This document shows positions 1 to 64,000 of a DNA stretch of 64,000 nt, in pieces. A model generated the notes under the pieces. That model saw nothing but the letters and a program-made list of their open reading frames with translations. It did no database searches and had not been told where the DNA came from. The stretch's first letter is position 1. The number at the start of each line of letters is the position of its first letter. This DNA comes from Euzebya pacifica (GTDB lineage Bacteria > Actinomycetota > Nitriliruptoria > Euzebyales > Euzebyaceae), in assembly GCF_003344865.1 (NCBI RefSeq), contig NZ_CP031166.1:310001-374000 (forward strand). The letters are read 5' to 3'. The translations under genes were made by a program, and so were the position numbers.

Positions 1-2
1 GT

Positions 3-218
3 CTGCTCTGGGAGCAGCAGGACTTCCATCCGGGCATCACCCCCGAGGACGCCGAATGGGACCCTCGGGTCCTGACGCAGTCGTCGGAGCCGGCCAAACA
101 GCGGATGTTCGCACTCGCACGAGACGCGGTGGCCGTTGAGGACATCGCAGCGGAGTACGGCCTGGACCGCCGCGACGTCGCCGAGTGGCTGCGCCGCACG
201 GGCCAAGGCCGACCATGA
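3..218 (+). CDS. C-terminal fragment of a hypothetical protein with a helix-turn-helix-like end
   Basis: The window opens inside this gene; 71 codons remain, ending at TGA 216-218. The last third reads as a short helical pair (VAVEDIAAEYGLDRRDVAEW), the shape of a small helix-turn-helix as found at the end of many phage and plasmid DNA-binding proteins. The next gene starts 6 bases later on the same strand, so the two are probably co-transcribed. No family can be named from this fragment. Confidence 0.6.
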   Translation: MLWEQQDFHPGITPEDAEWDPRVLTQSSEPAKQRMFALARDAVAVEDIAAEYGLDRRDVAEWLRRTGQGRP

Positions 219-224
219 GACCCG

Positions 225-926
225 ATGAGCTCCACGACGACGCCAGCCGAACTGCGATGGGGTGACCCTGCGGACGGGTTCTCATGGACCGTTGGTGGGC
301 GGCGATGCGACCTGCTGGCCGCGGTCGCCTCGGCGGCGATCCCCCGCCGTCCCGTCGACATCCACCTCGCCGCCATCGACCGGCACGTCGCACAGGTCAT
401 CGGCTGGCTCGACGACACCTCCCCGGTTGAAGGGCTGAAACGCACGTCGCTGCACCGACTGGCCAACTCCATTGGTCGTGCTCTCGGTGAGCTCGCAGCG
501 GTCTACGAGGATGGTGCCATCACCCCGTCCCCAGGTGACGGACGTGCGCTCGGCCCGGCTGCTGACCTCCTCGTCAACTGCTTGGCGCTCACCGGTGGCA
601 TCCCCAAGCGCCACGTCGAACAGCCCGTCATGGCCGTCGGGATCGACGAAGCGACCTATGAGCCGTGGGACCCCGCCGATACGACGACAGGTGGCTGGCG
701 GCACGTCGACGGCACCCCAGTCCCGCTCACGGCGCTCGTGCCGTCCACCGACGCAGCGTCGGCTCACGCCGCTCTGCTCAGCGCGCCGGCCAGCCGGGAG
801 GACGCCGCGCTGCTGCTGGCCGACTGGGTCGACTACAACCGGGTCGGCGAAACCGTTCGGATCCACGACTTCCCAGCCGACGTCATGGCCACCTGCACGG
901 CCGCAGCGCGCTCCATCAGCGCATAG
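225..926 (+). CDS. hypothetical protein, 233 aa
   Basis: ATG at 225 lies just after the stop of the preceding ORF. The protein is soluble, with no signal peptide or membrane segment. I do not recognise a domain. The N-terminal part (a W-T-V motif, then an Arg/Leu-rich stretch and a PVDI..AAIDRHV-type helix) loosely resembles the start of the 293-aa protein encoded at 18206-19087 (W-T-V, then LPALVAATPAGTPIDW and ELLDAYM), so the two may be remote paralogues; this is by eye only. Stop at 924-926; it converges with the minus-strand gene ending at 958. Confidence 0.7.
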   Translation: MSSTTTPAELRWGDPADGFSWTVGGRRCDLLAAVASAAIPRRPVDIHLAAIDRHVAQVIGWLDDTSPVEGLKRTSLHRLANSIGRALGELAAVYEDGAITPSPGDGRALGPAADLLVNCLALTGGIPKRHVEQPVMAVGIDEATYEPWDPADTTTGGWRHVDGTPVPLTALVPSTDAASAHAALLSAPASREDAALLLADWVDYNRVGETVRIHDFPADVMATCTAAARSISA

Positions 927-957
927 TTCCCCGCAGACTCCTGCCCGACCGACTCAC

Positions 958-1452
958 TCAGCCAGTGTTTGCGATGCTGCCGACACCGTCGCGGCCGAGC
1001 CATCCGAGGTCTTCGGTCACCGTGGCCAGGTCAGCCTCGAGTGCGGCGAGCAGAGGATCGGGAGCCCCCGAGCCGCGCAGCACGGGGATGACCGCAGCAA
1101 GCATCGCTGCCAGTCCCCTGCCGGCCGGTGCGAGGTCGACTTCGCCGGCGACCGCCCGTTGCAGGCCGTCGGCGGCAGCGATGACCCGTTCCGCCGGTAT
1201 CGCGTCGGTGCTGTAGACCGCCGGTTGTGCCCGCATGGCACGGATGTGCAGCACAAGGGTTGCCCACAGCCTCGGCGCACCGGTCTGGGTCCGGCATGCG
1301 ACGAGGAACTGGTCGAACCGGCCGTCCTCGGCCAGGTGAATCAGCACCGGGTTGCGGGTCGCGACGTCGGCCGACCGGACCGCGTTGACCGTGTCAACGA
1401 TGACCGTCCGGTCAGTCGTTCCGACGGTGAACCATCGCCCGTCGGTGGCCAT
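958..1452 (-). CDS. hypothetical protein at the end of the conservon operon
   Basis: 164 aa from ATG 1452, 14 bp downstream of the stop of the GTPase gene cvnD, so it reads as a fifth gene of the conservon operon. It is mostly helical, Ala-rich and without membrane segments. Conservons often carry an additional downstream gene that varies between copies; that is what this looks like. A longer reading in this frame runs back to 1824 but overlaps cvnD entirely and is rejected. Function unknown. Confidence 0.65.
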   Translation of the reverse strand: MATDGRWFTVGTTDRTVIVDTVNAVRSADVATRNPVLIHLAEDGRFDQFLVACRTQTGAPRLWATLVLHIRAMRAQPAVYSTDAIPAERVIAAADGLQRAVAGEVDLAPAGRGLAAMLAAVIPVLRGSGAPDPLLAALEADLATVTEDLGWLGRDGVGSIANTG

Positions 1453-1466
1453 TGGGCAGACCCCGC

Positions 1467-2075
1467 CTACCCGGTTGCGGCTGCCTGGGTGGCTTGTGCC
1501 CTGGCCAGGCCGTGCTTGACGAGTTCGGTGAGCGCCGCTTTGGCGTGGTCCTTCTGGCGTGCGTCGATGAGCATCACCGGCACGTCGCCCGGCACGTCGA
1601 GGGCGTTTCGCACATCCTCTGTGCTGTGGGTCGGGATCCCGTCGAAGCAGTTGATCGCAACCACGAACGGGAGGCCCTTGGACTCGAAGTAGTCGACGGC
1701 CATGAAGGAGTCCTCCAGCCGCCTGGTGTCCAGCAACACGATCGCACCGAGCGCTCCGACCGACAGCTGGTTCCACATGAACTTGAAACGCTCCTGCCCC
1801 GGGGTGCCGAACAGGTACAGCCACAGGTTGTCGTTGAGCGGGGCCCGCCCAAAGTCCATGGCGACCGTCGTGGTGGTCTTGCGGTCGCTGACCACACCGG
1901 CGTCGTCGATGCCGATCGACGCCTCGGTGATGGGTGCCTCGGTTGTGAAGGGCCTGATGTCAGACACCGCCTTGACGAAGGTCGTCTTGCCGGCGGCGAA
2001 GCCGCCTGCGATGACGACCTTGACGGTCTTCACGGGGCCGGGTGCCACCGGTTGGCTAAAGGTTTGCGATGCCAT
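1467..2075 (-). CDS. cvnD: conservon Ras-like GTPase CvnD (MglA family)
   Basis: 202-aa small GTPase. Visible G motifs: P-loop GGFAAGKTT near residue 20, a Thr-rich switch region (KTTTTVAMDFG), the G3-like LFGTPGQERF, and AINCFDG in place of the usual NKxD, as is typical of the ATP/GTP-binding DUF of conservons. Conservon GTPases cycle between GDP and GTP and are thought to relay signals from the CvnA kinase-like membrane protein. The ATG at 2075 is chosen because the longer ORF (to 2162) lies inside cvnC; with this start it overlaps the cvnC stop by 20 bp, suggesting translational coupling. Confidence 0.92.
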   Translation of the reverse strand: MASQTFSQPVAPGPVKTVKVVIAGGFAAGKTTFVKAVSDIRPFTTEAPITEASIGIDDAGVVSDRKTTTTVAMDFGRAPLNDNLWLYLFGTPGQERFKFMWNQLSVGALGAIVLLDTRRLEDSFMAVDYFESKGLPFVVAINCFDGIPTHSTEDVRNALDVPGDVPVMLIDARQKDHAKAALTELVKHGLARAQATQAAATG

Positions 2076-2391
2076 CGAGCACCTCTGTGAGCAGGGTGAT
2101 GTCTTGGTGCGGGGCGACCTGCGCTTTGGCCTGTTGGCCCAGTGACAGAACTCCGATGTCAACGAGGTCGAGCACGAGGACCCTCACGACACCGACGGCC
2201 AGTTGGGACCCGGCCGACAGGTCAACGACGGTCTGAGGGGAGGTGCACTGGCTGGCGAGCGCAGCCTCGTCGGGGTTCAGTGGCCTCGGTGCGCTGTTGC
2301 CGGTTCGGGTGATCGGGGTTTCCAACGGCAGGTCGGATTCGTCACGGGCGCGGCCGCGCGTGACAACGAACTCCCGAAGGCGGCGGCTCAT
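2056..2391 (-). CDS. cvnC: conservon protein CvnC (DUF742)
   Basis: 111-aa DUF742 protein, third member of a conservon. The family signature is visible: R-P-L-N-P-D-E near residue 38, then a winged-helix-like core (LAVGVVRVLVLDLVDIGVLSLG) and the tail LLTEVLDGIANL. ATG 2391 overlaps the stop of cvnB as ATGA. In conservons CvnC sits between the roadblock protein and the GTPase and is assumed to help assemble the heterotrimeric-G-protein-like complex. Confidence 0.93.
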   Translation of the reverse strand: MSRRLREFVVTRGRARDESDLPLETPITRTGNSAPRPLNPDEAALASQCTSPQTVVDLSAGSQLAVGVVRVLVLDLVDIGVLSLGQQAKAQVAPHQDITLLTEVLDGIANL

Positions 2392-2831
2392 CGGGGAAGG
2401 TCGGCCTTCAACCGGTCGATGATCTCCGGGGAAAGGGTCGGGCCGACGCGCTTGGCCAGTTCGGCAAGCTGGTGGCCGACCCGGCCGATGTCGCTGTTGC
2501 GATCGGCGATGGCGGAGATGACCGCACCCGCGGCGAGCTGGCGGATGATCAGGAAGCCGCCGGGGTACTGCAGGAGCTGCTGCTGGATGCGTCCGGCGTT
2601 GAACATCTCACCGGCGCCGAGTGCCATGCTCGACAGTCCCGAGACGACCGCTGCGAGGCTGTCAGCGGTTTCGCGGTTCATCGACTGGTCCATGGTGACC
2701 AGCAGTCCGTCGACGGACACCACGACGGCCGCGTTCACGCCTGGGCTGTCGTTGACGAAGGCGTTGAGCAACCACTGGAGGTCGTCGGAGCCCACGGGCT
2801 GCGGTGGAGCCGCTGGCTGCAGAGGGTTCAC
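2388..2831 (-). CDS. cvnB: conservon roadblock/LC7 protein CvnB
   Basis: 147 aa, roadblock/LC7 domain covering most of the protein (AVVVSVDGLLVTM, then MALGAGEMFNAGRIQQQLLQ and the GAVISAIADRNSDIG strand). Roadblock proteins act as regulators or GAP-like partners of MglA/CvnD GTPases. The start is GTG 2831, which overlaps the cvnA stop as GTGA; its own stop overlaps cvnC as ATGA. Confidence 0.93.
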   Translation of the reverse strand: MNPLQPAAPPQPVGSDDLQWLLNAFVNDSPGVNAAVVVSVDGLLVTMDQSMNRETADSLAAVVSGLSSMALGAGEMFNAGRIQQQLLQYPGGFLIIRQLAAGAVISAIADRNSDIGRVGHQLAELAKRVGPTLSPEIIDRLKADLPR

Positions 2832-5773
2832 GTGTCGGTTCCTTGGATCGATTCGAACATGGCTGAGAGGGCGTCGGGGTCTGGTTCGTCGTCGCTCATG
2901 GCGGAGAACAGTCCGCCGAATGCCGCGGCGGGCTGCGGCTTGTGTGCCTTGCTGGTCCGGATGGGCAGCACGGTCGCCGGTGATGACGGGGTCGGTGGCG
3001 GCGCGGGGGTCTGGGTATCTGTTCCGCGTGAGGGAAGGACTGCCGTCGGCCCGTCGACACCTTCGGTGGGGGCCGAGATCACGGGCATGCCCAGCGCGGA
3101 CGCGACGGGCTCAGGATGTGCCGTCAGCGGTGCGTGAGCAGCCGTCGGTTGCTGGTGGTCCACGATGCGCCGCGGCAGGGAGACGGGAATCGGGGGCGGG
3201 GCGGGTGGTGGTTGGCTGCCCCATCCGGTCTGCGCGGCAGACGGAGGCTCCGCAGGGGCTGTCGGCGGTCCCGCGGGCGGGTTCTCAACGACCCTGAGAT
3301 GCGGGGCGGCCCCGTTGCTGCGCGGGGTGTCGGTCCAACCGGTGTTGGCGGCAGCGTCGCGTGCAGCGGGGGTCGGGGCGTCGGGGATCCCGAGTTGATC
3401 GGCAGGGGATGTGGGCGCAGCCTGAGACACCATCGGGTGTCGCAGAGGCCCGTTGGGTTCGGCAGGTCCTGGGAACGGCGTGGACCACCCGTCGGGCGAG
3501 ATGACCGACCGACGGCGTCGCAGTGCCCACCCGACCGATCGGTTGTCGTTGGCCGGTGGCTCTTCAGTGGCCGCTGGAGCGCCCTGTGCGGCCACGGCGG
3601 GACCGGCCGGCTCGGTGTGGGTACCAGCGGCCGCCGGCGGCACAGCGGGTCCGTATGGTGCGGCTGGAAGGACCCTGTTCGGGAAGGTGTGGCCGACGAC
3701 GGTGTCGCCCGCCTGCTCATCGGCGCCGTGGGCTGCCCGTGTGCCCCGTCGGCGCTTCTCGGAGTCGTTGCCCTTGAACCATGACGCGAACGTCCGGCGG
3801 GTCGCCTCGACCATCGATTTGTCGCTGTCGTCCTCGGCGACCGGCACGGGGGCCTGGGCCGGGTTGTCGTCGGCGTCGACCGGGGCTTGCATGATCGGTG
3901 AGGGAAGCGCGAACCCGGTCTGGGGGTCGATGAGCAGGCTCGACGGGATCCGCACGTTGGCCTCGACGCCTCCGTAGCCGTCCGAGGGTCGGCTCAGGCT
4001 GACGTCCACCCCGAGTTCACGGGCGATCAGTCCGACCACGTACAGGCCGAGCTGCTGGGATTCGGCCGCGTCCAGCAGTGGCGGGTCGATGATCCGTTGC
4101 ATCGCCGTCGACATGGCCTCGTCGTCCATGCCGATGCCGTGGTCGCGGATGCTGACCGTCACCGTCGAGTCGGGGTTGTCGATCACGCCGGCGTGAACGA
4201 TCTGGTCGGGCGGGGAGAACCGCAACGCGTTGTCGATGAGGTTTGAAAGGAGCTGGGACAGGGCTGGGACGACATAGCCGGCCGCCTGCAGTCCCCGGCC
4301 GGGGTTGGACACCTCGACGCGTCGGAAGTCCTTGGTTTCCGACGCTGCCGACCGGATCAGGTCATAGACCCGTATTGGGTCCTCGTCGGGGTCAGCGATC
4401 CTGCCCTCGCCCGTCAGGGTCAGCATCGACTCGGCGTGTCGTCGCAGTTGCACGATGGCTTGGTCGAGCTCGTAGAGCCGTTCCAGCCGCTTGGGGTCGG
4501 CCTCATCGCGCTGCATCCGTTCCAGCTGCTCCAACGCCAGGTCCACGCCGTCCTTGGTGCGCAGCGCCATGTTGGTGACCGTGGCGTTGGTGCCTTCGCG
4601 GACGCGGGCCTGCCCGACGGCGACGTCGAGGGCCTCCTGGGAGGAGTCGACAACGGCTGTGGCCAGGACACCGATTTCGTCGCGTCGATCGCGCAGGACC
4701 GGGTCGAGATCATCGGCGACGCGTCCGACCTGGTCGCCCTGCGCGGCTTCGGCAACGGCGGACGGCAGTCGGTTGCGGACGTATTCGGCGAACCCGGTCA
4801 GCTTGGCCAGCGGCCTGATCACGGTCCGGTTGAGGATCATCGGCACCAGCAGGACCAGCAGTGCCGCGGCGCCAGCCAGGGCAACGGCGATCAGGAACCG
4901 GTTCTGGGCCTCGGCGTTGATGGCGTCAGCGAGGTCCCCCAGGACGGCGTTGATCGTGATCGATTGCCCCGCCAGGGTGTCACCGACACCAATGAGGCTG
5001 GGGAGCAGGTCGGCTGCGGTCACGTCGAGACCGTCGGCGGGACCGACGCCGTCGAAGTCGGTGAGCGGTTGAACGGCAGCGGTCGCGTCGTCGGCCAGCC
5101 CGGGTGCTGCGGTGCTGAACTCGTTGAGCCACACCTGACGTTCGGCGGACGTCCCGACAGTTCGGATGAGCAGGGTGTCTCGCGCGGTGCCGCTGTCCAG
5201 TGCGACCAGCACCGACATCGACTGGTCGGTGACGGCTTGGCGGAGCTTGACCAGCGCCGACAGGGCCGCCATGGCCGAGGAGATGCCGGCGTCCTCGATC
5301 ACGTTTCCTGCGGCGTCGATCCGGGCGATGAGGTCGTGGGTGAGCGCCGAGTACCGTTCCGCGGTGGTGAACTCGCGGCCTGTTCCCGACCCGGAGTCCA
5401 GCACCGCCCTGGTCTGGGCGAGGCCTGGGACGGCCGTGTCGACGGCGGCTTGCCCGGCGAGGCTGCCGGCCTCCGAGGTGACGGTTGCCAGCAGGTCTGC
5501 CGCTGCGCTGTCGGTGGCGGATCGGGCCTGAGCGACGTCGGCGATGGCGACATCGGCATCGGGGTTCAGGGAGGCGACCGACAGCAGCGACTCCTGCTGG
5601 ATGGCGGCGATCAGGCGATCTGCGGCCTGTGCCGACACGAGGATCTCGATGGTGGTGTCGGCTTCGGCTTGGAGTGCCCCGGCCCCCACGACCTGGAATC
5701 CGGCAACCGCGACAAGGCCCATCGCGGGGGTGATGAGCAACGCGAGTAGTCGTGTGCGGATGCTGAGGTTCAC
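2828..5773 (-). CDS. cvnA: conservon sensor kinase-like protein CvnA
   Basis: 981 aa. An N-terminal membrane segment (about residues 8-28), a helical extracytoplasmic sensor domain of about 260 residues of the nitrate/nitrite-sensing (NIT) type, a second membrane segment (about 293-315), a HAMP-like linker, then an ATPase domain with an N box (LLSNLIDNALRFSPP), G1 (DHGIGMDDE) and G2 (GLYVVGLIARELGV). The last 330 residues are a Pro/Ala-rich disordered tail, usual for CvnA. A canonical phospho-acceptor H box is not evident. It starts at GTG 5773 with GGGAGA upstream and heads the operon cvnA-B-C-D. Confidence 0.92.
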   Translation of the reverse strand: MNLSIRTRLLALLITPAMGLVAVAGFQVVGAGALQAEADTTIEILVSAQAADRLIAAIQQESLLSVASLNPDADVAIADVAQARSATDSAAADLLATVTSEAGSLAGQAAVDTAVPGLAQTRAVLDSGSGTGREFTTAERYSALTHDLIARIDAAGNVIEDAGISSAMAALSALVKLRQAVTDQSMSVLVALDSGTARDTLLIRTVGTSAERQVWLNEFSTAAPGLADDATAAVQPLTDFDGVGPADGLDVTAADLLPSLIGVGDTLAGQSITINAVLGDLADAINAEAQNRFLIAVALAGAAALLVLLVPMILNRTVIRPLAKLTGFAEYVRNRLPSAVAEAAQGDQVGRVADDLDPVLRDRRDEIGVLATAVVDSSQEALDVAVGQARVREGTNATVTNMALRTKDGVDLALEQLERMQRDEADPKRLERLYELDQAIVQLRRHAESMLTLTGEGRIADPDEDPIRVYDLIRSAASETKDFRRVEVSNPGRGLQAAGYVVPALSQLLSNLIDNALRFSPPDQIVHAGVIDNPDSTVTVSIRDHGIGMDDEAMSTAMQRIIDPPLLDAAESQQLGLYVVGLIARELGVDVSLSRPSDGYGGVEANVRIPSSLLIDPQTGFALPSPIMQAPVDADDNPAQAPVPVAEDDSDKSMVEATRRTFASWFKGNDSEKRRRGTRAAHGADEQAGDTVVGHTFPNRVLPAAPYGPAVPPAAAGTHTEPAGPAVAAQGAPAATEEPPANDNRSVGWALRRRRSVISPDGWSTPFPGPAEPNGPLRHPMVSQAAPTSPADQLGIPDAPTPAARDAAANTGWTDTPRSNGAAPHLRVVENPPAGPPTAPAEPPSAAQTGWGSQPPPAPPPIPVSLPRRIVDHQQPTAAHAPLTAHPEPVASALGMPVISAPTEGVDGPTAVLPSRGTDTQTPAPPPTPSSPATVLPIRTSKAHKPQPAAAFGGLFSAMSDDEPDPDALSAMFESIQGTDT

Positions 5774-5852
5774 CGGGTCTCCCTGGCTGGCGGTCGTCCT
5801 TTACGGTCGTTCGCGGGGCGACAGTGGGTGCCCGGGTCCGCGACGGCCAGCG

Positions 5853-6305
5853 TCAGTCCTGCCCGCGCAGGACCGCCCCGACGGTCCGCAACCATTCGGT
5901 GACCGAGGACGGGTCGGTTCTGTCGCACCGGCCTGACGCGGCGGCGATGGCGGAGGCCATCCGCTCCACCCGTTGCGGGTTGCTGATCATCCCGGCCTTG
6001 GTGATCAGGTTGCGGAGTGCGTCAGCGTTGAACCCGATGACCTTGCCGATCACCTCATCGGTTGACACGGCGTTGGCACCGGTGGCCGGTTTGTCGGTGT
6101 CGGGGGTCATGGCACCGATGACGATGAGGAGGCGGCGAAGGTCCCGACGGCAGCCGAAGTCACGCATGGCGTGCGAGGTGTCCGCGGCGATCCTCGGAGC
6201 GCCCGCGACGGGTGGTGAGATCGGTTGGGCGACGGGGGTGTCGGTCAGGTCGACGTCAAGGAGTGCGGCGACTGCCGACCAATCGTCGGTGAGTCCGGCG
6301 CTCAT
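5853..6305 (-). CDS. hypothetical protein downstream of the decayed conservon
   Basis: 150 aa from ATG 6305, which overlaps the stop of the broken GTPase remnant as ATGA; this overlap decides the start over the upstream ATG at 6389, which would run through the remnant. Helical, with a central region rich in Ile/Leu (LRRLLIVIGAMT) and a C-terminal SVTEWLRTVGAVL helix. No family recognised. Its position after a conservon GTPase mirrors the 164-aa gene at 958-1452, although the two sequences are not obviously related. Confidence 0.65.
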   Translation of the reverse strand: MSAGLTDDWSAVAALLDVDLTDTPVAQPISPPVAGAPRIAADTSHAMRDFGCRRDLRRLLIVIGAMTPDTDKPATGANAVSTDEVIGKVIGFNADALRNLITKAGMISNPQRVERMASAIAAASGRCDRTDPSSVTEWLRTVGAVLRGQD

Positions 6306-6590
6306 TGCCTGGCCGCCTGTGACTGCTGGCCCGAGGCGATGCCATGCCTGACGAGGGCTGTGCGTGCCATCTTTAGTGCTCCTTCTCACGTGCGTCGACC
6401 ACCTGGACTGGTACCCCAGCGGGGATGCCCATGGCCTGACGGGACTGCCTGGGGATCGTGGTGGGCCACACCGTCGAAACCGTCGAGCGCCACGACGAAC
6501 GGCATATCCCGCCGTTCGTAGTGGTCGACGCGTCGAAGGAGTCGGCGAGCCTGCGGTGCCGCACTCGCGGGTCGATCGACCCGATCACAG
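6302..6590 (-). pseudogene. decayed conservon GTPase (cvnD remnant) with frameshifts
   Basis: Translated on the minus strand, three frames together match the C-terminal half of CvnD: RRLADSF (frame A), then DHYERRDMPFVVALDGFDGV (frame B), then QAMGIPAGVPVQVVDAREKEH (frame A), then ARTALVRHGIASGQQSQAARQ (frame C). The matching stretches in intact CvnD are RRLEDSF, DYFESKGLPFVVAINCFDGI, ALDVPGDVPVMLIDARQKDH and ALTELVKHGLARAQATQAAA. The P-loop half is missing. At least three frameshifts or small indels are needed, so no functional GTPase can be made. Confidence 0.8.
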
Positions 6591-7838
6591 CAACCCCTCG
6601 AGTTCTGCGGCGAAGCCGGCCATCAACGTCGGGGCGGACGCCCGGCCCTGGCGGACGGGCAGTGCGGCGCTGTCGGGTCCATCGGTGGCCGCCGAGAGGT
6701 CGGGAACTGCGGACGGAAGGTCGGCTATCAGGTCCATCAGTGGCCCATCGACGGTCGGTGGGACGTAGTCCTCGGCCACCTCGCCGCGCTTCACCTGCTG
6801 ATTGACCCTGGTGAAAGCGGGCTCCGGTGGCGGGAGCCGACCACCGGTCTTGGCTGTCGGTTCGGGCTCCGGTTCGACGGGCACGAAGTCGTCGACGAAC
6901 CCGGAGAGCTGGCTCTGGCTCGGCTCAGCAGGTGGCCGGAGACTCGTGGACCAACCGATGTCCTCGCGGTCGCCCCGGCCGAACAGGCTGAGCAGCCCCC
7001 GCTTTCTGGTCTGCGACTGCTCCTCCGGGGACGATGGGGCCGGGATGGGTTCCCGGGGGCGTTCCGCAGCGGAAGGCGGCACGGGCGCGTCGCCTTGCGC
7101 CAAGTCGAGGTCGTGGTCGTGCAGCCCCGCTACGGCCAGCAGATCGGGGCCGATGTCGATCTGCACCGTGTCCCCGTTGGTGTGGGCCGTGACGCAGGCG
7201 GCTGCGGCCAGCGCCGACTCGGCCGACTCGACCGGCACTGGCGTGACGACGGCCATGACCGCACCGTCGGGGGTCGAGGCGGCGGTGATGGTCATCGGTG
7301 CGGTGCCGTGACGTTCGGCGAGCCGCCCGATGAGCCGCGCCAGTGGCCGGGCCCGGCAGCCGTCAACGCTGATCAGCGGTGACGCGTCGATCCGGACCGC
7401 AGCGAGATCGTCGACGCCGGACAACCCCACCCTGATCACGTCCATGATCGCCATCGGTGCGGGGTCGTTGCCCAGGGCCGGTTGGCCAGCGATGGCCAAG
7501 GCGTCCTCCGCCGCGCCTGCTGCCCTGGCAACAGCCGCGTCTGCTGCGTAGAGAAGACGGAGCCTGCCGGGGTCCCCCTCAACGCTCTGGGCGTCAGACA
7601 ACGCGTCAAGGGCAGCCTCGACGTGGCCGAGGAGCAGCGACGCCACGGCTGGGACCTGCGGCGTGTCGGCCGGGGAGCGCAGGACCGCCAGCCCGATGAG
7701 GGCGGCAGACACCACGGCCAAGGCGGCCCCAAGCGGTGGCACGACCAGGACGACGGGCGCAGCCGTCACCGACAGACATGCGGCTGCGATCAGCAGGAAT
7801 CGGGGCGGGAGGTTCATCATCACGTTGGAAGAGGCCAT
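6585..7838 (-). CDS. degenerate CvnA-like membrane protein
   Basis: 417 aa. It begins with two hydrophobic segments (about residues 12-50), followed by a region resembling the dimerisation/ATPase part of CvnA (GDPGRLRLLYAADAAVARA against DPKRLERLYELDQAIVQL, and RPLARLIGRLAERHG in place of the N box) and a Pro-rich tail. The N box lacks the Asn and the G1/G2 motifs are gone, and the extracytoplasmic NIT sensor is absent. I read it as a shrunken CvnA paralogue, followed directly by the cvnD remnant. It may still be expressed as a membrane protein but cannot be a kinase. Confidence 0.65.
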   Translation of the reverse strand: MASSNVMMNLPPRFLLIAAACLSVTAAPVVLVVPPLGAALAVVSAALIGLAVLRSPADTPQVPAVASLLLGHVEAALDALSDAQSVEGDPGRLRLLYAADAAVARAAGAAEDALAIAGQPALGNDPAPMAIMDVIRVGLSGVDDLAAVRIDASPLISVDGCRARPLARLIGRLAERHGTAPMTITAASTPDGAVMAVVTPVPVESAESALAAAACVTAHTNGDTVQIDIGPDLLAVAGLHDHDLDLAQGDAPVPPSAAERPREPIPAPSSPEEQSQTRKRGLLSLFGRGDREDIGWSTSLRPPAEPSQSQLSGFVDDFVPVEPEPEPTAKTGGRLPPPEPAFTRVNQQVKRGEVAEDYVPPTVDGPLMDLIADLPSAVPDLSAATDGPDSAALPVRQGRASAPTLMAGFAAELEGLL

Positions 7839-7870
7839 TCAGACCGTCGGAGGCGCACCGCGTCCCGGGG

Positions 7871-8323
7871 TCACCGTGACACCCGTTCGTGCAGGCGGAG
7901 CGACTCGGCGGCCACGGCAACCGCCGGCATGGCGGCCACGAGGGTCCTTCTGGCCCACTCGCCGGACAAGGGAACCCGTCCGTCGGGGCCGTGAGCGAGT
8001 TGCAGCGCCTGGATGCCGTCGGCCTTGACACGGATGGCTGCGGTCCTGCGACCGGCCCCGTCGGCCATGTCGGTGTGGAAGGCCACAGACTCGATCGGCC
8101 CCCCGATCCCGAAGGCCCGGGTGACCGCCCGATACCAGGCCTCTGCGGAGAGGTGCCCGTCGTCGAGCTGGAACACGGTGAGGGCGGCACGTTCGGGCGA
8201 GCCGGGACGCGTCAGGTGCACCCAGTTGTGCTGGCCGTTCAACCTCCGGCCGGACAGGAACTCGGCGAAGTAGTCGTGGGCGTGGCGCAGGTGCCAGTCC
8301 AGACCGATCTCAACAGGAATCAT
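7871..8323 (-). CDS. hypothetical protein, 150 aa
   Basis: ATG 8323 is preceded by AAGGAGAAGG at good spacing, better than the upstream start at 8359. The protein has a mixed alpha/beta composition (LTVFQLDDGHLSAEAWYRAV, then AFHTDMADG), with no signal peptide or membrane segment. Not recognised. It lies between the degenerate conservon (33 bp downstream) and ssb (92 bp upstream) on the same strand. Confidence 0.7.
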   Translation of the reverse strand: MIPVEIGLDWHLRHAHDYFAEFLSGRRLNGQHNWVHLTRPGSPERAALTVFQLDDGHLSAEAWYRAVTRAFGIGGPIESVAFHTDMADGAGRRTAAIRVKADGIQALQLAHGPDGRVPLSGEWARRTLVAAMPAVAVAAESLRLHERVSR

Positions 8324-8415
8324 CCGCCTTCTCCTTCCACGGGTGCGCGAACGGCTCATCCGTCCCAGTGCTCGTCCTAGACCGTCGGAGGCAACGGCCG
8401 GATCTGCACCTGCTC

Positions 8416-8823
8416 TCAGAACGGGTCGCCGTCGTCGGGTTCCGACTCGGGGGCCGGTGGCGTGAACGCAGCTGGCGTGTCGGTCCGTGTCGGACTGGCG
8501 GTGGCGAATCGAAGGTCGGGGCCGACCGCGTCGGCCTCGATCTTCTTCGTGCGGACCTCGGTGCCATCCGCCCGTGTGTAGGAGTCATCGACGGTCCGGC
8601 CGATCACGATGACCCGGTCGCCGGTCTTCAAACTGGCGGCGACATGCTCGCCCAGGCTTCGCCAGGCGTCGACATCCCAGAAGCACTTGGTCTCCCGGTC
8701 GCCACGCTTCTCGTTGACCGCGACCCTGAGCCGTGCGACGGCCACGCCGCCCTGCGTGTACTGCAGGGTGACGTCACCGGTGAGGTTGCCGATGATCGTG
8801 AGGATGTTGGTCTCGTAGGCCAC
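8416..8823 (-). CDS. ssb: single-stranded DNA-binding protein
   Basis: 135 aa from GTG 8823 (an ATG at 8856 would add 11 residues without family resemblance). The OB fold is clear: ILTIIGNLTGDVTLQY, GGVAVARLRVAVNEK, then FWDVDAWRSLGEHVA and KTGDRVIVIGR. The C-terminal part is a flexible Pro-rich tail ending in the acidic tip DDGDPF, the SSB tip that docks repair and replication proteins (commonly DDDIPF). Presence of a private SSB supports a self-maintaining element. Confidence 0.93.
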   Translation of the reverse strand: MAYETNILTIIGNLTGDVTLQYTQGGVAVARLRVAVNEKRGDRETKCFWDVDAWRSLGEHVAASLKTGDRVIVIGRTVDDSYTRADGTEVRTKKIEADAVGPDLRFATASPTRTDTPAAFTPPAPESEPDDGDPF

Positions 8824-8891
8824 GGCAGGTGATGGTCGGCCCACGCCGCAATCCACGCCCCCGGGGGAACTTTCCTCGGAGGGTCCTGCCG

Positions 8892-9359
8892 ATGTCTACT
8901 CCCACCATGACCACCGATGCCGTGCGCCTCCTGATCCGCTTCGCCAATCCGGAAAAGACGGGCACCGGAGCGGAAACGACGTGGGCCAAGGCTGTCGAGG
9001 GCGGCTGGAAGATCGATCATCCCCTCTGGTACAGCCGGTCGGTCAACTACGGCGACGTCGTCCGCGCCGTCCGTCGTGGCGATGAGCTCGTGGTGGCCGC
9101 ACTGGTCAAGAGGGGTGGGTGGGCGACCGCACGGGTTGTGTTCGCCACCGAAGCGCAGGCCGAGGAGGTCATGCGCCGCCTGCGGTTCGACCACAACGCC
9201 ATCGCCGAGTCCTACGGGCACGGCCAGTGGGCCGTGTCGGTGCCCGCCGCCGCACGCCTGACCGCCGAGGCGGCCATCCTCCGAGCCGACGGCAGCGTGG
9301 ACTGGATCACGGGTCCCAACAGCCGCTCAGAGCCGCTGGATTTCACCCCGTCGGACTGA
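8892..9359 (+). CDS. DUF4265-like protein
   Basis: 155 aa. The start at ATG 8892 is chosen because GGAGGGTCC lies at proper spacing. The pattern of the DUF4265 family is visible: LWYSRSVNYGDVVRAV, then a strand pair, ATARVVFATEAQAEEVMRRL, and a third element QWAVSVPAAA. Proteins of this family are small, cytoplasmic and of unknown function, common in actinobacteria. It is the only plus-strand gene between ssb and the sigma factor. Confidence 0.7.
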   Translation: MSTPTMTTDAVRLLIRFANPEKTGTGAETTWAKAVEGGWKIDHPLWYSRSVNYGDVVRAVRRGDELVVAALVKRGGWATARVVFATEAQAEEVMRRLRFDHNAIAESYGHGQWAVSVPAAARLTAEAAILRADGSVDWITGPNSRSEPLDFTPSD

Positions 9360-9367
9360 GCAGCCGC

Positions 9368-10246
9368 TCAGAACAGGCCGGCTGGGGTTCTGCTCATCCG
9401 TTTCCGGATGGTGTCGACTGCCTCTTCGTATCTGAGGCGGGCCGTGCCCGTCGCGAGGCCTATCCGGTCGGCGATCTCGTGCCAGGTCGCCTCATGTCCC
9501 CCGTCCAACCCGAGCCGCATCACCAACGCGATCCTGCATTCGTCATCGAGGCCTTCGGCGGCCTCCTGAATCTGTTCGAGAAGTTGGGCTGATTCCACGT
9601 CCTCGTCGTGACTGGGGGTGCCAAGGGGCGCGGACACGTCCAAGCCAGACATCCGGGTCGCGGTCAGGATCGCGGTGATCGTTCGTTCCGACACCCCGTC
9701 GGCAATGGAGTCCTTGCACGCCTTCATGACTTCGGGCCCGAGTTCGGCGGCGAGAGGGTTGGCATCCAGGACGGCTCGCTGCGCACGCCGGATCCGAGGT
9801 TCGATCTTCCGGTCCCAAGCCGACAGGGGGGTGTCGGCCGCGTTGTTGCGTGCCTCTGCAACGACACGGACGATGTTCTTGTACGCCCAGGAGGAGAACT
9901 TCCCGGCCCCGATCTGGTAGCTGTCGATCGCCTCGAGCAGCCCGAGACGTCCTGCTTGAACGTACTCCTCCATCAGGTCCTGCCGTCCGCCGGCCCACTT
10001 CCGGGCAATGCTGACGACCAGCGCAGTGTGAAGGCTGCACAGGTCGGCCTTGCACTGGTCCACCGCCACAGCAAGACGAACGACCATGCGTCGTTCCGGA
10101 CCCTGGAAGTCAGTGATCTCCGAACGCGGCGGCAGATTGGCTTCGTACTCCCTCTGCGCCTCGAGGCGAGCACGAAGGTCAGCGAGACGCTGGAGCGTCT
10201 CATCCGAGCGTGCGGTCAGCTCCTCGATGGACATGCGGTCGGACAC
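9368..10246 (-). CDS. sigma-70 family RNA polymerase sigma factor
   Basis: About 292 aa. Region 2 is clear (LMEEYVQAGRLGLLEAIDSY, then KFSSWAYKNIVRVVAEARNN), with an N-terminal charged coiled helix (residues 5-45) and a region 4 helix-turn-helix at the end (EIADRIGLATGTARLRYEEA). Start is GTG 10246 or ATG 10234; neither has a strong Shine-Dalgarno site. It would direct RNA polymerase to a dedicated promoter set. It lies downstream of sbcDC, separated from it by a hairpin at about 10325-10357, and is one of three sigma factors in the window. Confidence 0.88.
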   Translation of the reverse strand: MSDRMSIEELTARSDETLQRLADLRARLEAQREYEANLPPRSEITDFQGPERRMVVRLAVAVDQCKADLCSLHTALVVSIARKWAGGRQDLMEEYVQAGRLGLLEAIDSYQIGAGKFSSWAYKNIVRVVAEARNNAADTPLSAWDRKIEPRIRRAQRAVLDANPLAAELGPEVMKACKDSIADGVSERTITAILTATRMSGLDVSAPLGTPSHDEDVESAQLLEQIQEAAEGLDDECRIALVMRLGLDGGHEATWHEIADRIGLATGTARLRYEEAVDTIRKRMSRTPAGLF

Positions 10247-10324
10247 GGCGGGATCACTTTCTGTCAGCGGACATTTCTCTCCGTCACACTGATATTCGAC
10301 ACTACGCGTCTACGCTCCTGCTAA

Positions 10325-10357
10325 CTAGTCCCCAAAAATTTGCAGCTCGGGGCTAGT
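10325..10357 (-). terminator. hairpin between sbcC and the sigma-factor gene
   Basis: An imperfect inverted repeat, ACTAG-CCCC arms around an A/T-rich loop (plus strand: ACTAGtCCCC ... GGGGcTAGT, one base unpaired). It sits in the 124-bp gap after the sbcC stop (10371) and before the sigma gene, both on the minus strand. It could end the sbcDC transcript. There is no clean T run after it, so a regulatory hairpin is equally possible. Confidence 0.4.
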
Positions 10358-10370
10358 GGCCGACCCAAAA

Positions 10371-12812
10371 TCAGGCCGCCTGCAGGGCCGAGGGCTGCAT
10401 GGTCGCCTTCGATCCGTCGTGTCCCCGGGTCACAAGGATCCGGTGCGGGATGCGTTCGGTCAGTTCCCGGACGTGACTGATGATGCCGACCTGCTTGCCC
10501 GACTGACCGAGTTCCTCGATGGCCACGGCGACGGTGTCCAGGGTGTCGGCGTCCAACGTCCCGAACCCCTCATCGAGGATCAACGCCTCGATCTTGGTTC
10601 CCTGCGTGGAGTGGGCGGCCACGTGGTCCGACAGTGCCAGCGCCAGTGCCAGCGCGGTCAGGAACGTCTCCCCACCCGACAGCGACTTGGCCGTGCGGAC
10701 GCTGTCGGCGTTGACGTGGTCGATCACAGCGAACTCACCGGCATCATCGGTCGTCAGGGAGTACTGGCCGCCCGACAGTTCTTTCAGCCGGGCCGACGCG
10801 GTGACGACAAGACGGGCGACGACCCGGTCGATCAGCCACCGTTCGAAGCCCTTGGACGCCAGCAGGTCGCCGACCTCCTTGGTGAGCTCGACGTCTGACT
10901 GGGCGTCGGTGACCTCCTCACGGAGCGCCTCCGCCCGTTCGGCGTCGGCGCGCAGTCGGGCGATCCGTCCGGCCGCGTCGGTCCGCACACGCGACACCGC
11001 AGCGGCGGGGTCCTCCTTGATGTCGGTGCGCAGGTGGATGCCGATCGCGGAAAGGTCCTCGACCAGGCGCTGGCGACGGGCCCGGTACTCCTGGCTGACC
11101 TTGTCGATCTTGGCCTCCGCAGCCGCCTTGGTGGCGGTCAGCACAGGCATGATCTCGCCCGCCCAGTCCAACAGCATCTTCCAGTCCGCCCCAAGGTCTT
11201 CGCGCGCCAGGGCAGGGGCACCCAGTCGAGACACGGTGTCGCGTGCGGCGTCGATGGCCTTCCAAGCCGAGGCCAGTGACTCGTTGAGCGTCTCGGCGTC
11301 CGACCGGGCCCTGTCCAGGGCCGCGTCGGCCTGCCTGACCCGGCCGCGAGCGGCCTCCCACTGCTGCTGGGCGGCACGGCGTTCGGTGAGCGCCGCAGAC
11401 AGCGCGCCGGGGTCGTCGCGAAGCGGCGCCGGGATGGCTTCCTCCGCTTCGGCCACGTCTGTCTTGGCCCGCATCGCCTCGTCCCGCGCGGCCGTCAGCC
11501 GCGCCCCGAGCGCCGCGTGTTCACGGACCTTGGTGTCCCGGCCGGCGCTGGCGGCCTTCCGTGCCTGCTCCGCGTCGGCCAGCAACTTGGCCGCAGCCGC
11601 GATCTCGTCGTCGGCGGGCACCGCGGGGTCGGTGTCCAACGGCCGCTGGCAGGTCGGGCAGTCATCCCCCGCGTGCAGTCCCGCAAGGAGCCGGTGGGCG
11701 TGACCGGTGGCCCGGAGCACCTCGTGGGCCTCACGGGCCTCCACCACGACCCGTTCGGCCTCATCCAACGCCATCTGGGCGTTGTCGGCTTCCTGCGCGG
11801 CTGTCTCGGCCTTTCCCTTGAGCGCCACGCCCTGTTCGACCATCCGCTGGTAGCCGGCCCGCAGATCCACGACCCGCTGCATGCGGTCCAGCGCCGGCAT
11901 GCCTGCAAGGGCGCTCTCCAGCGCATCGGAGGCCGCCACGGCCTCCCGTCGGGCCTTGTCGGCCACACCGATCCGGTCCTTGGCAGCAGCGGCTTCGGCC
12001 GCGAGTGTGCCGACACCGGCGGGGATGGCGAGGGCGGCGACTGCGTCAACGTCAGCGGTCGCGGTGTCCCGCTCCTGCGCGGCCACGGTGCCGCGCGCCT
12101 TGATGGCGTCCAGGTCATCGGCGGCCTCGGCAAGCAGGCCGTCGGCGGCCTCGTAGCCCTTGATCTCGGCGTGGACCGCCTTGATCGCCTCCGGCGTGGC
12201 CCCTTCCAGCGGCTCCAAGCGGGCGTGGGCGATGTCAACGCGGCCCTGCGCGGCCTTGTTGCGGACACGGGCGGCGGAGCCCATGACCCGGTAGATGTCG
12301 ACACCGAGGATCTCCACGAGCAGGTCGGCGCGTTCCTTCCCGGTGGACCGGAGGAACTCCGCGAACGCCCCCTGCGGCAGCACCACGACCTTGCAGAACT
12401 GGTCGAAGTCGAGCCCCAGGATCTCACCGACCCGGTCGGTGACGCTGCGGGGACTGGCAGCCTCGACCTTGCCGCTGCCGTCCTCACGCACCCGTTCGAG
12501 GCGGGCTTCCTTGGTGTTGGCCGACGTCTTCGTGCGGGCCAGCACGCGGACGGCCCGCCAGACGGTGTCACCGACGGAGAACTCCAGCGCCACGAACCCG
12601 GTGCCGCAGGACTGCGACAGCAACGGGGAGACCTGCCGGGCGTCGTAGCGGTGGGCACGGCCGTACAGTGCGAACGTGATGGCGTCGATCACCGAGCTCT
12701 TGCCGGCACCGGTGCGTCCTTCGAGGGCGAACAGGTCGACGTCGGTGAGGTCGATGACGGTCCGGTCGGTGAACGACGCGAACCCTTCCATGGTGATGCG
12801 GAGCGGACGCAT
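10371..12812 (-). CDS. sbcC: SbcC-like exonuclease ATPase subunit
   Basis: 813-aa SMC/Rad50-like protein. The Walker A is EGRTGAGKSSVIDAI near residue 32; a Q-loop region follows (VVLPQGAFAEFL), then two long coiled coils split by the zinc hook DDCPTCQRPL, and a C-terminal half with the ABC signature LSGGETF, Walker B ALILDEGFG and a D-loop. With SbcD it forms a nuclease that opens hairpins and clears DNA ends and replication intermediates. It follows sbcD on the same strand with a 39-bp gap and is somewhat shorter than chromosomal SbcC (about 1000 aa). Confidence 0.95.
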   Translation of the reverse strand: MRPLRITMEGFASFTDRTVIDLTDVDLFALEGRTGAGKSSVIDAITFALYGRAHRYDARQVSPLLSQSCGTGFVALEFSVGDTVWRAVRVLARTKTSANTKEARLERVREDGSGKVEAASPRSVTDRVGEILGLDFDQFCKVVVLPQGAFAEFLRSTGKERADLLVEILGVDIYRVMGSAARVRNKAAQGRVDIAHARLEPLEGATPEAIKAVHAEIKGYEAADGLLAEAADDLDAIKARGTVAAQERDTATADVDAVAALAIPAGVGTLAAEAAAAKDRIGVADKARREAVAASDALESALAGMPALDRMQRVVDLRAGYQRMVEQGVALKGKAETAAQEADNAQMALDEAERVVVEAREAHEVLRATGHAHRLLAGLHAGDDCPTCQRPLDTDPAVPADDEIAAAAKLLADAEQARKAASAGRDTKVREHAALGARLTAARDEAMRAKTDVAEAEEAIPAPLRDDPGALSAALTERRAAQQQWEAARGRVRQADAALDRARSDAETLNESLASAWKAIDAARDTVSRLGAPALAREDLGADWKMLLDWAGEIMPVLTATKAAAEAKIDKVSQEYRARRQRLVEDLSAIGIHLRTDIKEDPAAAVSRVRTDAAGRIARLRADAERAEALREEVTDAQSDVELTKEVGDLLASKGFERWLIDRVVARLVVTASARLKELSGGQYSLTTDDAGEFAVIDHVNADSVRTAKSLSGGETFLTALALALALSDHVAAHSTQGTKIEALILDEGFGTLDADTLDTVAVAIEELGQSGKQVGIISHVRELTERIPHRILVTRGHDGSKATMQPSALQAA

Positions 12813-12851
12813 GACTGCGGGGTCCTTCCGTTGGTGGGGGGTGAGCTGCGG

Positions 12852-14057
12852 TCAGGAGGCCTGGGCGAGGTCGGCGGGCTCGTCACCGGCGGAGGTGACC
12901 TCGTCGTAGAGTTCGCCGAACAGCTTGACGACGCGCGGGTCCTCGATGCCCCGTTCGGTGCAGAACTCGGTGAACAGGTCAATGGGGTTGGCGTCGGCGT
13001 CGTCGAGGACGTCGCTGCCGGCATCGACGTCGACGTCAGCGTCCCGTGGCCGGATGTCGATGGCATCGGGGATGCGGTCGCGGACCTCCTCGGCCAGTCC
13101 GGCCCGGCGGGGTTCGTCCAGCAGGACGCGGAACCACGCACCGGGGCCGTCCGGGTCAGCCCACTTGGCCGCCTGCGCCTCGCACTCGGTGAGCGTGCCC
13201 TTGAGGGTCACCATTCTGCGGCCGCCCTTGATCGGCACGGCCCTGACCGCTGCGGCCTTCCCCGGTTCGACCTCCACGATCGACACCGACTTGTCGTCGG
13301 GGGTGTCGGAGAAGTCCAGATGCATCGGGGCGCCGCAGTAGCGGACCGGGGTCTTGGCCGACAGGTCCTGGGCGTGGTGGACGTGGCCGAGGGCGACGTA
13401 CTGCGCCGATGCCGGGAACACGGTGGAGTCCACGCAGTAGTCGAAGACCGTGTGGGCCTTCCGTTCGCCGCCGCCAAGGACCACCTGGCCGGTCTTGTCG
13501 ACCACGGTCAGGTGGGCGGTCATGACGTTGACTTCGCCCTCGACGAACTTGCCGGACAGCGCCCGCAGGATCCGGCCGAGCCGGTCGCTGTAGGCCGACG
13601 CGTTGGCGTCGCGGTCGTAGTCCATCAGGTCGTCTGCGGACACGATCCCGCGCTGGGACAGCCAAGGAACCAGCGCAACGTTGGCCGGTCCCGACTTGGT
13701 TTCCACCCGGATCGTGCCGCCCTTGGACGGCGCGACGACGGAGGCGGCGACGGTGACGTTGGCGAGGTCCAGGAGGCCGCGGACGGCACCCCATTTCCCG
13801 GGGTGGTCGTGGTTGCCCGCGATCACCACGACGGGGCAGTGGCGAGCGATCCGCTGCAGCGTCGAGTAGACGAGACGTTCGGCCTCGGGTGCCGGGTTCT
13901 TGGTGTCGAACACGTCGCCGGCGACGATGACGAGGTCGGCGTCCTCGGATTCCACCAGGTCGGCGATCTCGGTCAGCACAGCAACGTACTCATCGAAACG
14001 GGAGGCACCCCGGAGCAGCTTCCCGACGTGCCAGTCGCTGGTGTGGAGGATCTTCAT
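12852..14057 (-). CDS. sbcD: SbcD-like exonuclease subunit
   Basis: 401 aa. The metallophosphoesterase motifs of Mre11/SbcD are all present: TSDWHVGK at the start, IVAGDVFD, VVIAGNHDHPG, MTAHLTV and YVALGHVHHAQ, followed by a capping domain. It is the nuclease partner of SbcC, next downstream. The ATG at 14057 has AGAAGG upstream and lies about 16 bp after a candidate minus-strand -10 (TACGAT, 14078-14073); a 17-bp palindrome (14085-14101) overlaps the promoter. Confidence 0.96.
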   Translation of the reverse strand: MKILHTSDWHVGKLLRGASRFDEYVAVLTEIADLVESEDADLVIVAGDVFDTKNPAPEAERLVYSTLQRIARHCPVVVIAGNHDHPGKWGAVRGLLDLANVTVAASVVAPSKGGTIRVETKSGPANVALVPWLSQRGIVSADDLMDYDRDANASAYSDRLGRILRALSGKFVEGEVNVMTAHLTVVDKTGQVVLGGGERKAHTVFDYCVDSTVFPASAQYVALGHVHHAQDLSAKTPVRYCGAPMHLDFSDTPDDKSVSIVEVEPGKAAAVRAVPIKGGRRMVTLKGTLTECEAQAAKWADPDGPGAWFRVLLDEPRRAGLAEEVRDRIPDAIDIRPRDADVDVDAGSDVLDDADANPIDLFTEFCTERGIEDPRVVKLFGELYDEVTSAGDEPADLAQAS

Positions 14058-14072
14058 CGCGGCGCCTTCTGC

Positions 14073-14101
14073 ATCGTACTCATGTGCTCATTGATCGAGC
14101 A
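14073..14101 (-). promoter_or_regulatory. sbcD promoter with 17-bp palindrome TGCTC-N7-GAGCA
   Basis: On the minus strand, CTGCTC (14102-14097) lies 18 bp before TACGAT (14078-14073). The palindrome 14085-14101 (TGCTC, 7 bases, GAGCA) begins at the second base of this -35 region, the same geometry as the TGCTA-N7-TAGCA sites upstream of 51029 and 56497. It is read as a variant of the same operator. Confidence 0.5.
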
Positions 14102-14222
14102 GTTGGGTTGATGCCTCAAGTATGGATGGGGGGTGCGACATCCGTGATCGGGATGCCGTGTACCCGGCCATTCCGTCTGGCCCCGGGCTGCCGCAGGCGA
14201 ACTGGGCGTCGCCTACAAGTGC

Positions 14223-15452
14223 TCAGAAGGGGTCGGTGGCGTGTGGCCGCCGAGACGCTCGGTCCGCGTCATGGCAGCGGGGGCAGGCGCAGTCGTCGTC
14301 GTAGGTGTGCGGGTGCGGGATGCCGTGCCGGTCGCGCCAGCCTGCGTAGGCCATGTCCCTCCGGATGGCCACCTCTGGGTCCTCCACCTGCGTGGCGAGC
14401 AGGAAGGCTCCTGGTGCACTTTCGGCACGTTCGCGCCAAGACACCGAACCAGTGCGACTGCGCTCGTTCCGGTACGCCTCCGCTGGGCCTTCCCCGGACT
14501 CCGATGCTTGCCGGGCAGCAGTGTCGATCAGTCGCTCTGCTGTCCTGCGTTCGGACCCGGATCGTCCGTACCAGGGCACGTCCATGACGGCGGCATCGAT
14601 CAGTTCGTGCCGTCCAACCGGTCCCTTCTGACGAATGAACTTCGACGCTGCCGCGGCGACACGACGGTCTCGGCGGTCTGAGCTGGTCATGGCGACGCTC
14701 TCAAGCCGGCTGGCAACCCCCAACAACCATGCGGCTGCGTCCGGTTCGGCGTGGAGAGCGATCTTGGCGCGGAGTGCGACCATCAGGTGGTCGGTCCCCG
14801 TGGGGTCACTGGCCGCGCCCCGAACATCGGGCGTGAACCCGATGCGGGGATCGGCGGCAAGAACCGCTTGGACGTCTCCGGCTGTGGGCGGCCGGTCCTC
14901 CGCGAGGAGTCGTGCGGCACGGATCGACGCCTCGGCCCTCTCCAGGACCGACCGGACGAACAGGGCCCGGTTCAGGCAGTCGCACAGCGTCTCGGCGGTG
15001 GCGTCCCAAGCAGTGGTGCTGCTGGACCTGTGATTTGTCCCGGACGAGCGGCAGTGGGGGGCGTGACGACGTCCCGGCCTCGGGCCCCTCAGGTCCTCGG
15101 TTCGCGACACGAGCGTTGGCTCGAACCAATAGGGCTCGGCCTCGAGGCTGTTCATCGGACGGAGCGGCCCGACGGCCAGACCAATCTCGGCGTCGACGTC
15201 GGAGGCCCCGTGGGCTGTCCCGGCTTCCAGCAGTTCATCGATTGCGATGCGGGCCTCGCGCAGGCGACGGTCGACTGCGGTCTGTGGTGTCTCGTCTGCC
15301 GATCGGGCCGAGAACGGGTCCGAGGCGGACGCGACCTGGTGGCCGTGGTGCCAGGCGACTACGGCGTCCATGGTGTGGTGGCGGCCGCAGTCGCCTGTGG
15401 TCGAGGGGTGTCCGCAGGGCGAACCAGCGGCGGTCTCCCGCCGGCAACTCAT
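14223..15452 (-). CDS. hypothetical protein with N-terminal Cys/His module and C-terminal DPF
   Basis: 409 aa. ATG 15452 overlaps the stop of the Cca gene as ATGA, which decides the start. Residues 3-25 carry a zinc-knuckle-like pattern (C3, C13, C22, H25; CRRETAAGSPC then DCGRHH), followed by a linker with SASDPF near residue 42: the module shared with five other proteins in this window. The middle is helical with no recognised fold. The C-terminus holds a second Cys cluster (CACPRC) and ends exactly in ATDPF, resembling the SSB acidic tip. No enzyme motif is visible. The coupling to cca suggests a role in RNA metabolism, but this is inference. Confidence 0.7.
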   Translation of the reverse strand: MSCRRETAAGSPCGHPSTTGDCGRHHTMDAVVAWHHGHQVASASDPFSARSADETPQTAVDRRLREARIAIDELLEAGTAHGASDVDAEIGLAVGPLRPMNSLEAEPYWFEPTLVSRTEDLRGPRPGRRHAPHCRSSGTNHRSSSTTAWDATAETLCDCLNRALFVRSVLERAEASIRAARLLAEDRPPTAGDVQAVLAADPRIGFTPDVRGAASDPTGTDHLMVALRAKIALHAEPDAAAWLLGVASRLESVAMTSSDRRDRRVAAAASKFIRQKGPVGRHELIDAAVMDVPWYGRSGSERRTAERLIDTAARQASESGEGPAEAYRNERSRTGSVSWRERAESAPGAFLLATQVEDPEVAIRRDMAYAGWRDRHGIPHPHTYDDDCACPRCHDADRASRRPHATDPF

Positions 15453-16879
15453 CGCAACCAAGTCAGTAGGTCCTCCCGTGTGGTCATTCCCCGGAGGTAC
15501 AGGCTTTCACAGGTCCGCAGCGCCGTGCCGATCGCCGGCCCTCGCAATCCGGCCGTCATCGCGTCGTGGCCGTTGACGGGCAGCGGGGCCCGCCAGACGT
15601 CGGCGTCCTTCCGCGCTTGGGCCACGGACGGGTGGAGGCCGCTGCGGTCCGCCCGTGCGATCCGGGCTGCCGCGTCAAGTTCGGCGTCGGAGTAGGTCCG
15701 GACCAGCCGCCGGGCCTCGATGTCGGGTTCGCTGCCAGGGTGGCCGTGGATGCGTTCCTCGCCGCGCACATCGGGCGAGTACCGGTCGGCGACCTTGGCC
15801 AGACGGGCGATCCGGACAGCCGCGTCGACCTGCTCGTGGGGCCACTTGGCCCGCTTCAGGATGGAGCCGATGGCCTTGGGGTCGGGCCCGGACAGCTTGA
15901 TCATGAAGGCAAGACGGTCGGCGGGTTCGTCGCACCGGTCCATCCCGGATGCGGTCTGCTGCATGCCGGCCATCACCGACACCCCGGGGAACAGCCGGTA
16001 GAGACAGCCCAGGGAATGGGCGCCACGGATCGCCCGTGACATGGCCGCCGGGTGGGGCGACACGAGGATCTTCTGGGCCTCCGCAACGATCCGCTCGTCC
16101 GACACGATGCCTAGACGCCCGTCGGCCACGGTCTGCTTGGCCGCCGCCCGCGTGTCGGGGTCGGGCCGCCAGCCGCGCTGGGCGGAGAACCGGATGGCTC
16201 GGATGACCCGCAGCGGGTCCTCGGCGAACCGTTCCGTCGGGTCCCCCACCGCGCGCAGCACCCCGGCGTGCAGGTCGGCCGCACCGCCGAACGGGTCGAC
16301 GAGGTCGCCCGACATCAGGTCGACGGCCATCGCGTTGACGGTGAAGTCGCGGCGCTCGAGGTCCTCCACCAAGTCGGAGGCGGTCCTTGTGGTGGGCTTG
16401 CGGGAGCCCTCGTCGTCGTAGGTCTCGGTGCGATACCGGGTGATCTCCACGTCCGGCATCCCCTTGCGGCAGAGCCGGACCATCCCGAAGGACACGCCCT
16501 CAAGGGTCAGGCTGCCCAGGGGGTCCAGCAGACGCCTGATCGTGTCGGTGTCGGCGGGGGTGGTGAGGTCCAGGTCGTTGCCGGGGGTGCCGGTCCGGAT
16601 GAGGTCGCGGACGCAGCCGCCGACGGCGTGCAGCGGGATGTCCTCCGCGTCGAACGCGGCGATGACGTCGAGGAGGGCGGGGTGGCCGGTCAGGACCGAC
16701 ACGTCCGGCCCGTTGCCGGCCGGGCTGAGGAACGGGTCGGTCCCGGAACCGCCGGCGACCACTGGTGCGACGGGCACGACAGCGGGGGATGCGCTTGTTC
16801 CGTGGTCCGGACAGCGTCCGGCCACGAGTGGGCGTTGGCAGGCGGTGCCGTTCCGGGTCGTTGATCCGCAGGTCGTCAT
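15449..16879 (-). CDS. cca: CCA-adding enzyme (tRNA nucleotidyltransferase) with N-terminal Cys/His module
   Basis: 476 aa from ATG 16879 (GGGAG upstream; an upstream start at 16927 lacks support). Residues 4-27 form the module CGSTTRNGTAC...CPDH, followed by a Val/Pro-rich linker and GTDPF. From about residue 62 comes a class II nucleotidyltransferase head: GGCVRDLI, the catalytic DLDL pair, and RRDFTVNAMAVD. A neck and tRNA-binding body follow. The HD domain found in many bacterial Cca enzymes is not recognisable; a separate HD protein of Cca type lies at 42330-43103. Many of the window's tRNA genes lack an encoded CCA, so they need such an enzyme. Confidence 0.9.
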   Translation of the reverse strand: MTTCGSTTRNGTACQRPLVAGRCPDHGTSASPAVVPVAPVVAGGSGTDPFLSPAGNGPDVSVLTGHPALLDVIAAFDAEDIPLHAVGGCVRDLIRTGTPGNDLDLTTPADTDTIRRLLDPLGSLTLEGVSFGMVRLCRKGMPDVEITRYRTETYDDEGSRKPTTRTASDLVEDLERRDFTVNAMAVDLMSGDLVDPFGGAADLHAGVLRAVGDPTERFAEDPLRVIRAIRFSAQRGWRPDPDTRAAAKQTVADGRLGIVSDERIVAEAQKILVSPHPAAMSRAIRGAHSLGCLYRLFPGVSVMAGMQQTASGMDRCDEPADRLAFMIKLSGPDPKAIGSILKRAKWPHEQVDAAVRIARLAKVADRYSPDVRGEERIHGHPGSEPDIEARRLVRTYSDAELDAAARIARADRSGLHPSVAQARKDADVWRAPLPVNGHDAMTAGLRGPAIGTALRTCESLYLRGMTTREDLLTWLR

Positions 16880-16946
16880 GGTTCTCCCATTCCTCTTGCG
16901 GACGCCCGGGGTGCCGTCAACGGACAAACGTCGCGGCCCACAAACG

Positions 16947-16980
16947 GCTGTGCCCCCGCAGGACTGCGAAGGGGCACAGC
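16947..16980. terminator. strong hairpin between nrtR and cca
   Basis: Perfect 10-bp stem GCTGTGCCCC / GGGGCACAGC with a 14-base loop, in the 221-bp gap between the nrtR st‌op and the cca start, both minus strand. It is followed on the minus strand only by a weak CGTTTG. It probably ends the NAD-cluster transcript; the rest of the gap shows no credible gene. Confidence 0.5.
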
Positions 16981-17100
16981 TCGGTGTCCCTGGCTGGCCA
17001 GCCAGCGATCCGGTCGATGGCAGCAGCCAACGGTCGGACCGCCTCGCCGAGGCAGCCCGCCCTGTGGCGGCGGGGCTGGTTGGCGGAACACCGGACTGCT

Positions 17101-17790
17101 TCAGGTGGTGTCGCGGGTGATCGGCGGATGAAGAGTGGTGCCCTTGCCCGCCCGGTACAGCTTGGTGGGCCGTCCGGAGCCGTCCTTGTTCGCCGGCCGG
17201 GTCTCCCCGGTTTCCTCAACGAACCCGTCGGCGGCCAGCACCTTGCGGCGGAAGGCCGAGTAGCCGGGCGCGTGGCCCCACAGTGCCTCGTAGACGTCGG
17301 AGAGGTCGGTGAGCGTGAACGTCTCGCCGGCAAGGGAGGCGGCCAGACCGGTGTATTCGATCTTGGCCCGCGCCCGTTCCATCCCGTCAGCCACGACGGT
17401 CGCGTGGTCAAACGCCCAACCGTCGGTATCGGGCTCGGTCCACTCCCCCATCGGCGGGTCGCCCGGATCGGGCACGAGTGCGACATGGGCGACGGACACG
17501 ACACGCATCCGGGGGTCCCGGTCGGGAGCGCTGTAGGTGGCAAGTTGTTCGAGGTGGCCGACGCCGAGGGCAATCCCGGCCTTGACGGTCAGGGCCCGCA
17601 ACGCGGTCGCCTCGGCGTCCTCGTCGGGTGCGATGAAGGTGCCGGGCAGCGCACGCCGTCCCGCATGCGGGTTACCGTCGCGCTTGTGCGCCAGCACCAT
17701 CGCCTTGCCGTCCCTGACGGTGATGACGACGACGTCGGCGGTGACGGCGAAGGGCGGGTAGTCGGTCGGGTCGTAGCAGGTGTCGGTCAT
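17101..17790 (-). CDS. nrtR: NrtR-type regulator of NAD metabolism (Nudix-like + winged helix)
   Basis: 229 aa. The N-terminal Nudix-like fold begins VVVITVRDGKAMVLAHKRD and keeps the ALPGTFIAPDEDAEATALRAL box, but the catalytic residues are lost (the G-G pair is G-T, the R-E and E-E pairs are gone), as expected for NrtR repressors that bind ADP-ribose or NAD derivatives rather than hydrolyse them. A C-terminal winged helix follows (TLTDLSDVYEALWGHAPGYS, then FRRKVLAADGFVEETG). ATG 17790 overlaps the preceding gene as ATGA. It is the last gene of the NAD cluster, so it likely controls its own operon. Confidence 0.85.
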   Translation of the reverse strand: MTDTCYDPTDYPPFAVTADVVVITVRDGKAMVLAHKRDGNPHAGRRALPGTFIAPDEDAEATALRALTVKAGIALGVGHLEQLATYSAPDRDPRMRVVSVAHVALVPDPGDPPMGEWTEPDTDGWAFDHATVVADGMERARAKIEYTGLAASLAGETFTLTDLSDVYEALWGHAPGYSAFRRKVLAADGFVEETGETRPANKDGSGRPTKLYRAGKGTTLHPPITRDTT

Positions 17791-18209
17791 CGGGTGCTCC
17801 GTCGTGACGGGTGGCGGTCGGCCAGTTCGGCCTCCCAGGTGCCGCGGGTGAGCAGTTTCGGTGCCCCGGCACGCGCCAGGTAGTCCTTGGGGTGCCGGAG
17901 CCTGGGAAACGCGTCGGTGACCCCGCCGCGCGCCGCTTCCGTGATGGTCTCGACAACGTTGGCCATGGGTCCTCGGCGCGATTTCGGGTAGCCCTTCAAC
18001 TCCATGGAGGCCTCGATGGCCCCGGCTGCCCAGGCGAGCAGCGCCCGCTGCTGGTAGACCTCGTCGAGTGCGCGTCCGTAGAGGTGGGCGAGCCACTGGG
18101 GGTTCATCGCGTCGATGTCGTCGGAACCGTCGATGGGGATGCCGGTGACCTCGGTGTAGAGGCGGGCGAGGTTGTCGGTGGTCATGTCGTCTCCGGTGGT
18201 GCTGCTCAT
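17787..18209 (-). CDS. hypothetical protein in the NAD cluster
   Basis: 140 aa from ATG 18209, which overlaps the upstream stop as ATGA; its own stop overlaps the nrtR start the same way. Helical, with WLAHLYGRALDEVYQQRALL and a basic C-terminal tail. No membrane segment. Not recognised. Strict ATGA coupling on both sides suggests it is made in fixed ratio with the NAD enzymes. Confidence 0.7.
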   Translation of the reverse strand: MSSTTGDDMTTDNLARLYTEVTGIPIDGSDDIDAMNPQWLAHLYGRALDEVYQQRALLAWAAGAIEASMELKGYPKSRRGPMANVVETITEAARGGVTDAFPRLRHPKDYLARAGAPKLLTRGTWEAELADRHPSRRSTR

Positions 18210-19087
18210 CGCGTCGGGGCGGGTTCGGTGATGGTCGGGTCTGCGGCGACGTCGTGAGCCACGGTCCGCAGGTAGATGTCGATGGTGGCCGCTCCGGGGT
18301 CGTCCACGGGGAGTCGGACTGCATCGAATCCGACGTCGCCCCTGTTGGGGTCGATGACGCCGCCGAACAGGTCGGCTGTCATGCCCCAGGCAGCCCAACG
18401 GTCGGTGTCGTCGGCGTCCAGCATGGCCCTGATGGCGTTGAGGTGGGCGACGATGAGGAGCTCGGGGTCGGTACCACCACCCATCGGACTGATCACTTGC
18501 CGCAGCCCGGTCGGCAACGCGGTGCCGTCGGCGGTCCTGAGCACCCAGAGTGCTCCGAGCCCGGCCCGGTCGGGGTCGGCGGGGACCAGTTCCGGGGTGC
18601 CCTCCACGAGGCCGTCGGGCGGCAGGGCATCGAACATGCCGGGCGGCAGGGGCCTGTCACCGAGGTCGTCGCACACCCGGCGGGCACGGTGGGCGAACGC
18701 GAACACGGTGCCCAGGATGTTGGCGTCGCGGATGGTGACGGTCCGGCCGGTGTCGCGGCTGGCGACGGCCCATTCGAGCCCGAGGCGCAGGAGGGTCCTC
18801 CATGCGGTGCGGGCGGTGCGCCTGGCCCGGCCGGTCGTCGCAGGGGCGGAAAGCAGCGCACCGTGTTCGGTGGCGAGCGACACCATGTAGGCGTCGAGCA
18901 GCTCGATGTGTTCGGTGAACAGCCAGTCGATGGGGGTGCCTGCCGGCGTCGCTGCGACCAGGGCTGGAAGGGTGACGCGCCGGACTCCCCGATCGGTGGT
19001 GACCGTCCAGGACCATCCCCGGACAATGTCGTGTTCGTCGAACAGTCGGGCTTGCGGGTTGCTGCCGGTGAAGGATCGATCGGTCAT
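18206..19087 (-). CDS. hypothetical protein in the NAD cluster, 293 aa
   Basis: ATG 19087 overlaps the nadE stop (ATGA). Soluble, rich in Ala, Asp and Thr. A central helical part (RTAWRTLLRLGLEWAVA) is followed by a C-terminal part with GALWVLRTADGTALP. No domain recognised. It may be a remote paralogue of the 233-aa protein at 225-926 (shared W-T-V opening and a similar helical order), a weak by-eye match. Confidence 0.7.
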   Translation of the reverse strand: MTDRSFTGSNPQARLFDEHDIVRGWSWTVTTDRGVRRVTLPALVAATPAGTPIDWLFTEHIELLDAYMVSLATEHGALLSAPATTGRARRTARTAWRTLLRLGLEWAVASRDTGRTVTIRDANILGTVFAFAHRARRVCDDLGDRPLPPGMFDALPPDGLVEGTPELVPADPDRAGLGALWVLRTADGTALPTGLRQVISPMGGGTDPELLIVAHLNAIRAMLDADDTDRWAAWGMTADLFGGVIDPNRGDVGFDAVRLPVDDPGAATIDIYLRTVAHDVAADPTITEPAPTR

Positions 19088-20844
19088 GCGAGCGCCCGCG
19101 CAATGGGGAGGCGCCGGTCGGACCCGAAGGCACGGGAGGTGATCTTGGGACCGGGAGCGGCTTGTCGGCGCTTGTACTCGGCCAGTTCGATCATCCGGAC
19201 GGTCCGTGCGGCCCGTTCGGCATCGCAGATTCCGGCCGTGGCGATCGTGGCGGCGTTCATGTCGGCGTCGACGTGTGCGAGAACGATGCGGTCCAGGGTC
19301 GGGTAGTCACCGAGGGTGTCCTCGTCGGACTGGTCAGCAGACAGCTCTGCCGAAGCGGGCCGGGTGATCGACCGGTCGGGGATGACGGTGCCGCCCGGTT
19401 GGCGGTTGCGCCATCGGGCGAGGGCGTACACGAGGGTCTTTGGCAGGTCCTTGAGGACGGCGAACCCACCCGCCATGTCGCCGTACAGGGTGGCGTAGCC
19501 GACGGCGTACTCCGACTTGTTGCCGGTGGTGACCAGAAGGCGCCCGGTGTCGTTGGAGACCGCCATCAGCACCATCCCGCGGGCGCGCGCCTGCAGGTTC
19601 TCGGCGGTGACGGGGTTGGCGAACCGGGTTCCGTTCCGGGATGCCACAACGTCTCGCAGGGCACCGGTGGCGGCTTCGGCGATCCCGCCTATCGGTGCGG
19701 TGGCGAAGTCGGCGGCGAGGTTGCCGGCGAGGGCTTCGGCGTCCTCGGCCGACATGGGTGAGGAGTGGGGGCCCGGCATGGTGACGCCGAGCAGGTTGTG
19801 TCCGCCGAGTGCGTCGGCGACGACGGCTGCGGTGACGGCGGAATCGATGCCGCCGGACAGTCCGACGACGGCCCGGTCGAACCCCGTCTTCGCGGCGTAG
19901 TCGCGGGTGGCGGTCACCAGTGCCGCCCACACCTGGGCGAGGGCGGTGTCGGCCATCAGGTCGGCGTCGAAGGCGACCGGGTCGATCGGACCCTGCCCGC
20001 ACGGCTCGGGCAGGCCGAACGGCTGCCGTTGCACGAGGTGGCCACCGGGGGTGGCGGCGATGCAGTGGCCGTCGAAGACCACGTCGTCCTGTCCGCCCTC
20101 GAGGTTGGCGTACACGACGGGCACACCTGCGGCGACGGCGGCTGCCGATACCAGGCCGACACGCACCTGGTCCTTGCCGACCTCGTAGGGGCTGGCGTTG
20201 GGGATGCACACGACGTCGACGACTCCGGTGCCCTCCACCCCTTCGACCCACTGTCCGGTCCACAGGTCCTCGCAGACGGCAAGGCCGATCGCCAGGCTGC
20301 GGGTGTCATCGAGCTGGACGGTCGCCACCGGTGTGTTCCCGCGGGCCGATGCCGCACCCGGCAGGAACACCCGTGTTTCATCGAATGTCCCGTAGGTCGG
20401 CAGCGACCGCTTGGCGTAGCCGCCGACCACGCGTCCGTGGAGCAGCACAACGGCGACGTTGGCCGCCAACCGGGCTCCGCCGGCGTCGGCCGGGACGCCG
20501 ACCGCGGCTCCGTGGGGAAGGTCGTCGGCCGGGGCGGGCGCGCCCAGTACGACAGCGACCCCCGGTGCGACTGCGTCGAGGCGGACGGCGAGGTTGCGGA
20601 CTGCCTGCCAGGCCTGCGTGACGAAGTCGGGTCGGAGCAGCAGGTCCTGTGGCGGGTATCCGCAGATCGCCAGTTCCCCGAGGACGACGACGTCGGCGTC
20701 ACCGCATGCCGCGACGGCATCGATGATCCGGTTGGTGTTCCCGGCCAGGTCGCCGAGGACGGGGTTGATGGCCGCAGCGGTCACGACGACACCGGGACCG
20801 GTCGTGACGGTGGCGGACGGCAATGCGGCGTCGATGGTGGTCAT
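19084..20844 (-). CDS. nadE: glutamine-dependent NAD+ synthetase
   Basis: 586 aa. The N-terminal nitrilase-type glutaminase domain has the E-K-C triad in LGELAICGYPP, YAKRSLPTYGTFDE and AIGLAVCEDLW; the C-terminal ATP pyrophosphatase domain has the P-loop GLSGGIDSAVTAAV and LLVTTGNKSEYAVGY. It converts nicotinate adenine dinucleotide to NAD using glutamine and ATP, the last step of both Preiss-Handler salvage and de novo synthesis. ATG 20844 overlaps the upstream stop as ATGA; the longer ORF to 21288 overlaps two genes and is rejected. Confidence 0.96.
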   Translation of the reverse strand: MTTIDAALPSATVTTGPGVVVTAAAINPVLGDLAGNTNRIIDAVAACGDADVVVLGELAICGYPPQDLLLRPDFVTQAWQAVRNLAVRLDAVAPGVAVVLGAPAPADDLPHGAAVGVPADAGGARLAANVAVVLLHGRVVGGYAKRSLPTYGTFDETRVFLPGAASARGNTPVATVQLDDTRSLAIGLAVCEDLWTGQWVEGVEGTGVVDVVCIPNASPYEVGKDQVRVGLVSAAAVAAGVPVVYANLEGGQDDVVFDGHCIAATPGGHLVQRQPFGLPEPCGQGPIDPVAFDADLMADTALAQVWAALVTATRDYAAKTGFDRAVVGLSGGIDSAVTAAVVADALGGHNLLGVTMPGPHSSPMSAEDAEALAGNLAADFATAPIGGIAEAATGALRDVVASRNGTRFANPVTAENLQARARGMVLMAVSNDTGRLLVTTGNKSEYAVGYATLYGDMAGGFAVLKDLPKTLVYALARWRNRQPGGTVIPDRSITRPASAELSADQSDEDTLGDYPTLDRIVLAHVDADMNAATIATAGICDAERAARTVRMIELAEYKRRQAAPGPKITSRAFGSDRRLPIARALA

Positions 20845-21248
20845 CGGTTCTCCGTCTGGTCGGTCAGGTCGAGGTCGTCCTGCGGGGCGTCGGTGTTGAT
20901 GATCAGGTAGGGCATGCCGCCCGGTAGTACGTGCCACATGGGGCGTGGCAGCGCGAAGGTGACCATGCCTGCGGCGATGCCAAGTGCGAGGAGCATCCCG
21001 ACGGTTGCGTGGGTGTCGCACCACTGCCGGCCGTTGCGGTCCGTGCAGGCGTTGAGGAACGACCAGCCGCCACCGCCGGCGGCGTGGAAGTCGTCGGGCA
21101 GTTCGTTGAGCATCGCGGCGATCTCGTTGCGATGCTCGGCGACCCGGTCGTCGTGGAAGTGGTCGAGACGCAGTCCCTCCACCGGGGTGGTGCCGCCTTC
21201 GCAGTCGTTGAAGAGTTCTGCGACGCGGGCGGCGGTCAGCGCGGTCAT
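20841..21248 (-). CDS. conserved hypothetical protein, 135 aa
   Basis: ATG 21248 overlaps the upstream stop (ATGA). The sequence pattern GGGGWSFLNACTDRNGRQW, then MLLALGIAAGMVTFALPR and MWHVLPGGMPYLIINTD, looks like a conserved small protein family of actinobacteria and their phages for which I know no function. Composition is soluble with one moderately hydrophobic helix (LLALGIAAGMVTFAL). Confidence 0.72.
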   Translation of the reverse strand: MTALTAARVAELFNDCEGGTTPVEGLRLDHFHDDRVAEHRNEIAAMLNELPDDFHAAGGGGWSFLNACTDRNGRQWCDTHATVGMLLALGIAAGMVTFALPRPMWHVLPGGMPYLIINTDAPQDDLDLTDQTENR

Positions 21249-21604
21249 GCGGGCACCTGCCAGCCGTGCAGGTCGCCGCGGCCGTCAAGGGCGATCAAGC
21301 CTGCGCGCACGGTCGGGATGACGGATGCAGCGACGGGCGTGACGGCCTCTTCGACGTCCAGCCAGAAGGCACGGGAGTCCTGCGCGGACCCACCGGCTGG
21401 CCAGCCATGCCAGGTGCCGTCGCGGAGTGCGGCGGCGATGTAGCGGGCACGGTCCTCATCGACCCTGCGGGCGACCCAGTCGGCCGGGGCGCTGTCGGTC
21501 TCGGCGGCCATCCACTGTTGGGCGATCCGTGGCGTGTCGGCGCGGAGGACGGCGGCGGTGCCGGCGTGGTCATCGACGTAGAAGGCCTTGGTGTCTGCGG
21601 TCAT
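21245..21604 (-). CDS. hypothetical protein, 119 aa
   Basis: ATG 21604 is chosen over the upstream start at 21673, which would overlap pncA. It begins TKAFYVDDHAGTAAVLRADT and contains RDGTWHGWPAGG; the stop overlaps the next gene as ATGA. Acidic and soluble, not recognised. Confidence 0.68.
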   Translation of the reverse strand: MTADTKAFYVDDHAGTAAVLRADTPRIAQQWMAAETDSAPADWVARRVDEDRARYIAAALRDGTWHGWPAGGSAQDSRAFWLDVEEAVTPVAASVIPTVRAGLIALDGRGDLHGWQVPA

Positions 21605-21669
21605 GTCTGCTCCCGTGTGCGGGGTGCCCACCACCGGGTGCGGCGGGCGGTTTCGGCTGCCGTGTCTGC

Positions 21670-22572
21670 TCAACGCATGAGTGCCCCGTCGGTGGGCCGC
21701 ACCCAGACGTACTCCACCCGGCCGTCAGCCAGGTAGTCGGCGTCGGCGGTCATGACGACGGCGTCGCGCAGGCCGCGCAGGTCGACGCGGCCGTCGTCGC
21801 CGTACAGGTACTCGGTGCGGATGTTGCCGTTGCCGGGGTCGATCCCGAGCTCGACGTGGACCAGTTCGCCGTCGGACTCGCGCAGCATGACCGCGACCGA
21901 CACAACGTGGAGCGGGTTGACCTGTGCGGCCAGCGCGACCGGGTCGAGGTCGTCGCTGACGTCCCCCGGGGTGGTGTTGCAGATGGTGACGCCGGCGGCG
22001 GCCATGTCGGCTTCGGCGGCGGTCGTGACCTCGCCGCCGATGGCGGCGGTGAGGGGCCGGATCACGGTGGCGGCCAGGCCGGCGTTCGCGGCGGAGATGG
22101 CGGTGGCGGCCACGCAGACGTCGTAGGCGATCCCGACCACGTCGACGGCGGTGATGCCGCGAACGGCGAGCCAGTCGCCGAGCAGGGTGCCGGACTCGCC
22201 CCAGGGGGTGTCGGCGGCGAGGATGCCGTCGAACCCGGTGTAGGAGGCGTCGGTCTGGCCCTTGAGGAACGTCGGGGTGCCGTCGGGCAGCCGCAGTTCG
22301 GGTGTGAACTCGCTGCCGGCGGTGCCGGCCATGCAGTGGACCGGCCAGATGCCGTTGGCGATGTCGATCGGGTCGTCGGCGGTCGCGGGGAAGTGGTTGT
22401 GGGTGTCGGGGGTGTGCCAGTCCTTGGTCGCTGCGATCGCGACGTAGCGGCCGGACTCGGCTGCCAGGTAGCGGGTGATCGCGGTGGCGGCTTCACGTCC
22501 GCCGTCAACGGCGAGGCGTCCGCCCTCGACGAAGTCGACCTGGGTGTCAACGATGATCAGTGCGCGGGTCAT
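21670..22572 (-). CDS. pncA: nicotinamidase with C-terminal extension
   Basis: 300 aa. The first 190 residues are a cysteine hydrolase of the nicotinamidase type: LIIVDTQVDF with the catalytic Asp, metal ligands in DWHTPDTHNHF, a Lys in FLKGQTDASYTGF, and the nucleophile in YDVCVAATA. It would convert nicotinamide to nicotinate. The extra 100 residues at the C-terminus (from about residue 205) have beta character and are not part of standard PncA (about 190-210 aa); their role is unknown. The gene lies between pncB and nadE, giving three of the four Preiss-Handler steps. Confidence 0.92.
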   Translation of the reverse strand: MTRALIIVDTQVDFVEGGRLAVDGGREAATAITRYLAAESGRYVAIAATKDWHTPDTHNHFPATADDPIDIANGIWPVHCMAGTAGSEFTPELRLPDGTPTFLKGQTDASYTGFDGILAADTPWGESGTLLGDWLAVRGITAVDVVGIAYDVCVAATAISAANAGLAATVIRPLTAAIGGEVTTAAEADMAAAGVTICNTTPGDVSDDLDPVALAAQVNPLHVVSVAVMLRESDGELVHVELGIDPGNGNIRTEYLYGDDGRVDLRGLRDAVVMTADADYLADGRVEYVWVRPTDGALMR

Positions 22573-22590
22573 GAAGGTCTCCGTGGCTTG

Positions 22591-22770
22591 TCAGCGGGTG
22601 GCGGGGGTGGCCGGCCGGGGCTGGGTGTAGTGGGCGTACATCTGGTCGACGGCGTCGAGGCGGTCGGTGGCGGTTCCGCCGTAGAACCGGCGGCACATCT
22701 CCTCCACGAACCGGTCCCGGCCGAGGCGGCGCATCAGGTACTTGATGCGCAGGGTCCTGTCGGTGGGCAT
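22591..22770 (-). CDS. small basic protein, 59 aa
   Basis: ATG 22770 with GGAG at -8, in the 206-bp gap between pncB and pncA. Strongly basic N-terminus (RTLRIKYLMRRLGRDRF), then VEEMCRRFYGGTATDRLDAV. Too short to classify; possibly a small nucleic-acid-binding or regulatory protein of the NAD operon. Confidence 0.6.
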   Translation of the reverse strand: MPTDRTLRIKYLMRRLGRDRFVEEMCRRFYGGTATDRLDAVDQMYAHYTQPRPATPATR

Positions 22771-22778
22771 GGGGTCTC

Positions 22779-24086
22779 CTATCGGGGTTCGGTGACGATG
22801 GTGAGGACGGTGGGGGTGCCGGGGTGGACGGCGAGGGCGTCGTCGCGCAGTTCGGCGATCGCGGCGGCGTTGACGGTGCGGGCGTCGGCCACGGTCGAGC
22901 GGTCCGTGCGGCTGCCATCCCACAGCTCCACGATCAGGTTGCGCAGTTCGCCGCCGACGCACTGCGGCGTCGCGTTGCCCATTGGGGTGGCGACGTGCTC
23001 GATGGCGGCGTGGCCGTGGGCGGTGGTTTCGCGCCACGCCCGCTTGCGTCCGCCGACCGTGCGCTTGCCTTCGGCCTCCTTGGACACCGGCCGCATCCCG
23101 TTGGTGTCGGCGATCTCGACGAGCTTGTAGACGAAACCGGGTGCGGTGAGGCCCGACACGACCTTGGTGCCGATCCCGTAGCCGTCGATGGGGGCGTCGG
23201 TGAGGGTGGCGATGGTGTGCTCGTCGAGGTCGCCGGAGACGACGATGCGGGTGGTGGTGGCACCTGCCTCGTCGAGGATGCGGCGGCACCGCTTGGACTC
23301 GAGGGCCAGGTCGCCGGAGTCGATGCGGATGGCACCGGGACCTGTGCGGCCCGCGCGGCGGGCGGCGGCGATGGCCTCGCGGGTGCCCGTCTCGATGTCG
23401 TAGGTGTCGATCAGCAGGGTGGTGTCGACGCCGAGCGCGGCGATCTGGGCGTCGAAGGTGGCGGCTTCGGTGCGGTGGGCGAGGGTCCAGGCGTGGGCGG
23501 CGGTGCCGACGGCCTTGATGCCGTAGGCGCGTGCGGCGGCGAGGTTGGAGGTGGCGTCGAACCCGGCGATGGCGGTGGCGCGTGCGGCGGCGACGGCGGC
23601 GTCCTCGTGGGTGCGCCGTGACCCCATTTCGATGACGGTGCGGGTGCCGGCGGCGGCGCGGATGCGTGCGGCCTTGGTGGCCACGGCGGAGTCGTGGTTG
23701 AGGACCGACAGGATGAGGGTTTCGAGGAGGACGGCTTCGCCGAAGCGGCCGGAGACGGTGAGGACCGGGCTGTTGGGGAAGTACAGCTCGCCTTCGCGGT
23801 AGCCGGTGATCCGGCCGGTGAAGGTCCAGTCGTCACCAATCCACTCGCGAGTGGCGGGGTCGATGATGCCGGTGTCGAGGAGCCAGTCGAGGGTGTCGGT
23901 GTCGAGGCGGTAGTCCTCGATGGCGTCGAGGAGTCGGCCGGTGCCGGCGAGGACGCCGTAGCGGTTGCCGTTGCGGAGGCTGCGGGCGAACACCTCGAAG
24001 GTGGCGGCCTTGTCGGCGGTGCCGTCGGCCACGGCGCTGCGGAGCATCGTGAACTCGTACATGTCGGTGTTGAGTGCGGTGGTCAC
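22779..24086 (-). CDS. pncB: nicotinate phosphoribosyltransferase
   Basis: 435 aa from GTG 24086. NAPRTase signatures: LNTDMYEFTML at the start, SLRNGNRYGVLAGTGRLL, ELYFPNSPVLTVSG, the catalytic-His region EMGSRRTHEDAAVAAARA, GFDATSN, then DTYDIETG, IRIDSGDLALESKRCRRIL and KLVEI. It makes nicotinate mononucleotide from nicotinate and PRPP. First gene of the NAD cluster, divergent from ligA; a minus-strand promoter (TTGCGT, 16 bp, TACACT) lies just upstream. Confidence 0.94.
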   Translation of the reverse strand: MTTALNTDMYEFTMLRSAVADGTADKAATFEVFARSLRNGNRYGVLAGTGRLLDAIEDYRLDTDTLDWLLDTGIIDPATREWIGDDWTFTGRITGYREGELYFPNSPVLTVSGRFGEAVLLETLILSVLNHDSAVATKAARIRAAAGTRTVIEMGSRRTHEDAAVAAARATAIAGFDATSNLAAARAYGIKAVGTAAHAWTLAHRTEAATFDAQIAALGVDTTLLIDTYDIETGTREAIAAARRAGRTGPGAIRIDSGDLALESKRCRRILDEAGATTTRIVVSGDLDEHTIATLTDAPIDGYGIGTKVVSGLTAPGFVYKLVEIADTNGMRPVSKEAEGKRTVGGRKRAWRETTAHGHAAIEHVATPMGNATPQCVGGELRNLIVELWDGSRTDRSTVADARTVNAAAIAELRDDALAVHPGTPTVLTIVTEPR

Positions 24087-24124
24087 GTGTCGTCTCGACT
24101 CTCTCCGTCGGTTGTTTCGCTGTG

Positions 24125-24152
24125 AGTGTATCAGATTGAGATATTGACGCAA
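24125..24152 (-). promoter_or_regulatory. pncB promoter with small inverted repeat
   Basis: On the minus strand TTGCGT (24152-24147) and TACACT (24130-24125) are 16 bp apart, upstream of the pncB GTG at 24086. The inverted repeat TATC-N7-GATA (24129-24143) covers the spacer and -10. This is the natural place for an NrtR operator controlling the NAD cluster; that assignment is inference. Confidence 0.5.
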
Positions 24153-24156
24153 GGCC

Positions 24157-24193
24157 TTGTGGCGCATCGAGTTGAGTGCTACGATTACTAGCA
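24157..24193 (+). promoter_or_regulatory. ligA promoter with palindrome TGCTA-N7-TAGCA
   Basis: TTGTGG (24157-24162), 17 bp, TACGAT (24180-24185). A perfect palindrome TGCTA-N7-TAGCA occupies 24177-24193, covering the -10 and the expected start. The same 17-bp pattern recurs at five other promoters in the window, once with altered arms (TGCTC/GAGCA) and once with a one-base arm mismatch. Here the palindrome lies further downstream relative to the -35 than at the other sites. Confidence 0.6.
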
Positions 24194-24204
24194 GGACGTA
24201 CGGC

Positions 24205-26301
24205 ATGCGAGGCCGCCGCCCCGCCACGACCAGCACAAGAACAGGACACGCCTTGACCGCCACCACCGCAGTCCCCTCCCCCACCGAGATCGTCACGGAC
24301 CGGGCGGCGTTCGACATCGCCTCCGCCGTCGCCCTGGACGCCGCCGACGCCTACTACGGCGGCAACGTCTCCCCCCTGGACGACGCCGCCTACGACGCCA
24401 CCGTGGAAGCCATCGCCAAGGCCGTACAGACCAACGGCTGGCCCGCGCCTCCGGGCCTGCTCGACGAGGTCGCTGCCGGCACCAACGCCGGCGACATCGT
24501 CCACCCCCGCCGCATGCTGTCGCTGGCCAAGGCCACCACCGCAGAGGAGATCGACAAGTGGTGGGACCGCCACCGCCCCACCGAGGGCGTCATCGTCACC
24601 CCAAAGATGGACGGGTCCAGCGCTCGAGCCAGGTTCGTGCCGGTCGGCGACGGCACCGCCCGACTGGACGCGGTCGTGTCGCGTGGCAACGGCGAGGCAG
24701 GCGAGGCCTACGCCAACCACGACGAGATCACCAACCTCCCCCAGACCGTTCCCATGCCCCCCGGCATCACCGGCCCCTTCGACATCGTCGGCGAGGTCTA
24801 CATGGACGCCGCCGCCTTCGACGCCGCCAACGACGCTCGCCGCACCAAGGGCAAGGCCCCGTTCGTCAACCCGCGCAACTGCATCGCCGGGATGCTGCGC
24901 CGCGACAAGTCCGAGGCCGAGCACGACTACGACGGACGCCTCACCTTCGCCGCCTACGACTACTACGGCGAGACTCCCGGCGACGATGACGGCGACTCCT
25001 ACCACGACCGTCTCACCACCCTCGCCACCATGGGCGTCCCGACCGTCGCCACGGTCACCGACGGCCCGGTGCTGGCCAACGACCCCACCGACGCCATGGC
25101 CCTGATCGACCGGATCGGCGGCCTGCGCGACACCCTCGACTTCGAGATCGACGGCGCCGTCTGCCGGGTCCGCAGCAACGACGACGCCACCCGGATCGGC
25201 GACCGGTCCGACGGCAAGGTCCCCAACTACGCCGTGGCGTTCAAGTACCCGGCGCAGGCCCGCCGCACCACGATCATGGACATCTCCTACGACGGCATCG
25301 GCAGGACCGGCCTGATCACCCCCGTCGCCCGCGTCGCCCCCGTCGAGGTGTCCGGTGTGACCGTGTCCAACGTCACCCTGCACAACGTCAACGAGGCAGT
25401 CCGTCTCGGGGTCGCGATCGGCTGCGAGGTCGAGATCGCCCGCATGGGCGACGTCATCCCCAAGGTCGTGTCGGTCCTCCCCCACGACCTGCCGCCCTGG
25501 CAGGCCCCCACCGCCTGCCCCAACTGCGGGTCCGACGACATCGACAAGTCCGAGCTGCGGTGGCGCTGCACCAACCCCGACTGCTCCACCCTTGCCGCGC
25601 TGACCTACGCCGTCTCCCGCGACGCCCTCGACGCCGACGGGGTGTCGGGCAAGGTCATCGAAGCGCTGATGGCCGCCGGGAAGGTGTCCGACCTCGCCGA
25701 CCTGTACCGGCTCACCGCCGCTGACGTCGCCGGACTCGACGGCTGGGGGACCACCTCGGGCGAGCAGATAGTCGCCGCCATCGACGCGACCCGGAACCGG
25801 CCGCTGAACCGCTTCCTCACCGCCCTCGGCGTCCGCATGACGGGCCGCACCATGTGCCGCCGGATCGCCAACCACTACGGGACGCTGGACGCCCTGCTGG
25901 ACGTCATCACCAACGGGTCGCCCGCCGACCTGACCGTCGTCGACGGCGTCGGCGACACCAAGGCCCAGCACATCTTCGACGGGTTCCGCAGCCGTCTGGA
26001 CCTCATCGCCGACCTCCGCTCCCTCGGCGTCGAACCGACCGGCGCGACCGTCCAGGCGTCCGCCGATGACCCCATCGTCGGCAAGACCATCGTGGTCTCC
26101 GGGGCGGTCCCCGGTATGTCGCGAACCGAGGTCAAGGAGATGATCGAGTCACGGGGCGGCAAGGCCTCCTCATCGGTGTCGAAGAACACCTCGCTGGTGG
26201 TCGTGGAGCACGGCAGCACCAGCAGCAAGGCCAAGAAGGCCGCTGACCTGGGCATCCCCACCATGGACCCGGCCGACTTCGCCGCGATCCTCTCCACCTA
26301 A
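24205..26301 (+). CDS. ligA: NAD+-dependent DNA ligase
   Basis: 698 aa from ATG 24205 (AGGA at good spacing); a TTG at 24253 with a similar site would give 682 aa, and the frame is open back to 24157. All LigA domains are present: Ia (DAADAYYGG), adenylation with the lysine motif TPKMDGSSA, OB fold, a Cys4 zinc site (CPNCG ... CTNPDC), helix-hairpin-helix repeats and a C-terminal BRCT domain. It seals nicks using NAD+. A private ligase beside a private NAD salvage cluster, from a divergent promoter region, links DNA replication and NAD supply. Confidence 0.95.
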   Translation: MRGRRPATTSTRTGHALTATTAVPSPTEIVTDRAAFDIASAVALDAADAYYGGNVSPLDDAAYDATVEAIAKAVQTNGWPAPPGLLDEVAAGTNAGDIVHPRRMLSLAKATTAEEIDKWWDRHRPTEGVIVTPKMDGSSARARFVPVGDGTARLDAVVSRGNGEAGEAYANHDEITNLPQTVPMPPGITGPFDIVGEVYMDAAAFDAANDARRTKGKAPFVNPRNCIAGMLRRDKSEAEHDYDGRLTFAAYDYYGETPGDDDGDSYHDRLTTLATMGVPTVATVTDGPVLANDPTDAMALIDRIGGLRDTLDFEIDGAVCRVRSNDDATRIGDRSDGKVPNYAVAFKYPAQARRTTIMDISYDGIGRTGLITPVARVAPVEVSGVTVSNVTLHNVNEAVRLGVAIGCEVEIARMGDVIPKVVSVLPHDLPPWQAPTACPNCGSDDIDKSELRWRCTNPDCSTLAALTYAVSRDALDADGVSGKVIEALMAAGKVSDLADLYRLTAADVAGLDGWGTTSGEQIVAAIDATRNRPLNRFLTALGVRMTGRTMCRRIANHYGTLDALLDVITNGSPADLTVVDGVGDTKAQHIFDGFRSRLDLIADLRSLGVEPTGATVQASADDPIVGKTIVVSGAVPGMSRTEVKEMIESRGGKASSSVSKNTSLVVVEHGSTSSKAKKAADLGIPTMDPADFAAILST

Positions 26302-26343
26302 CCGCGTGGCCGACCTGCTCGAGGTCCTCGCGGAATCGTGGGG

Positions 26344-27405
26344 TCAGTTCAGGAAGGTCTCGTAGGCAGCGTCGGCGTAGGCGGCGGCCATCACGATGTG
26401 GGTGTGCGCGGACTTGAGCCGTTCGACCTTGTCGGTGTCGGTCAGTCCGGAGGCACCGGCGAGGGACTTCTGGGCGTCCCCGAGGTGCCCGAGGGCTGCG
26501 TCGGCGCACTTGGAGGGTCCGAGATCGCTCATGGCCTGGTAGTCGAACTCGGGATCGTCGACGTGATCGGCGTCCATGGCAGCAAGGGCGTTGGCCACGT
26601 GCTGCTGTGCAACGTTGAGCACGCCAACGGTGGCCTTGACCCTTGGTGCGGAGCTGAATGCGTGCATCCGCGATCGTGCGTCGCGGATTGCCGCTGAGGC
26701 GGCCTTGCGAGAAGCCCTGACTCCCGGCACGGCGGCGTATTCCTCGTCGCTCAGGCCCTTGGTGATCGTGTCCTTGGCGGTGCTGAACAGCTTCACGGCC
26801 GCATGGGCGCGGCCGTGGGCCGTGGCGAGCCGTGCGGACCGCTCGTCGGCGGTCACGCTCATCAGGTCGGTTGCCGACTCGATGCCCTTGACCGCTTTTG
26901 TCATCTGTCGGAGGCCTTCGACGTAGGCGTCCTTGCCGGTCAGTCCTTCCGGGATCTCGGGGTCGTCGGTGGGGCCGACATACCCGCCGGTGTCGGTGGC
27001 GCGGAGGTCGGAGATGGTGGCGGCCAGTTCCGCCGCGGCGGCGTCGCCGCGGGTGGCGTGGCCCTTGAGCTGCCAGACAGCAAGGCCCTTGGTGTGCCAC
27101 ATCGGGGCCAGGGCCACTCGGGCCCCGGTGTAGGCGCGGTCCTTGGTGGTGCGAAACGCCGCCGGTACCTCCACCGTGCCTGTGCTGGCCGGTGTGTGGG
27201 TGGTGTCGGCCATTGGTTGCGGCGTGTGGAACGGGTCACTGACGGCGGCGTGCTGCGCCGTCTTGTGCGTTGCGATCGAGGCCTTCAGCGCTGCCATCAG
27301 ATCCGGTGCGGTGTGGGTGGCACCACAGGGTCCGCCGGGGGTGGCGACGGTGTTCTTGCAGTGACCGCCGGTCGCGGTCGGCTTTCCGCACAGGTAGCCG
27401 GCCAT
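26344..27405 (-). CDS. Cys/His-module protein, 353 aa
   Basis: ATG 27405 overlaps the upstream stop by one base (TGATG). Residues 6-31 carry the module C-x9-C-x10-C-x3-H (CGKPTATGGHC, then PCGATH), followed by an Ala/His/Thr linker and VSDPF near residue 57. The remaining 290 residues are helical and Ala-rich, in several long helices, with no recognised domain. The neighbouring 27405-28487 gene product has the same layout (helical body ending in a similar DADAMRLRQAYDHTRHAI-like helix versus KVERLKSAHTHIVMAA), so the two are probably paralogues from tandem duplication. Confidence 0.72.
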   Translation of the reverse strand: MAGYLCGKPTATGGHCKNTVATPGGPCGATHTAPDLMAALKASIATHKTAQHAAVSDPFHTPQPMADTTHTPASTGTVEVPAAFRTTKDRAYTGARVALAPMWHTKGLAVWQLKGHATRGDAAAAELAATISDLRATDTGGYVGPTDDPEIPEGLTGKDAYVEGLRQMTKAVKGIESATDLMSVTADERSARLATAHGRAHAAVKLFSTAKDTITKGLSDEEYAAVPGVRASRKAASAAIRDARSRMHAFSSAPRVKATVGVLNVAQQHVANALAAMDADHVDDPEFDYQAMSDLGPSKCADAALGHLGDAQKSLAGASGLTDTDKVERLKSAHTHIVMAAAYADAAYETFLN

Positions 27406-28487
27406 CAGGCGGTCACCTCGTTGTGGTCGGGGTGGTCGACGTAGGTGTCGAGCACGTTGATCGCGTGGCGGGTGTGGTCGTAGGCCTGCCGCAACCGCAT
27501 GGCATCGGCTTCGGCGTAGGCGGCCGTGCCGTCGTGGATCGTGCCGTCCGGGTTGGTGCCATCAGCGGCGTTCAGCTGCATGGTCAGCAGCTCGCTGATG
27601 GCCTTGGAGTGCTCCTTGTAGTCGGTGAGCAGTTGCGGCGGGTCGCCGGTGGGCACCACGAGGGGCTCTTCACCACCGACGGGTTCGCCGTAGCCGGCGA
27701 GGGCGTTGACGAGGTGGGTGCGGACCTGCCGGAGCCGTTCGGATGCGGCGGCGGCGTTGTGCCGTCCGCCAATCCGTCCGTTCTCCGTCCAGGCGGTCTT
27801 GACGGCCTTGGCGGCCTGTGCCCGGTGCACGTCGGGTGCCTGCGGGTCGAGGTTGTGGCCGGCGATGGCGACTGCCTCGGTGTCCTGCGCGGCGAAGTCG
27901 TAGAGCTTGTGGGCGGCCAGGGCGTAGGACTGGGCGGAGGACAGCAGGTCGGCCCGTTCTGCCGGGTCGGTCTGGTCCTTGGCGCGGCCGGCCTTGCGCA
28001 TGGCCCGCTGCATGTAGGTGGCGGCGGTGTCGCCCATCTGCCGGGCCGACATCGTCTCGGCCATCTCGGTGACGGGGAGGACTGGGGCGGGGTTGTCATT
28101 GGGGGCCACCGGGTCCTCCTTGCGCCACATCTCGATGGTCTTGTGGGCTTCTGCGGCGATGAACTTGCCGCGCGTGTTGCGGTCGGCGAACTGGGGGGCG
28201 GTCATCCCCTTGGAGGATCGGCCAAGCGCGGCGGCGCGGGCCGCGAGAACGCGGAGGTTCCCCATGCGGACGGCGACGTTGTGGGCGGCCTGGGTGGCGG
28301 CGGGGTCGTGGAAGGGGTCCGCGGCCGCAGCTGCGGCGGCATCGTTGCCGGCGGCCCACGCCTTGAGGCCGGCACCGAGGCCGCCCACAGCGTTGTGGGA
28401 GGCCCCGCAGGGCGCACCGGGGGTGGCCGTGGTGTTCTGGCAGGGGCCGCCACCGAGGGTCGGCTTGCCGCATGGGTAGGACATCAT
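27405..28487 (-). CDS. Cys/His-module protein, 360 aa
   Basis: Start ATG 28487 overlaps the previous stop (ATGA); ATG 28484 is an alternative. Residues 6-31: CGKPTLGGGPC, then PCGASH, the same C-x9-C-x10-C-x3-H spacing as its neighbour; then an Ala-rich linker with AADPF near residue 56. The body is helical (ARAAALGRSS, YMQRAMRKAGRAKDQTDPAE). It is likely a tandem paralogue of the 353-aa protein. Possible roles are scaffold, packaging or storage protein; nothing in the sequence decides. Confidence 0.72.
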   Translation of the reverse strand: MMSYPCGKPTLGGGPCQNTTATPGAPCGASHNAVGGLGAGLKAWAAGNDAAAAAAADPFHDPAATQAAHNVAVRMGNLRVLAARAAALGRSSKGMTAPQFADRNTRGKFIAAEAHKTIEMWRKEDPVAPNDNPAPVLPVTEMAETMSARQMGDTAATYMQRAMRKAGRAKDQTDPAERADLLSSAQSYALAAHKLYDFAAQDTEAVAIAGHNLDPQAPDVHRAQAAKAVKTAWTENGRIGGRHNAAAASERLRQVRTHLVNALAGYGEPVGGEEPLVVPTGDPPQLLTDYKEHSKAISELLTMQLNAADGTNPDGTIHDGTAAYAEADAMRLRQAYDHTRHAINVLDTYVDHPDHNEVTA

Positions 28488-29128
28488 CGGCTCCTTGCTG
28501 GCTGGACGGGACGGCCCTTGGGTGCGGACAGCGACGCGGATCGGGCGGCGAGGATCCGGGCGAACATCTGGGCCTCGTTGGCCGCCAACGTTGCGTTGAT
28601 CCGGACGCCGAGGGTTCCGTGGCGCGGTTCGACCACGATCTCGGCGCGTGTGTCGTCCCCGAAGTCCACCCGTGTGGTGTCGCCGGTGGTCACGGCTGGC
28701 CGTTGGTGGACGCTGTTGTCCATCAGGTCAGCCGGGCTGTCGGCCCCATGGGTCTCGCCATAGCGGGCAAACAGTTCCGAGGCGGCGATCTCGATGCGTG
28801 AGGCGAGGTCGAGCACCTCGTCGGGGCCAAGGGTGCTGTTGGTCTTCACCCCAAGTGTCCCGTGGCGTGGCTCGAGGTCGATCCGGGCCGCCGCACGATC
28901 GTGGTAGTCGATACGGATCCGGTCGCCGTTGCGGCGCAGCTCGGGACTGGGCAGGCCCACCTGGGCGGCCCCGGCAAACGGGTCAGCTGCCGTGATGCCG
29001 GTGAGGTCCAGGCCAGCGGTGGCGATGACAGCCACCGAGGCCCGGTGGTCCGCGCCGCAGTTGCGACCGGGGGTCACGTCACGGTTGCATGGCGGTCCAG
29101 CTTTGGTGGGTTGGTGGCACTTGCCCAT
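28484..29128 (-). CDS. Cys/His-module protein with an internal tandem repeat
   Basis: 214 aa. Residues 4-28 form the module C-x9-C-x9-C-x3-H (CHQPTKAGPPC, NCGADH), followed by a linker with AADPF at residues 48-51. Two copies of a 45-residue unit follow (about 69-113 and 151-194), each with EPRHGTLGV, then an Asn-Thr-Leu or Asn-Ala-Thr-Leu turn and a helix. The unit is unknown to me. First of three tandem module proteins, all coupled by stop/start overlaps. Confidence 0.72.
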   Translation of the reverse strand: MGKCHQPTKAGPPCNRDVTPGRNCGADHRASVAVIATAGLDLTGITAADPFAGAAQVGLPSPELRRNGDRIRIDYHDRAAARIDLEPRHGTLGVKTNSTLGPDEVLDLASRIEIAASELFARYGETHGADSPADLMDNSVHQRPAVTTGDTTRVDFGDDTRAEIVVEPRHGTLGVRINATLAANEAQMFARILAARSASLSAPKGRPVQPARSR

Positions 29129-29200
29129 TGGTCTGCTCCGGCGGTTCGGGAGTGGTTGCTCCCGTCATTCCGCCCGGCAGCCGGACCGGTGTCCCCGGGG

Positions 29201-29710
29201 TCAGGGCGCGATGACCCGTTTCCGTCGAACCAGGGCGTCGCAGCGGCCGCTGACCCGTTCCCACACCCGTCGCAGGCCGGGGTGGAGGTTGAGGTGGCGG
29301 CCCTCGTCGGCGTCGACCCACCGGAGCGTGTTGATCTCGTCCCGGTCGACGCCGGCGGCCACCACAGGGACGGCCGCACGGGTGATTGCGATGACGGTGT
29401 GGAAGGTCCAGCCGTTGTGCTGGGTGTCGGTGATGACCGACACGACCCCGTGTGCCGGCAAGGAGCCGATTTCCTCACGGGCCTCCCGGAGCGCGCAGCC
29501 GATGGGCGATTCTCCCTGGCGCATGCCGCCGGCAGGGATCGACCAGGACAGCGGGAAGGACCGGTTGGAGTTGCGGCGGGCAAGCAGCATCCGGGCGTGG
29601 TCGCCGTCGGTGGCGACCAGCAGAAGGCCTGCGGCACCGAATGGGAGTGGGGCGGACATGGTCGTCATGGTCGGCGAAAGCCCAGCGGGTGTGTCCTGCG
29701 GTTCGTTCAC
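29201..29710 (-). CDS. Nudix hydrolase
   Basis: 169 aa. A complete Nudix box GGMRQGESPIGCALREAREE is followed by IG, so this copy should be catalytically active, unlike the NrtR Nudix fold. Substrate is not evident; nucleotide sugars, ADP-ribose or NADH are candidates. The start is GTG 29710, overlapping the ruvB stop (GTGA); ATG 29668 is an alternative. Confidence 0.9.
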   Translation of the reverse strand: MNEPQDTPAGLSPTMTTMSAPLPFGAAGLLLVATDGDHARMLLARRNSNRSFPLSWSIPAGGMRQGESPIGCALREAREEIGSLPAHGVVSVITDTQHNGWTFHTVIAITRAAVPVVAAGVDRDEINTLRWVDADEGRHLNLHPGLRRVWERVSGRCDALVRRKRVIAP

Positions 29711-30729
29711 GCGATGCGGAGTTGATGGTTGACCGGCGGGTTCCGGTTGAGGTGGGTGTAGGCCGCCGTGGTGGCGGTGCGTCCGCGGGGTGTCCGGTCG
29801 ATCAGGCCCTTGCGGATGAGGAACGGTTCAACGGAGTCCTCGATGGTGTCGGGCGATTCACCAACGGCGGTGGCGAGCGTCTTGAGTCCGAGGGGACGGC
29901 CGGCGTAGGTGCCGGTGAGGACGTCGAGGACGCGGGTGGAGATCTTGTCCAGCCCGATGCTGTCGATGCCGAACAGCGCCAGTCCGCCGGCGAGGGTGGC
30001 GGCGTCGATGGTGCCGTTGCCTTGGACCTGGGCGTAGTCGCGGACGCGGCGGAGCAGCCGATTGGCGATCCTGGGGGTCCCACGGGACCGGCATCCCAGT
30101 TCGGCGGCGGCCTGGTCGGTGATGTCGGTGCCGAGCAGCCGGGCGGACCGGGCGATGATCCCGGCAAGGGTGTCGTCGTCGTAGAACTCGAAGTTGAGCT
30201 CCAACCCGAACCGGTCCAGCAACGGCGCCGAAAGCAGACCGGACCGGGTCGTTGCGGCCACGAGGGTGAAGGGGGGCAGCGGCAGCCGCAGCGACTTGGC
30301 GTCGGGACCGTCGCCGATCACGATGTCGACGACGAAGTCCTCCATCGCCGGGTAGAGGATCTCCTCCAGCACACGGGGGAGCCGGTGGACCTCATCGATG
30401 AACAGCACGTCACCGGGTTCGCGCGACGTCAGCAGCGCAACGAGGTCGCCGGGCTTCTCAAGCGACGGTGCACTGGTCGACTTGAACGCCGTCCCGACTC
30501 CCATCTCGTGGGCGACGATCTGGGCGAGGGTGGTCTTGCCGAGCCCCGGCGGGCCGCTGAACAGCAGATGCGGGGCGGGTTCGCCGCGCTGCAACGCCGC
30601 TTGGAGCACCACCGCAAGCTGTTCGGTCGACTGGGGCTGTCCGGCGAAGTCAGAGAGCCGTTGGGGACGCAACGCCACATCGGTGCCGTCGTCGGGCAGT
30701 TCAGCGGCGCTGGTCAGCTCATCCATCAC
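29707..30729 (-). CDS. ruvB: Holliday junction ATP-dependent helicase RuvB
   Basis: 340 aa, full length for the family. Walker A GPPGLGKTTLAQIVAHE, Walker B VLFIDEVHRL, sensor 1 AATTRSG, and the C-terminal winged helix (DRTPRGRTATTAAYTHL). It drives branch migration; RuvA and RuvC are not in the window. GTG 30729 or ATG 30726 may start it. It is the first gene of a minus-strand run that includes the Nudix hydrolase. Confidence 0.96.
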   Translation of the reverse strand: MMDELTSAAELPDDGTDVALRPQRLSDFAGQPQSTEQLAVVLQAALQRGEPAPHLLFSGPPGLGKTTLAQIVAHEMGVGTAFKSTSAPSLEKPGDLVALLTSREPGDVLFIDEVHRLPRVLEEILYPAMEDFVVDIVIGDGPDAKSLRLPLPPFTLVAATTRSGLLSAPLLDRFGLELNFEFYDDDTLAGIIARSARLLGTDITDQAAAELGCRSRGTPRIANRLLRRVRDYAQVQGNGTIDAATLAGGLALFGIDSIGLDKISTRVLDVLTGTYAGRPLGLKTLATAVGESPDTIEDSVEPFLIRKGLIDRTPRGRTATTAAYTHLNRNPPVNHQLRIA

Positions 30730-30774
30730 CGCTGATGGTCACCTGCGGGTGCGACACCCGTCGCGACCCGGGAA

Positions 30775-30798
30775 GCGGGTTCGAGTCCCACCTCCCCA
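30775..30798 (+). pseudogene. 3' fragment of a tRNA (T arm and acceptor strand)
   Basis: A T-arm-like GCGGG-TTCGAGT-CCCAC is followed by CTCCCCA with no matching 5' acceptor strand in the preceding 140 bases. It reads as the tail of a broken tRNA gene, immediately upstream of ruvB. Confidence 0.45.
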
Positions 30799-30824
30799 GC
30801 AATGGCCCTTCACAGCCGACCACT

Positions 30825-30893
30825 GGCGCGGTGGAGAAGGAAGATCTCGCCGAACTCTATGTCGGAGGTCGCCGGTGATTCCGGTCCGCGCCA
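30825..30893 (+). tRNA. degenerate tRNA-like element with CTA in the anticodon loop
   Basis: A perfect 7-bp acceptor (GGCGCGG / CCGCGCC), a D stem GAG/CTC, and an anticodon stem CCGA/TCGG closing an 8-base loop ACTCTATG. The T arm has a stem but only a 5-base loop without TTC. If functional, CTA after T33 would read amber codons. The missing T loop makes a pseudogene more likely. Confidence 0.35.
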
Positions 30894-30924
30894 CATCCCC
30901 GCCGCCTAGGGACAAGGACAACTT

Positions 30925-31000
30925 TCCGAGGTCACCCAACTGGTAGGGCAGCGCCCTGCTACGACGTACCGGTGCGGGTTCGATCCCACGCTCGGTGCCA
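30925..31000 (+). pseudogene. degenerate tRNA-Asn-like gene with GCT anticodon
   Basis: It closely follows the window's tRNA-Asn at 44789 (shared TCCGAGG start and GCGCC-CTG anticodon arm), but the anticodon is GCT, the acceptor has mismatches at 1:72 and 7:66, and the T stem contains an extra base. It ends in an encoded GCCA. It probably arose as a copy of tRNA-Asn and has decayed. The rest of 30730-31035 holds no gene. Confidence 0.5.
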
Positions 31001-31035
31001 ATCGAGTGGTGATAACGACCGATGGAGGAATCGAG

Positions 31036-32934
31036 TCACCCAAGAGCAGCGGCCAGCGCACTCGAGGACACTGCCGATTGCCCCCCGTACACGAAGAAAG
31101 CCGACAGGTCTTGCAGTCGTGCAGCAAGCGTTCCGGGAACGTTGTTGCTGGGTGTGAGCAGCACGGGGATTCCTTCCCGTGCGGCATGCGCCGCGCCGGC
31201 CAGGGCATCCGGGAAGTTGTCGGCAGACGCGACTGCCGCGCGATTCGCGGATGGCAAGTAGCGCTCGGCCATTGCAAGCGACAGGTCCGTCGGCGAATCG
31301 GCGGTCACGACCTCATCCGGAGCAGCGTCGAACGCGGACTCGCCGACCTGCACCACGAAGGCGTCGGTGTGGTCCCGCGCATAGATGGCACCTTCCGGTC
31401 CGGAAACGACAACCGCCCCGGTGCGCTGGGCAGCGATGGACCCGGCTATGACACCGGGTACGAAGTCTCCCCCGTCGATTGCGAATATCTCTGCGTGGCT
31501 GCCCCCCAGATGCGCAGCGATGGCGGTGGACGTTTCTCCTCGTGTGCGGCCGGCAATCCGGACCGTTTCGTAGCCGAGTTCGTCCACTTGGGATTGCAGG
31601 TCGTCTGTGAGCACGGCCGTTCCGCCGACGAGGTACACGGTGTTGCCAAGTGGCAGGATCCGACGTATCTCTGACAGGCTGGCCGGATGGAGGTCGTCGG
31701 CTTGGGAGAGGAGGATGGGTCCGCCTTCAGCGATCGCAAGAGGGGAGGCGGTCTGGGCGTCCGCAAAGTTGTCGCTCGTTGCCAGAACCACTGACTGGGC
31801 TCCACCGGCGGGCCACTGGTCCATGGACAACGCCACGGCCGTTTCGACGCGAGAGGCACCGGCTAGCCGGGTGCTGCCGGCAGGGTCGGTGTCGTTGGAA
31901 CCCTCTTGGACGAAGAACCCGTCCCGTGCGTCGGATGGTCCGTCGAAGAGGATCTGTCCCGTTTCGAGGTCCCACAGTTGCCTGCAGGCGTCACACCCCG
32001 TGGGCGTGCCTCGGGCGATCAGGCCGTAGCTGGCGAGCGTCGCGAACTGCCATGGTGTGGTGGATACGGCGTCTGGGAGGACAGGGTCAATCGCACAGCA
32101 ATTCGTCAACGACACCCGCTGACTCACCCATTGGGATTCAGCACGCTGGAAAGTGAAGTAGACATGATCGCCGTCGGGATGAACCGCAGGCAAGAGGCCG
32201 ACGGATCCGAGCGTCTGGTCTTGGGAATCTGGGGCTACCCGAAGAACTGACGAGTCACCTGAGTTCGGGTCGGGGTGGGTCACGATGGACGTGCCATCCG
32301 GACTCCAGGCGGCGGGGGTTGCAAGGGCATCTTGGGGTCTGACTGCTCGCACGACCTGGCCTGATCGATCCCGTATGTTCCGACCGTCCCAGAAATGGCT
32401 GCCCGTGGGGGAAACGATGGCGCTCCCGACGTGCTCATCAAGGATGGTCGTCAGTTCGCCAGACGCGAGGTCCAAGAGCCGTGTGTGGGTGCTGTCGGAG
32501 ACAAGCAGTGTTCCGTCATCCAACCATGCGAGCGTACTGTTGACCGGGACGGACTCGTAGGTGCGCAACTCGGTGCCAGTCACGGTGTCCAGGAGCGTGA
32601 CGTCGTACTGCACGGGCGGTTCGTCCAGGGTCTGCGCTGGCACGTTCCGCCTGAGGACCATCACACGACCGTCCGGGGACGGGTTGCCGAGTTCCATGGA
32701 ACGGCCGAGGTCGTGGTCAAACGTGAACGTCTGCTCGCTGCCGTCCAGCAAGTCGTGGACCGTGTACGACAGAGGCCTCCCCCCGTCAGGCGGCAACGCT
32801 AGCTCGACGTAGATGAGCGACTCGTGATCCGCCTGCGCCCACGCGGCAGATGGAAGCAGCGATGCCACCACCAGACCCACAGCTGTAGTCGCCACCAAGC
32901 GTGACCAGAAGCCTCCCGAGAAGCGAAGCACCAT
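31036..32934 (-). CDS. secreted beta-propeller protein with CWB2 cell-wall-binding repeats
   Basis: 632 aa from ATG 32934 (GGGAGGG upstream); the longer ORF to 33462 lacks a signal peptide. A Sec signal peptide (LVATTAVGLVVASLLPSAAWA) is followed by a WD40/TolB-like propeller (LLDLASGELTTI, SPDGTSIVTH) to about residue 330, then three CWB2 repeats (TRLAGASRVETAVAL, NTVYLVGGTAVL, ASADNFPDALAGA). CWB2 domains attach proteins to anionic cell-wall polymers in Gram-positive bacteria, so this is likely a surface protein. Confidence 0.88.
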   Translation of the reverse strand: MVLRFSGGFWSRLVATTAVGLVVASLLPSAAWAQADHESLIYVELALPPDGGRPLSYTVHDLLDGSEQTFTFDHDLGRSMELGNPSPDGRVMVLRRNVPAQTLDEPPVQYDVTLLDTVTGTELRTYESVPVNSTLAWLDDGTLLVSDSTHTRLLDLASGELTTILDEHVGSAIVSPTGSHFWDGRNIRDRSGQVVRAVRPQDALATPAAWSPDGTSIVTHPDPNSGDSSVLRVAPDSQDQTLGSVGLLPAVHPDGDHVYFTFQRAESQWVSQRVSLTNCCAIDPVLPDAVSTTPWQFATLASYGLIARGTPTGCDACRQLWDLETGQILFDGPSDARDGFFVQEGSNDTDPAGSTRLAGASRVETAVALSMDQWPAGGAQSVVLATSDNFADAQTASPLAIAEGGPILLSQADDLHPASLSEIRRILPLGNTVYLVGGTAVLTDDLQSQVDELGYETVRIAGRTRGETSTAIAAHLGGSHAEIFAIDGGDFVPGVIAGSIAAQRTGAVVVSGPEGAIYARDHTDAFVVQVGESAFDAAPDEVVTADSPTDLSLAMAERYLPSANRAAVASADNFPDALAGAAHAAREGIPVLLTPSNNVPGTLAARLQDLSAFFVYGGQSAVSSSALAAALG

Positions 32935-33190
32935 CAATCCCTCCCACCCAACATGCATCTCGCGCCGGCCCCGTGCGGTACCTGCGCCTGGCTCCAACAG
33001 AGTTCGCTGGGGCAGAAACCCCGCCCTGCGGACTCTAGTTGGCGACAACGACACGCGGAAGGACCACGACGCAACCCGGTCATGTGCCCATCTCGGCCTT
33101 TCCGGAGGTCGCAACCCCATACCTGCCGCCAGCCTCCAGAGGGACAACGCGACCCAGGGTCCCGTCGCCGCCCGGGGTGCCATCGTCGTG
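32935..33190. other. intergenic region, nothing recognised
   Basis: 256 bp between two minus-strand secreted-protein genes. I see no conserved ORF, tRNA or strong hairpin. Confidence 0.5.
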
Positions 33191-34825
33191 TCACAGGCCG
33201 GCGCGGGTCGGGTCGAACGGCCCGTCGGGATCCTGGTCCCCCAGGTCGGCCGGCGCTGGGGCCGGGCCGTGCTTGGGTCGGGCACGCTCCGGTTCATTGC
33301 CGGCACCCAAGGAACCGCTGCGGAACTTCGAGAGTGCCTTCCATCCGCCCGCCCCGACCAGACCGACGACCGCGATGAGCGCGACGGGGTTCTGCCCACC
33401 CCCATCAGACGACTGTGCCTGCTCGGCGTCATCGGAGAAGGGTGCCGATGACGGCTCCTCACCGACTGCAGTGTCGGTCGGCGTGACGCTCGGGTCGCCT
33501 GTCGGCTCGGCCATCACCACGCCGATGTCGGGACGTTCGACCCCATCATCGGTTCGGTCATCCCCGGTCAGCACCTGCCCGTCATCGGCGGCGGCGATGG
33601 TGATGTCGGGGTCGTCCTGCGCCTCACCGACGATCTCGATCGTCAACTCGAGATCCCAGACGGTCCCGTCGTAGCCGCCGCCTGCCGACCGGTAGTCAAC
33701 TGCCAACACGTAGGTTCCCGCGTCGGCGGACAGGAACGCGGCCGGATCCCAATCGAGTTCGGAGACGAACCCACCGACGACCGGCACCTGCGGGTCGACC
33801 TGCCCGAGCTCGTCGACCTTGTGGTCGAAGAACGACTCCGCTTCCAGCAGCGAGGCCTGCACCGACGGGACGTTGCTGTGACCGACCTGCTCGCGCGACG
33901 GAATGCCGTCCCGCGGCGCAACGATCACCCGTGCAGCGACCTGCTGGCCCCTTTCGAGCCGGATCCCGTAGTGGCTGATCTGCTGCGGGCTGATCTCGTC
34001 GATGTACACCCCCGCCCCGGGCAGGATCGGGGCGTCCAGTGGGCTCTGGCTGCCGTACACCCGCTCGCCGCCGGGACGGAACGTCACCTGCGCATCGGAG
34101 GCGGTCCGCAACGCCTCCAACAGGGCTGCGGCGTCGTTGACGGCGACGAACGTCCCGCCCGTCTCTTCAGCGATGCAGGCGAGCTGACGCTGCGCCGCCC
34201 CTTCGGGCAGCAGGAACCCGATGGTGTTGATCGTCACCCTGGTGCCCGCAGCAACGAGGTCGGCAGCGACCTGGCAGGGGTCGGGGCCGACCCCGTTGAC
34301 GTGGCAGGTGTCCTCACCGTCGGAGACCAGCACGATCGTGGCGCCCTCGACATCGGGCAGGTCGGCCGCTGCCGCCTGCACCGACAGTCCGATCGGGGTG
34401 TACCCGGACGGCTGGTAGGACTCGATCGCGATACCCATCGTCGTACGGTTGAGCGTCGTCACCGGGTGGACCAGTTCGGTGTCGGCGCACCCCTCCGCAG
34501 GTGGCGCATCAGGGGCGACGGTGTGCCCGTAGACGCGCAACCCCACGATCGCCTCGTCGGGCAGTTGCCCCATCATTTGCAGCAGGCCGCGGCGGGCCCC
34601 GTCGTAGAGCCGGACGCCCTCGTTGTCGACCCGGTCCATCGAGCCGGACGCGTCCATGACGAAGATCAGTGGCGGGATGACCGGATCGCCCGGCAGCTCC
34701 TCCCGGACCGTTCCCCCTGATGGGTCTCCCGTAGATTGCTCGGTTCGCGGTTGGGCCGCCGCAGCCCCCGTGAGCAGCAGTAGCACGGCAAGAATCGTTG
34801 TGGCGAGCAGACGGGTCATGGCCAT
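33191..34825 (-). CDS. von Willebrand factor A surface protein
   Basis: 544 aa. A signal peptide (LLATTILAVLLLLTGAAAA) is followed by a VWA domain with the metal-binding MIDAS motif FVMDASGSMD, TTMGIAIES and LVSDGEDTC, then a beta-rich middle part, an acidic disordered stretch, and a C-terminal membrane segment (NPVALIAVVGLVGAGGW) before a basic/Pro-rich cytoplasmic tail. It would stand on the outer face of the membrane as an adhesin or complex organiser. ATG 34825 or 34819 may start it. Confidence 0.88.
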   Translation of the reverse strand: MAMTRLLATTILAVLLLLTGAAAAQPRTEQSTGDPSGGTVREELPGDPVIPPLIFVMDASGSMDRVDNEGVRLYDGARRGLLQMMGQLPDEAIVGLRVYGHTVAPDAPPAEGCADTELVHPVTTLNRTTMGIAIESYQPSGYTPIGLSVQAAAADLPDVEGATIVLVSDGEDTCHVNGVGPDPCQVAADLVAAGTRVTINTIGFLLPEGAAQRQLACIAEETGGTFVAVNDAAALLEALRTASDAQVTFRPGGERVYGSQSPLDAPILPGAGVYIDEISPQQISHYGIRLERGQQVAARVIVAPRDGIPSREQVGHSNVPSVQASLLEAESFFDHKVDELGQVDPQVPVVGGFVSELDWDPAAFLSADAGTYVLAVDYRSAGGGYDGTVWDLELTIEIVGEAQDDPDITIAAADDGQVLTGDDRTDDGVERPDIGVVMAEPTGDPSVTPTDTAVGEEPSSAPFSDDAEQAQSSDGGGQNPVALIAVVGLVGAGGWKALSKFRSGSLGAGNEPERARPKHGPAPAPADLGDQDPDGPFDPTRAGL

Positions 34826-35043
34826 GACGGTCGCCCGCCGTCCCGCCCGATCCCCATCGGGTCCCCGGGGGCGATTCAGTGCAGGAACGCATCATGACGA
34901 ACATCTTCAACGCTGCCGAAAGAGGCCCCAGGCCCCCCGATCAGGGTCCTGAACCAAAAATCATTCCCGACAGATTCAGGCGCCAAAAGCCCAGTTCAGA
35001 CCGCCTGCGGGCGTCGCACTGGCTTGCACCGCAGCGCCCTTTG
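34826..35043. other. intergenic region ahead of the tRNA-array promoter
   Basis: Divergent gap between the VWA gene and the tRNA array. An ORF on the plus strand exists (34879-35202), but it crosses the palindromes and promoter at 35044-35085 and is not convincing. Confidence 0.45.
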
Positions 35044-35085
35044 GCAACATCAAATGTTGCGCTAACACTTCTAGCACTGTATGGT
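35044..35085 (+). promoter_or_regulatory. promoter of the tRNA-array region with two 17-bp palindromes
   Basis: TTGCGC (35057-35062), 17 bp, TATGGT (35080-35085). Two palindromes flank and overlap it: GCAACAT-CAA-ATGTTGC at 35044-35060 and CGCTA-N7-TAGCA at 35060-35076 (one arm mismatch to TGCTA-N7-TAGCA). The first gene behind it is the 66-aa ORF, then a terminator-like hairpin and tRNA-Cys. Good candidate for regulated expression of the array. Confidence 0.65.
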
Positions 35086-35198
35086 GTTCGGAGTGGTCGA
35101 AGGACCCCGAGGGTTGACACCGCCCCACCGACGTGGCACCCCTTGAATAAGAACACCGGCCCGCAGCGGGCCGCCCACCACCAGGAGCACGATCTTCG

Positions 35199-35399
35199 AT
35201 GAACGCAGGGACCTTGACGCAAGGAGCGGCCAACGGCCGTCGCGTCAGCCTGCGCACCGAAACCGTGCTGGGCCTCGGGACGACCTGTGAGCGGTCCTAC
35301 CCGTTCGCCGATGCCCAGCCGATGACCTGGTCGCCCAAGCACAACCACATCACGACGGGAGCCCCTGCCCCCGACACGGAGTCGCCGCCCACCGGCTGA
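35199..35399 (+). CDS. small protein or leader ORF ahead of the tRNA array
   Basis: 66 aa; ATG 35199 with AGGAG upstream and very high third-position GC, so probably translated. No domain; it contains one Cys and one Trp. It lies between the array promoter and a terminator-like hairpin, followed by tRNA-Cys and tRNA-Trp. A leader-peptide role is possible but speculative. Confidence 0.55.
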   Translation: MNAGTLTQGAANGRRVSLRTETVLGLGTTCERSYPFADAQPMTWSPKHNHITTGAPAPDTESPPTG

Positions 35400-35416
35400 C
35401 CCCCGTGCCGCACCGC

Positions 35417-35457
35417 AGGACCGCTCCCACCACCGGGAAGCGGTCCTTCTTCGTTTC
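35417..35457 (+). terminator. terminator-like hairpin before the tRNA array
   Basis: Perfect 9-bp stem AGGACCGCT / AGCGGTCCT, 13-base loop, followed by TCTTCGTTT. It looks like an intrinsic terminator placed after the 66-aa ORF and 20 bp before tRNA-Cys. Confidence 0.65.
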
Positions 35458-35477
35458 CGGACCAACACCCCACACAC

Positions 35478-35552
35478 GACCGAATAGCCAAGCGGCCAAG
35501 GCACGGGACTGCAACTCCCGCATCGACGGTTCGAGTCCGTCTTCGGTCTCCA
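35478..35552 (+). tRNA. tRNA-Cys (GCA)
   Basis: Acceptor GACCGAA/TTCGGTC, anticodon loop CTGCAAC, T loop TTCGAGT, encoded CCA. First tRNA of the array. Confidence 0.95.
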
Positions 35553-35952
35553 CCACCAACCACCCAACCCGGCCACCAAAGGAGGTGCCCGCCACGAAAC
35601 CCGAACAACCCGAGCAGCCGGCCACACCCGGCACACGACCCCGACGGGCATCACGAACCCCACGGGCCGCGCTCCCACCCAGCCATCACGGTGGACACCA
35701 GACGATGGCACCCACATAGCGCTCGCCGCCCAGAGGACGATCCTGCAGGTCCCATGCACGCAGCCTCTTACCGAGACCAGACGAGACGCGCTCCACAGCC
35801 ACCCACTCGACCAGCCCGTGAACCCCGACCAGACGGGGCGTGCTGGGAACCGTGTGACCCCCCCACCCCCGGCGACGGACGGTGCGGGTGCGGACCGCCC
35901 GCGATCGTCCCGGCCGCCACACACACAACCACCACCCAACCAGCCCACCCAT
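35553..35952. other. 400-bp spacer in the tRNA array
   Basis: A GTG ORF of 45 codons (about 35586-35720) overlaps a GGAGG and is too weak to call. No tRNA fold found; a CTCTTA stretch near 35766 is not in an anticodon position. Confidence 0.4.
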
Positions 35953-36029
35953 GGGTCGCGAGTCCGTGTGGACGGACGCCGGTCTCCAAAACCGGAACGA
36001 ACGAGGTTCGACTCCTCGGCGACCTGCCA
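35953..36029 (+). tRNA. tRNA-Trp (CCA)
   Basis: Acceptor GGGTCGC/GCGACCT (G-U at 1:72), anticodon stem CCGGT/ACCGG with loop CTCCAAA, T loop TTCGACT, encoded CCA. Confidence 0.93.
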
Positions 36030-36134
36030 AGCCCCGCGAACCCCCACCGCAGCCACGACCGTGACCGGTGGGCGGACGGCGGGCACAACCAACCGGGACG
36101 CGCAGCCGCACCATGCCGGCAGCCACGCCCACAC

Positions 36135-36208
36135 GGGGCTCTAGCTCATCGTGGCAGAGCACGTCCCTGGCAGGGACGAGGTGCGGGGTTCAAGCCCCCG
36201 GAGCTCCA
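36135..36208 (+). tRNA. tRNA-Ala (GGC)
   Basis: Acceptor GGGGCTC/GAGCTCC including the G3-U70 pair that identifies alanine tRNA; anticodon loop CTGGCAG; T loop TTCAAGC. No encoded CCA. Confidence 0.94.
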
Positions 36209-36410
36209 CTGGCCGCCCATCGGTACGGCACCGTCCCGCGTCACCTCACGAAGGTGTGACGGACGGCACGTTCACAGGCGTCGTTGCTGGAAAGCCGATG
36301 GTGCAACCCCCGCCGTCCCACAGGGCGCGGCGCTCGCGAACCGGACCAGCCGGTGCGAGACGGCGAGGGGCCATAGACCTCGTGTCGCACCCATCGGGCA
36401 TCATCGCTTC

Positions 36411-36500
36411 ACGTTCCCCGCGCAGGCGGGGGTGATCCGTTCCATGCCTTTCACCACCGATTCAGTCGGTGCCTCTCCCCGCGCAGGCGGGGGTCATGCC
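36411..36500. CRISPR. two-repeat type I-E-like CRISPR unit with one spacer
   Basis: Two 29-nt repeats (36411-36439 and 36472-36500) share the 19-base core TCCCCGCGCAGGCGGGGGT, a hairpin typical of type I-E repeats in actinobacteria, exactly 61 bp apart. The single 32-nt spacer is 36440-36471. Ends differ (GATCCG in the first, CATGCC in the second), as in a degenerate terminal repeat. No cas gene is in the window. Chance hairpins remain possible, but the exact 61-bp period argues against this. Confidence 0.6.
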
Positions 36501-36598
36501 TTCAAGGACCCGCATGTTCCTGCACCCGAGCGGTCATCCGCGACGCAGGTGGAGCGGGCCCCGGCGCCGATGGATGCGGCTGGGGGCGGAAGGCTCAT

Positions 36599-36675
36599 TG
36601 GTCGCTAGCTCAGCAGGTCAGAGCGCACCCCTGATAAGGGTGAGGTCCGAGGTTCAAGTCCTCGGCGACCAACCA
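36599..36675 (+). tRNA. tRNA-Ile (GAT)
   Basis: Acceptor TGGTCGC/GCGACCA, anticodon loop CTGATAA, T loop TTCAAGT, encoded CCA. Confidence 0.95.
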
Positions 36676-36748
36676 CACGCCCCCGCCGCAGCAGCAGCCC
36701 AGCGTTCCCAACCCCGGCTCAGGCCCACGACCCGCGAGAGGAGTCGTC

Positions 36749-37219
36749 ATGCCTGCCATCATCTTCGACGTGGACGGCACCACGACCGACGTCCGTCCCT
36801 ACCGGCACCACGTCACCGGACCCACCCGGAACTTCCACGAGTTCCACATGGCGAGCACAGACGCCGCCCCGGTGCCGATGACCAAGGTGCTGTGGGACGC
36901 CTACGGGACGGCCGGCTGGGACCGTCTCATCGTTACCGCACGGTCGGTCGACTACCGGCACATCACGGTCTGGTGGCACCTGCTCAACGGCTTCGACGGC
37001 GATGCCGGCCTGTGGATGCGTCGGGCCGGCGACCACCGTCGCGACGCGGCCGTCAAGACCGACATTCTTACCGCGATTCGTGCCGCCGGGTTCGACCCGC
37101 GCATCGCCGTCGACGACAACCCGTCGGTCCTGCCGGTCTGGAAGGCCCACGGCCTGGCCGTGATCGTCTCCCCGACCTGGCACGACCCCGACGCCGTCAC
37201 CGCCGCACTCGCCGACTGA
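36749..37219 (+). CDS. HAD phosphatase resembling the polynucleotide kinase 3'-phosphatase domain
   Basis: 156 aa; ATG 36749 behind GAGGAG. HAD motif 1 IFDVDGTTTD, motif 2 LIVTAR, then the PNKP-like GLWMRRAGDHRRDAAVKTDI and motif 4 IAVDDNPSVLPVWKAHGL. T4 Pnk has the same order (DVDGT, SGR, a basic R-x-x-G-D-x-R-x-D segment, DD). Such enzymes remove 3'-phosphates from broken RNA ends. Sitting inside a tRNA array, it may take part in tRNA repair, but neither a kinase nor an RNA ligase is seen nearby. Confidence 0.78.
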   Translation: MPAIIFDVDGTTTDVRPYRHHVTGPTRNFHEFHMASTDAAPVPMTKVLWDAYGTAGWDRLIVTARSVDYRHITVWWHLLNGFDGDAGLWMRRAGDHRRDAAVKTDILTAIRAAGFDPRIAVDDNPSVLPVWKAHGLAVIVSPTWHDPDAVTAALAD

Positions 37220-37300
37220 CCGCCTGCAAGGTGGACGGTCGGCGCAGTCGGAGGACCACGGCGTCCCATCCACACGACTCATCGCCGAGGAGGTGACCCG

Positions 37301-37447
37301 ATGCAGAGACGCGGCCTCACCGCCCGGCACGTGTTCGTGTTGGACGACGACGCCTACGACGCCGTCGTTGCCCTCTTGGACTGGCCCGCCGAACCGTCCC
37401 CGCGTCTGGCCGACCTCCTCACCCGGCCATCGGTGTTCAGCACCTGA
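37301..37447 (+). CDS. 48-aa TacA/DUF1778-like antitoxin peptide
   Basis: ATG 37301 with GAGGAGG. The sequence FVLDDDAYDAVVALLDWPAE and then PRLADLLTRPSVF matches the C-terminal toxin-binding segment of DUF1778/TacA antitoxins (F-x-L-D/S-D-x-A, P-x-P-x-x-L-x-x-L), while the ribbon-helix-helix DNA-binding half is missing. TacA binds TacT, an acetyltransferase that blocks aminoacyl-tRNAs. No partner toxin adjoins, so it could act as a free-standing neutraliser. Confidence 0.6.
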   Translation: MQRRGLTARHVFVLDDDAYDAVVALLDWPAEPSPRLADLLTRPSVFST

Positions 37448-37455
37448 CCAGACCT

Positions 37456-37541
37456 GCGCGAGTGGTGGAACCAGGAAGACACGCCGGATTCAAGTCCCGG
37501 TACCGCAAGGTGTGAGGGTTCGATTCCCTCCTCGCGCACCA
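37456..37541 (+). tRNA. tRNA-Leu (CAA)
   Basis: Acceptor GCGCGAG/CTCGCGC, anticodon arm CCGGA-TTCAAGT-CCCGG with an A31-C39 mismatch, long variable arm, encoded CCA. Confidence 0.9.
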
Positions 37542-37548
37542 AGACCAT

Positions 37549-37633
37549 GCTCGAATGGCGGAAGCAGGTAGACGCGCGCGGTTCAGGACCGCGTGGCCGC
37601 AAGGTCGTGGGGGTTCGACTCCCTCTTCGAGCA
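37549..37633 (+). tRNA. tRNA-Leu (CAG)
   Basis: Acceptor GCTCGAA/TTCGAGC, anticodon loop TTCAGGA, long variable arm, T loop TTCGACT. No CCA encoded. Confidence 0.93.
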
Positions 37634-37641
37634 CGACGCCA

Positions 37642-37664
37642 GCCCCGGCGACACAGGGGCACCC
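37642..37664 (+). repeat. 23-bp direct repeat, copy 1
   Basis: Identical to 37762-37784, 120 bp downstream. Contains a GCCCC/GGGGC hairpin. Copy 1 precedes the odd tRNA-like element, copy 2 precedes tRNA-Ala(TGC): a sign of tandem duplication of a tRNA unit. Confidence 0.85.
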
Positions 37665-37666
37665 TC

Positions 37667-37733
37667 GGGGCCACTCAGTGGCAGAGCGCGGTCACCCCAG
37701 ACGGCGCGGCCGGTTCGACTCCGGATGGCTCCA
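37667..37733 (+). tRNA. tRNA-like element with enlarged anticodon loop (CACCCCAG)
   Basis: Acceptor GGGGCCA/TGGCTCC with a G3-U70 pair, a T loop TTCGACT, but a short D arm (CTC/GAG) and an anticodon stem GCGGT/ACGGC with one mismatch closing an 8-base loop with CCCC. Only 67 nt. It is either a decayed duplicate of the neighbouring tRNA-Ala or a +1 frameshift-reading tRNA. Confidence 0.4.
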
Positions 37734-37761
37734 CTCAGACAGTCCGCAAGGACTGCCGTCC

Positions 37762-37784
37762 GCCCCGGCGACACAGGGGCACCC
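37762..37784 (+). repeat. 23-bp direct repeat, copy 2
   Basis: Identical to 37642-37664; 6 bp before tRNA-Ala(TGC). Confidence 0.85.
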
Positions 37785-37790
37785 AATCTT

Positions 37791-37863
37791 GGGGCTGTAG
37801 CTCAGTTGGTAGAGCACCTGCCTTGCATGCAGGGGGTCCGGAGTTCGATTCTCCGCTGCTCCA
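37791..37863 (+). tRNA. tRNA-Ala (TGC)
   Basis: Acceptor GGGGCTG/CTGCTCC with G3-U70 and one U6-U67 mismatch, anticodon loop CTTGCAT, T loop TTCGATT. No CCA beyond the discriminator. Confidence 0.93.
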
Positions 37864-37944
37864 CAAGTCCGATTCTCGATCCGAAAGTCCGACCCGTCCT
37901 TCCCGCAGCAGCCCCTCAGCGGCGCTCAGGTGGCGGGTCCAGAT

Positions 37945-38022
37945 GTGGCCGTAGCTCAATCCTGGTAGAGCGCCGCGTTGTGGTCGCGGTGGTTGCGGGT
38001 TCAAGTCCCGTCGGTCACCCCA
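37945..38022 (+). tRNA. tRNA-His (GTG)
   Basis: Acceptor GTGGCCG/CGGTCAC, C73 as usual for His, anticodon loop TTGTGGT, encoded CCA. The -1 base is T, so G-1 would have to be added after transcription. Confidence 0.93.
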
Positions 38023-38222
38023 TTGCTGCGTCATCCCATGGCACCGGTGCCCGCGGGCCGATCGCCCAGGTGATGGACGACGCCGCCGGCCTCGTCGAGA
38101 TCGTGGAGGAACTCGTCCAAGGTCCTGAACTACAAGGGGGTGCTGAGGCACCCGTGGCCGCCCGCCCCGCCGCCGGATCTTCCCGTCCGACGCGGGGCCG
38201 GGCGTGCCCGACCACCAGACCT

Positions 38223-38297
38223 TGCGCGGTGGAGCAATGGCAGCTCGCCGGCCTCATGAGCCGGAGGCAGCAGGATCAAAACCTGCCCGCGCAACCA
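38223..38297 (+). tRNA. tRNA-Met (CAT), probably initiator
   Basis: Acceptor TGCGCGG/CCGCGCA with a weak U1-A72 pair, anticodon loop CTCATGA, T loop ATCAAAA resembling actinobacterial initiator tRNAs, encoded CCA. Confidence 0.88.
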
Positions 38298-38414
38298 GCA
38301 GGCCTCTGGGACGTCATGTCGGGATGACCGGCCATGCACCGGTCAACCGTGTGGCGCAGGCCCTACCCGGCGCCGATCCGGGCAGATCGTGACGCTGCCA
38401 CGAGGGCAGCACAT

Positions 38415-38489
38415 GCGTCCTTAGCTCAGCAGGATCAGAGCGCGGCTCTCCGGAGGCCGAGGCCGGCGGTTCGAGTCCGCCAGGGCGCA
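38415..38489 (+). tRNA. tRNA-Arg (CCG)
   Basis: Acceptor GCGTCCT/AGGGCGC, anticodon stem CGGCT/GGCCG with loop CTCCGGA, T stem GGCGG/CCGCC. No complete CCA. Confidence 0.92.
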
Positions 38490-38648
38490 CCGCGGGGTGA
38501 CCGGGGTTCCCGTCCGGTCGCCACCGGGACCCGGAGGAACCCCAAGTACGCGTCGCGGAACGGCCCACGGTCCCGGTGTGCCCACCGGGGTCAGGTGGTC
38601 CGCACCCCACTCCCCCCCATCAGCACGACCCGGAAGGAGGAAGGCACC

Positions 38649-39089
38649 GTGGACATACGGTCCAAGGCGGGGTTCCCCGCCGGTTCGCTGTCGAACTTCG
38701 CACCGCACCCGTTCGTCCTCGACGGAGTCGAGTGCGCCTCCATGGAGGGCTTCCTGCAGTCGTTGAAGTTCGCCGCGCCCGACATGCAGGCGCAGGTCTG
38801 CACCCTCGTTGGTGCCAAGGCCAAGAAGCGTGGGGCGAAGAAGAACTGGCAGCAGACCCAGACGCTGCACTGGCGCGGTGAAGCGATCGACCGGCACAGC
38901 GACGCCTACCAGGCGCTGTTGGACCGTGCCTTCGAGGCCCTCGCCGGCAACGCCGGGTTCCGCCGGGCGCTGGCGGCGACCGGCACGGCGACGCTGACCC
39001 ACACGATGGGTCGTCGCAAGCCGTCGGAGACGATCCTGACCAGGCAGGAGTTCACCTCCCGTCTGCACCGTCTCCGCGGCACCCTCTGA
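38649..39089 (+). CDS. NADAR-domain protein (YbiA-like)
   Basis: 146 aa from GTG 38649 behind GGAAGGAGG. The NADAR core is clear: SLSNFAPHPFVLDGVECASM, then EGFLQSLKF, AKKRGAKKNW, LHWRGEAIDRHSDAYQALLDRAF and a C-terminal HTMGRRKPSETIL. NADAR proteins are N-glycosidases acting on ADP-ribose-related compounds, including removal of ADP-ribose from DNA bases modified by DarT toxins. In a mobile element this could be a counter-defence enzyme; it also fits the NAD theme of the window. Confidence 0.85.
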   Translation: MDIRSKAGFPAGSLSNFAPHPFVLDGVECASMEGFLQSLKFAAPDMQAQVCTLVGAKAKKRGAKKNWQQTQTLHWRGEAIDRHSDAYQALLDRAFEALAGNAGFRRALAATGTATLTHTMGRRKPSETILTRQEFTSRLHRLRGTL

Positions 39090-39125
39090 CCCGGCCGTAC
39101 TCCGGTTCGGCCGGGTCACCCCAAT

Positions 39126-39200
39126 GGCTCTTTGGCGTAACCGGAAACGCGCCGGAGTGAAGTCCCGGAGTTCGCCGTTCGATCCGGCGGGGAGCCACCA
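39126..39200 (+). tRNA. tRNA-Phe (GAA)
   Basis: Acceptor GGCTCTT/GGGAGCC with G-U pairs, anticodon arm CCGGA-GTGAAGT-CCCGG with an A31-C39 mismatch as in tRNA-Leu(CAA), encoded CCA. Confidence 0.88.
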
Positions 39201-39213
39201 GCAACACACCCAT

Positions 39214-39285
39214 GGGGGTGTGGTGAAACGAGAATCATGCCGGCCTTCCAAGCCGGAGGTGCCGGGGCAGTTCCGGTCATCCCCT
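39214..39285 (+). tRNA. tRNA-Gly (TCC), copy 1, unusual T loop
   Basis: Acceptor GGGGGTG/CATCCCC, anticodon stem CCGGC/GCCGG around CTTCCAA. The T stem GCCGG/CCGGT closes loop GGCAGTT, which lacks the TTC core. Possibly impaired. Confidence 0.7.
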
Positions 39286-39318
39286 CTCTGCCAGGCCGGA
39301 GCACATCCGGCCAACTCT

Positions 39319-39396
39319 GCCCCGGTAGCTCAGTTCGGATTAGAGCACCGGTCTACGAAACCGGGATATGCGTTGGTTCGAATCCAACTCGGGGCG
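39319..39396 (+). tRNA. tRNA-Arg (ACG)
   Basis: Acceptor GCCCCGG/TCGGGGC, anticodon loop CTACGAA, T loop TTCGAAT. No CCA. Confidence 0.94.
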
Positions 39397-39436
39397 CCCG
39401 AAGACGGCTTGGTGTGTGCCGTGAACACACCCTTTC

Positions 39437-39512
39437 CGGGATGTAGCGCAGTCTGGTCCAGCGCGCCTCGTTTGGGACGAGGAGATCCGGGGTTCGAATC
39501 CCTGCATCCCGA
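39437..39512 (+). tRNA. tRNA-Pro (TGG)
   Basis: Acceptor CGGGATG/CATCCCG, anticodon stem CCTCG/CGAGG around TTTGGGA, T loop TTCGAAT. Confidence 0.95.
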
Positions 39513-39513
39513 C

Positions 39514-39587
39514 AGGAAGGAGTGGCCCCAGGTGGGGTGGTGCGCTGGCGGCGCACCAGTCGGGAGTCGAGTCCCGGACGGTTCCTT
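39514..39587 (+). pseudogene. degenerate tRNA-like sequence
   Basis: AGGAA/TTCCT ends, a strong hairpin GTGCG-CTGGCGG-CGCAC in anticodon position, and a T-arm-like CGGG-AGTCGAGT-CCCG. Acceptor and D arm do not fold well. Probably a decayed tRNA between Pro and Asp. Confidence 0.4.
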
Positions 39588-39623
39588 GTTCGGCCCGGCG
39601 GGAGCCGTGATCCCGCCACACAT

Positions 39624-39700
39624 GCCCTCGTGGGGGAGTCTGGCCGTCCCCGCCCGGTTGTCAGCCGGGAGACTCGCGAGTTCGAATCTCGTCGAGGGCG
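39624..39700 (+). tRNA. tRNA-Asp (GTC)
   Basis: Acceptor GCCCTCG/CGAGGGC, G73, anticodon stem CCCGG/CCGGG around TTGTCAG, T loop TTCGAAT. Confidence 0.93.
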
Positions 39701-39824
39701 CATCGCGGTCACCGGCCATGCCCGCCGGGACGCCCGCCTCCGTTTGCCGATGGGCAACGGCCCGAAGGGGCGGGGGCAACGTTGTCCGGTGGGTCGGTAG
39801 TACCCGTCGGGTTCATCCCCCTCT

Positions 39825-39897
39825 GCTCGTGTAGCTCAGTTGGTAGAGCGCCGCCATGGTAAGGCGGAGGCCGACGGTTCGATCCCGTCCGCGAGCT
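39825..39897 (+). tRNA. tRNA-Thr (GGT)
   Basis: Acceptor GCTCGTG/CGCGAGC, anticodon stem CCGCC/GGCGG around ATGGTAA, T loop TTCGATC. Confidence 0.95.
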
Positions 39898-39900
39898 CGT

Positions 39901-40110
39901 CTAGGCCCGGCCGTCGTACCGGTGGCCGTCACGCGGTTCGCCGTCACGATGATGGGTGTGTGACCACCATGCGGCGTTGCCAGTGATGATCCGCCCGCAG
40001 CTGCACCGGTAGCGGATGCTGCGTTGCCCTTGCGAGTGGGCGACCTGCCGTTCGTATGACGTGTGGTTGTGTCCCATACCAATGTGGAGACATGGGAGGG
40101 TCTGGATCAC
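39901..40110 (-). CDS. small Cys/His protein, possible zinc finger
   Basis: 69 aa from GTG 40110, overlapping the upstream stop as GTGA (ATG 40077 would give 58 aa). The core YRCSCGRIITGN is followed by SHTHHRDG: two Cys and several His at zinc-finger spacing (C-x-C ... H-x-H-H). Basic overall. Probably a small nucleic-acid-binding protein. Its stop lies 4 bp from the end of tRNA-Thr. Confidence 0.6.
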   Translation of the reverse strand: MIQTLPCLHIGMGHNHTSYERQVAHSQGQRSIRYRCSCGRIITGNAAWWSHTHHRDGEPRDGHRYDGRA

Positions 40111-40547
40111 ACAGCCGGACCGAAGATTGTCGGATGGGCGGCGAGGAACGGTCGTTGCAGACGGTCAACCACGGCTCCTTCTTCGGCCTTGAACGCCCAC
40201 CGGCGGTCCGCAGTGCCGGCCAGTTGTGTGCCGCACCGGCCGTGCAGCTGCAGCGTCACGGACCCGATCGCACCCGAAAGCGTTCCGGTGGCGACGACGA
40301 ACCGCAGATCGGTCTGCACCACGACCGGCCATGGGACCGTTGTTGATGCCGGGTCGACGATCAGGTCGTGGCTGGTGGCAAGTTCCGGGGCCGAGTGCAC
40401 CAACGCGACCTCGGTCCATGCCTGCGCGGCCCGACCGGCGACCAGCACGACTCTGGGGGTTGGGTCGGCAGCAACGATGTGAAGTTGGCCTGTGTGGAAT
40501 CGTGTTCCATCACCACTGCGAAGGAACGCTGCCGTCCAGACTGTCAA
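40107..40547 (-). CDS. hypothetical protein, 146 aa
   Basis: Minus-strand ORF with high third-position GC, coupled to the small Cys/His protein by a GTGA overlap. Beta-rich (QLHIVAADPTPRVVLVAG, VTLQLHGRCGTQLAG). No signal peptide or known domain. Confidence 0.6.
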   Translation of the reverse strand: MTVWTAAFLRSGDGTRFHTGQLHIVAADPTPRVVLVAGRAAQAWTEVALVHSAPELATSHDLIVDPASTTVPWPVVVQTDLRFVVATGTLSGAIGSVTLQLHGRCGTQLAGTADRRWAFKAEEGAVVDRLQRPFLAAHPTIFGPAV

Positions 40548-40626
40548 CGCCAGTCAGTACCGGATCGTAGACACACCCTCGGGCCGGTGTGGCGATCTCT
40601 CCGTCGTCATTGTGGCCGGGCGTGGG

Positions 40627-41733
40627 TCAGAAGCCGTCGTCTGCGCTAACGAGATAGGTGCTGCACTCAGCTACCAAGTAGGAACCGGGCGCGTGTTCAT
40701 TGACGTCGATCGTGAATGCCGCCGCGGGCTGGCCGTCGACCGTGATCGGATCGGAGAAGCCGTCACCGACACCGGACGGCCGTCCGTCAGGGCCGACGCA
40801 CCACAGCGCTGCCTCGCCGTCGCGCCCTGGTTCGGGCATGAGGGCGGAGCCGACGACGACGCCGTCGTTCAGGTTGTGTTCCAAGACCTCAGCGGCACGC
40901 TGGGAGTCGCAAGCCGCACCGCCGGGGGTGAGGGTCCACTCCGGAAACCAGCCGTCGGGGAAGTCCTGCCAGTCATCTTGACCGAGGTTGAAGATCGCGT
41001 AGGCGCCGGTGGCGATGGTGGCCGGAATGGGGTAAGCGAACCGGCCGCCTTCGCTTGCCAACAGAGTTCCATCGGCGTCACGTGCGATGACGCTGACCTC
41101 GACACCGCACTGGACGCTGTCGGTGTTGTTGTGAATGAGCGCGGTTATACGTCCAGTGGGAGTGGAATCCCAGACGACCTCGAGGGTGCCGGGCTCAGCG
41201 AGCGGGACTTGGTCGATGGTGCCGGCGAGCCCGACGGGCGCACCCATTCCGAACGGCGCCTCCACCGCGAGTGACGGTGCCGGCGTTGGAGTTGCTCTCG
41301 GCGTTGGAGTTGCTCTCGGCAGTGAAGTCGGTGTCGGCAGTGAAGTCGGACTGGGCGTCGGCGTCGGCGTGCTGTCCATCGCGACCTCCAGCACAACGGT
41401 CACGGACGGCGCAACCGTTGACCCAGCCGGCGGGTTCTGGGTCAACACCGTTCCGGACGGCGTTCCCTCCACCTCCTGTACAGCGCTGCTCAGCCCAACT
41501 CGTCCCAGTGCACGCCCAGCCGCGGCCTCGGCCATGCCAACTACGTCGGGCACCTCCACAGTCGCCTGCTCCTCGACGACGGCACCACCAACAGTGGCCT
41601 CCTCAGACGGACCGGTGGCCTGGCCCAATGGTGAATCGCCAGCACCCCCACAAGCGGACATCGCCAAGACCAACGCAAGCGTCACGGTACGGAGCAAGCC
41701 CCCGATCACTAGATCCCTATTCAGCACGATCAC
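40627..41733 (-). CDS. PASTA-domain lipoprotein
   Basis: 368 aa. A lipoprotein signal peptide (TLALVLAMSACGG, lipobox A-M-S-A-C), a PASTA domain at about residues 60-118 (VPDVVGMAEAAAGRAL, LTQNPPAGSTV), a Pro/Thr/Ser spacer with TPTP and LPTPT repeats, and a beta-rich C-terminal domain with four Cys. PASTA domains bind peptidoglycan fragments or beta-lactams. A surface protein inserted between tRNA genes, on the strand opposite to them. Confidence 0.82.
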   Translation of the reverse strand: MIVLNRDLVIGGLLRTVTLALVLAMSACGGAGDSPLGQATGPSEEATVGGAVVEEQATVEVPDVVGMAEAAAGRALGRVGLSSAVQEVEGTPSGTVLTQNPPAGSTVAPSVTVVLEVAMDSTPTPTPSPTSLPTPTSLPRATPTPRATPTPAPSLAVEAPFGMGAPVGLAGTIDQVPLAEPGTLEVVWDSTPTGRITALIHNNTDSVQCGVEVSVIARDADGTLLASEGGRFAYPIPATIATGAYAIFNLGQDDWQDFPDGWFPEWTLTPGGAACDSQRAAEVLEHNLNDGVVVGSALMPEPGRDGEAALWCVGPDGRPSGVGDGFSDPITVDGQPAAAFTIDVNEHAPGSYLVAECSTYLVSADDGF

Positions 41734-42329
41734 AGCACCTCGGTGTCCGACTGCCGGACAAGTAGACGAAGGTGCGACGACAACTACGACTGCTGCACAC
41801 CCTTGCCCTGAGGCTACAGGCGTCTCGGCAGTGAAGGGCTGAGGCCGTCAAAGCACCCGGCGCGGCATAGACAGCGTCAGGCGCCCCGAAGGGAGGGGTA
41901 GCGACCCCAGATCCCAAAGTGTCGATCGCTGATGGCACGGCCGGTGGCAACCGCAGGACCCCGTCGATTTCCACACGACGGTTTGAGGACGCCGGAACCC
42001 CTGACCGGATCATAGAGCTGGCCATCGGCCGTCACGGCAACGACGCGTGAACCGCCGACCTTCACCCCACGTCCCCACCGACAGGATCCGTGTATGGAAG
42101 GGCGGCGAGGAGCAGTCGAGCGGCGAGGATGCCAGCCGGTTGGCCGCCGTCGCCAGTGTGTGCTGGATCCCCGCCCGCGACTCGCTTGTACCTACACCGG
42201 CCGGAGCCGAGGGTGCCGGACGACCGATACGGCGACACAGATGTACACCGCCCTACTGCCCGCCAACCTTGACGACCTCCCGGAGGTGATTCGAGCAGCC
42301 GATCGGCGACCGCGAGGAATACCGATGAC
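41734..42329. other. 600-bp region without a convincing gene
   Basis: Small ORFs on both strands have irregular composition and no family resemblance. It may hold the eroded 5' part of the HD gene that starts at 42330. GC content looks lower than in flanking genes. Confidence 0.4.
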
Positions 42330-43103
42330 GTGGACCTACACCGCAGGACCAGCGCCTCTCTCGCCGACTCGACCTCTCACGGCCCCCGAGCACAGTTCGG
42401 AAACCTCTCAAATGGAGTGCTCAGGCCACTCTTGGAGCTGGGTCCGAGTTTCAGAGAAGCCGCAGGTCATAGCGCAGTTCGTCTTCGCATGTCTCACAGC
42501 CGCCCACACTTGGCTGCTCTGTTGCACGACATCGGCAAGCCGGATACCGGACGGTTCGACGGCACGGATGTGACGTTCCGCCACCACGAACAGGTCGGCG
42601 AGCAGATCGTCCGGGACCTGCTGCCTGCGATGGGTTGCACCGATCCGGTTCTGACGGACCGGGTGGCGCGGACCGTGGGACTGTCGGGCCGGTACAAGGC
42701 CGACGGGCCCGGCGCCGCCGAAGTCTGGTCGGACTCTGCGGTGCGCCGGTTCGTCCGCGACTGCGGTGGCCTCGAGGGGCAAGGGTCGGTCCTCGACCTG
42801 GTCCTCGACCTTGCGTTCGCCGACTGCACCAGCCGTCATCCGCACAAGGTGTGGGCCAACGAATCGCAGGTCCAGTCCCTTACCGACCGCATCGGGCTTC
42901 TGGCCGATGGCGACGCCCGCGCGGCCGAACGGGCCGACCTGGACGGGCAGGCCGTCATGGACTTGCTGGGCATCGGTCCGGGACCCCAGGTCGGACGGGC
43001 GCTCGCGGCACTGCTGGCCGCCAAGCGGGCCAACGGTGGGCCACTGCCCGATCCGGAAGCGTGGCTCACTGGATGGTGGGCCGACACCGCCGCTGCGGCC
43101 TGA
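42330..43103 (+). CDS. HD-domain protein resembling the C-terminal half of a CCA-adding enzyme
   Basis: 257 aa. The HD motif LAALLHDIGKPDTGRF is followed by TFRHHEQVGEQIVRDLL, helices, a second Asp (DLAFADCTSRHP), and the end LDGQAVMDLLGIGPGPQVG, which is how many bacterial Cca proteins end. The nucleotidyltransferase head is absent. The start is unsure: GTG 42330 is the longest, ATG 42489 would remove the first His of the HD site. The partner head could be the Cca at 15449, which lacks a recognisable HD domain. Confidence 0.72.
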   Translation: MDLHRRTSASLADSTSHGPRAQFGNLSNGVLRPLLELGPSFREAAGHSAVRLRMSHSRPHLAALLHDIGKPDTGRFDGTDVTFRHHEQVGEQIVRDLLPAMGCTDPVLTDRVARTVGLSGRYKADGPGAAEVWSDSAVRRFVRDCGGLEGQGSVLDLVLDLAFADCTSRHPHKVWANESQVQSLTDRIGLLADGDARAAERADLDGQAVMDLLGIGPGPQVGRALAALLAAKRANGGPLPDPEAWLTGWWADTAAAA

Positions 43104-43227
43104 CCGTCTGCCGGCTGTCGCTCTGCCCTTCGCACGGGCGGGCCGACGGCCGGCAGGGACGGCGACCAGTTGTCGGCACAGCCCAGCGCCGCCGCGTTCG
43201 GGCCGAACGGACCGATCACACACCCAC

Positions 43228-43300
43228 GCCCCGATAGCTCAGAAGGGAGAGCGCCGCGTCGACATCGCGGAGGCCGGTCGTTCGATCCGACCTCGGGGCA
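43228..43300 (+). tRNA. tRNA-Val (GAC)
   Basis: Acceptor GCCCCGA/TCGGGGC, anticodon stem CCGCG/CGCGG around TCGACAT, T loop TTCGATC. Confidence 0.94.
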
Positions 43301-43313
43301 CAAGTTCCACCTT

Positions 43314-43398
43314 GCATCGGTGGCGGAACCAGGCAGACGCGCCGGCTTGAGGGGCCGGTGTCCGCAAGGACGTGGGAGTTCAAGTCTCCCCCGATGCA
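43314..43398 (+). tRNA. tRNA-Leu (GAG)
   Basis: Acceptor GCATCGG/CCGATGC, anticodon loop TTGAGGG, long variable arm (TGTCCGCAAGGACGT), T loop TTCAAGT. Confidence 0.94.
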
Positions 43399-43470
43399 CT
43401 CCGTCCGCCGCCGACAGGCGGCGGCCTCCAACAGCCCTTCGGGGCCGACAGCCACGAGGAGGTGGCCACC

Positions 43471-43695
43471 ATGACCCGCTACCGGATCGTCTGGACCGAC
43501 CCGGCCACCAACACCATGAAGGCAACCCGACCGATCGGACTGTCGCTGGCCTATGAGGTCCTAGCGGTGCTGCTGCGGGACGGCCGTCGCGCCTGGGCGC
43601 TCCGGCTCGGCGCTGATGGCCGGTGGACCCGCATCGGCGCACACACGCCGGCACGGTCCCGACAGGTCACGATCGGCCCGGACGTCCTCGACTAG
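43471..43695 (+). CDS. small hypothetical protein, 74 aa
   Basis: ATG 43471 with GAGGAGG. Starts TRYRIVWTDPATNTMKATRP, then LAYEVLAVLLRDGRRAWALR. Compact alpha/beta composition, unrecognised. Lies between tRNA-Leu and tRNA-Val genes. Confidence 0.65.
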   Translation: MTRYRIVWTDPATNTMKATRPIGLSLAYEVLAVLLRDGRRAWALRLGADGRWTRIGAHTPARSRQVTIGPDVLD

Positions 43696-43847
43696 CGGCC
43701 GCCGGACCGGAGTCGGCTGACCAAGCCTGCGCAGCCGCGTCGGCTTGGGTGACCCCGGTTCGGGCACGAACCCGACGCATCCGCACCGCCAACGTCCTCA
43801 CAGCCATGTCGTCCATCACCACCCGTTGACGGACGACACCCTTTGCC

Positions 43848-43920
43848 GCCCGGATAGCTCAGCAGGGAGAGCGCTCGTCCCACACACGAGAGGCCGCAGG
43901 ATCGACACCTGCTCCGGGCA
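43848..43920 (+). tRNA. tRNA-Val (CAC) with C33
   Basis: Acceptor GCCCGGA/TCCGGGC, anticodon stem CTCGT/ACGAG around CCCACAC, so the invariant U33 is C. T loop ATCGACA has A at position 54. Confidence 0.82.
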
Positions 43921-43924
43921 CCGT

Positions 43925-43998
43925 GCGGTAGTAGCTCAGTTGGAAGAGCGTCGCGTTGCCAACGCGAAGGTTCGTCGGTTCGATCCCGGCCTGCCGCA
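43925..43998 (+). tRNA. tRNA-Gly (GCC)
   Basis: Acceptor GCGGTAG/CTGCCGC, anticodon stem TCGCG/CGCGA around TTGCCAA, T loop TTCGATC. Confidence 0.94.
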
Positions 43999-44039
43999 CT
44001 CCCCGCACGGGCCCCGGCGGACTTCAACGGGACCATCAT

Positions 44040-44115
44040 GCCCCTGTAGCTCAGTCGGTAGAGCGGTGCTCTCGTAAAGCACAGGCCAGCGGTTCGATTC
44101 CGCTCGGGGGCTCCA
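44040..44115 (+). tRNA. tRNA-Thr (CGT)
   Basis: Acceptor GCCCCTG/CGGGGGC, anticodon stem GTGCT/AGCAC around CTCGTAA, encoded CCA. Confidence 0.95.
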
Positions 44116-44129
44116 TCACAACCCCTTTC

Positions 44130-44204
44130 GGGGGCGAGGCTGCTGGTAGCCAGCACGGGATCTGACCCCGTGTCCCGCACGTTCGATTCGTGCCGCCCTC
44201 TCCA
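44130..44204 (+). tRNA. tRNA-Gln (CTG)
   Basis: Acceptor GGGGGCG/CGCCCTC, anticodon stem ACGGG/CCCGT around ATCTGAC, T stem GCACG/CGTGC, encoded CCA. Confidence 0.9.
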
Positions 44205-44238
44205 CGGCTTGCCACGGGCCGCCAAACCGTGGCGTCTC

Positions 44239-44330
44239 GGAGGCGCCCAAGGCTGGCGCGGTACACCGTCTCGAAAACGGCTAGGGGGCCGAAAGCCCCG
44301 TGATGGGTTCGATCCCCTCCGCCTCCGCCA
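44239..44330 (+). tRNA. tRNA-Ser (CGA)
   Basis: Acceptor GGAGGCG/CGCCTCC, anticodon loop CTCGAAA, long variable arm (GGGGGCCGAAAGCCCC), encoded GCCA. Confidence 0.94.
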
Positions 44331-44414
44331 AGCAGCACCACCAGTCGGCGTCCATGACCTTCCGGGTGTGTCCGGACCACCGCTCCGCGCTCGCCTTGGG
44401 GTGCTGGTCCACCC

Positions 44415-44487
44415 GGTCCCATCGTCTAGCGGCCCAGGATCCTTGGTCCTCAACCAAGAGACGGGGGTTCGAATCCCCCTGGGACCA
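44415..44487 (+). tRNA. tRNA-Glu (CTC)
   Basis: Acceptor GGTCCCA/TGGGACC, anticodon stem CTTGG/CCAAG around TCCTCAA, T loop TTCGAAT. Confidence 0.95.
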
Positions 44488-44652
44488 CAGGTCAGTACCG
44501 AACGTTGCGGGGTGGGGCAACGGCCGCCGCCTCGGGCAGCAGGTAGGCGGGGTCCGTCAGGCGGTCGTTCAGGTCGGGCTCCGCGACGGTGCGCGACGTT
44601 GGTCGTCCATCACGTCCTCCGTTCCCTCGATAGTCGAGCCTTCCTGCCGGCC

Positions 44653-44725
44653 GGTCGTGTAGCTCAGCAGGTAGAGCGCACCCCTCATAAGGGTGAGGTC
44701 CCCGGATCGAAGCCGGGCACGACCA
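44653..44725 (+). tRNA. tRNA-Met (CAT), elongator or Ile2
   Basis: Acceptor GGTCGTG/CACGACC, anticodon stem CACCC/GGGTG around CTCATAA, T loop ATCGAAG. CAT could also be lysidine-modified to read AUA. Confidence 0.9.
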
Positions 44726-44788
44726 CGATGACGCGTCCCGTCCGTCCGCTCGGGATGCGTGCCCCGTCGCCCAGGGGTAAGGGCGCAT

Positions 44789-44862
44789 TCCGAGGTGGCC
44801 AATCCGGTAAGGCAGCGCCCTGTTAAGGCGTCCCAATGTGGGTTCGAGTCCCACCCTCGGAG
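44789..44862 (+). tRNA. tRNA-Asn (GTT)
   Basis: Acceptor TCCGAGG/CCTCGGA, anticodon stem GCGCC/GGCGT around CTGTTAA, T loop TTCGAGT. Confidence 0.95.
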
Positions 44863-44877
44863 CTTGGAGTGAAGCAT

Positions 44878-44961
44878 GGGGGTCGCGCGCTCAGGGAAGC
44901 CACTTTCGCTGTAAACGAGAGGTCTCCGACTTGCTGGGTTCGAGTCCCAGGTCCCCCACCA
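44878..44961 (+). tRNA. tRNA-Tyr (GTA)
   Basis: Acceptor GGGGGTC/GTCCCCC with one U-U mismatch, anticodon loop CTGTAAA, long variable arm, T loop TTCGAGT, encoded CCA. Confidence 0.92.
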
Positions 44962-45043
44962 CTCCGTCGCGGCACACGGGCATCCGCCGGTTTGCCGGAT
45001 GAACCCCGGGCGAGAAGCCCGTGCGGAATGACCGCAGCAATCT

Positions 45044-45077
45044 CAACGGTCATCGCGTGTCGGTCGCATGACCGTTG
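45044..45077. repeat. perfect 10-bp inverted repeat
   Basis: CAACGGTCAT / ATGACCGTTG with a 14-base loop, 52 bp before the 100-aa ORF and 80 bp after tRNA-Tyr. No T run; more like an operator or processing hairpin than a terminator. Confidence 0.7.
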
Positions 45078-45129
45078 TCGGCACCCTCATGGACCATACG
45101 GTCACCCACTAGATGACAGGAGTTCTGCG

Positions 45130-45432
45130 ATGACCGATGACTTGGGCACCGTCACCGTTCACGGCCGGGCTGGTGGCAGGGTCGACCTGACCGCCGCCGT
45201 TGGGCCGTTCGCCGCAGGCATGCTGGCCGACCTGTACACCGGCGGCATCGGCGACCCGGACGCGACGGTGTTCGAGGTCGTCCGCCCCGACGTCGAGCCG
45301 GCTGAGGCGATGATGGTTGCCGATGAAACAGGGGCAGGTCGGCAGGACGTCGCTGCCGTCGTCGAGTCGGTCGGACACCTTCCCGGCGGACCCGGCCGTG
45401 TGGAGTTCACCGCTCCTGTCGCCGCCTGCTGA
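45130..45432 (+). CDS. small acidic hypothetical protein, 100 aa
   Basis: ATG 45130 with ACAGGAG. Starts TDDLGTVTVHGRAGGRVDLT; contains GMLADLYTGG and VFEVVRPDVEPAEAM. Acidic, no membrane segment, unrecognised. Between tRNA-Tyr and tRNA-Thr. Confidence 0.65.
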   Translation: MTDDLGTVTVHGRAGGRVDLTAAVGPFAAGMLADLYTGGIGDPDATVFEVVRPDVEPAEAMMVADETGAGRQDVAAVVESVGHLPGGPGRVEFTAPVAAC

Positions 45433-45443
45433 CACGCTCTCTT

Positions 45444-45519
45444 GCCCCTGGGGCCCGGCTGGACGGGCACCGGCGTTGTATCCCGGCCGTTCTCGGTTCA
45501 AGTCCGAGCGGGGGCTCCA
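45444..45519 (+). tRNA. tRNA-Thr (TGT)
   Basis: Acceptor GCCCCTG/CGGGGGC, anticodon arm CCGGC-GTTGTAT-CCCGG with a C31-C39 mismatch, T loop TTCAAGT, encoded CCA. Confidence 0.88.
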
Positions 45520-45571
45520 CGGCACGCCCCGGGTCGGCCGATGGTGCGTGCGGACGACCATCAGTGGGGTG

Positions 45572-45832
45572 ATGGACGCCTCGACCAACGACCTGCCTCC
45601 GCTTCCCGCCGGGGTGTACCGGCACAACGACCCGGCCAAGGTGGGGCCCGGCTCGCGCGGCCATTACCTGCTGATCGTTGAGGCCCGCGATCACGTCACC
45701 GGTGAGGAGAAGGTCGTGTACGTCCCGTTGTATGACCGGGCCGAGTGGGGCGACACCCTGCGCGCCTCCATTCGGACACGTGCGGACTTCGAGTCCTCGT
45801 TCACCCATGTCGGCCGCGGGATCGCACGATGA
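45572..45832 (+). CDS. DUF1653-like protein
   Basis: 86 aa. LPAGVYRHNDPAKVG, HYLLIVEARDHVTGEEKVVY and VPLYDRAEWGDTLRA follow the DUF1653 layout (G-x-Y-R-H, a loop, V-Y-x-x-L-Y). This family has an SH3-like fold; function unknown. Its stop overlaps the next ATG (ATGA). Confidence 0.65.
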   Translation: MDASTNDLPPLPAGVYRHNDPAKVGPGSRGHYLLIVEARDHVTGEEKVVYVPLYDRAEWGDTLRASIRTRADFESSFTHVGRGIAR

Positions 45833-46647
45833 CTGCCCTGTCGGACGCTCTGGAACGCACAGCTGGCACCGACCCCGATATGCGGGTCGTCGCGACCGCC
45901 GGGGCGTTGCGCGACGCAGCGGTCCGCGTGCCCGCCCTCGTCGGCCAGATGCTGCGGGAGGAGGCCGACTGGTACGACTCTCTCGTTGGTGATCCGGCTG
46001 AGGTTGCCCGGTGCGGGATGACGGGATGGGCACACGGCACTGCCCCCGGCATCGTCGGCCACACCCATCCGGTCGCCAAGGCCATCCTGTTGCTCGATGC
46101 CGGACGGGGCGGTAACACCCCCATGGTCACCGATCCGGTCGGGACGGTCCGACGGTGGGAGGTGACTGGTGCGCTGCTTCGGTTCGACCCCTACATCGAA
46201 GGGCTGCACACCCACCATCCTCATCCCTGCCGTGTCGCTGCGGACCGGTTGGCCGGAGCGCTGCCCGAGCTGCCCGACCGCCTCCATGGCGATGCCGGAC
46301 CGATCATCGGCGAACTCCGAAACGCGGCCGTCACGCTACGGGCCGTCCCGCAGCACGCTATCCAGGAGGCGGGCATGGCCCGGACCCGGTCGCAACGACC
46401 GGCCCAGCCGAAGGCCTCCGGTCCGCCGGAGGCCCCGGCCGGGCATCCGACGTCCCCCCGCGCCGGCGCCGATGCGGCCGTCGGGGTGGCTGCGGACGGA
46501 TGCGCCGACCGTCTTGTCAGCCGCCGGGCTGTCCGCCCCTTGGATTCCACCTTCTCCGCCTTGGTGGACGCGCCGATCAGCCTCATGCCGCACGACACGG
46601 CCGCACGGATCGGCCGGCTCGTCACGGCCCTGCTCCAACTCAGGTGA
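45829..46647 (+). CDS. hypothetical protein, 272 aa
   Basis: ATG 45829 overlaps the DUF1653-like stop. The N-terminal 170 residues are mixed alpha/beta (VGHTHPVAKAILLLDAGRGG, LLRFDPYIEGLHTHHPHPC), resembling a metal-binding His cluster; then a Pro/Ala linker and a C-terminal helical part. No family recognised. Confidence 0.7.
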   Translation: MTALSDALERTAGTDPDMRVVATAGALRDAAVRVPALVGQMLREEADWYDSLVGDPAEVARCGMTGWAHGTAPGIVGHTHPVAKAILLLDAGRGGNTPMVTDPVGTVRRWEVTGALLRFDPYIEGLHTHHPHPCRVAADRLAGALPELPDRLHGDAGPIIGELRNAAVTLRAVPQHAIQEAGMARTRSQRPAQPKASGPPEAPAGHPTSPRAGADAAVGVAADGCADRLVSRRAVRPLDSTFSALVDAPISLMPHDTAARIGRLVTALLQLR

Positions 46648-46665
46648 TTCCCGCATCTTCGGCCG

Positions 46666-46712
46666 GCCCTCGTAGCTCAGTGGAAAGAGCAGCGGTTTCC
46701 CTGCGCCGGCCA
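46666..46712 (+). pseudogene. 5' fragment of a tRNA
   Basis: GCCCTCG-TA-GCTC, a D loop, GAGC and an anticodon-arm-like AGCGG-TTTCCCT are present, but the T arm and 3' acceptor are missing; tRNA-Arg(TCT) begins immediately after. Confidence 0.55.
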
Positions 46713-46785
46713 GCCCCCGTGGCCCAATGGATAAGGCAGCGGCCTTCTAAGCCGTTGATTGCAGGTTCGAGTCCTGCCGGGGGCG
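46713..46785 (+). tRNA. tRNA-Arg (TCT)
   Basis: Acceptor GCCCCCG/CGGGGGC, anticodon loop CTTCTAA, T loop TTCGAGT. Confidence 0.94.
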
Positions 46786-46788
46786 CGA

Positions 46789-46806
46789 GGACACCCCGGG
46801 GTGTCC
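46789..46806. repeat. 18-bp perfect palindrome after tRNA-Arg
   Basis: GGACACCCC/GGGGTGTCC. A shorter relative with the same GGACACC/GGTGTCC arms lies at 48901-48916, just before tRNA-Gln. Possibly a 3'-end or processing hairpin. Confidence 0.8.
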
Positions 46807-46825
46807 CTGGTCGACCGTGAACCTC

Positions 46826-47014
46826 ATGACGAGACAGCTTCTTGCCGCGGTCGCCGGTGCCCTGCTGTTGGGCTGCACCCCGCCGCCTCCGGGTCTCGCC
46901 CCTGCCGCTCAGCAGCAGATGGACGCTGTGGAGGAGATCCGCTCCGATGTCGACGCGATCCGGCAGTCCGAGCAGGACCGCATCGACGGGATCACCGACA
47001 GCCTGGGCGGCTGA
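46826..47014 (+). CDS. small lipoprotein
   Basis: 62 aa from ATG 46826 (a GTG at 46817 adds three residues). Signal peptide MTRQLLAAVAGALLLGC with lipobox L-L-G-C, then a Pro-rich turn and a charged helix (VEEIRSDVDAIRQSEQDRI) that could form a coiled coil. It would be anchored on the outer face of the membrane. Spanin-like or small periplasmic-type lipoproteins have similar layouts; no specific match. Confidence 0.65.
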   Translation: MTRQLLAAVAGALLLGCTPPPPGLAPAAQQQMDAVEEIRSDVDAIRQSEQDRIDGITDSLGG

Positions 47015-47016
47015 CC

Positions 47017-47090
47017 TCCCCTGTGGCCCGGTTGGATTGGGCAGCCGCCTTCCACGCGGGCGGTCGCGAGTTCGATTCTCGCCGGGGGCA
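47017..47090 (+). tRNA. tRNA-Gly (TCC), copy 2
   Basis: Acceptor TCCCCTG/CGGGGGC with a mismatch at 1:72, D stem GCCC/GGGC, anticodon loop CTTCCAC, T stem GCGAG/CTCGC. Possibly mispaired at 27:43. Confidence 0.8.
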
Positions 47091-47096
47091 ACCGTG

Positions 47097-47513
47097 TCAG
47101 CGGCAGACGGCCCGGACCTGTCGGGCCGCTTCTTCAAAGTCGGGTTCCCACATCGATCCCGGACCGTCGATGAGCAGGCGTCTGGACGCCGATCTCAGTG
47201 CCGCCCTGGCTTCGGCCACCGGTCCGTCTGGCAGTGAACGCCAGCCACCGGGAAGGTTCCCTGCGGTGTCGTGGGGGCCGTTGCCGGCGTCGAGCACTGC
47301 GACGACCTCGGCGCACCATTCGGTCGCTGCTGGTCTCGAGGTGCGGATGCCGGCACCGACGGCGGCGGCCATCGCAAGGCCCAAGAGGAGCGCAACCGTC
47401 CATCTGTGGTCGGGTGGGAGCGGTGTCGGGTCGGGCGGCTGCCAGTCGGCCATCCGTTCCGCCACGGGGCGCGTGTCCGGTTCGCCGTTGGCCGCGGCGT
47501 GTTCTTCGTCCAT
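47097..47513 (-). CDS. single-span membrane protein
   Basis: 138 aa from ATG 47513. An acidic/Pro-rich cytoplasmic head of 45 residues, one membrane segment (WTVALLLGLAMAAAVGAGI), then a soluble C-terminal domain with WCAEVVAVLDAGNG. It is on the strand opposite to the tRNAs. No family recognised. Confidence 0.65.
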   Translation of the reverse strand: MDEEHAAANGEPDTRPVAERMADWQPPDPTPLPPDHRWTVALLLGLAMAAAVGAGIRTSRPAATEWCAEVVAVLDAGNGPHDTAGNLPGGWRSLPDGPVAEARAALRSASRRLLIDGPGSMWEPDFEEAARQVRAVCR

Positions 47514-47655
47514 CAGCCGAAGGGTCGTCCAACAGCGTGTTGACGCACGCCACTTCAACGCCCCAACCCACCCTGAGAATGGTGTGCTGTCATACGTAGC
47601 GGTTCGGGTATTGCCCGAGTCGACCAACTCTGTCGGCCCCTCTCCGGGCCCCCAT

Positions 47656-47729
47656 GGTCCCGTCATCTAGCTGGCCCAGGATACCTGCCTTTCAAGCAGG
47701 CGACGCGGGTTCGAATCCCGTCGGGACTA
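47656..47729 (+). tRNA. tRNA-Glu (TTC)
   Basis: Acceptor GGTCCCG/CGGGACT, anticodon stem CCTGC/GCAGG around CTTTCAA, T loop TTCGAAT. Confidence 0.94.
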
Positions 47730-47780
47730 CCCACAACCACAACGCACAGCCCCCCTGTTTCACCTGCCGAGGAGCGCACG

Positions 47781-48530
47781 ATGCCTGCCCTTGTGATCGA
47801 CGTCGACGGCGTCCTCTCGCCCTACACCAGCGCCAACGACCCAGCATGGGGCGACGGCTGGGCCGACGTCGCCCCGACCATCAGCGGGCGCACCATCTCG
47901 CTGCGGCTCAACGCCAGAATGGGCGACGCCGTCGCCCGCCTCGGCGCCCCGATGTTCTGGCTCACCACCTGGGACGACAAGGCCAACGACCACGTCGCAC
48001 CGGCCCTCGGATGGCCACGCCTACCCGTCATCGGGCCCTGGCAACGTATGGACGGCAGCCACGCCCACAAGCTGGCCGCCCTGACCGGCTGGCTGGCAGA
48101 CACCGGCACCGCCGGCCCGGTGGTCTGGGTCGATGATGAGTTCCACGGGCCGTCGGGGGCGCTGCACGGTGCCGTCAGCAGCCACTTCGAGGACCCTCCG
48201 GTCCGCTCGGGACGGTTGGCCGACCTCTTCGTGGACGACGACGATGACGACCGAGAGCTGCTCCTCGGCACGGTGATCCCCTACCCCGTCGACCGCCGGG
48301 TCGGCCTGACCGTCGCCGACGTCGACCGGATCCGGCGCCTGTTGGACGGCGAGTCGCAACCGACGGTGGACCCGTGGACCGTCCGGCACACCATGTCGGC
48401 GGGAGGCCCGGCCGTCGCCATCGACGGGGCACCGGCGGGCTGGCGCGAAGCCCACCGGTTCGCCGTCCACGACGTCTACGACCTACAGATCGACTTCTGG
48501 GCCGCATGGGCAGCACCCCTTCGGCTTTGA
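47781..48530 (+). CDS. HAD-like hydrolase, 249 aa
   Basis: ATG 47781 behind GAGGAG. HAD motif 1 LVIDVDGVLSPY, motif 2 FWLTTWDD (the W-L-T-x-W form seen in phage and actinobacterial HAD proteins), a Lys (SHAHKLAALTGWL) and motif 4 VVWVDDEFHGPSG. A poly-Asp run (DDDDDDRELL) and a second 90-residue domain follow. Substrate unknown. It is the second HAD protein in the tRNA array. Confidence 0.8.
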   Translation: MPALVIDVDGVLSPYTSANDPAWGDGWADVAPTISGRTISLRLNARMGDAVARLGAPMFWLTTWDDKANDHVAPALGWPRLPVIGPWQRMDGSHAHKLAALTGWLADTGTAGPVVWVDDEFHGPSGALHGAVSSHFEDPPVRSGRLADLFVDDDDDDRELLLGTVIPYPVDRRVGLTVADVDRIRRLLDGESQPTVDPWTVRHTMSAGGPAVAIDGAPAGWREAHRFAVHDVYDLQIDFWAAWAAPLRL

Positions 48531-48900
48531 ACCCAGACCATGCGGGACGCGGGAGGGACCATCGCGGCGGCTTCGTGCTCGTCGAGGAACCTCGCGGCTG
48601 CACAGGGCAACCGCCTGGGACGGCCCGCCGCCACCGGCGGGCCGGTTCGCACCAGGGACCCTCGGGGAGGAAATCCGCAGGGGAGGAAGGACGCAGCAAC
48701 CACAAGCAGCACCGATGACCCGGCCCGGCGAGGTGCAGGCAGTGGGCACCGGGAGCTCGTCAAGGGCCCGGCGCGCCGACCACGAAACGGCGTGAGACAG
48801 ATGATGGTCGCCGGCCCTGCGCGGGTCCGGTACAGAACCGCGGGTACACGCCCGCGTCCCGCACCCCGGACTGTCCGCGCAAGCGGATACGGTCCGGCAA
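48531..48900. other. 370-bp region without a gene
   Basis: Contains only reading frames of irregular composition; no tRNA-like T arm found. Small hairpins are present near 48880. Confidence 0.4.
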
Positions 48901-48916
48901 GGACACCCAGGTGTCC
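48901..48916. repeat. 16-bp palindrome before tRNA-Gln
   Basis: GGACACC-CA-GGTGTCC, related to the palindrome at 46789-46806. Confidence 0.75.
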
Positions 48917-48921
48917 GACGA

Positions 48922-48996
48922 TGGCCCTTGGTGTAACTGGCAACACCCCGGCCTTTGGAGCCGGTATCGCGGGTTCGAACCCCGCAGGGCCTGCCA
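48922..48996 (+). tRNA. tRNA-Gln (TTG)
   Basis: Acceptor TGGCCCT/AGGGCCT with an unpaired 1:72 (U-U), as GlnRS tolerates or prefers; D stem GTGT/ACAC, anticodon loop CTTTGGA, encoded CCA. Confidence 0.9.
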
Positions 48997-49011
48997 CGGA
49001 TCGACCTTCTC

Positions 49012-49096
49012 GGAGGGGCTAGCCGACAGTTGGCGACGGCAGCGCCCTGCTACGGCGCTGAGCCCTCATGGGCCTTGCGGGATCGTGCCCCCTCCG
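49012..49096 (+). tRNA. tRNA-Ser (GCT), shortened T arm
   Basis: Acceptor GGAGGGG/CCCCTCC, anticodon stem GCGCC/GGCGC around CTGCTAC, long variable arm (GCCC/GGGC) as needed for Ser. The T arm lacks about 5 bases between its loop (ATCGTG) and the acceptor, so function is doubtful. Confidence 0.6.
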
Positions 49097-49134
49097 CGAT
49101 TCGCACCAACCAGGGGGCATGGGGTGGCCCGTCG

Positions 49135-49389
49135 TTGCCGGAGGCCAACCGGTACAACGCATTCCTGGCCGACACGTTCGGGCCGATCGTCAACGCCGAC
49201 ACCACCTACGGTGTGTTGGCCGAGGGCTGGTACCCGGTTGATCCCTCCCCACGGGCGCTGGCGCGGCTCACGACCGAGACGTTGCCCGAGGAGCTCGACG
49301 ACCTGTTGTCGTTCACCAGTCCGGTCATGCGGCTCGCCGGGTCGGTTGACCGTTGGAGCGTGGTGATCGCCGGCCCGAACAGCGACTGA
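49135..49389 (+). CDS. hypothetical protein, about 84 aa
   Basis: The frame carries a coherent protein, RYNAFLADTFGPIVNADTTY, then LAEGWYPVDPSPRAL and a C-terminal RWSVVIAGPNSD. Start is uncertain; TTG 49135 follows GGGTGG and lies just after tRNA-Ser. Unrecognised. Confidence 0.5.
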   Translation: MPEANRYNAFLADTFGPIVNADTTYGVLAEGWYPVDPSPRALARLTTETLPEELDDLLSFTSPVMRLAGSVDRWSVVIAGPNSD

Positions 49390-49456
49390 CCGCACCCCGG
49401 GGCGTGCGGTGCGGGGAATGGCAGGGGTGACCGTTGCCAACCATGTGAGGCCCCCG

Positions 49457-50035
49457 ATGAAGTCGCGCACCGTCAGGTCCCCCGATTGTGGGCACCCGAC
49501 CGACCACGGGCCGTGCCGACGTCCGCTCACCGCCAACGGTTCCTGCGGGGTTTCCCATCGAGGATCCCCGCCGGTTGCCGTTGCCTCTGCTGCGGCTGTT
49601 GCGGTCGCGGCGGCAGACCCGATGAGTCCGGCCCTCCAGGAGCTGGCGTTGTCCGCTGCGGAGGCCCTTGACACGGTCGGCCGGTGGCATCCGGACTTCG
49701 CGACCGACGTGCTGGACGCCCTCGATGCCTCGGGTGCAGCTTCCACGGAGTCGAAGGAGTTCTGCGAGTGGGTCAGTCGTACCGGCGGGATCGACCACCG
49801 GCCGGTCCCGTTCGGCAGGGTCGCGCTCTCTCGGAGCACCAACGGTTCAGCGGTGACGGTTTGGGTGGACGCCGGCCGCAACCGGTTCCGGGTGCAGGAG
49901 CGGCCAGGCGGGGTCGCTGAGGTCGTCCCGGTCAGCCGCGACGGCGTCCCGCATGTCGCAGCCGTGCATGTCGTCAACGGGGGCTTGGCCGACGGGATCG
50001 CGCACGGGATGCGGAACCGGCCCCGCCGCCGGTAG
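49457..50035 (+). CDS. Cys/His-module protein, 192 aa
   Basis: ATG 49457. Residues 11-34 carry the shared module (CGHPTDHGPC, SCGVSH), followed by an Ala/Val-rich linker and AADPM near residue 57. The body contains a helical part and a beta-rich end (AVTVWVDAGRNRFRVQERPG). It is separated from the other module proteins by 20 kb and lies on the other strand, so the module is not simply a local duplication. It converges with the 284-aa gene at 50036. Confidence 0.72.
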   Translation: MKSRTVRSPDCGHPTDHGPCRRPLTANGSCGVSHRGSPPVAVASAAAVAVAAADPMSPALQELALSAAEALDTVGRWHPDFATDVLDALDASGAASTESKEFCEWVSRTGGIDHRPVPFGRVALSRSTNGSAVTVWVDAGRNRFRVQERPGGVAEVVPVSRDGVPHVAAVHVVNGGLADGIAHGMRNRPRRR

Positions 50036-50890
50036 TCACCCCCCGGTGGCGCTGCGGGTGTGGATGCCGTGGGCTTCCACCAGCCCGAACCCGCGTCGTT
50101 GGGCCTGAGCGGCAGCTTCGTTGACCACGGCGCTGTCGACCGCGAGGGACGCGAACCGGTCGCTGAGGTGGGCGAGTCCCGCGGCGAGTTCCGCGACCCG
50201 GTCGGGGGCAACCCACGCGAACCCTGCGGCCGGGAGGCCGTCGGCCATGAGCAGGTCGGCCGGGGCCATCACCCGGTCGGGGTCGACCCCGAGGGAGCCG
50301 AGTCGGCGGGACAGGCCGATGGGGCCGGTCATCCATCCGGGTTCGATCACCGAAGCGAGCCGGAGTACGTCGGCGATGGCGGCCGTCAACGCCGGGCCCG
50401 TTCCGATGGGCCCGTCGGGGCCGTCGAGTTCCTCGGTGCCGCTGCGGATTGCGGCGACTGTCTCGCCGATCGCTGCGAGCGTCGAGGCGACCCGTTCCCG
50501 GTGGTGTGCGGGCGAGCCGATGGCGGTCTGGGCGGGGACGACCTGCTGGGGGTCGATGCCCACGGATGCGAGCTGGTCTGCCACCACGTCGTCGACCTGG
50601 TTGGGGTCTGCGGCCGAGCGGTAGGCATCGAGTCCGCCGGCGACGTCGTCGTTGACGATCAGCCATGGCCGGCCCCAGATGTGCACGGCGGGCCGGATGC
50701 CGGCGGCACGGAGGCGCTCGCCTCCCAGGTCCAGCAGTCCTGAAGCCCATCGGTTGACGAACTGGTGGCGTGCTCGACCCCAGGCGAGATCGTCGAGCAG
50801 GTTGCGGTCGGGGCCGGTGTCGGCCGCCACCCATATCCGTCCGATCAGGTCGGGGCTGGCGGGATGCAGGGACACGGCGTCGAGTGCCAT
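50036..50890 (-). CDS. hypothetical protein, 284 aa
   Basis: ATG 50890 overlaps the stop of a 28-codon leader ORF (TGATG). The frame is open back to GTG 50986, but that start sits against the Shine-Dalgarno site. Protein is soluble and helical with GRIWVAADTGPDRNLLDDL, AVHIWGRPWLIVNDDVAGGL and a long C-terminal helix region. Unrecognised. Transcription would come from the divergent promoter near 50994-51022. Confidence 0.65.
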   Translation of the reverse strand: MALDAVSLHPASPDLIGRIWVAADTGPDRNLLDDLAWGRARHQFVNRWASGLLDLGGERLRAAGIRPAVHIWGRPWLIVNDDVAGGLDAYRSAADPNQVDDVVADQLASVGIDPQQVVPAQTAIGSPAHHRERVASTLAAIGETVAAIRSGTEELDGPDGPIGTGPALTAAIADVLRLASVIEPGWMTGPIGLSRRLGSLGVDPDRVMAPADLLMADGLPAAGFAWVAPDRVAELAAGLAHLSDRFASLAVDSAVVNEAAAQAQRRGFGLVEAHGIHTRSATGG

Positions 50891-50976
50891 CAGGTTGCCG
50901 TTCGGGTCGCGCGGGCCATCTGGGATGATGGTCGGCCACGTGTGGCCGCGACGGGATGGCCGCCCGGGGTCGACAC
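50890..50976 (-). CDS. 28-aa leader ORF
   Basis: GTG 50976 has AGGAGGTGG at ideal spacing (6 bases) and ends in a TGATG overlap with the start of the 284-aa gene. Likely used for translational coupling. Confidence 0.45.
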   Translation of the reverse strand: MSTPGGHPVAATRGRPSSQMARATRTAT

Positions 50977-50992
50977 CCGCAACCACCTCCTG

Positions 50993-51022
50993 TTGCTACT
51001 GCTTCTAGCATTACGGTATGGT
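50993..51022 (+). promoter_or_regulatory. promoter with palindrome TGCTA-N7-TAGCA, leaderless transcript
   Basis: TTGCTA (50993-50998), 18 bp, TATGGT (51017-51022); the perfect palindrome 50994-51010 begins at the second base of the -35. The ATG at 51029 lies 6 bases after the -10, where transcription should start. The palindrome also sits upstream of the divergent minus-strand gene. Confidence 0.7.
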
Positions 51023-51028
51023 GGGGTC

Positions 51029-51262
51029 ATGGGAACCGATGGGGACGCGTGTGTCGACGCCCACTCGGGCGACTGCAGAGGGCAGGTGCGGGGACACGCA
51101 AGCCTCGGTGGCACCGGCGCGATCATCATGCGCTGCGATCACCACTACGGACTGGCCCTGGAACGCGCCGCCGCGATCGACCGGCGCTACCCGCCCCATC
51201 CGCCACAGGACTTCGACTTCCTCGACGCCGGCGAACACTGGTACGAGGACCTCAGCCGATAG
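51029..51262 (+). CDS. small Cys/His protein, 77 aa
   Basis: ATG 51029, apparently leaderless. DACVDAHSGDCRGQVRGH, then MRCDHHYGLALERAAAIDRR, and a Pro-rich tail (YPPHPPQDFDFLDAGEHWYE). Cys/His at three places suggests a zinc-binding fold. Similar small proteins occur in actinobacteria and their phages; function unknown. Confidence 0.75.
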   Translation: MGTDGDACVDAHSGDCRGQVRGHASLGGTGAIIMRCDHHYGLALERAAAIDRRYPPHPPQDFDFLDAGEHWYEDLSR

Positions 51263-51562
51263 CGCTTGAAGTAGGTCAGGCCTTCCAAGGGGCCGTGCCG
51301 ATCTGGCTGACGGCGAACCCGACGTCGTTGACGCGTCGGTTCCCGCGGGGTCGGGCAGTGCGGGCCCTGGGAGGAGGCGGACCCGTGCGTGCCTGGCCCT
51401 GTGTGCCTGATGGGCGGCGCGGCGTTCCGGAGAACCAACCGGTTGTCGTTCGGTCGGGCAGCCCCCAGGTCGGAGCCACTGGCCAACCACACGACCACGA
51501 TTTCGGTGCGGATCCGCCGCACCGTCTGGAATGACCGCACCCGAGGAGGTGTGCCCGATCCC

Positions 51563-52144
51563 ATGAACCAGACCGCCACGGTGTCGACCGGCCGGCCGAC
51601 GCTCGTGCTGAACGCCGCCAGCCAACCGCTGGGAGCGATCCCACTGTCCCGCGCTGTCGCGCTGACCATGACTGGACGGGCTACCCCGTTGGCGTTCGAC
51701 GGGGTGCTGCGCTCCCCGACCACCACGATCGACGCCCCGACGGTGATCGTGCGGACGGAGTGGGCCGACGCCCCCACGGGTGTCCTGACACGCGTCACCC
51801 GATCGGCGTTGTTCGCCCGCGACAACTGGACGTGCGCATGGTGCGGACGTCACGCCCGTCCCGGCGGCGACCTGCGTCAAACCTCTTTGACCATTGATCA
51901 TCTGATTCCGCAAGCCCGGTACCGAAAGCCCGGCGAACGCCACAAGTACGTGCCCGCGTCGCACCGGTGGGACAACGTCGTCTGCGCCTGCCGTCCCTGC
52001 AACGGACGGCGCGGTTCGGAGGACCCCGACTGGGCGTCGCTGCGGGTCGTGCCACGCGCCCCGTCGCGGCTGGTGGTGATGTCGCGCCAGCTCGCCCGTG
52101 TGGGCCGCGGCGCGTGGGATGCCTACCTGCCCGCTGCCGCCTGA
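51563..52144 (+). CDS. HNH endonuclease
   Basis: 193 aa; ATG 51563, GAGGAGG upstream. N-terminal TLVLNAASQPLGAIPLSRAV is typical of actinobacterial HNH proteins of the McrA-like group; the HNH core is CAWCGRHA, LTIDHLIPQ (catalytic His) and a closing Asn and Cys pair (WDNVVCACRPCNGRRG). Such proteins cleave DNA or act in restriction or homing. It stands 1.8 kb before a C5 methyltransferase gene, but the two are not adjacent. Confidence 0.88.
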   Translation: MNQTATVSTGRPTLVLNAASQPLGAIPLSRAVALTMTGRATPLAFDGVLRSPTTTIDAPTVIVRTEWADAPTGVLTRVTRSALFARDNWTCAWCGRHARPGGDLRQTSLTIDHLIPQARYRKPGERHKYVPASHRWDNVVCACRPCNGRRGSEDPDWASLRVVPRAPSRLVVMSRQLARVGRGAWDAYLPAAA

Positions 52145-52257
52145 CCGTCCATTCGAAGGCCCCGGACTGCTGTTCGGGGCCTTCGTGCTGTTCGGGCATG
52201 GGGATCGGAGGAGGCTGTTGCGGCCATCGTGTCGCCGTTGATGTGCATCATGTGGCG

Positions 52258-53496
52258 ATGCAGCCGACGAGCAACACCAGCACAGGCAGCGACGTCCGGG
52301 GGGTGGTTGTCGATCTTGATGCGCTCGCCAGGGAGCAGATGTCGTTGGGGCCGATCGGCCGTCCTGTCGACCCGCTCCCACGCGGCCTGGAACTGGTGAC
52401 CGAAGCCGCGGCCCATGCAGGCATTCCCGTGTACGGACTCACCCGGTACGGCCGGTGGAATGCGTCGGCGATCATCACCAACACCGACCTGCACATCACC
52501 AGGGTCGTTGAGGTGCCGGTGAAGACCGAGACGACGCACGGGTTTGCGATTCCCGAGACGCCCGACCACCGGGAGGCCCTGTACCGGGTGGGTGACATCC
52601 ACGTGGGCCTTGATGTCCGCAACCTGTTGCTCGTCGGCCCCGCAGGTGGGGTCCTTCACCAGACCGGATGCAGCGCCTTGCTGCTCGACCCTGCCGATGT
52701 GCCAGATGAGCCCGACATCCACCTCAACCCTGCGCTCAGCTGGGCGGTCCGACCCGACCGCTGGACCGCCATCGAGGCCACAGACCCCGACTTCGACGCC
52801 GATGACCTCGTGGAGGCGATCTGCAACGGGGAGGTTCACCCTGACCGTCGACTGTGGGCACAAGACATGGCTGCTGGAATGAAGGTCCAGTTCCGCCTCG
52901 AGGATGGCTGGCCGACCGATCTGATGACCCGTCGGGAGGCCCGTGACCGGCCGTGGACCGCCATGCGGCTGGCCGAGGCCATGTGGGATGGCCCGACCCG
53001 CCTCAACTTCAACGTCGGTGACGTCCCGGCGTTCGCCCTCGCCCCCTACGCCGGAGGGTGGCGGGACACCATGCAGGACCTGAAGGACTGGCATCGTCGG
53101 CAGCGCCGGAACCGTTCGGGGATTCTCCCTAGCCCCCACCTGTTGCTTGCCCCGGCAGTGGCTCTTGCTGTTGCGATCCGCAAGGCCGGATGGCGGCCCA
53201 CGATCGTGCCGGTGCCCGCTCACGACTGGGATTTCGAGCGGCCCGGCCAGGTCTCAGAACGGCTTGCTGCGCTCGTTGGGGAGTTCGCCGGACTCCCGGT
53301 TGTCCGGTGCCTCGGTCGTGGCCGTACAGGTGATTACGTACGGGTGGCGCGGACGCCCAACCGGCCGGTGGTGCTCGTGGATGACCAGATCACGACCGGC
53401 AAGACGATGCGCGCCTGCGCCCGGTTGCTGGACACCCGGCGGCTCAAGGGCTGCTACGCCATCACTGCCACCGTGTCCCGGTTCCCTGCAGGCTGA
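52258..53496 (+). CDS. HAD-like / phosphoribosyltransferase fusion protein
   Basis: 412 aa from ATG 52258. The N-terminal 170 residues resemble a HAD fold (GVVVDLDALAREQ, AGIPVYGLTRYGRWN, DVRNLLLVGPAGGVLHQTGC with a final LLLDPADV). After a middle region, the last 130 residues form a ComF-like phosphoribosyltransferase: ALAVAIRKAGWRPTIVPVPA and the PRPP loop PVVLVDDQITTGKTMRACAR. HAD-PRTase fusions are known near stress or tellurite-resistance operons; the substrate here is unknown. Confidence 0.75.
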   Translation: MQPTSNTSTGSDVRGVVVDLDALAREQMSLGPIGRPVDPLPRGLELVTEAAAHAGIPVYGLTRYGRWNASAIITNTDLHITRVVEVPVKTETTHGFAIPETPDHREALYRVGDIHVGLDVRNLLLVGPAGGVLHQTGCSALLLDPADVPDEPDIHLNPALSWAVRPDRWTAIEATDPDFDADDLVEAICNGEVHPDRRLWAQDMAAGMKVQFRLEDGWPTDLMTRREARDRPWTAMRLAEAMWDGPTRLNFNVGDVPAFALAPYAGGWRDTMQDLKDWHRRQRRNRSGILPSPHLLLAPAVALAVAIRKAGWRPTIVPVPAHDWDFERPGQVSERLAALVGEFAGLPVVRCLGRGRTGDYVRVARTPNRPVVLVDDQITTGKTMRACARLLDTRRLKGCYAITATVSRFPAG

Positions 53497-53758
53497 CCAA
53501 ACGGTGGCCGGGATCCGAGGGGCCGACACGTCCTTTGCTGTCGTCGCCCGTCGGGCAGTCGTCATGCTGCCGGAGAACCTGTGCGGTGTCCCCTGTCCCG
53601 GTGAGGACGCCAGGGCCGGTCAGCAGTTCCGGCATCGGCAACCCTGGCGTCGGGGAACCAGGTCGCCCGCACGGTCCGTGCGAATGGCGGGGCCGCCGGA
53701 GACCCCGCTGATTCGGCCAGCAGGCCAGCGACCACCGGCCTTGCACACACCCACGTTG
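53497..53758. other. intergenic region before the methyltransferase promoter
   Basis: GC-rich, with several short inverted repeats but no convincing ORF or tRNA. Confidence 0.45.
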
Positions 53759-53788
53759 TTGTGCTACTGTTCGTAGCAGTTGCATAGG
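53759..53788 (+). promoter_or_regulatory. promoter region with palindrome TGCTA-N7-TAGCA before the DNA methyltransferase
   Basis: The perfect palindrome lies at 53762-53778. TTGTGC (53759-53764) with CATAGG (53783-53788), 18 bp apart, is a weak promoter. The methyltransferase GTG is 150 bp downstream, so this transcript has a leader, unlike 51029 and 56497. Confidence 0.5.
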
Positions 53789-53937
53789 GCGGTGTCCTCC
53801 GCCCCGCCGCCGGCCCCCCGCACCGGGCCCACCGGAGGCAAGTGACGCACCCGTCGCACGGTCACGATCCACACCCCATCACGGGGTGACGTGACACGTG
53901 CGTCGTGGGTGCGGCACGACGAGAAGGCGAGTCCGTC

Positions 53938-55293
53938 GTGCCCCACCCGTCCACCCCTCTGCGTTTCCTCGACCTTTTCGCCGGCTGCGGTGGCCTGACC
54001 GCCGGCCTGGCCGCTGCGGGCCACACCCACGTCGCCGGCGTGGAGAAGTCCCACATGGCCGCGGCCACCTACTCCGCGAACCACACCGCCACGGATCCCA
54101 TCAGCGACTGGCGCACGGCCGGTGATCACGCCGCCCGCCCGATCATCGAGCAGCTCGACACGGGCATCTGCCTCGCCGGCGTCGAGGAGGTCGTGGCCGA
54201 CCCCGACGCGGTGGCTTGGCTCGCGGCCGCCGACATCGACGCGATCGTGGGCGGGCCGCCGTGCCAGGGCTTCTCCATGAACGGCACCCGGACCGACGGG
54301 GACCCCCGAGACACCCTCGTGTGGCCGATGCTGCAACTCGTCGAACGGCTCGCGCCACGGTTCGTCGTCATCGAGAACGTCGAGGGCATGGCTGCGGCCA
54401 AGGGAGACGGCAAGGCTGTCTTCGACGCCGCCGGGGAACACCTGGCAGCCCTCGGGTACGCCGTGCAACCCTGCACCGTCGACGCCGCCCACTACGCGGT
54501 CCCGCAGTCCCGCCGCCGCCTGCTGCTCATCGCCGACCTCGGCCGCCCCGCAGGCGTCCGCGAACCGTTCGACTCCGGCGACGCCACGGGGCTGCTCGCC
54601 CCACCAGACCTGTTCCCCGTCCCCACCACGCCACACCGCCCGATCACCGTCGCCGAGGCACTGTTTGACATCGACTGCGACGGCTACACCACCGGCCCGG
54701 ACGACCTTGGCGTCTACGGGAGCAACGTCGCGGGCCGGTGGCGGGCGGCCCGCCGCGCCGGACGGACCGACCCGTTGCCCAACCACGAGCTCACCCGCCA
54801 CTCCCCCACCGTGGTGCAGCGCTACCGGTTGCTGCTGGCCGTCCACGCCGCCGGCCTGGACCCGCGGTTGATCCCTGCCGCCGCGAAGGCCAACGACCCG
54901 TCGCTGCTGGCCCCCTACGACACCCTGTCGGTCGCCGGGGTCTGCCAGCCGGGGGAGACCGTGGCCGAGGCGGCGTGGCGGTTGCGGTCGCGCAAGCGGA
55001 CCCAGCGGGTGTGGGACCCCGACAAGCCCGCCCCGACGCTCGGCACGCAGTCGCAGGACTGGATCCACCCGACGGCTCCTCGGAACCCCTCACCACGCGA
55101 GATGGCCCGTCTTCAGAGCTTCCCCGATGGCTATCTGCTGAGGGGGAAGGTGCATACCGGAGGGCTGAAGCGGCGGGTCGAAACGCCGACGCTGACCCAG
55201 GTCGGGAACGCCGTCCCGCCGCTGCTCGGGGAAGCCATCGGCAAGTGCCTCGCGGCTGCGGTCACCGCCGCGTGTCTGCCGCTGGCCGCCTGA
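53938..55293 (+). CDS. DNA (cytosine-5-)-methyltransferase
   Basis: 451 aa from GTG 53938. All C5 motifs are visible: I FLDLFAGCGGLTAGL, IV GGPPCQGFSMNG (catalytic Cys), VI FVVIENVEG, VIII SRRRLLLIA, a long target-recognition region, IX (KRTQRVWDPDKPAPTL), and X VGNAVPPLLGEAIG. No cognate restriction gene adjoins, so it is an orphan that may protect the element or regulate genes. Under the palindrome operator. Confidence 0.95.
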   Translation: MPHPSTPLRFLDLFAGCGGLTAGLAAAGHTHVAGVEKSHMAAATYSANHTATDPISDWRTAGDHAARPIIEQLDTGICLAGVEEVVADPDAVAWLAAADIDAIVGGPPCQGFSMNGTRTDGDPRDTLVWPMLQLVERLAPRFVVIENVEGMAAAKGDGKAVFDAAGEHLAALGYAVQPCTVDAAHYAVPQSRRRLLLIADLGRPAGVREPFDSGDATGLLAPPDLFPVPTTPHRPITVAEALFDIDCDGYTTGPDDLGVYGSNVAGRWRAARRAGRTDPLPNHELTRHSPTVVQRYRLLLAVHAAGLDPRLIPAAAKANDPSLLAPYDTLSVAGVCQPGETVAEAAWRLRSRKRTQRVWDPDKPAPTLGTQSQDWIHPTAPRNPSPREMARLQSFPDGYLLRGKVHTGGLKRRVETPTLTQVGNAVPPLLGEAIGKCLAAAVTAACLPLAA

Positions 55294-55332
55294 GCTCGCC
55301 AGCCCCCAACCCAGGGCTGCGATTCGTAGCGT

Positions 55333-56241
55333 TCATTCGTGCAGGAGCCGGGCGATTCGCTTGGCTGCCGTGACCGGGTTCGGCCCGCCGGTGGCGGGCA
55401 GGCCGGTCCCGATCGGCTTCCCGTCGACCTCGACGCGAGTCCAGTCCCTCCCGGTCAGCACGATCTTGCGGCTGCCGGCATCAAGGCCGGTGACGGTGCA
55501 GCGGCGGGGACGGGGGCCGTGAACGGGTATCTCGGCGAAGGTCCGTTCGGGCCCGTAGTCGACCGCAAGTGACGCCACGACAGCGGGGTCCATGTGCCCC
55601 AGCGCGATGGAGCCGACGACCTCCGCCACCGACGGTTCGGTGGTGTCGATGAGGTCGAACCGTGCCTCGTCGACGATGCGGGCCGCGACGGGCTTGGAGA
55701 CGGAGTGGATCCGCTTGACCGTGTCGATGGCGATCGTTCGCATGTTCGGCGATGCCCAGACGAGCCTGACGTCAATGAGGACCGTCCGGCCGTCCCGATG
55801 GGTGAACGTGCGGACCGATGGGTGTCCGGATCGCAGGTCGAACTGCTCCTCGATCAGGACGGGGCCGGGGGTCGGGGTGTCGGGCCACACGACGACGTCG
55901 GTGCGGTACTGGCCGTTCTCGGCGACCAGGTGCAAGGAGGCGAACAGCCCGTCGGCGGCGTGGTCGAGGGCGGGCAGGTCCCGCATGTCGGCCGCGTGCG
56001 CCCGCGGATCGGTGGGGTTGTCGGCGGACCCGGCGAGGACCGGCCGCCCCAACTCGTCGCGGCCGTTGTGGTTCTGGCCGTACACGGCCAACCCGACCCA
56101 GACGGCGGGGACATCCACGGTCAGCACGACCGGGCTTGAGGCCGGAGTCGACACGGTGGGGACGTCCTCCGCGTCAGGTTCCACCGGGACGACCTCGTCA
56201 TCGTTGCGACCGAACGACGGGATCGGGTCGTTGCGGGTCAT
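55333..56241 (-). CDS. hypothetical protein, 302 aa
   Basis: ATG 56241 with GAGGAG. An acidic disordered start (EPDAEDVPTVSTPASSP), then a beta-rich domain (VVLTVDVPAVWVGLAVYGQN), a middle VLIEEQFDLRSGHPSVRTF and a C-terminal basic part with VTGLDAGSRKIVLTGRDWTR. No family recognised. Converges with the methyltransferase gene. Confidence 0.7.
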   Translation of the reverse strand: MTRNDPIPSFGRNDDEVVPVEPDAEDVPTVSTPASSPVVLTVDVPAVWVGLAVYGQNHNGRDELGRPVLAGSADNPTDPRAHAADMRDLPALDHAADGLFASLHLVAENGQYRTDVVVWPDTPTPGPVLIEEQFDLRSGHPSVRTFTHRDGRTVLIDVRLVWASPNMRTIAIDTVKRIHSVSKPVAARIVDEARFDLIDTTEPSVAEVVGSIALGHMDPAVVASLAVDYGPERTFAEIPVHGPRPRRCTVTGLDAGSRKIVLTGRDWTRVEVDGKPIGTGLPATGGPNPVTAAKRIARLLHE

Positions 56242-56461
56242 GGCGTGCTCCTCGCGGACTGCTGTGGCGTCCCTGGCCCGCCCCGGTCCGCGACGGTGCT
56301 CGTCGTCATGATTGGGGCGGCTGCCGTACCTGTTCAGGTGTGGCTCTCCCCCGTTGCGGGGGCGTGGGGCCCGCCCGTCACGCCGCCAGGGGGCGCGGTG
56401 ATGGGCGTCGGGCCCGGTGATGCACACCGGGTGCTTCGACACCCACCGTACCATCAGCGTA

Positions 56462-56490
56462 TTGCTAATGCCAGTAGCATTTGCTAGTGT
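56462..56490 (+). promoter_or_regulatory. promoter with palindrome TGCTA-N7-TAGCA, leaderless transcript
   Basis: TTGCTA (56462-56467), 17 bp, TAGTGT (56485-56490); perfect palindrome at 56463-56479. The ATG at 56497 lies 6 bases after the -10, exactly as at 51029. The rest of the 255-bp gap from 56242 holds nothing else. Confidence 0.7.
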
Positions 56491-56496
56491 TGGCGC

Positions 56497-57351
56497 ATGG
56501 GCAATCGCAGGACCGCACTTGCGCGCCAAGTGGCGTTCCTCGGTGGCAGCCATGCCGAACGGATCCCCGTCGCCGACGACCTGCTCCGCGCAGCAGGTGC
56601 CGCAGTGGCCTCCACCGAGGATGGTTGGCCCGTCGACCACGCACCGGTGGTTACCGTCATCGCTGACGGCGACGGCTGGCGACTCGTCGTTCTGCGCGGA
56701 CGGACCGACGCGGCCGCCTGCCTCGTGCGCCCCGACCCGAACCTCAAGGTGCCAGCGACCGGGCCCGCAGTCATCGGCACCGCCTTCCACGCAGAGGACC
56801 CCGAGGAACTCCTCGTCGCCGTCGCCCTTGCACGGGGCGGCCGGATTGCCCGAGCCGAAGGGCTGCCGGGCGCCACCCGATCGGCCGTGCGGGTGCACGA
56901 CCTGTCGCCCGGACCCGGACCGACCCTTGCTGACGGCTGGCCACCGCCCGGAACGGCTGCGGTGTTCTGCGACCGGATCGTCGCCGACGCCGGACCGGTG
57001 GCACTCCTCGCTCTCGCGGACGGACATCTCGATGACGACCACGCCGAGGGGTTGCTCCTCGACCTGGCCGCTGCCGTGCGCCGGCGGTCCGTAGTCGACC
57101 CGGCAGGGTTCGCCGGGCTGCTCACCGCCTGTGCCGAAGAGGCAGTCACCATGGACGACTGGGGCCCAATCGGCGGTGCCGACCGCTACGGCTGGTCTGC
57201 AGCCGACTGGGAAACGGGGCTGTCGCTGTCAGCCGTTTGGCCAGCCGTGCTGCTCGACGCAGTGGATCGGGCAAACACCGACCCACTCACCGGTGGCCCG
57301 CAGCCGCGCAGGCTCGGCCCACCACGACCAGGTCGGCCGGCCTTGTCCTGA
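56497..57351 (+). CDS. hypothetical protein, 284 aa
   Basis: ATG 56497 directly at the predicted transcription start, no Shine-Dalgarno site. Mixed alpha/beta (VTVIADGDGWRLVVLRG, AAVFCDRIVADAGPVALLA), with a C-terminal part ending in a Pro/Arg-rich tail. No domain recognised. 62 bp upstream of the PIN gene on the same strand; possible partner. Confidence 0.72.
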   Translation: MGNRRTALARQVAFLGGSHAERIPVADDLLRAAGAAVASTEDGWPVDHAPVVTVIADGDGWRLVVLRGRTDAAACLVRPDPNLKVPATGPAVIGTAFHAEDPEELLVAVALARGGRIARAEGLPGATRSAVRVHDLSPGPGPTLADGWPPPGTAAVFCDRIVADAGPVALLALADGHLDDDHAEGLLLDLAAAVRRRSVVDPAGFAGLLTACAEEAVTMDDWGPIGGADRYGWSAADWETGLSLSAVWPAVLLDAVDRANTDPLTGGPQPRRLGPPRPGRPALS

Positions 57352-57413
57352 CGCTCGAGGCCGCGGGCCGTCACAGGATCCCTGTCTGCCCCCTCACCGC
57401 CATACTGAACTGT

Positions 57414-58388
57414 GTGCGCATCATCCTCGACACCAACGTGTGGCGGTACATCGCCGACCACGGATCCCGCAACAGCCTCCGAGCCTGGGTTGAAGAAACC
57501 GGGACGACGATCGTGGTGCCACCGGCCGTCCCGATCGAGATGCTGTGGACCCGTGACCGTGACGCCCGGCAGAGAATGCTGCGGCTGGCCTGCGACAGCC
57601 GCTGGGAACGACTCCCACCAGAAGCCCTCACACTCTGCGAGCACCTCCTCGCCGGCATACGCCAATACCGACCCGAGTGGCTGGTCCGACGTCCCAACCT
57701 GAGGAACTACAAGAACAACTGGAGAGACTGGCGATACCCGAAGGGCATGTGGTGGCGCTTCCTTCACGACACCGACGCGGAAGCACAGCGACACGGAGCG
57801 CTCGGCGGCCCCACGCTTGAACAAGCACGTGCGCAAGCAGCAGCGGCCGCCGCCGAGACGGACCTGCCCTTCCACCACATAGCTGGTGCCGGGCACGAGG
57901 CCACCTATCCCGACGGCACGCCCGGATGGGAGGGCCGGCCGGTCGCCGCTTGGCGTGCCGATGCGGACGCGCACACGTGGGCCGCGTTGTTCCAGGCGGC
58001 GGACCACCCGTACCGGGACTGGCTACTCCCCTACCTCGACGTGAAGGCCGTTGCCTCGGACCGGGCGTCGTGGCGTCGCTTCTGGCTTCAGGACGTCTCG
58101 GAGGACCTCGTGCCCCAGCAGGTCATCGTGTCGGCAGTGTCGATCGTGCAGCGAACCCGAAAGACAACAGCCGGCACGCCGGTGGACGCCCAGTTGGCCA
58201 ATTACCTCCTCGATGCCGACGCCCTGGTCACCGCAGACAAGGCCCTCGTCGACGTGGTGGAGAAGGTTCGAGTGGACACACCGAGGCTGCCCATCGCAAC
58301 GGGATGGCGTTTGCGGAAGCCTCACGACCCATTGGCCGAACTCGACAGGGCGAGACTGGAGTTGACCGAGCCGCGCCTGTCTGACTGA
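57414..58388 (+). CDS. PIN-domain nuclease-like protein
   Basis: 324 aa from GTG 57414 (CATACT at -8 suggests another leaderless start). PIN acidic residues: D6 in RIILDTNVWRYIAD, a Glu in VVPPAVPIEMLW, and the C-terminal DADALVTADKALVDVVE. It is much longer than VapC (about 130 aa), with a 200-residue helical insertion containing KNNWRDWRYPKGMWWRFL. PIN nucleases cleave RNA, often tRNA. No small antitoxin adjoins; the upstream 284-aa protein is the only candidate partner. Confidence 0.72.
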   Translation: MRIILDTNVWRYIADHGSRNSLRAWVEETGTTIVVPPAVPIEMLWTRDRDARQRMLRLACDSRWERLPPEALTLCEHLLAGIRQYRPEWLVRRPNLRNYKNNWRDWRYPKGMWWRFLHDTDAEAQRHGALGGPTLEQARAQAAAAAAETDLPFHHIAGAGHEATYPDGTPGWEGRPVAAWRADADAHTWAALFQAADHPYRDWLLPYLDVKAVASDRASWRRFWLQDVSEDLVPQQVIVSAVSIVQRTRKTTAGTPVDAQLANYLLDADALVTADKALVDVVEKVRVDTPRLPIATGWRLRKPHDPLAELDRARLELTEPRLSD

Positions 58389-58439
58389 GCTGCTCGGTCC
58401 TGCGGGGCCGGGTAAGCCCAGCCCGGCCGGCGCCACACC

Positions 58440-58690
58440 CCCGTAGTGCACACACCACCCACGCCGACCTCAACGCGGCAAGCAACATCCTGGCCAGCGG
58501 GACTGCACCGCCCTCCGGCCAGACGCGCACGGTGCCCACCGCAGAACCTGCGGTGGCGGTCCGCCAAACCCTCCCGACACCAGTCAGGGCCACGGAACGG
58601 GAACTACCCGGCGGCCCACGACCATGCCCAAGCAAACCTGACCGGGCCGTCAGGATCCCCGTCCCTCAGGGTGGGGAGAAGGACAGTCGA
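58440..58690 (+). pseudogene. 3' remnant of an IS605/IS607-type tnpB
   Basis: The frame reads HTTHADLNAASNILASG and ends IPVPQGGEKDSRLS, matching the last RuvC motif (H-A-D-x-N-A-A-x-N-I) and tail of TnpB transposon nucleases. The zinc-ribbon Cys residues before it are lost and the upstream part is missing. The hairpin TCCCCGTCCCTCAGGGTGGGGA near the end resembles the right end and guide-RNA region of such elements. Confidence 0.7.
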
Positions 58691-58708
58691 CTGTCGCGAA
58701 ACGACCGT

Positions 58709-59470
58709 TCAGGCGAGCCGGTCGAGGTCGACGCGCACTGGAGGCCCGTCGGTCGTGGGGAACACGAACAGGCTGGCGTCGCGGCTCTCTCCTGCGACGA
58801 ACCATCCCTCGGTGCCTTCAGAGGACACCGATCGGGTCATGACAAACCCGTCGGCAGGCGCATAGGAGTGCCCCGCGATCGACCCCTCGACGAGGATCAC
58901 CCAGCCGTCGGCAGCCGCGACGGTGTAGGCGTCGGCCGGCAGTGGCGCTGCGGTGCCAGGGTCGATGAGTTCGATCTCGGCTGCCGCGAACCGGTCATGC
59001 ACGACATGGCTGGCGAATGCCTCCCCGGAGTTGCGGCCGGGCCACCTGGCGAGAGCTGGCTTGTCGTCGTCGATGCGCAACAGGTGCAGGCCGATCGGCT
59101 CGGCAGTGATCCTGATCCCACCGTCGTCAGCCAGGACCACCGGCCCCTGCGACGTCGGCGCGTCCGGTGTGAACGACGGGGTGGGCCTTGCGGTGGGGTT
59201 CGGTTCCGGGTCGGTTTCGGTCGGCACTGGTCCCGCAACCGGGGCCGCCTGGTCAACCGGTTCGGGCCCTGCGTCGGCCGCAAGGATGGCATCGAGCTCG
59301 TCCAACGCCTGGTTGCGCTCCGGGTCCGACAGGTTCACCGATGCCGCCGCTGGCAGTTCCGCCTCGGAACTGCTGTTGTTGACCCCCGCTCTGGACGGCG
59401 CTGCGTCATCCCCACCGCATGCGGTCGCGAGAACCACCAGGGCCATGATCGCAGCGTGGCGGAAGGTCAT
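58709..59470 (-). CDS. lipoprotein, 253 aa
   Basis: ATG 59470 gives a clean lipoprotein signal (FRHAAIMALVVLATACGG, lipobox A-T-A-C); GTG 59506 would lengthen it. A Pro/Thr-rich spacer (PTETDPEPNPTARPTPS) leads to a beta-rich domain with DGWVILVEGS and GWFVAGESRDASLFVF. Function unknown. It follows the WhiG/FliA-like sigma gene by 49 bp, so perhaps co-transcribed. Confidence 0.75.
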   Translation of the reverse strand: MTFRHAAIMALVVLATACGGDDAAPSRAGVNNSSSEAELPAAASVNLSDPERNQALDELDAILAADAGPEPVDQAAPVAGPVPTETDPEPNPTARPTPSFTPDAPTSQGPVVLADDGGIRITAEPIGLHLLRIDDDKPALARWPGRNSGEAFASHVVHDRFAAAEIELIDPGTAAPLPADAYTVAAADGWVILVEGSIAGHSYAPADGFVMTRSVSSEGTEGWFVAGESRDASLFVFPTTDGPPVRVDLDRLA

Positions 59471-59519
59471 GGCGTTGACGGTCGCTGCGCCGACGGCCTC
59501 GGCCACACCCGGGTTGGCG

Positions 59520-60221
59520 TCAGGCGGCGACCGCAGCCAGAACCGGCTCCCGCCGGCGGGGCTGGGGACCGTGCCGGTCGGTGAGCGCTTCCCTGATCAA
59601 CAGCAACGCCTCGCTGCGCATCTGGCAGGCACGCGATTCGGTGACACCGAGCCGGTCAGCGACGGCCCTGAGCGTCATCCCGTTCAGATACGTTCCGCGC
59701 ACCACCATCTGGAGTCGCTCGGGCAGGAGTCCGATGAGGTTCACGATCGTGTCGACCATGGCCCGGTCCTCCACGAGTTCCTCCGTTGAGATCTGGTCTG
59801 CGGCGACCCCGTCGGCCTTGTCGTACTCAACCAAAGCCGCCGTCACCGCTTGCTGCGCGGTCCGGACACGCGTGGGGGACATCTCGAGGGCGTCGGCGAC
59901 CTCGTCCACGGTTGGCCGGCGGGTGTGGCGGGCCATGAATGCCTGCTCGTAGGCGCTGACCTCCCGCGCGGAACGCCGAACGGCACGGGAGACCATGTCG
60001 TTGGACCGCAACTGGTCGAACACGGCTCCCATGACGCGGCGCGCGGCGAACGTTTCGAACGGAACGCCCTTGTCGGGGTCGTAGGACCGCGATGCCTGCA
60101 CCAGTCCGAGGTAGGCGGCCGACACCAAGTCGTCACGGTCAACGTGGCGCGGAACCTTGCGTGAGACGCCAACAGCGATCCTCTCGGCGAGAGGCAGGTG
60201 CAGTTCGACAAGATCCGTCAT
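59520..60221 (-). CDS. FliA/WhiG-like sigma factor
   Basis: 233 aa from ATG 60221 (GGGGG upstream). Region 2 (DRDDLVSAAYLGLVQASRSY, FETFAARRVMGAVFDQLR), region 3 (RRPTVDEVADALEMSPTRV) and region 4 (LPERLQMVVRGTYLNGMTLR, VADRLGVTESRACQMRSEAL) are all present, the layout of group 3 sigma factors. It may direct late or stage-specific genes of the element. No anti-sigma factor recognised. Confidence 0.92.
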   Translation of the reverse strand: MTDLVELHLPLAERIAVGVSRKVPRHVDRDDLVSAAYLGLVQASRSYDPDKGVPFETFAARRVMGAVFDQLRSNDMVSRAVRRSAREVSAYEQAFMARHTRRPTVDEVADALEMSPTRVRTAQQAVTAALVEYDKADGVAADQISTEELVEDRAMVDTIVNLIGLLPERLQMVVRGTYLNGMTLRAVADRLGVTESRACQMRSEALLLIREALTDRHGPQPRRREPVLAAVAA

Positions 60222-60253
60222 GTCCCCCAAGGTCGGAGGCAACCTCCCCGGGG

Positions 60254-60442
60254 TCAGACTCCTGAGGTGAGCGACGACGTCGTGTCGGCATCGGCCATGA
60301 AGGCGGCCGCAGCCCGTTCCATGGCTTCCTCCTCGGTCTCGCCGTGGTGGCGGCGGTACGGCACCTCGATGCCGCCCACGTCCACGTGCCCGTCGACCGG
60401 ACGGAGTGTCTTGTTGCCTGATGCGGGTCCGATGAGCAGCAT
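60254..60442 (-). CDS. small hypothetical protein, 62 aa
   Basis: ATG 60442 with AAAGG upstream. LLIGPASGNKTLRPVDGHVD, then a charged helix ETEEEAMERAAAAFMADADT. Upstream of the sigma gene by 32 bp on the same strand. Unrecognised. Confidence 0.6.
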   Translation of the reverse strand: MLLIGPASGNKTLRPVDGHVDVGGIEVPYRRHHGETEEEAMERAAAAFMADADTTSSLTSGV

Positions 60443-60665
60443 CTTGCTGCCTTTCGCTTGGGATGCCCACGACATTCCGCGCCAGCGGCGATCACCGTCG
60501 GTTCCGCCCGACCCGGGTGATCCGGCCCGCCACCCCCCGACACCTTCACCGCCGTCGACGTCGCCTTACCGCCATCCGTCGGCAAACGGTCGGATCGGCA
60601 CCACCCGTCGTCCGTTCCGCCATGCGTCCATCGTCGCGTCGACGGCACCGCCTACCGTCACCGTG

Positions 60666-61085
60666 ATGCGAATCGCTCTCATCGGATGCGTGAAAGCCAA
60701 GCTCGCGCAGCCCGCACCGGCCGCTGACTTGTACGTGTCGCCGCTGTTCACCGGCCGCAGGGCGTGGGCCGAACGCCACTGCGACACCTGGTACGTCGTG
60801 TCGGCGCTCCACGGCCTGATCCACCCCAACGACATCATTTCCCCCTACGACGTCACCCTGATCGGGGCATCCGCAGCCGAGAAGCGCCGATGGGCATCAC
60901 GGGTCCTTGGACAGTTCCGCGACCGACACCCATCGGGTTCTGGAACCGTGGAGTTCCACGCCGGCGGGGACTACCGGGCCCATGGCCTGGCCGCCGGTTT
61001 GGCCGCCGACGGATGGATCGTGGACAACCCGACCGAGGGCATGGGCATCGGCACCCAACTGGCGTTCTACGCCGCAGCCCGCTGA
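60666..61085 (+). CDS. DUF6884-like protein
   Basis: 139 aa from ATG 60666 (GTG 60663 possible). The layout IALIGCVKAKLAQPAPAADL, LYVSPLFTGRRAWAERH, WYVVSALHGLIHPND and a PYDVTL turn matches a family of small proteins related to the peroxide-response YaaA/DUF6884 group, common on phages and plasmids. Function unknown. Its 3' end overlaps the HU gene by 19 bp on the opposite strand. Confidence 0.72.
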   Translation: MRIALIGCVKAKLAQPAPAADLYVSPLFTGRRAWAERHCDTWYVVSALHGLIHPNDIISPYDVTLIGASAAEKRRWASRVLGQFRDRHPSGSGTVEFHAGGDYRAHGLAAGLAADGWIVDNPTEGMGIGTQLAFYAAAR

Positions 61086-61405
61086 GCCACGACGTCGTCG
61101 GCGACGGGGACCCGGTCGGCGGCCCGCTTGAACGCTGCAGCTGGCGTGAACTTCGGGGCCATCCGAGCCGGAATGGGCACGGCCTCACCGGTGTGCGGGT
61201 TACGTCCCGTCCGAGCGTTGCGTCGGGTCAGCTCGAAGGTCCCAAGTCCCGCCACCACTACCCGGTCGCCGGCGGCTGCCGCCTCGACGATTGACGCCGT
61301 GAACGCCGTCACGAGCGCGTCAACGGCATGGTGGGTCAAGTCCAGGTCGGGGTTGTCCGCCCCGAGGCGATCCACCAGATCAGCCACGAGCTCTGCCTTG
61401 TTCAA
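61067..61405 (-). CDS. HU-family DNA-binding protein
   Basis: 112 aa. TTG 61405 with GGAGG at ideal spacing, giving the HU start LNKAELVADLVDRLGA. HU core: VVVAGLGTFELTRRNARTGR, then NPHTGEAVPIPARMAPKFTP. A basic C-terminal extension of 12 residues is short compared with mycobacterial HupB tails. It bends and compacts DNA as a dimer; private HU-like proteins are usual on large plasmids and phages. Confidence 0.93.
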   Translation of the reverse strand: MNKAELVADLVDRLGADNPDLDLTHHAVDALVTAFTASIVEAAAAGDRVVVAGLGTFELTRRNARTGRNPHTGEAVPIPARMAPKFTPAAAFKRAADRVPVADDVVAQRAAA

Positions 61406-61485
61406 CGGGTCGCCTCCGGGTCGTCCTGCGATGGCTTGGACAGTGGCCCACAGCTGCCGGAACGCAACTGGAGCACCGCTCCTGT

Positions 61486-62358
61486 TCAGGCAGCGATCGC
61501 CGGGTCGGCCGCGAGCCGGGCCATCCCGTTTCGCTTGTGGCGCCCGGCCCACTCGCCCGTGTACCCGTGGGACTCGCCGATCTCCCGCAAGGTCCGCTGC
61601 GGACCATCGATGCCGAAGAACGACCGGATGATGGAACCCTGCTCCCCGGGGAGGTTACCGAGACGCTCCTCGAGCAGGCCTGCCAGGTGCTCCCGGTCCA
61701 GACGTTCGACAAGGTGATCCTCGAACCCGTCGTCGACGGCGACGAAGTCGACGAGGGACATCCCTTCCTCGTGGGCGCCAACCATGGTTGGACTGTCGGC
61801 GGGCACGACGTTCGGGGAGGCGAGCGCAGCCTCCACCAACCTGTCGGGCAGCCCCGTTGCGGCGGCGAGTTCGGTGACGCTGTCGGTCTGATCGACCGAT
61901 CGGGAGGCCGCCATCACCCGGATCCGCGCATCGTGCACCTTCACAGGAAGACGGATCGTGGATCCCGTGTTGGCCTGGGCCCGGTTGACCGCCAGCCGAA
62001 TCCACCACTTGGCATACGTGGAGAACTTGTAGCCCCGCGTCCAATCGAAGCGATCCACCGCCTTGGTCAGACCGAAGATGCCCTCGTGGATGCAGTCGAT
62101 GAGGTCAAGGTCCCCTCGGTACTGGCCCCGTTCGGCATGCTCCACGACGAGCAGCATGTTGGACTCGATCATCTTGGCCCGCGCCGACCGTCCGGCCTCG
62201 ACAAGGCCGGCGAGCGAGGCTGCGTCGTCGCCTGCGGCGAGCCTGCGTGCTGCTTCGGCACCGACGGCGACCCGCTTGGCCAGATCGACCTGCTGCTCGT
62301 GCGTGAGCAAGTCGGCGCGTCCCAGACGGTCGAAGAACAGGTCGTCGTAGATGGACAT
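61486..62358 (-). CDS. RpoD-like sigma factor
   Basis: 290 aa from ATG 62358. The sigma-70 region 1.2 start (DDLFFDRLGRADLLTHEQQV), 2 (DLIDCIHEGIFGLTKAVDRF, KFSTYAKWWIRLAVNRA), 3 and 4 (LPGEQGSIIRSFFGIDGPQR, TLREIGESHGYTGEWAGRH) are visible. Closest to primary/group 2 factors without the long region 1.1. Third sigma factor of the window. Confidence 0.92.
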   Translation of the reverse strand: MSIYDDLFFDRLGRADLLTHEQQVDLAKRVAVGAEAARRLAAGDDAASLAGLVEAGRSARAKMIESNMLLVVEHAERGQYRGDLDLIDCIHEGIFGLTKAVDRFDWTRGYKFSTYAKWWIRLAVNRAQANTGSTIRLPVKVHDARIRVMAASRSVDQTDSVTELAAATGLPDRLVEAALASPNVVPADSPTMVGAHEEGMSLVDFVAVDDGFEDHLVERLDREHLAGLLEERLGNLPGEQGSIIRSFFGIDGPQRTLREIGESHGYTGEWAGRHKRNGMARLAADPAIAA

Positions 62359-62475
62359 TGGCGGGAGGCTCCCGGTCGGTGGCGGATGGCCATGTCATTC
62401 CACGGCCACCGGGGACGCGTCGATGCCCCATCGGTACCCGGGTCCCACGCGTCGCCGTCGACACCAGGCGCGACC

Positions 62476-64000
62476 ATGGCGGGCGTGAGCACGACCCTCC
62501 GCCTCCGCCGGTGGCAAAAGCATGCCCTTGACGACATCGAGGCGTCCGACCGCCGCGATTACCTCGCCTGCGTGCTGCCGGGCGGCGGAAAGACGACCTG
62601 GGCGCTCACCGTCGTGCTTCGCCACCTCCGCGCCAACCCGCACCGTCCCGTGGTCGTGACCGTGCCGACGTCGTCGTTGAAGGTCCAGTGGGCCCGTGCC
62701 GCGGCCCGCTTCGGCCTGCAGCTGGATCCCCGTTGGGACGGACGGGCACGGATCAAGCCCGACATGCACGGCATCGTGCTCACCTACGCCCAGGTCGCTT
62801 CCGCCACCGAACCGCTCGCACGGATCGCCCACGACGCCGTCGCGGTCATGGACGAACACCACCACGTCGGCTCCGACCGGACATGGGGTGACGCGTTGGA
62901 GCACGCCATGGCGACCGCCGGCCTTCGGATCGCGCTGACCGGGACGCCCTGGCGGTCCGACGACAACGCCATCCCGTTCGCCACCTACGACGCCGAGGGC
63001 GAGCTCCAACCGGACTTCGTCTACTCCTACGCCGACGCCCTGGCCGACGGCGGCGTCGTCCGACCGGTGATGTTTCCCCGCATCGGCGGGACCATGGACT
63101 GGCGGGCATCCACCGGCGGTGAGATCACCGCCACGTTCACCGAGGCGCTCACCAAGGACCTCATGGCCCAGCGGCTCCGCACGGCCCTGCACGCCGACGG
63201 CGGGTGGGTCCGCTCCGCGCTCACCCAGGCATGGTCGACGCTGCAGAAGGTCCGTGCCGACGACCCCGACGCCGCAGCCATCCTGTTCTGCATCGATCAG
63301 CAGCACGCCCGCGACATCGCGCGGGTGTGGCGACGGATCACCGGCGACCAGCCGATCGTGGCGGTCTCCGACGACCCGGCCAGCCAGGACAAGCTCGAGG
63401 CGTTCGCCAACGGGACCGGCACCTGCGCCGTCACCGTCAAGCAGGCATCCGAGGGCTACGACGCCCCACGCGCCCGCGTCGGCGTGTGGCTCACCAACGT
63501 CACCCAACCGTTGTTCTTCGCCCAGGCCGTCGGCCGCATCCAACGCTGGCGGCCCGAGCTGGGCCCCCGCCAGCCCGCCTGGATGTTCCTCCCCGACGAC
63601 ATCCGCCTGGTCGCCCTCGCCCACGGACTCGTTGAGCAGCGCACCCACACCCTCCGCAAACGCGAGGAGGCCGACGAACCCGCCGAACGCGCCGAACGCG
63701 ACCCCGAGCAGGTGTCGCTGTTCGCCGCCCTCGGCTCCCAGGCCGAGGAACCCCAGGACCCCGACGCAGCCGTGGAAGCTGCCTGGTCGGCCGCACCGTC
63801 CACCCCTCCCCGCCACGCGGACGACCCCGCCTTGGAGATCGCCGTGCCCCCGCCTCCCCGCCGGTTCGCCGAGGACCCGGACGGAGTGGCTGCGTTCGAC
63901 ATCCTCGATGATCTCCGCACCCGCAACTCCGAAGCTGTCAGGGCAATCGCCCGCATGACCGGCCAACCCCACAAGGCCGTCAACCAGAGGCTCAACCAGA
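62476..64000 (+). CDS. superfamily 2 helicase, partial (runs off the window)
   Basis: 508 codons visible from ATG 62476, no stop before the window end. Walker A CVLPGGGKTTW, motif Ia VVVTVPTSSLKVQW, motif II VAVMDEHHHVG, motif III ALTGTPWRSD, and motif VI FAQAVGRIQRWRP show an intact DEAH-type SF2 helicase of the restriction/XPB-like group. The C-terminal part carries an acidic linker. The GTG at 62485 is an alternative start. Targets could be branched DNA or a protein-DNA complex. Confidence 0.9.
   Translation, partial: MAGVSTTLRLRRWQKHALDDIEASDRRDYLACVLPGGGKTTWALTVVLRHLRANPHRPVVVTVPTSSLKVQWARAAARFGLQLDPRWDGRARIKPDMHGIVLTYAQVASATEPLARIAHDAVAVMDEHHHVGSDRTWGDALEHAMATAGLRIALTGTPWRSDDNAIPFATYDAEGELQPDFVYSYADALADGGVVRPVMFPRIGGTMDWRASTGGEITATFTEALTKDLMAQRLRTALHADGGWVRSALTQAWSTLQKVRADDPDAAAILFCIDQQHARDIARVWRRITGDQPIVAVSDDPASQDKLEAFANGTGTCAVTVKQASEGYDAPRARVGVWLTNVTQPLFFAQAVGRIQRWRPELGPRQPAWMFLPDDIRLVALAHGLVEQRTHTLRKREEADEPAERAERDPEQVSLFAALGSQAEEPQDPDAAVEAAWSAAPSTPPRHADDPALEIAVPPPPRRFAEDPDGVAAFDILDDLRTRNSEAVRAIARMTGQPHKAVNQRLNQ

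Follow-up and report, generated by a model that had tools for sequence, protein, structure and literature searches.

A type I-E CRISPR unit with a single spacer, set in a tRNA array, is probably a stranded array fragment on its own system's replicon

A pair of CRISPR-like repeats set between two tRNA genes raises the question of whether it is a working guide, a remnant of a larger array or no CRISPR unit at all. The locus lies in a window of 64,000 bp from Euzebya pacifica (C2:310001-374000), C2 being a replicon of 571,580 bp and one of the two contigs of the 6.37-Mb genome. There, tRNA-Ala(GGC) and tRNA-Ile(GAT) are separated by 389 bp, part of which the mini-array occupies; it has the orientation common to all of the window's 32 tRNA genes (window coordinates):

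36135..36209, + strand: tRNA-Ala(GGC), upstream of the mini-array
36411..36439, + strand: R1, type I-E CRISPR repeat, ACGTTCCCCGCGCAGGCGGGGGTGATCCG, hairpin intact
36440..36471, + strand: spacer, TTCCATGCCTTTCACCACCGATTCAGTCGGTG, 32 nt, without a protospacer match
36455..36471, + strand: inverted repeat CACCGA-TTCAG-TCGGTG within the spacer
36472..36500, + strand: R2, terminal repeat, CCTCTCCCCGCGCAGGCGGGGGTCATGCC, hairpin intact
36599..36675, + strand: tRNA-Ile(GAT), downstream of the mini-array

The sequence-only reading of this locus had described type I-E-like repeats sharing a 19-base core at a distance of 61 bp, a single 32-nt spacer with a small inverted repeat (ACCGA/TCGGT) and a degenerate terminal repeat, and these features are all borne out. 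The core, TCCCCGCGCAGGCGGGGGT, is identical at 36415-36433 and 36476-36494; the spacer fills 36440-36471; the inverted repeat extends to 6 bp (CACCGA at 36455-36460, TCGGTG at 36466-36471); and the outer repeat ends of the mini-array are degenerate relative to the main-array repeat described below, both hairpins being undamaged. The resulting 29/32/29 layout with a period of 61 nt is that of type I-E arrays, which combine 29-nt repeats bearing the I-E hairpin with spacers of about 32 nt and a 61-nt period. The same reading had noted the absence of cas genes, which holds inside the window and fails for the replicon, where a complete I-E system is found 224 kb away (C2 coordinates):

C2:113.2-121.9 kb: complete type I-E operon cas3-cse1-cse2-cas7-cas5-cas6e-cas1-cas2, from profile matches
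C2:121901-122722: main array, 14 repeats of CTTCTCCCCGCGCAGGCGGGGGTGATCCC, 32-nt spacers, 61-nt period, directly after the cas operon
C2 about 113.0-113.15 kb, strand opposite the main locus: decayed three-repeat array flanking the cas locus, sharing a leader motif with the main array
C2 about 126.7-126.83 kb, strand opposite the main locus: decayed three-repeat array flanking the cas locus, without the leader motif

In this operon, cse1 is a partial N-terminal match below the cut-off, and cas1 falls slightly below the cut-off of the I-E model and above that of the general cas1 model. Its Cas3 is the sole one above the family cut-off in the genome, and no other type I-E operon was found. A search of the whole genome for the 19-nt core with up to two mismatches returned 24 occurrences, 22 of them on C2 and all of these in CRISPR repeats, the remainder being two isolated 2-mismatch sites on the chromosome; the reversed pattern, used as a control, gave 0 matches. 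Because the core is otherwise confined to the CRISPR repeats of C2 and the control was empty, the mini-array is not a chance occurrence. The comparison with host CRISPR repeats that had been proposed thus ends at the I-E array of the replicon itself. Given the complete operon and the matching array on the same replicon, the mini-array is an orphan satellite of that system and not a cas-less element in need of foreign Cas proteins.

We consider it likely that this orphan, leaderless one-spacer I-E unit is an array fragment stranded on the replicon of its own system. In period (61 nt) and spacer length (32 nt) it agrees with the main array, and the two satellites listed above, both small and decayed, indicate that such fragments occur on C2. 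R1 matches the main-array repeat at 24 of 29 positions (positions 1-4 and 29 differ) and R2 at 26 of 29 (positions 2, 24 and 27 differ). Between R1 and R2, 6 of the 29 positions differ, all of them outside the 19-nt core (hypergeometric 4.4e-4). Random scatter would be unlikely to spare the core in this way; judged from the repeats, the pattern fits either a captured fragment whose ends derive from local DNA or a unit whose hairpins have been retained. The 5' end of R2, CCTCT, recurs in the 126.8-kb array, and its change at position 24 recurs in the terminal repeat of the 113-kb array, which hints weakly at a kinship of R2 with array ends. Downstream, no decayed third repeat could be discerned, since 6.6% of random sites score as well as the candidate (GCAGG at +62) or better. 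The whole unit has a folding z-score of only -1.5.

Both the main array and its 113-kb satellite have the leader-end motif GCAGGTCAGGAAGT directly next to their first repeat. The motif is absent beside the mini-array, and nothing on C2 corresponds to the 200 bp upstream of this unit; likewise, no copies of its flanks were found elsewhere on this replicon. A separate type I-E mini-array, likewise with one spacer and with the same 24-nt core in its repeats, is present at 4208-4297 of a 38.5-kb viral contig, IMGVR_UViG_3300037706_000069, where it is preceded by the leader end AGGTCAGGAAGT, as on C2, and closed by a degenerate terminal repeat. As even this one-spacer unit keeps the end of the motif, its absence from the C2 mini-array is informative. 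A mini-array lacking a leader should not gain spacers, and we accordingly class it as an orphan leaderless unit and not as an adaptation-competent array.

Some observations count against an origin by fragmentation. The hairpins of the mini-array are intact, whereas the three-repeat satellites near the cas genes carry mutations within some of their hairpins, a difference that could reflect selection rather than decay. Further, neither a donor array nor an empty site came to light for the mini-array, and the capture event itself is unseen. In a search for orthologous sites at which the spacing might vary, the repeat proved absent from the three further species sampled in the genus, and the HAD-phosphatase gene adjoining the mini-array has no match in other members of the genus. 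Elsewhere in the order and class, this gene has only distant matches (31-39% identity), and the 3.4-kb loci examined around these homologs contain no tRNA genes. Among the Streptomyces plasmid matches that were inspected, some are arrays of several repeats and others are single repeats whose flanks differ; none lies near an annotated tRNA gene in a plasmid gene table that omits RNA genes.

The intact hairpins also speak for the alternative that the mini-array is a functional, retained guide, transcribed with the tRNAs and yielding a crRNA that protects the replicon against one unsequenced competitor or phage. Further features in its favor are the near-intact handle, the correct spacer length, the location on the strand of the tRNA array and a cell that also contains the cognate I-E system. 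On the fragment reading too, if the mini-array is transcribed by read-through from the tRNA genes, which share its strand, the replicon's own Cas6e could cut the transcript to one 61-nt crRNA that loads Cascade:

36432..36492, + strand: predicted mature 61-nt crRNA, from the fold and the presence of Cas6e

In this predicted crRNA, an 8-nt handle, GTGATCCG (GUGAUCCG at the 5' end), is followed by the spacer of 32 nt and then by 21 nt that form the 3' part and close with the hairpin, a layout that follows established I-E biology. With the Cas6e hairpins intact and 7 of the 8 bases of the 5' handle preserved, Cas6e could process the unit if it is transcribed. Another actinobacterial megaplasmid with a type I-E system, pMP7017, has a transcribed tRNA array (PMC10832533), which by analogy makes read-through into the mini-array plausible; the CRISPR arrays of pMP7017 themselves are given there as showing no detectable transcription.

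Against a retained guide stand the lack of a leader, the isolation of this unconserved unit and the absence of a protospacer from all collections searched. No promoter or terminator was detected in the region of the mini-array by a scan with the sigma-70 consensus, a weak test in a high-GC actinobacterium. The spacer was used both as an exact pattern and as patterns open at the sixth positions that I-E systems leave unread. Even with 3 mismatches allowed beyond those positions, it matched nothing else in the genome that carries it, so that it is not self-targeting at that level. Exact patterns found nothing in IMG/VR or in 84,980 species genomes (GTDB), and blastn against phages and plasmids, a search the sequence-only reading had suggested, returned nothing above chance level (E about 0.6 or worse). 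Spacers without a protospacer match are common in poorly sampled taxa. With neither a spacer match nor a leader, the earlier proposal that the unit relies on host Cas proteins in trans, be it against competitors or for the regulation of host genes, is left unsupported. We regard a retained guide as unlikely, and somewhat less likely still a natural tRNA-crRNA transcript, in which a unit with neither leader nor promoter would be expressed by read-through and RNase P/Z and Cas6e would free a fixed guide out of a constantly transcribed tRNA array. We consider the mini-array most likely to be a relic that carries no more than a passive and outdated guide.

The single spacer, the missing leader and the presence of cas1-cas2 would also suit a de novo origin, in which Cas1-Cas2 integrated one spacer off target at a repeat-like site of the tRNA array and duplicated that site. 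This, however, predicts that R1 and R2 be alike, whereas they differ at the positions noted above, and each bears features of existing arrays, such as the CCTCT that R2 shares with the 126.8-kb array; such an origin is therefore improbable. Even more so is an RNA anti-CRISPR (Racr), with hairpins that mimic repeats and sequester Cas6e/Cas7 to the benefit of the element. Such repeat mimics, or solitary repeat units (SRUs), are found on mobile elements, and Racrs are known for I-E systems (PMC10651486), which agrees with the extrachromosomal setting. However, such an RNA would act against the CRISPR system that the replicon itself encodes, no promoter is predicted upstream and, unlike the solitary Racr units (PMC10651486), the mini-array has two repeats at the exact 61-nt array period around an insert of spacer length, with the cognate system on the same element. 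The filter used in the search for SRUs removed any candidate whose 100-bp flank contained a partial match of >70% (PMC10651486). A non-CRISPR origin, as a tandem duplication of hairpins or of a tRNA-linked element, is scarcely credible. In its favor, the spacer and the sequence following R2 have the 8-mer CATGCCTT in common, which has a chance probability of about 3%. Against it, that sequence aligns with the spacer no better than chance (p=0.15), and the core is identical to that of 14 bona fide I-E repeats beside cas genes. Such an origin is already contradicted by the match of the mini-array to the main array.

Both orphan arrays and mini-arrays are well documented (PMC9071438, PMC6858448), and the present one is real but fairly ordinary, its only unusual feature being the position inside a tRNA array. 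A survey of plasmids recorded 207 orphan arrays, which are shorter than cas-associated ones (PMC9071438). The mini-array resembles these in being short, extrachromosomal and without adjacent cas genes, and in being a possible relic or a user of Cas in trans; it departs from them in having only one spacer, inside a tRNA array, and its cognate cas genes 224 kb off on the same replicon. Similarly, virus-borne mini-CRISPR arrays have 1-2 spacers, repeats matching a cas-associated array and no adjacent cas genes (PMC6858448). Those of the SPV viruses possess leaders with promoters and spacers that match related viruses, in contrast to the mini-array, with neither leader nor protospacer; phage mini-arrays without leaders are also mentioned in that study. 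A parallel in setting is the Bifidobacterium breve megaplasmid pMP7017, which also combines a tRNA array with type I-E CRISPR-Cas (PMC10832533); it has 20 tRNAs, and the available part of the source does not mention a CRISPR unit among them.

As a relic, the mini-array would be a small, well-placed example of the scattering of CRISPR array fragments within a replicon. If transcribed with the tRNAs, it would represent a leaderless CRISPR unit expressed by hitchhiking on a tRNA operon and, if that is true, a natural counterpart of engineered tRNA-guide arrays.

Within the spacer, the 6-bp inverted repeat is no more than suggestive: 1.3% of shuffled spacers contain one, and none of the 13 main-array spacers does.

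As for the replicon, a literature search on the host genus returned nothing on the 571,580-bp element, and terminase and relaxase families have zero matches in the genome, so these families do not settle whether C2 is a plasmid or phage-like. The tRNA array spans 35478-49104 of the window, its 32 genes covering 19 isotypes on a single strand of the 571.6-kb replicon, and genes for NAD synthesis, an NAD-dependent DNA ligase, RuvB, SbcC-like and CCA-adding-like proteins and a sigma factor lie nearby. Together, the tRNA array and these neighbors constitute a near-complete private translation and repair set of the replicon. Finally, several hypothetical proteins encoded at 14223-28487 of the window and in the C2 cas region start with a short Cys/His motif (CGxxTxxGxxCxN...CGxH), which seems to represent an N-terminal domain that recurs on the replicon.
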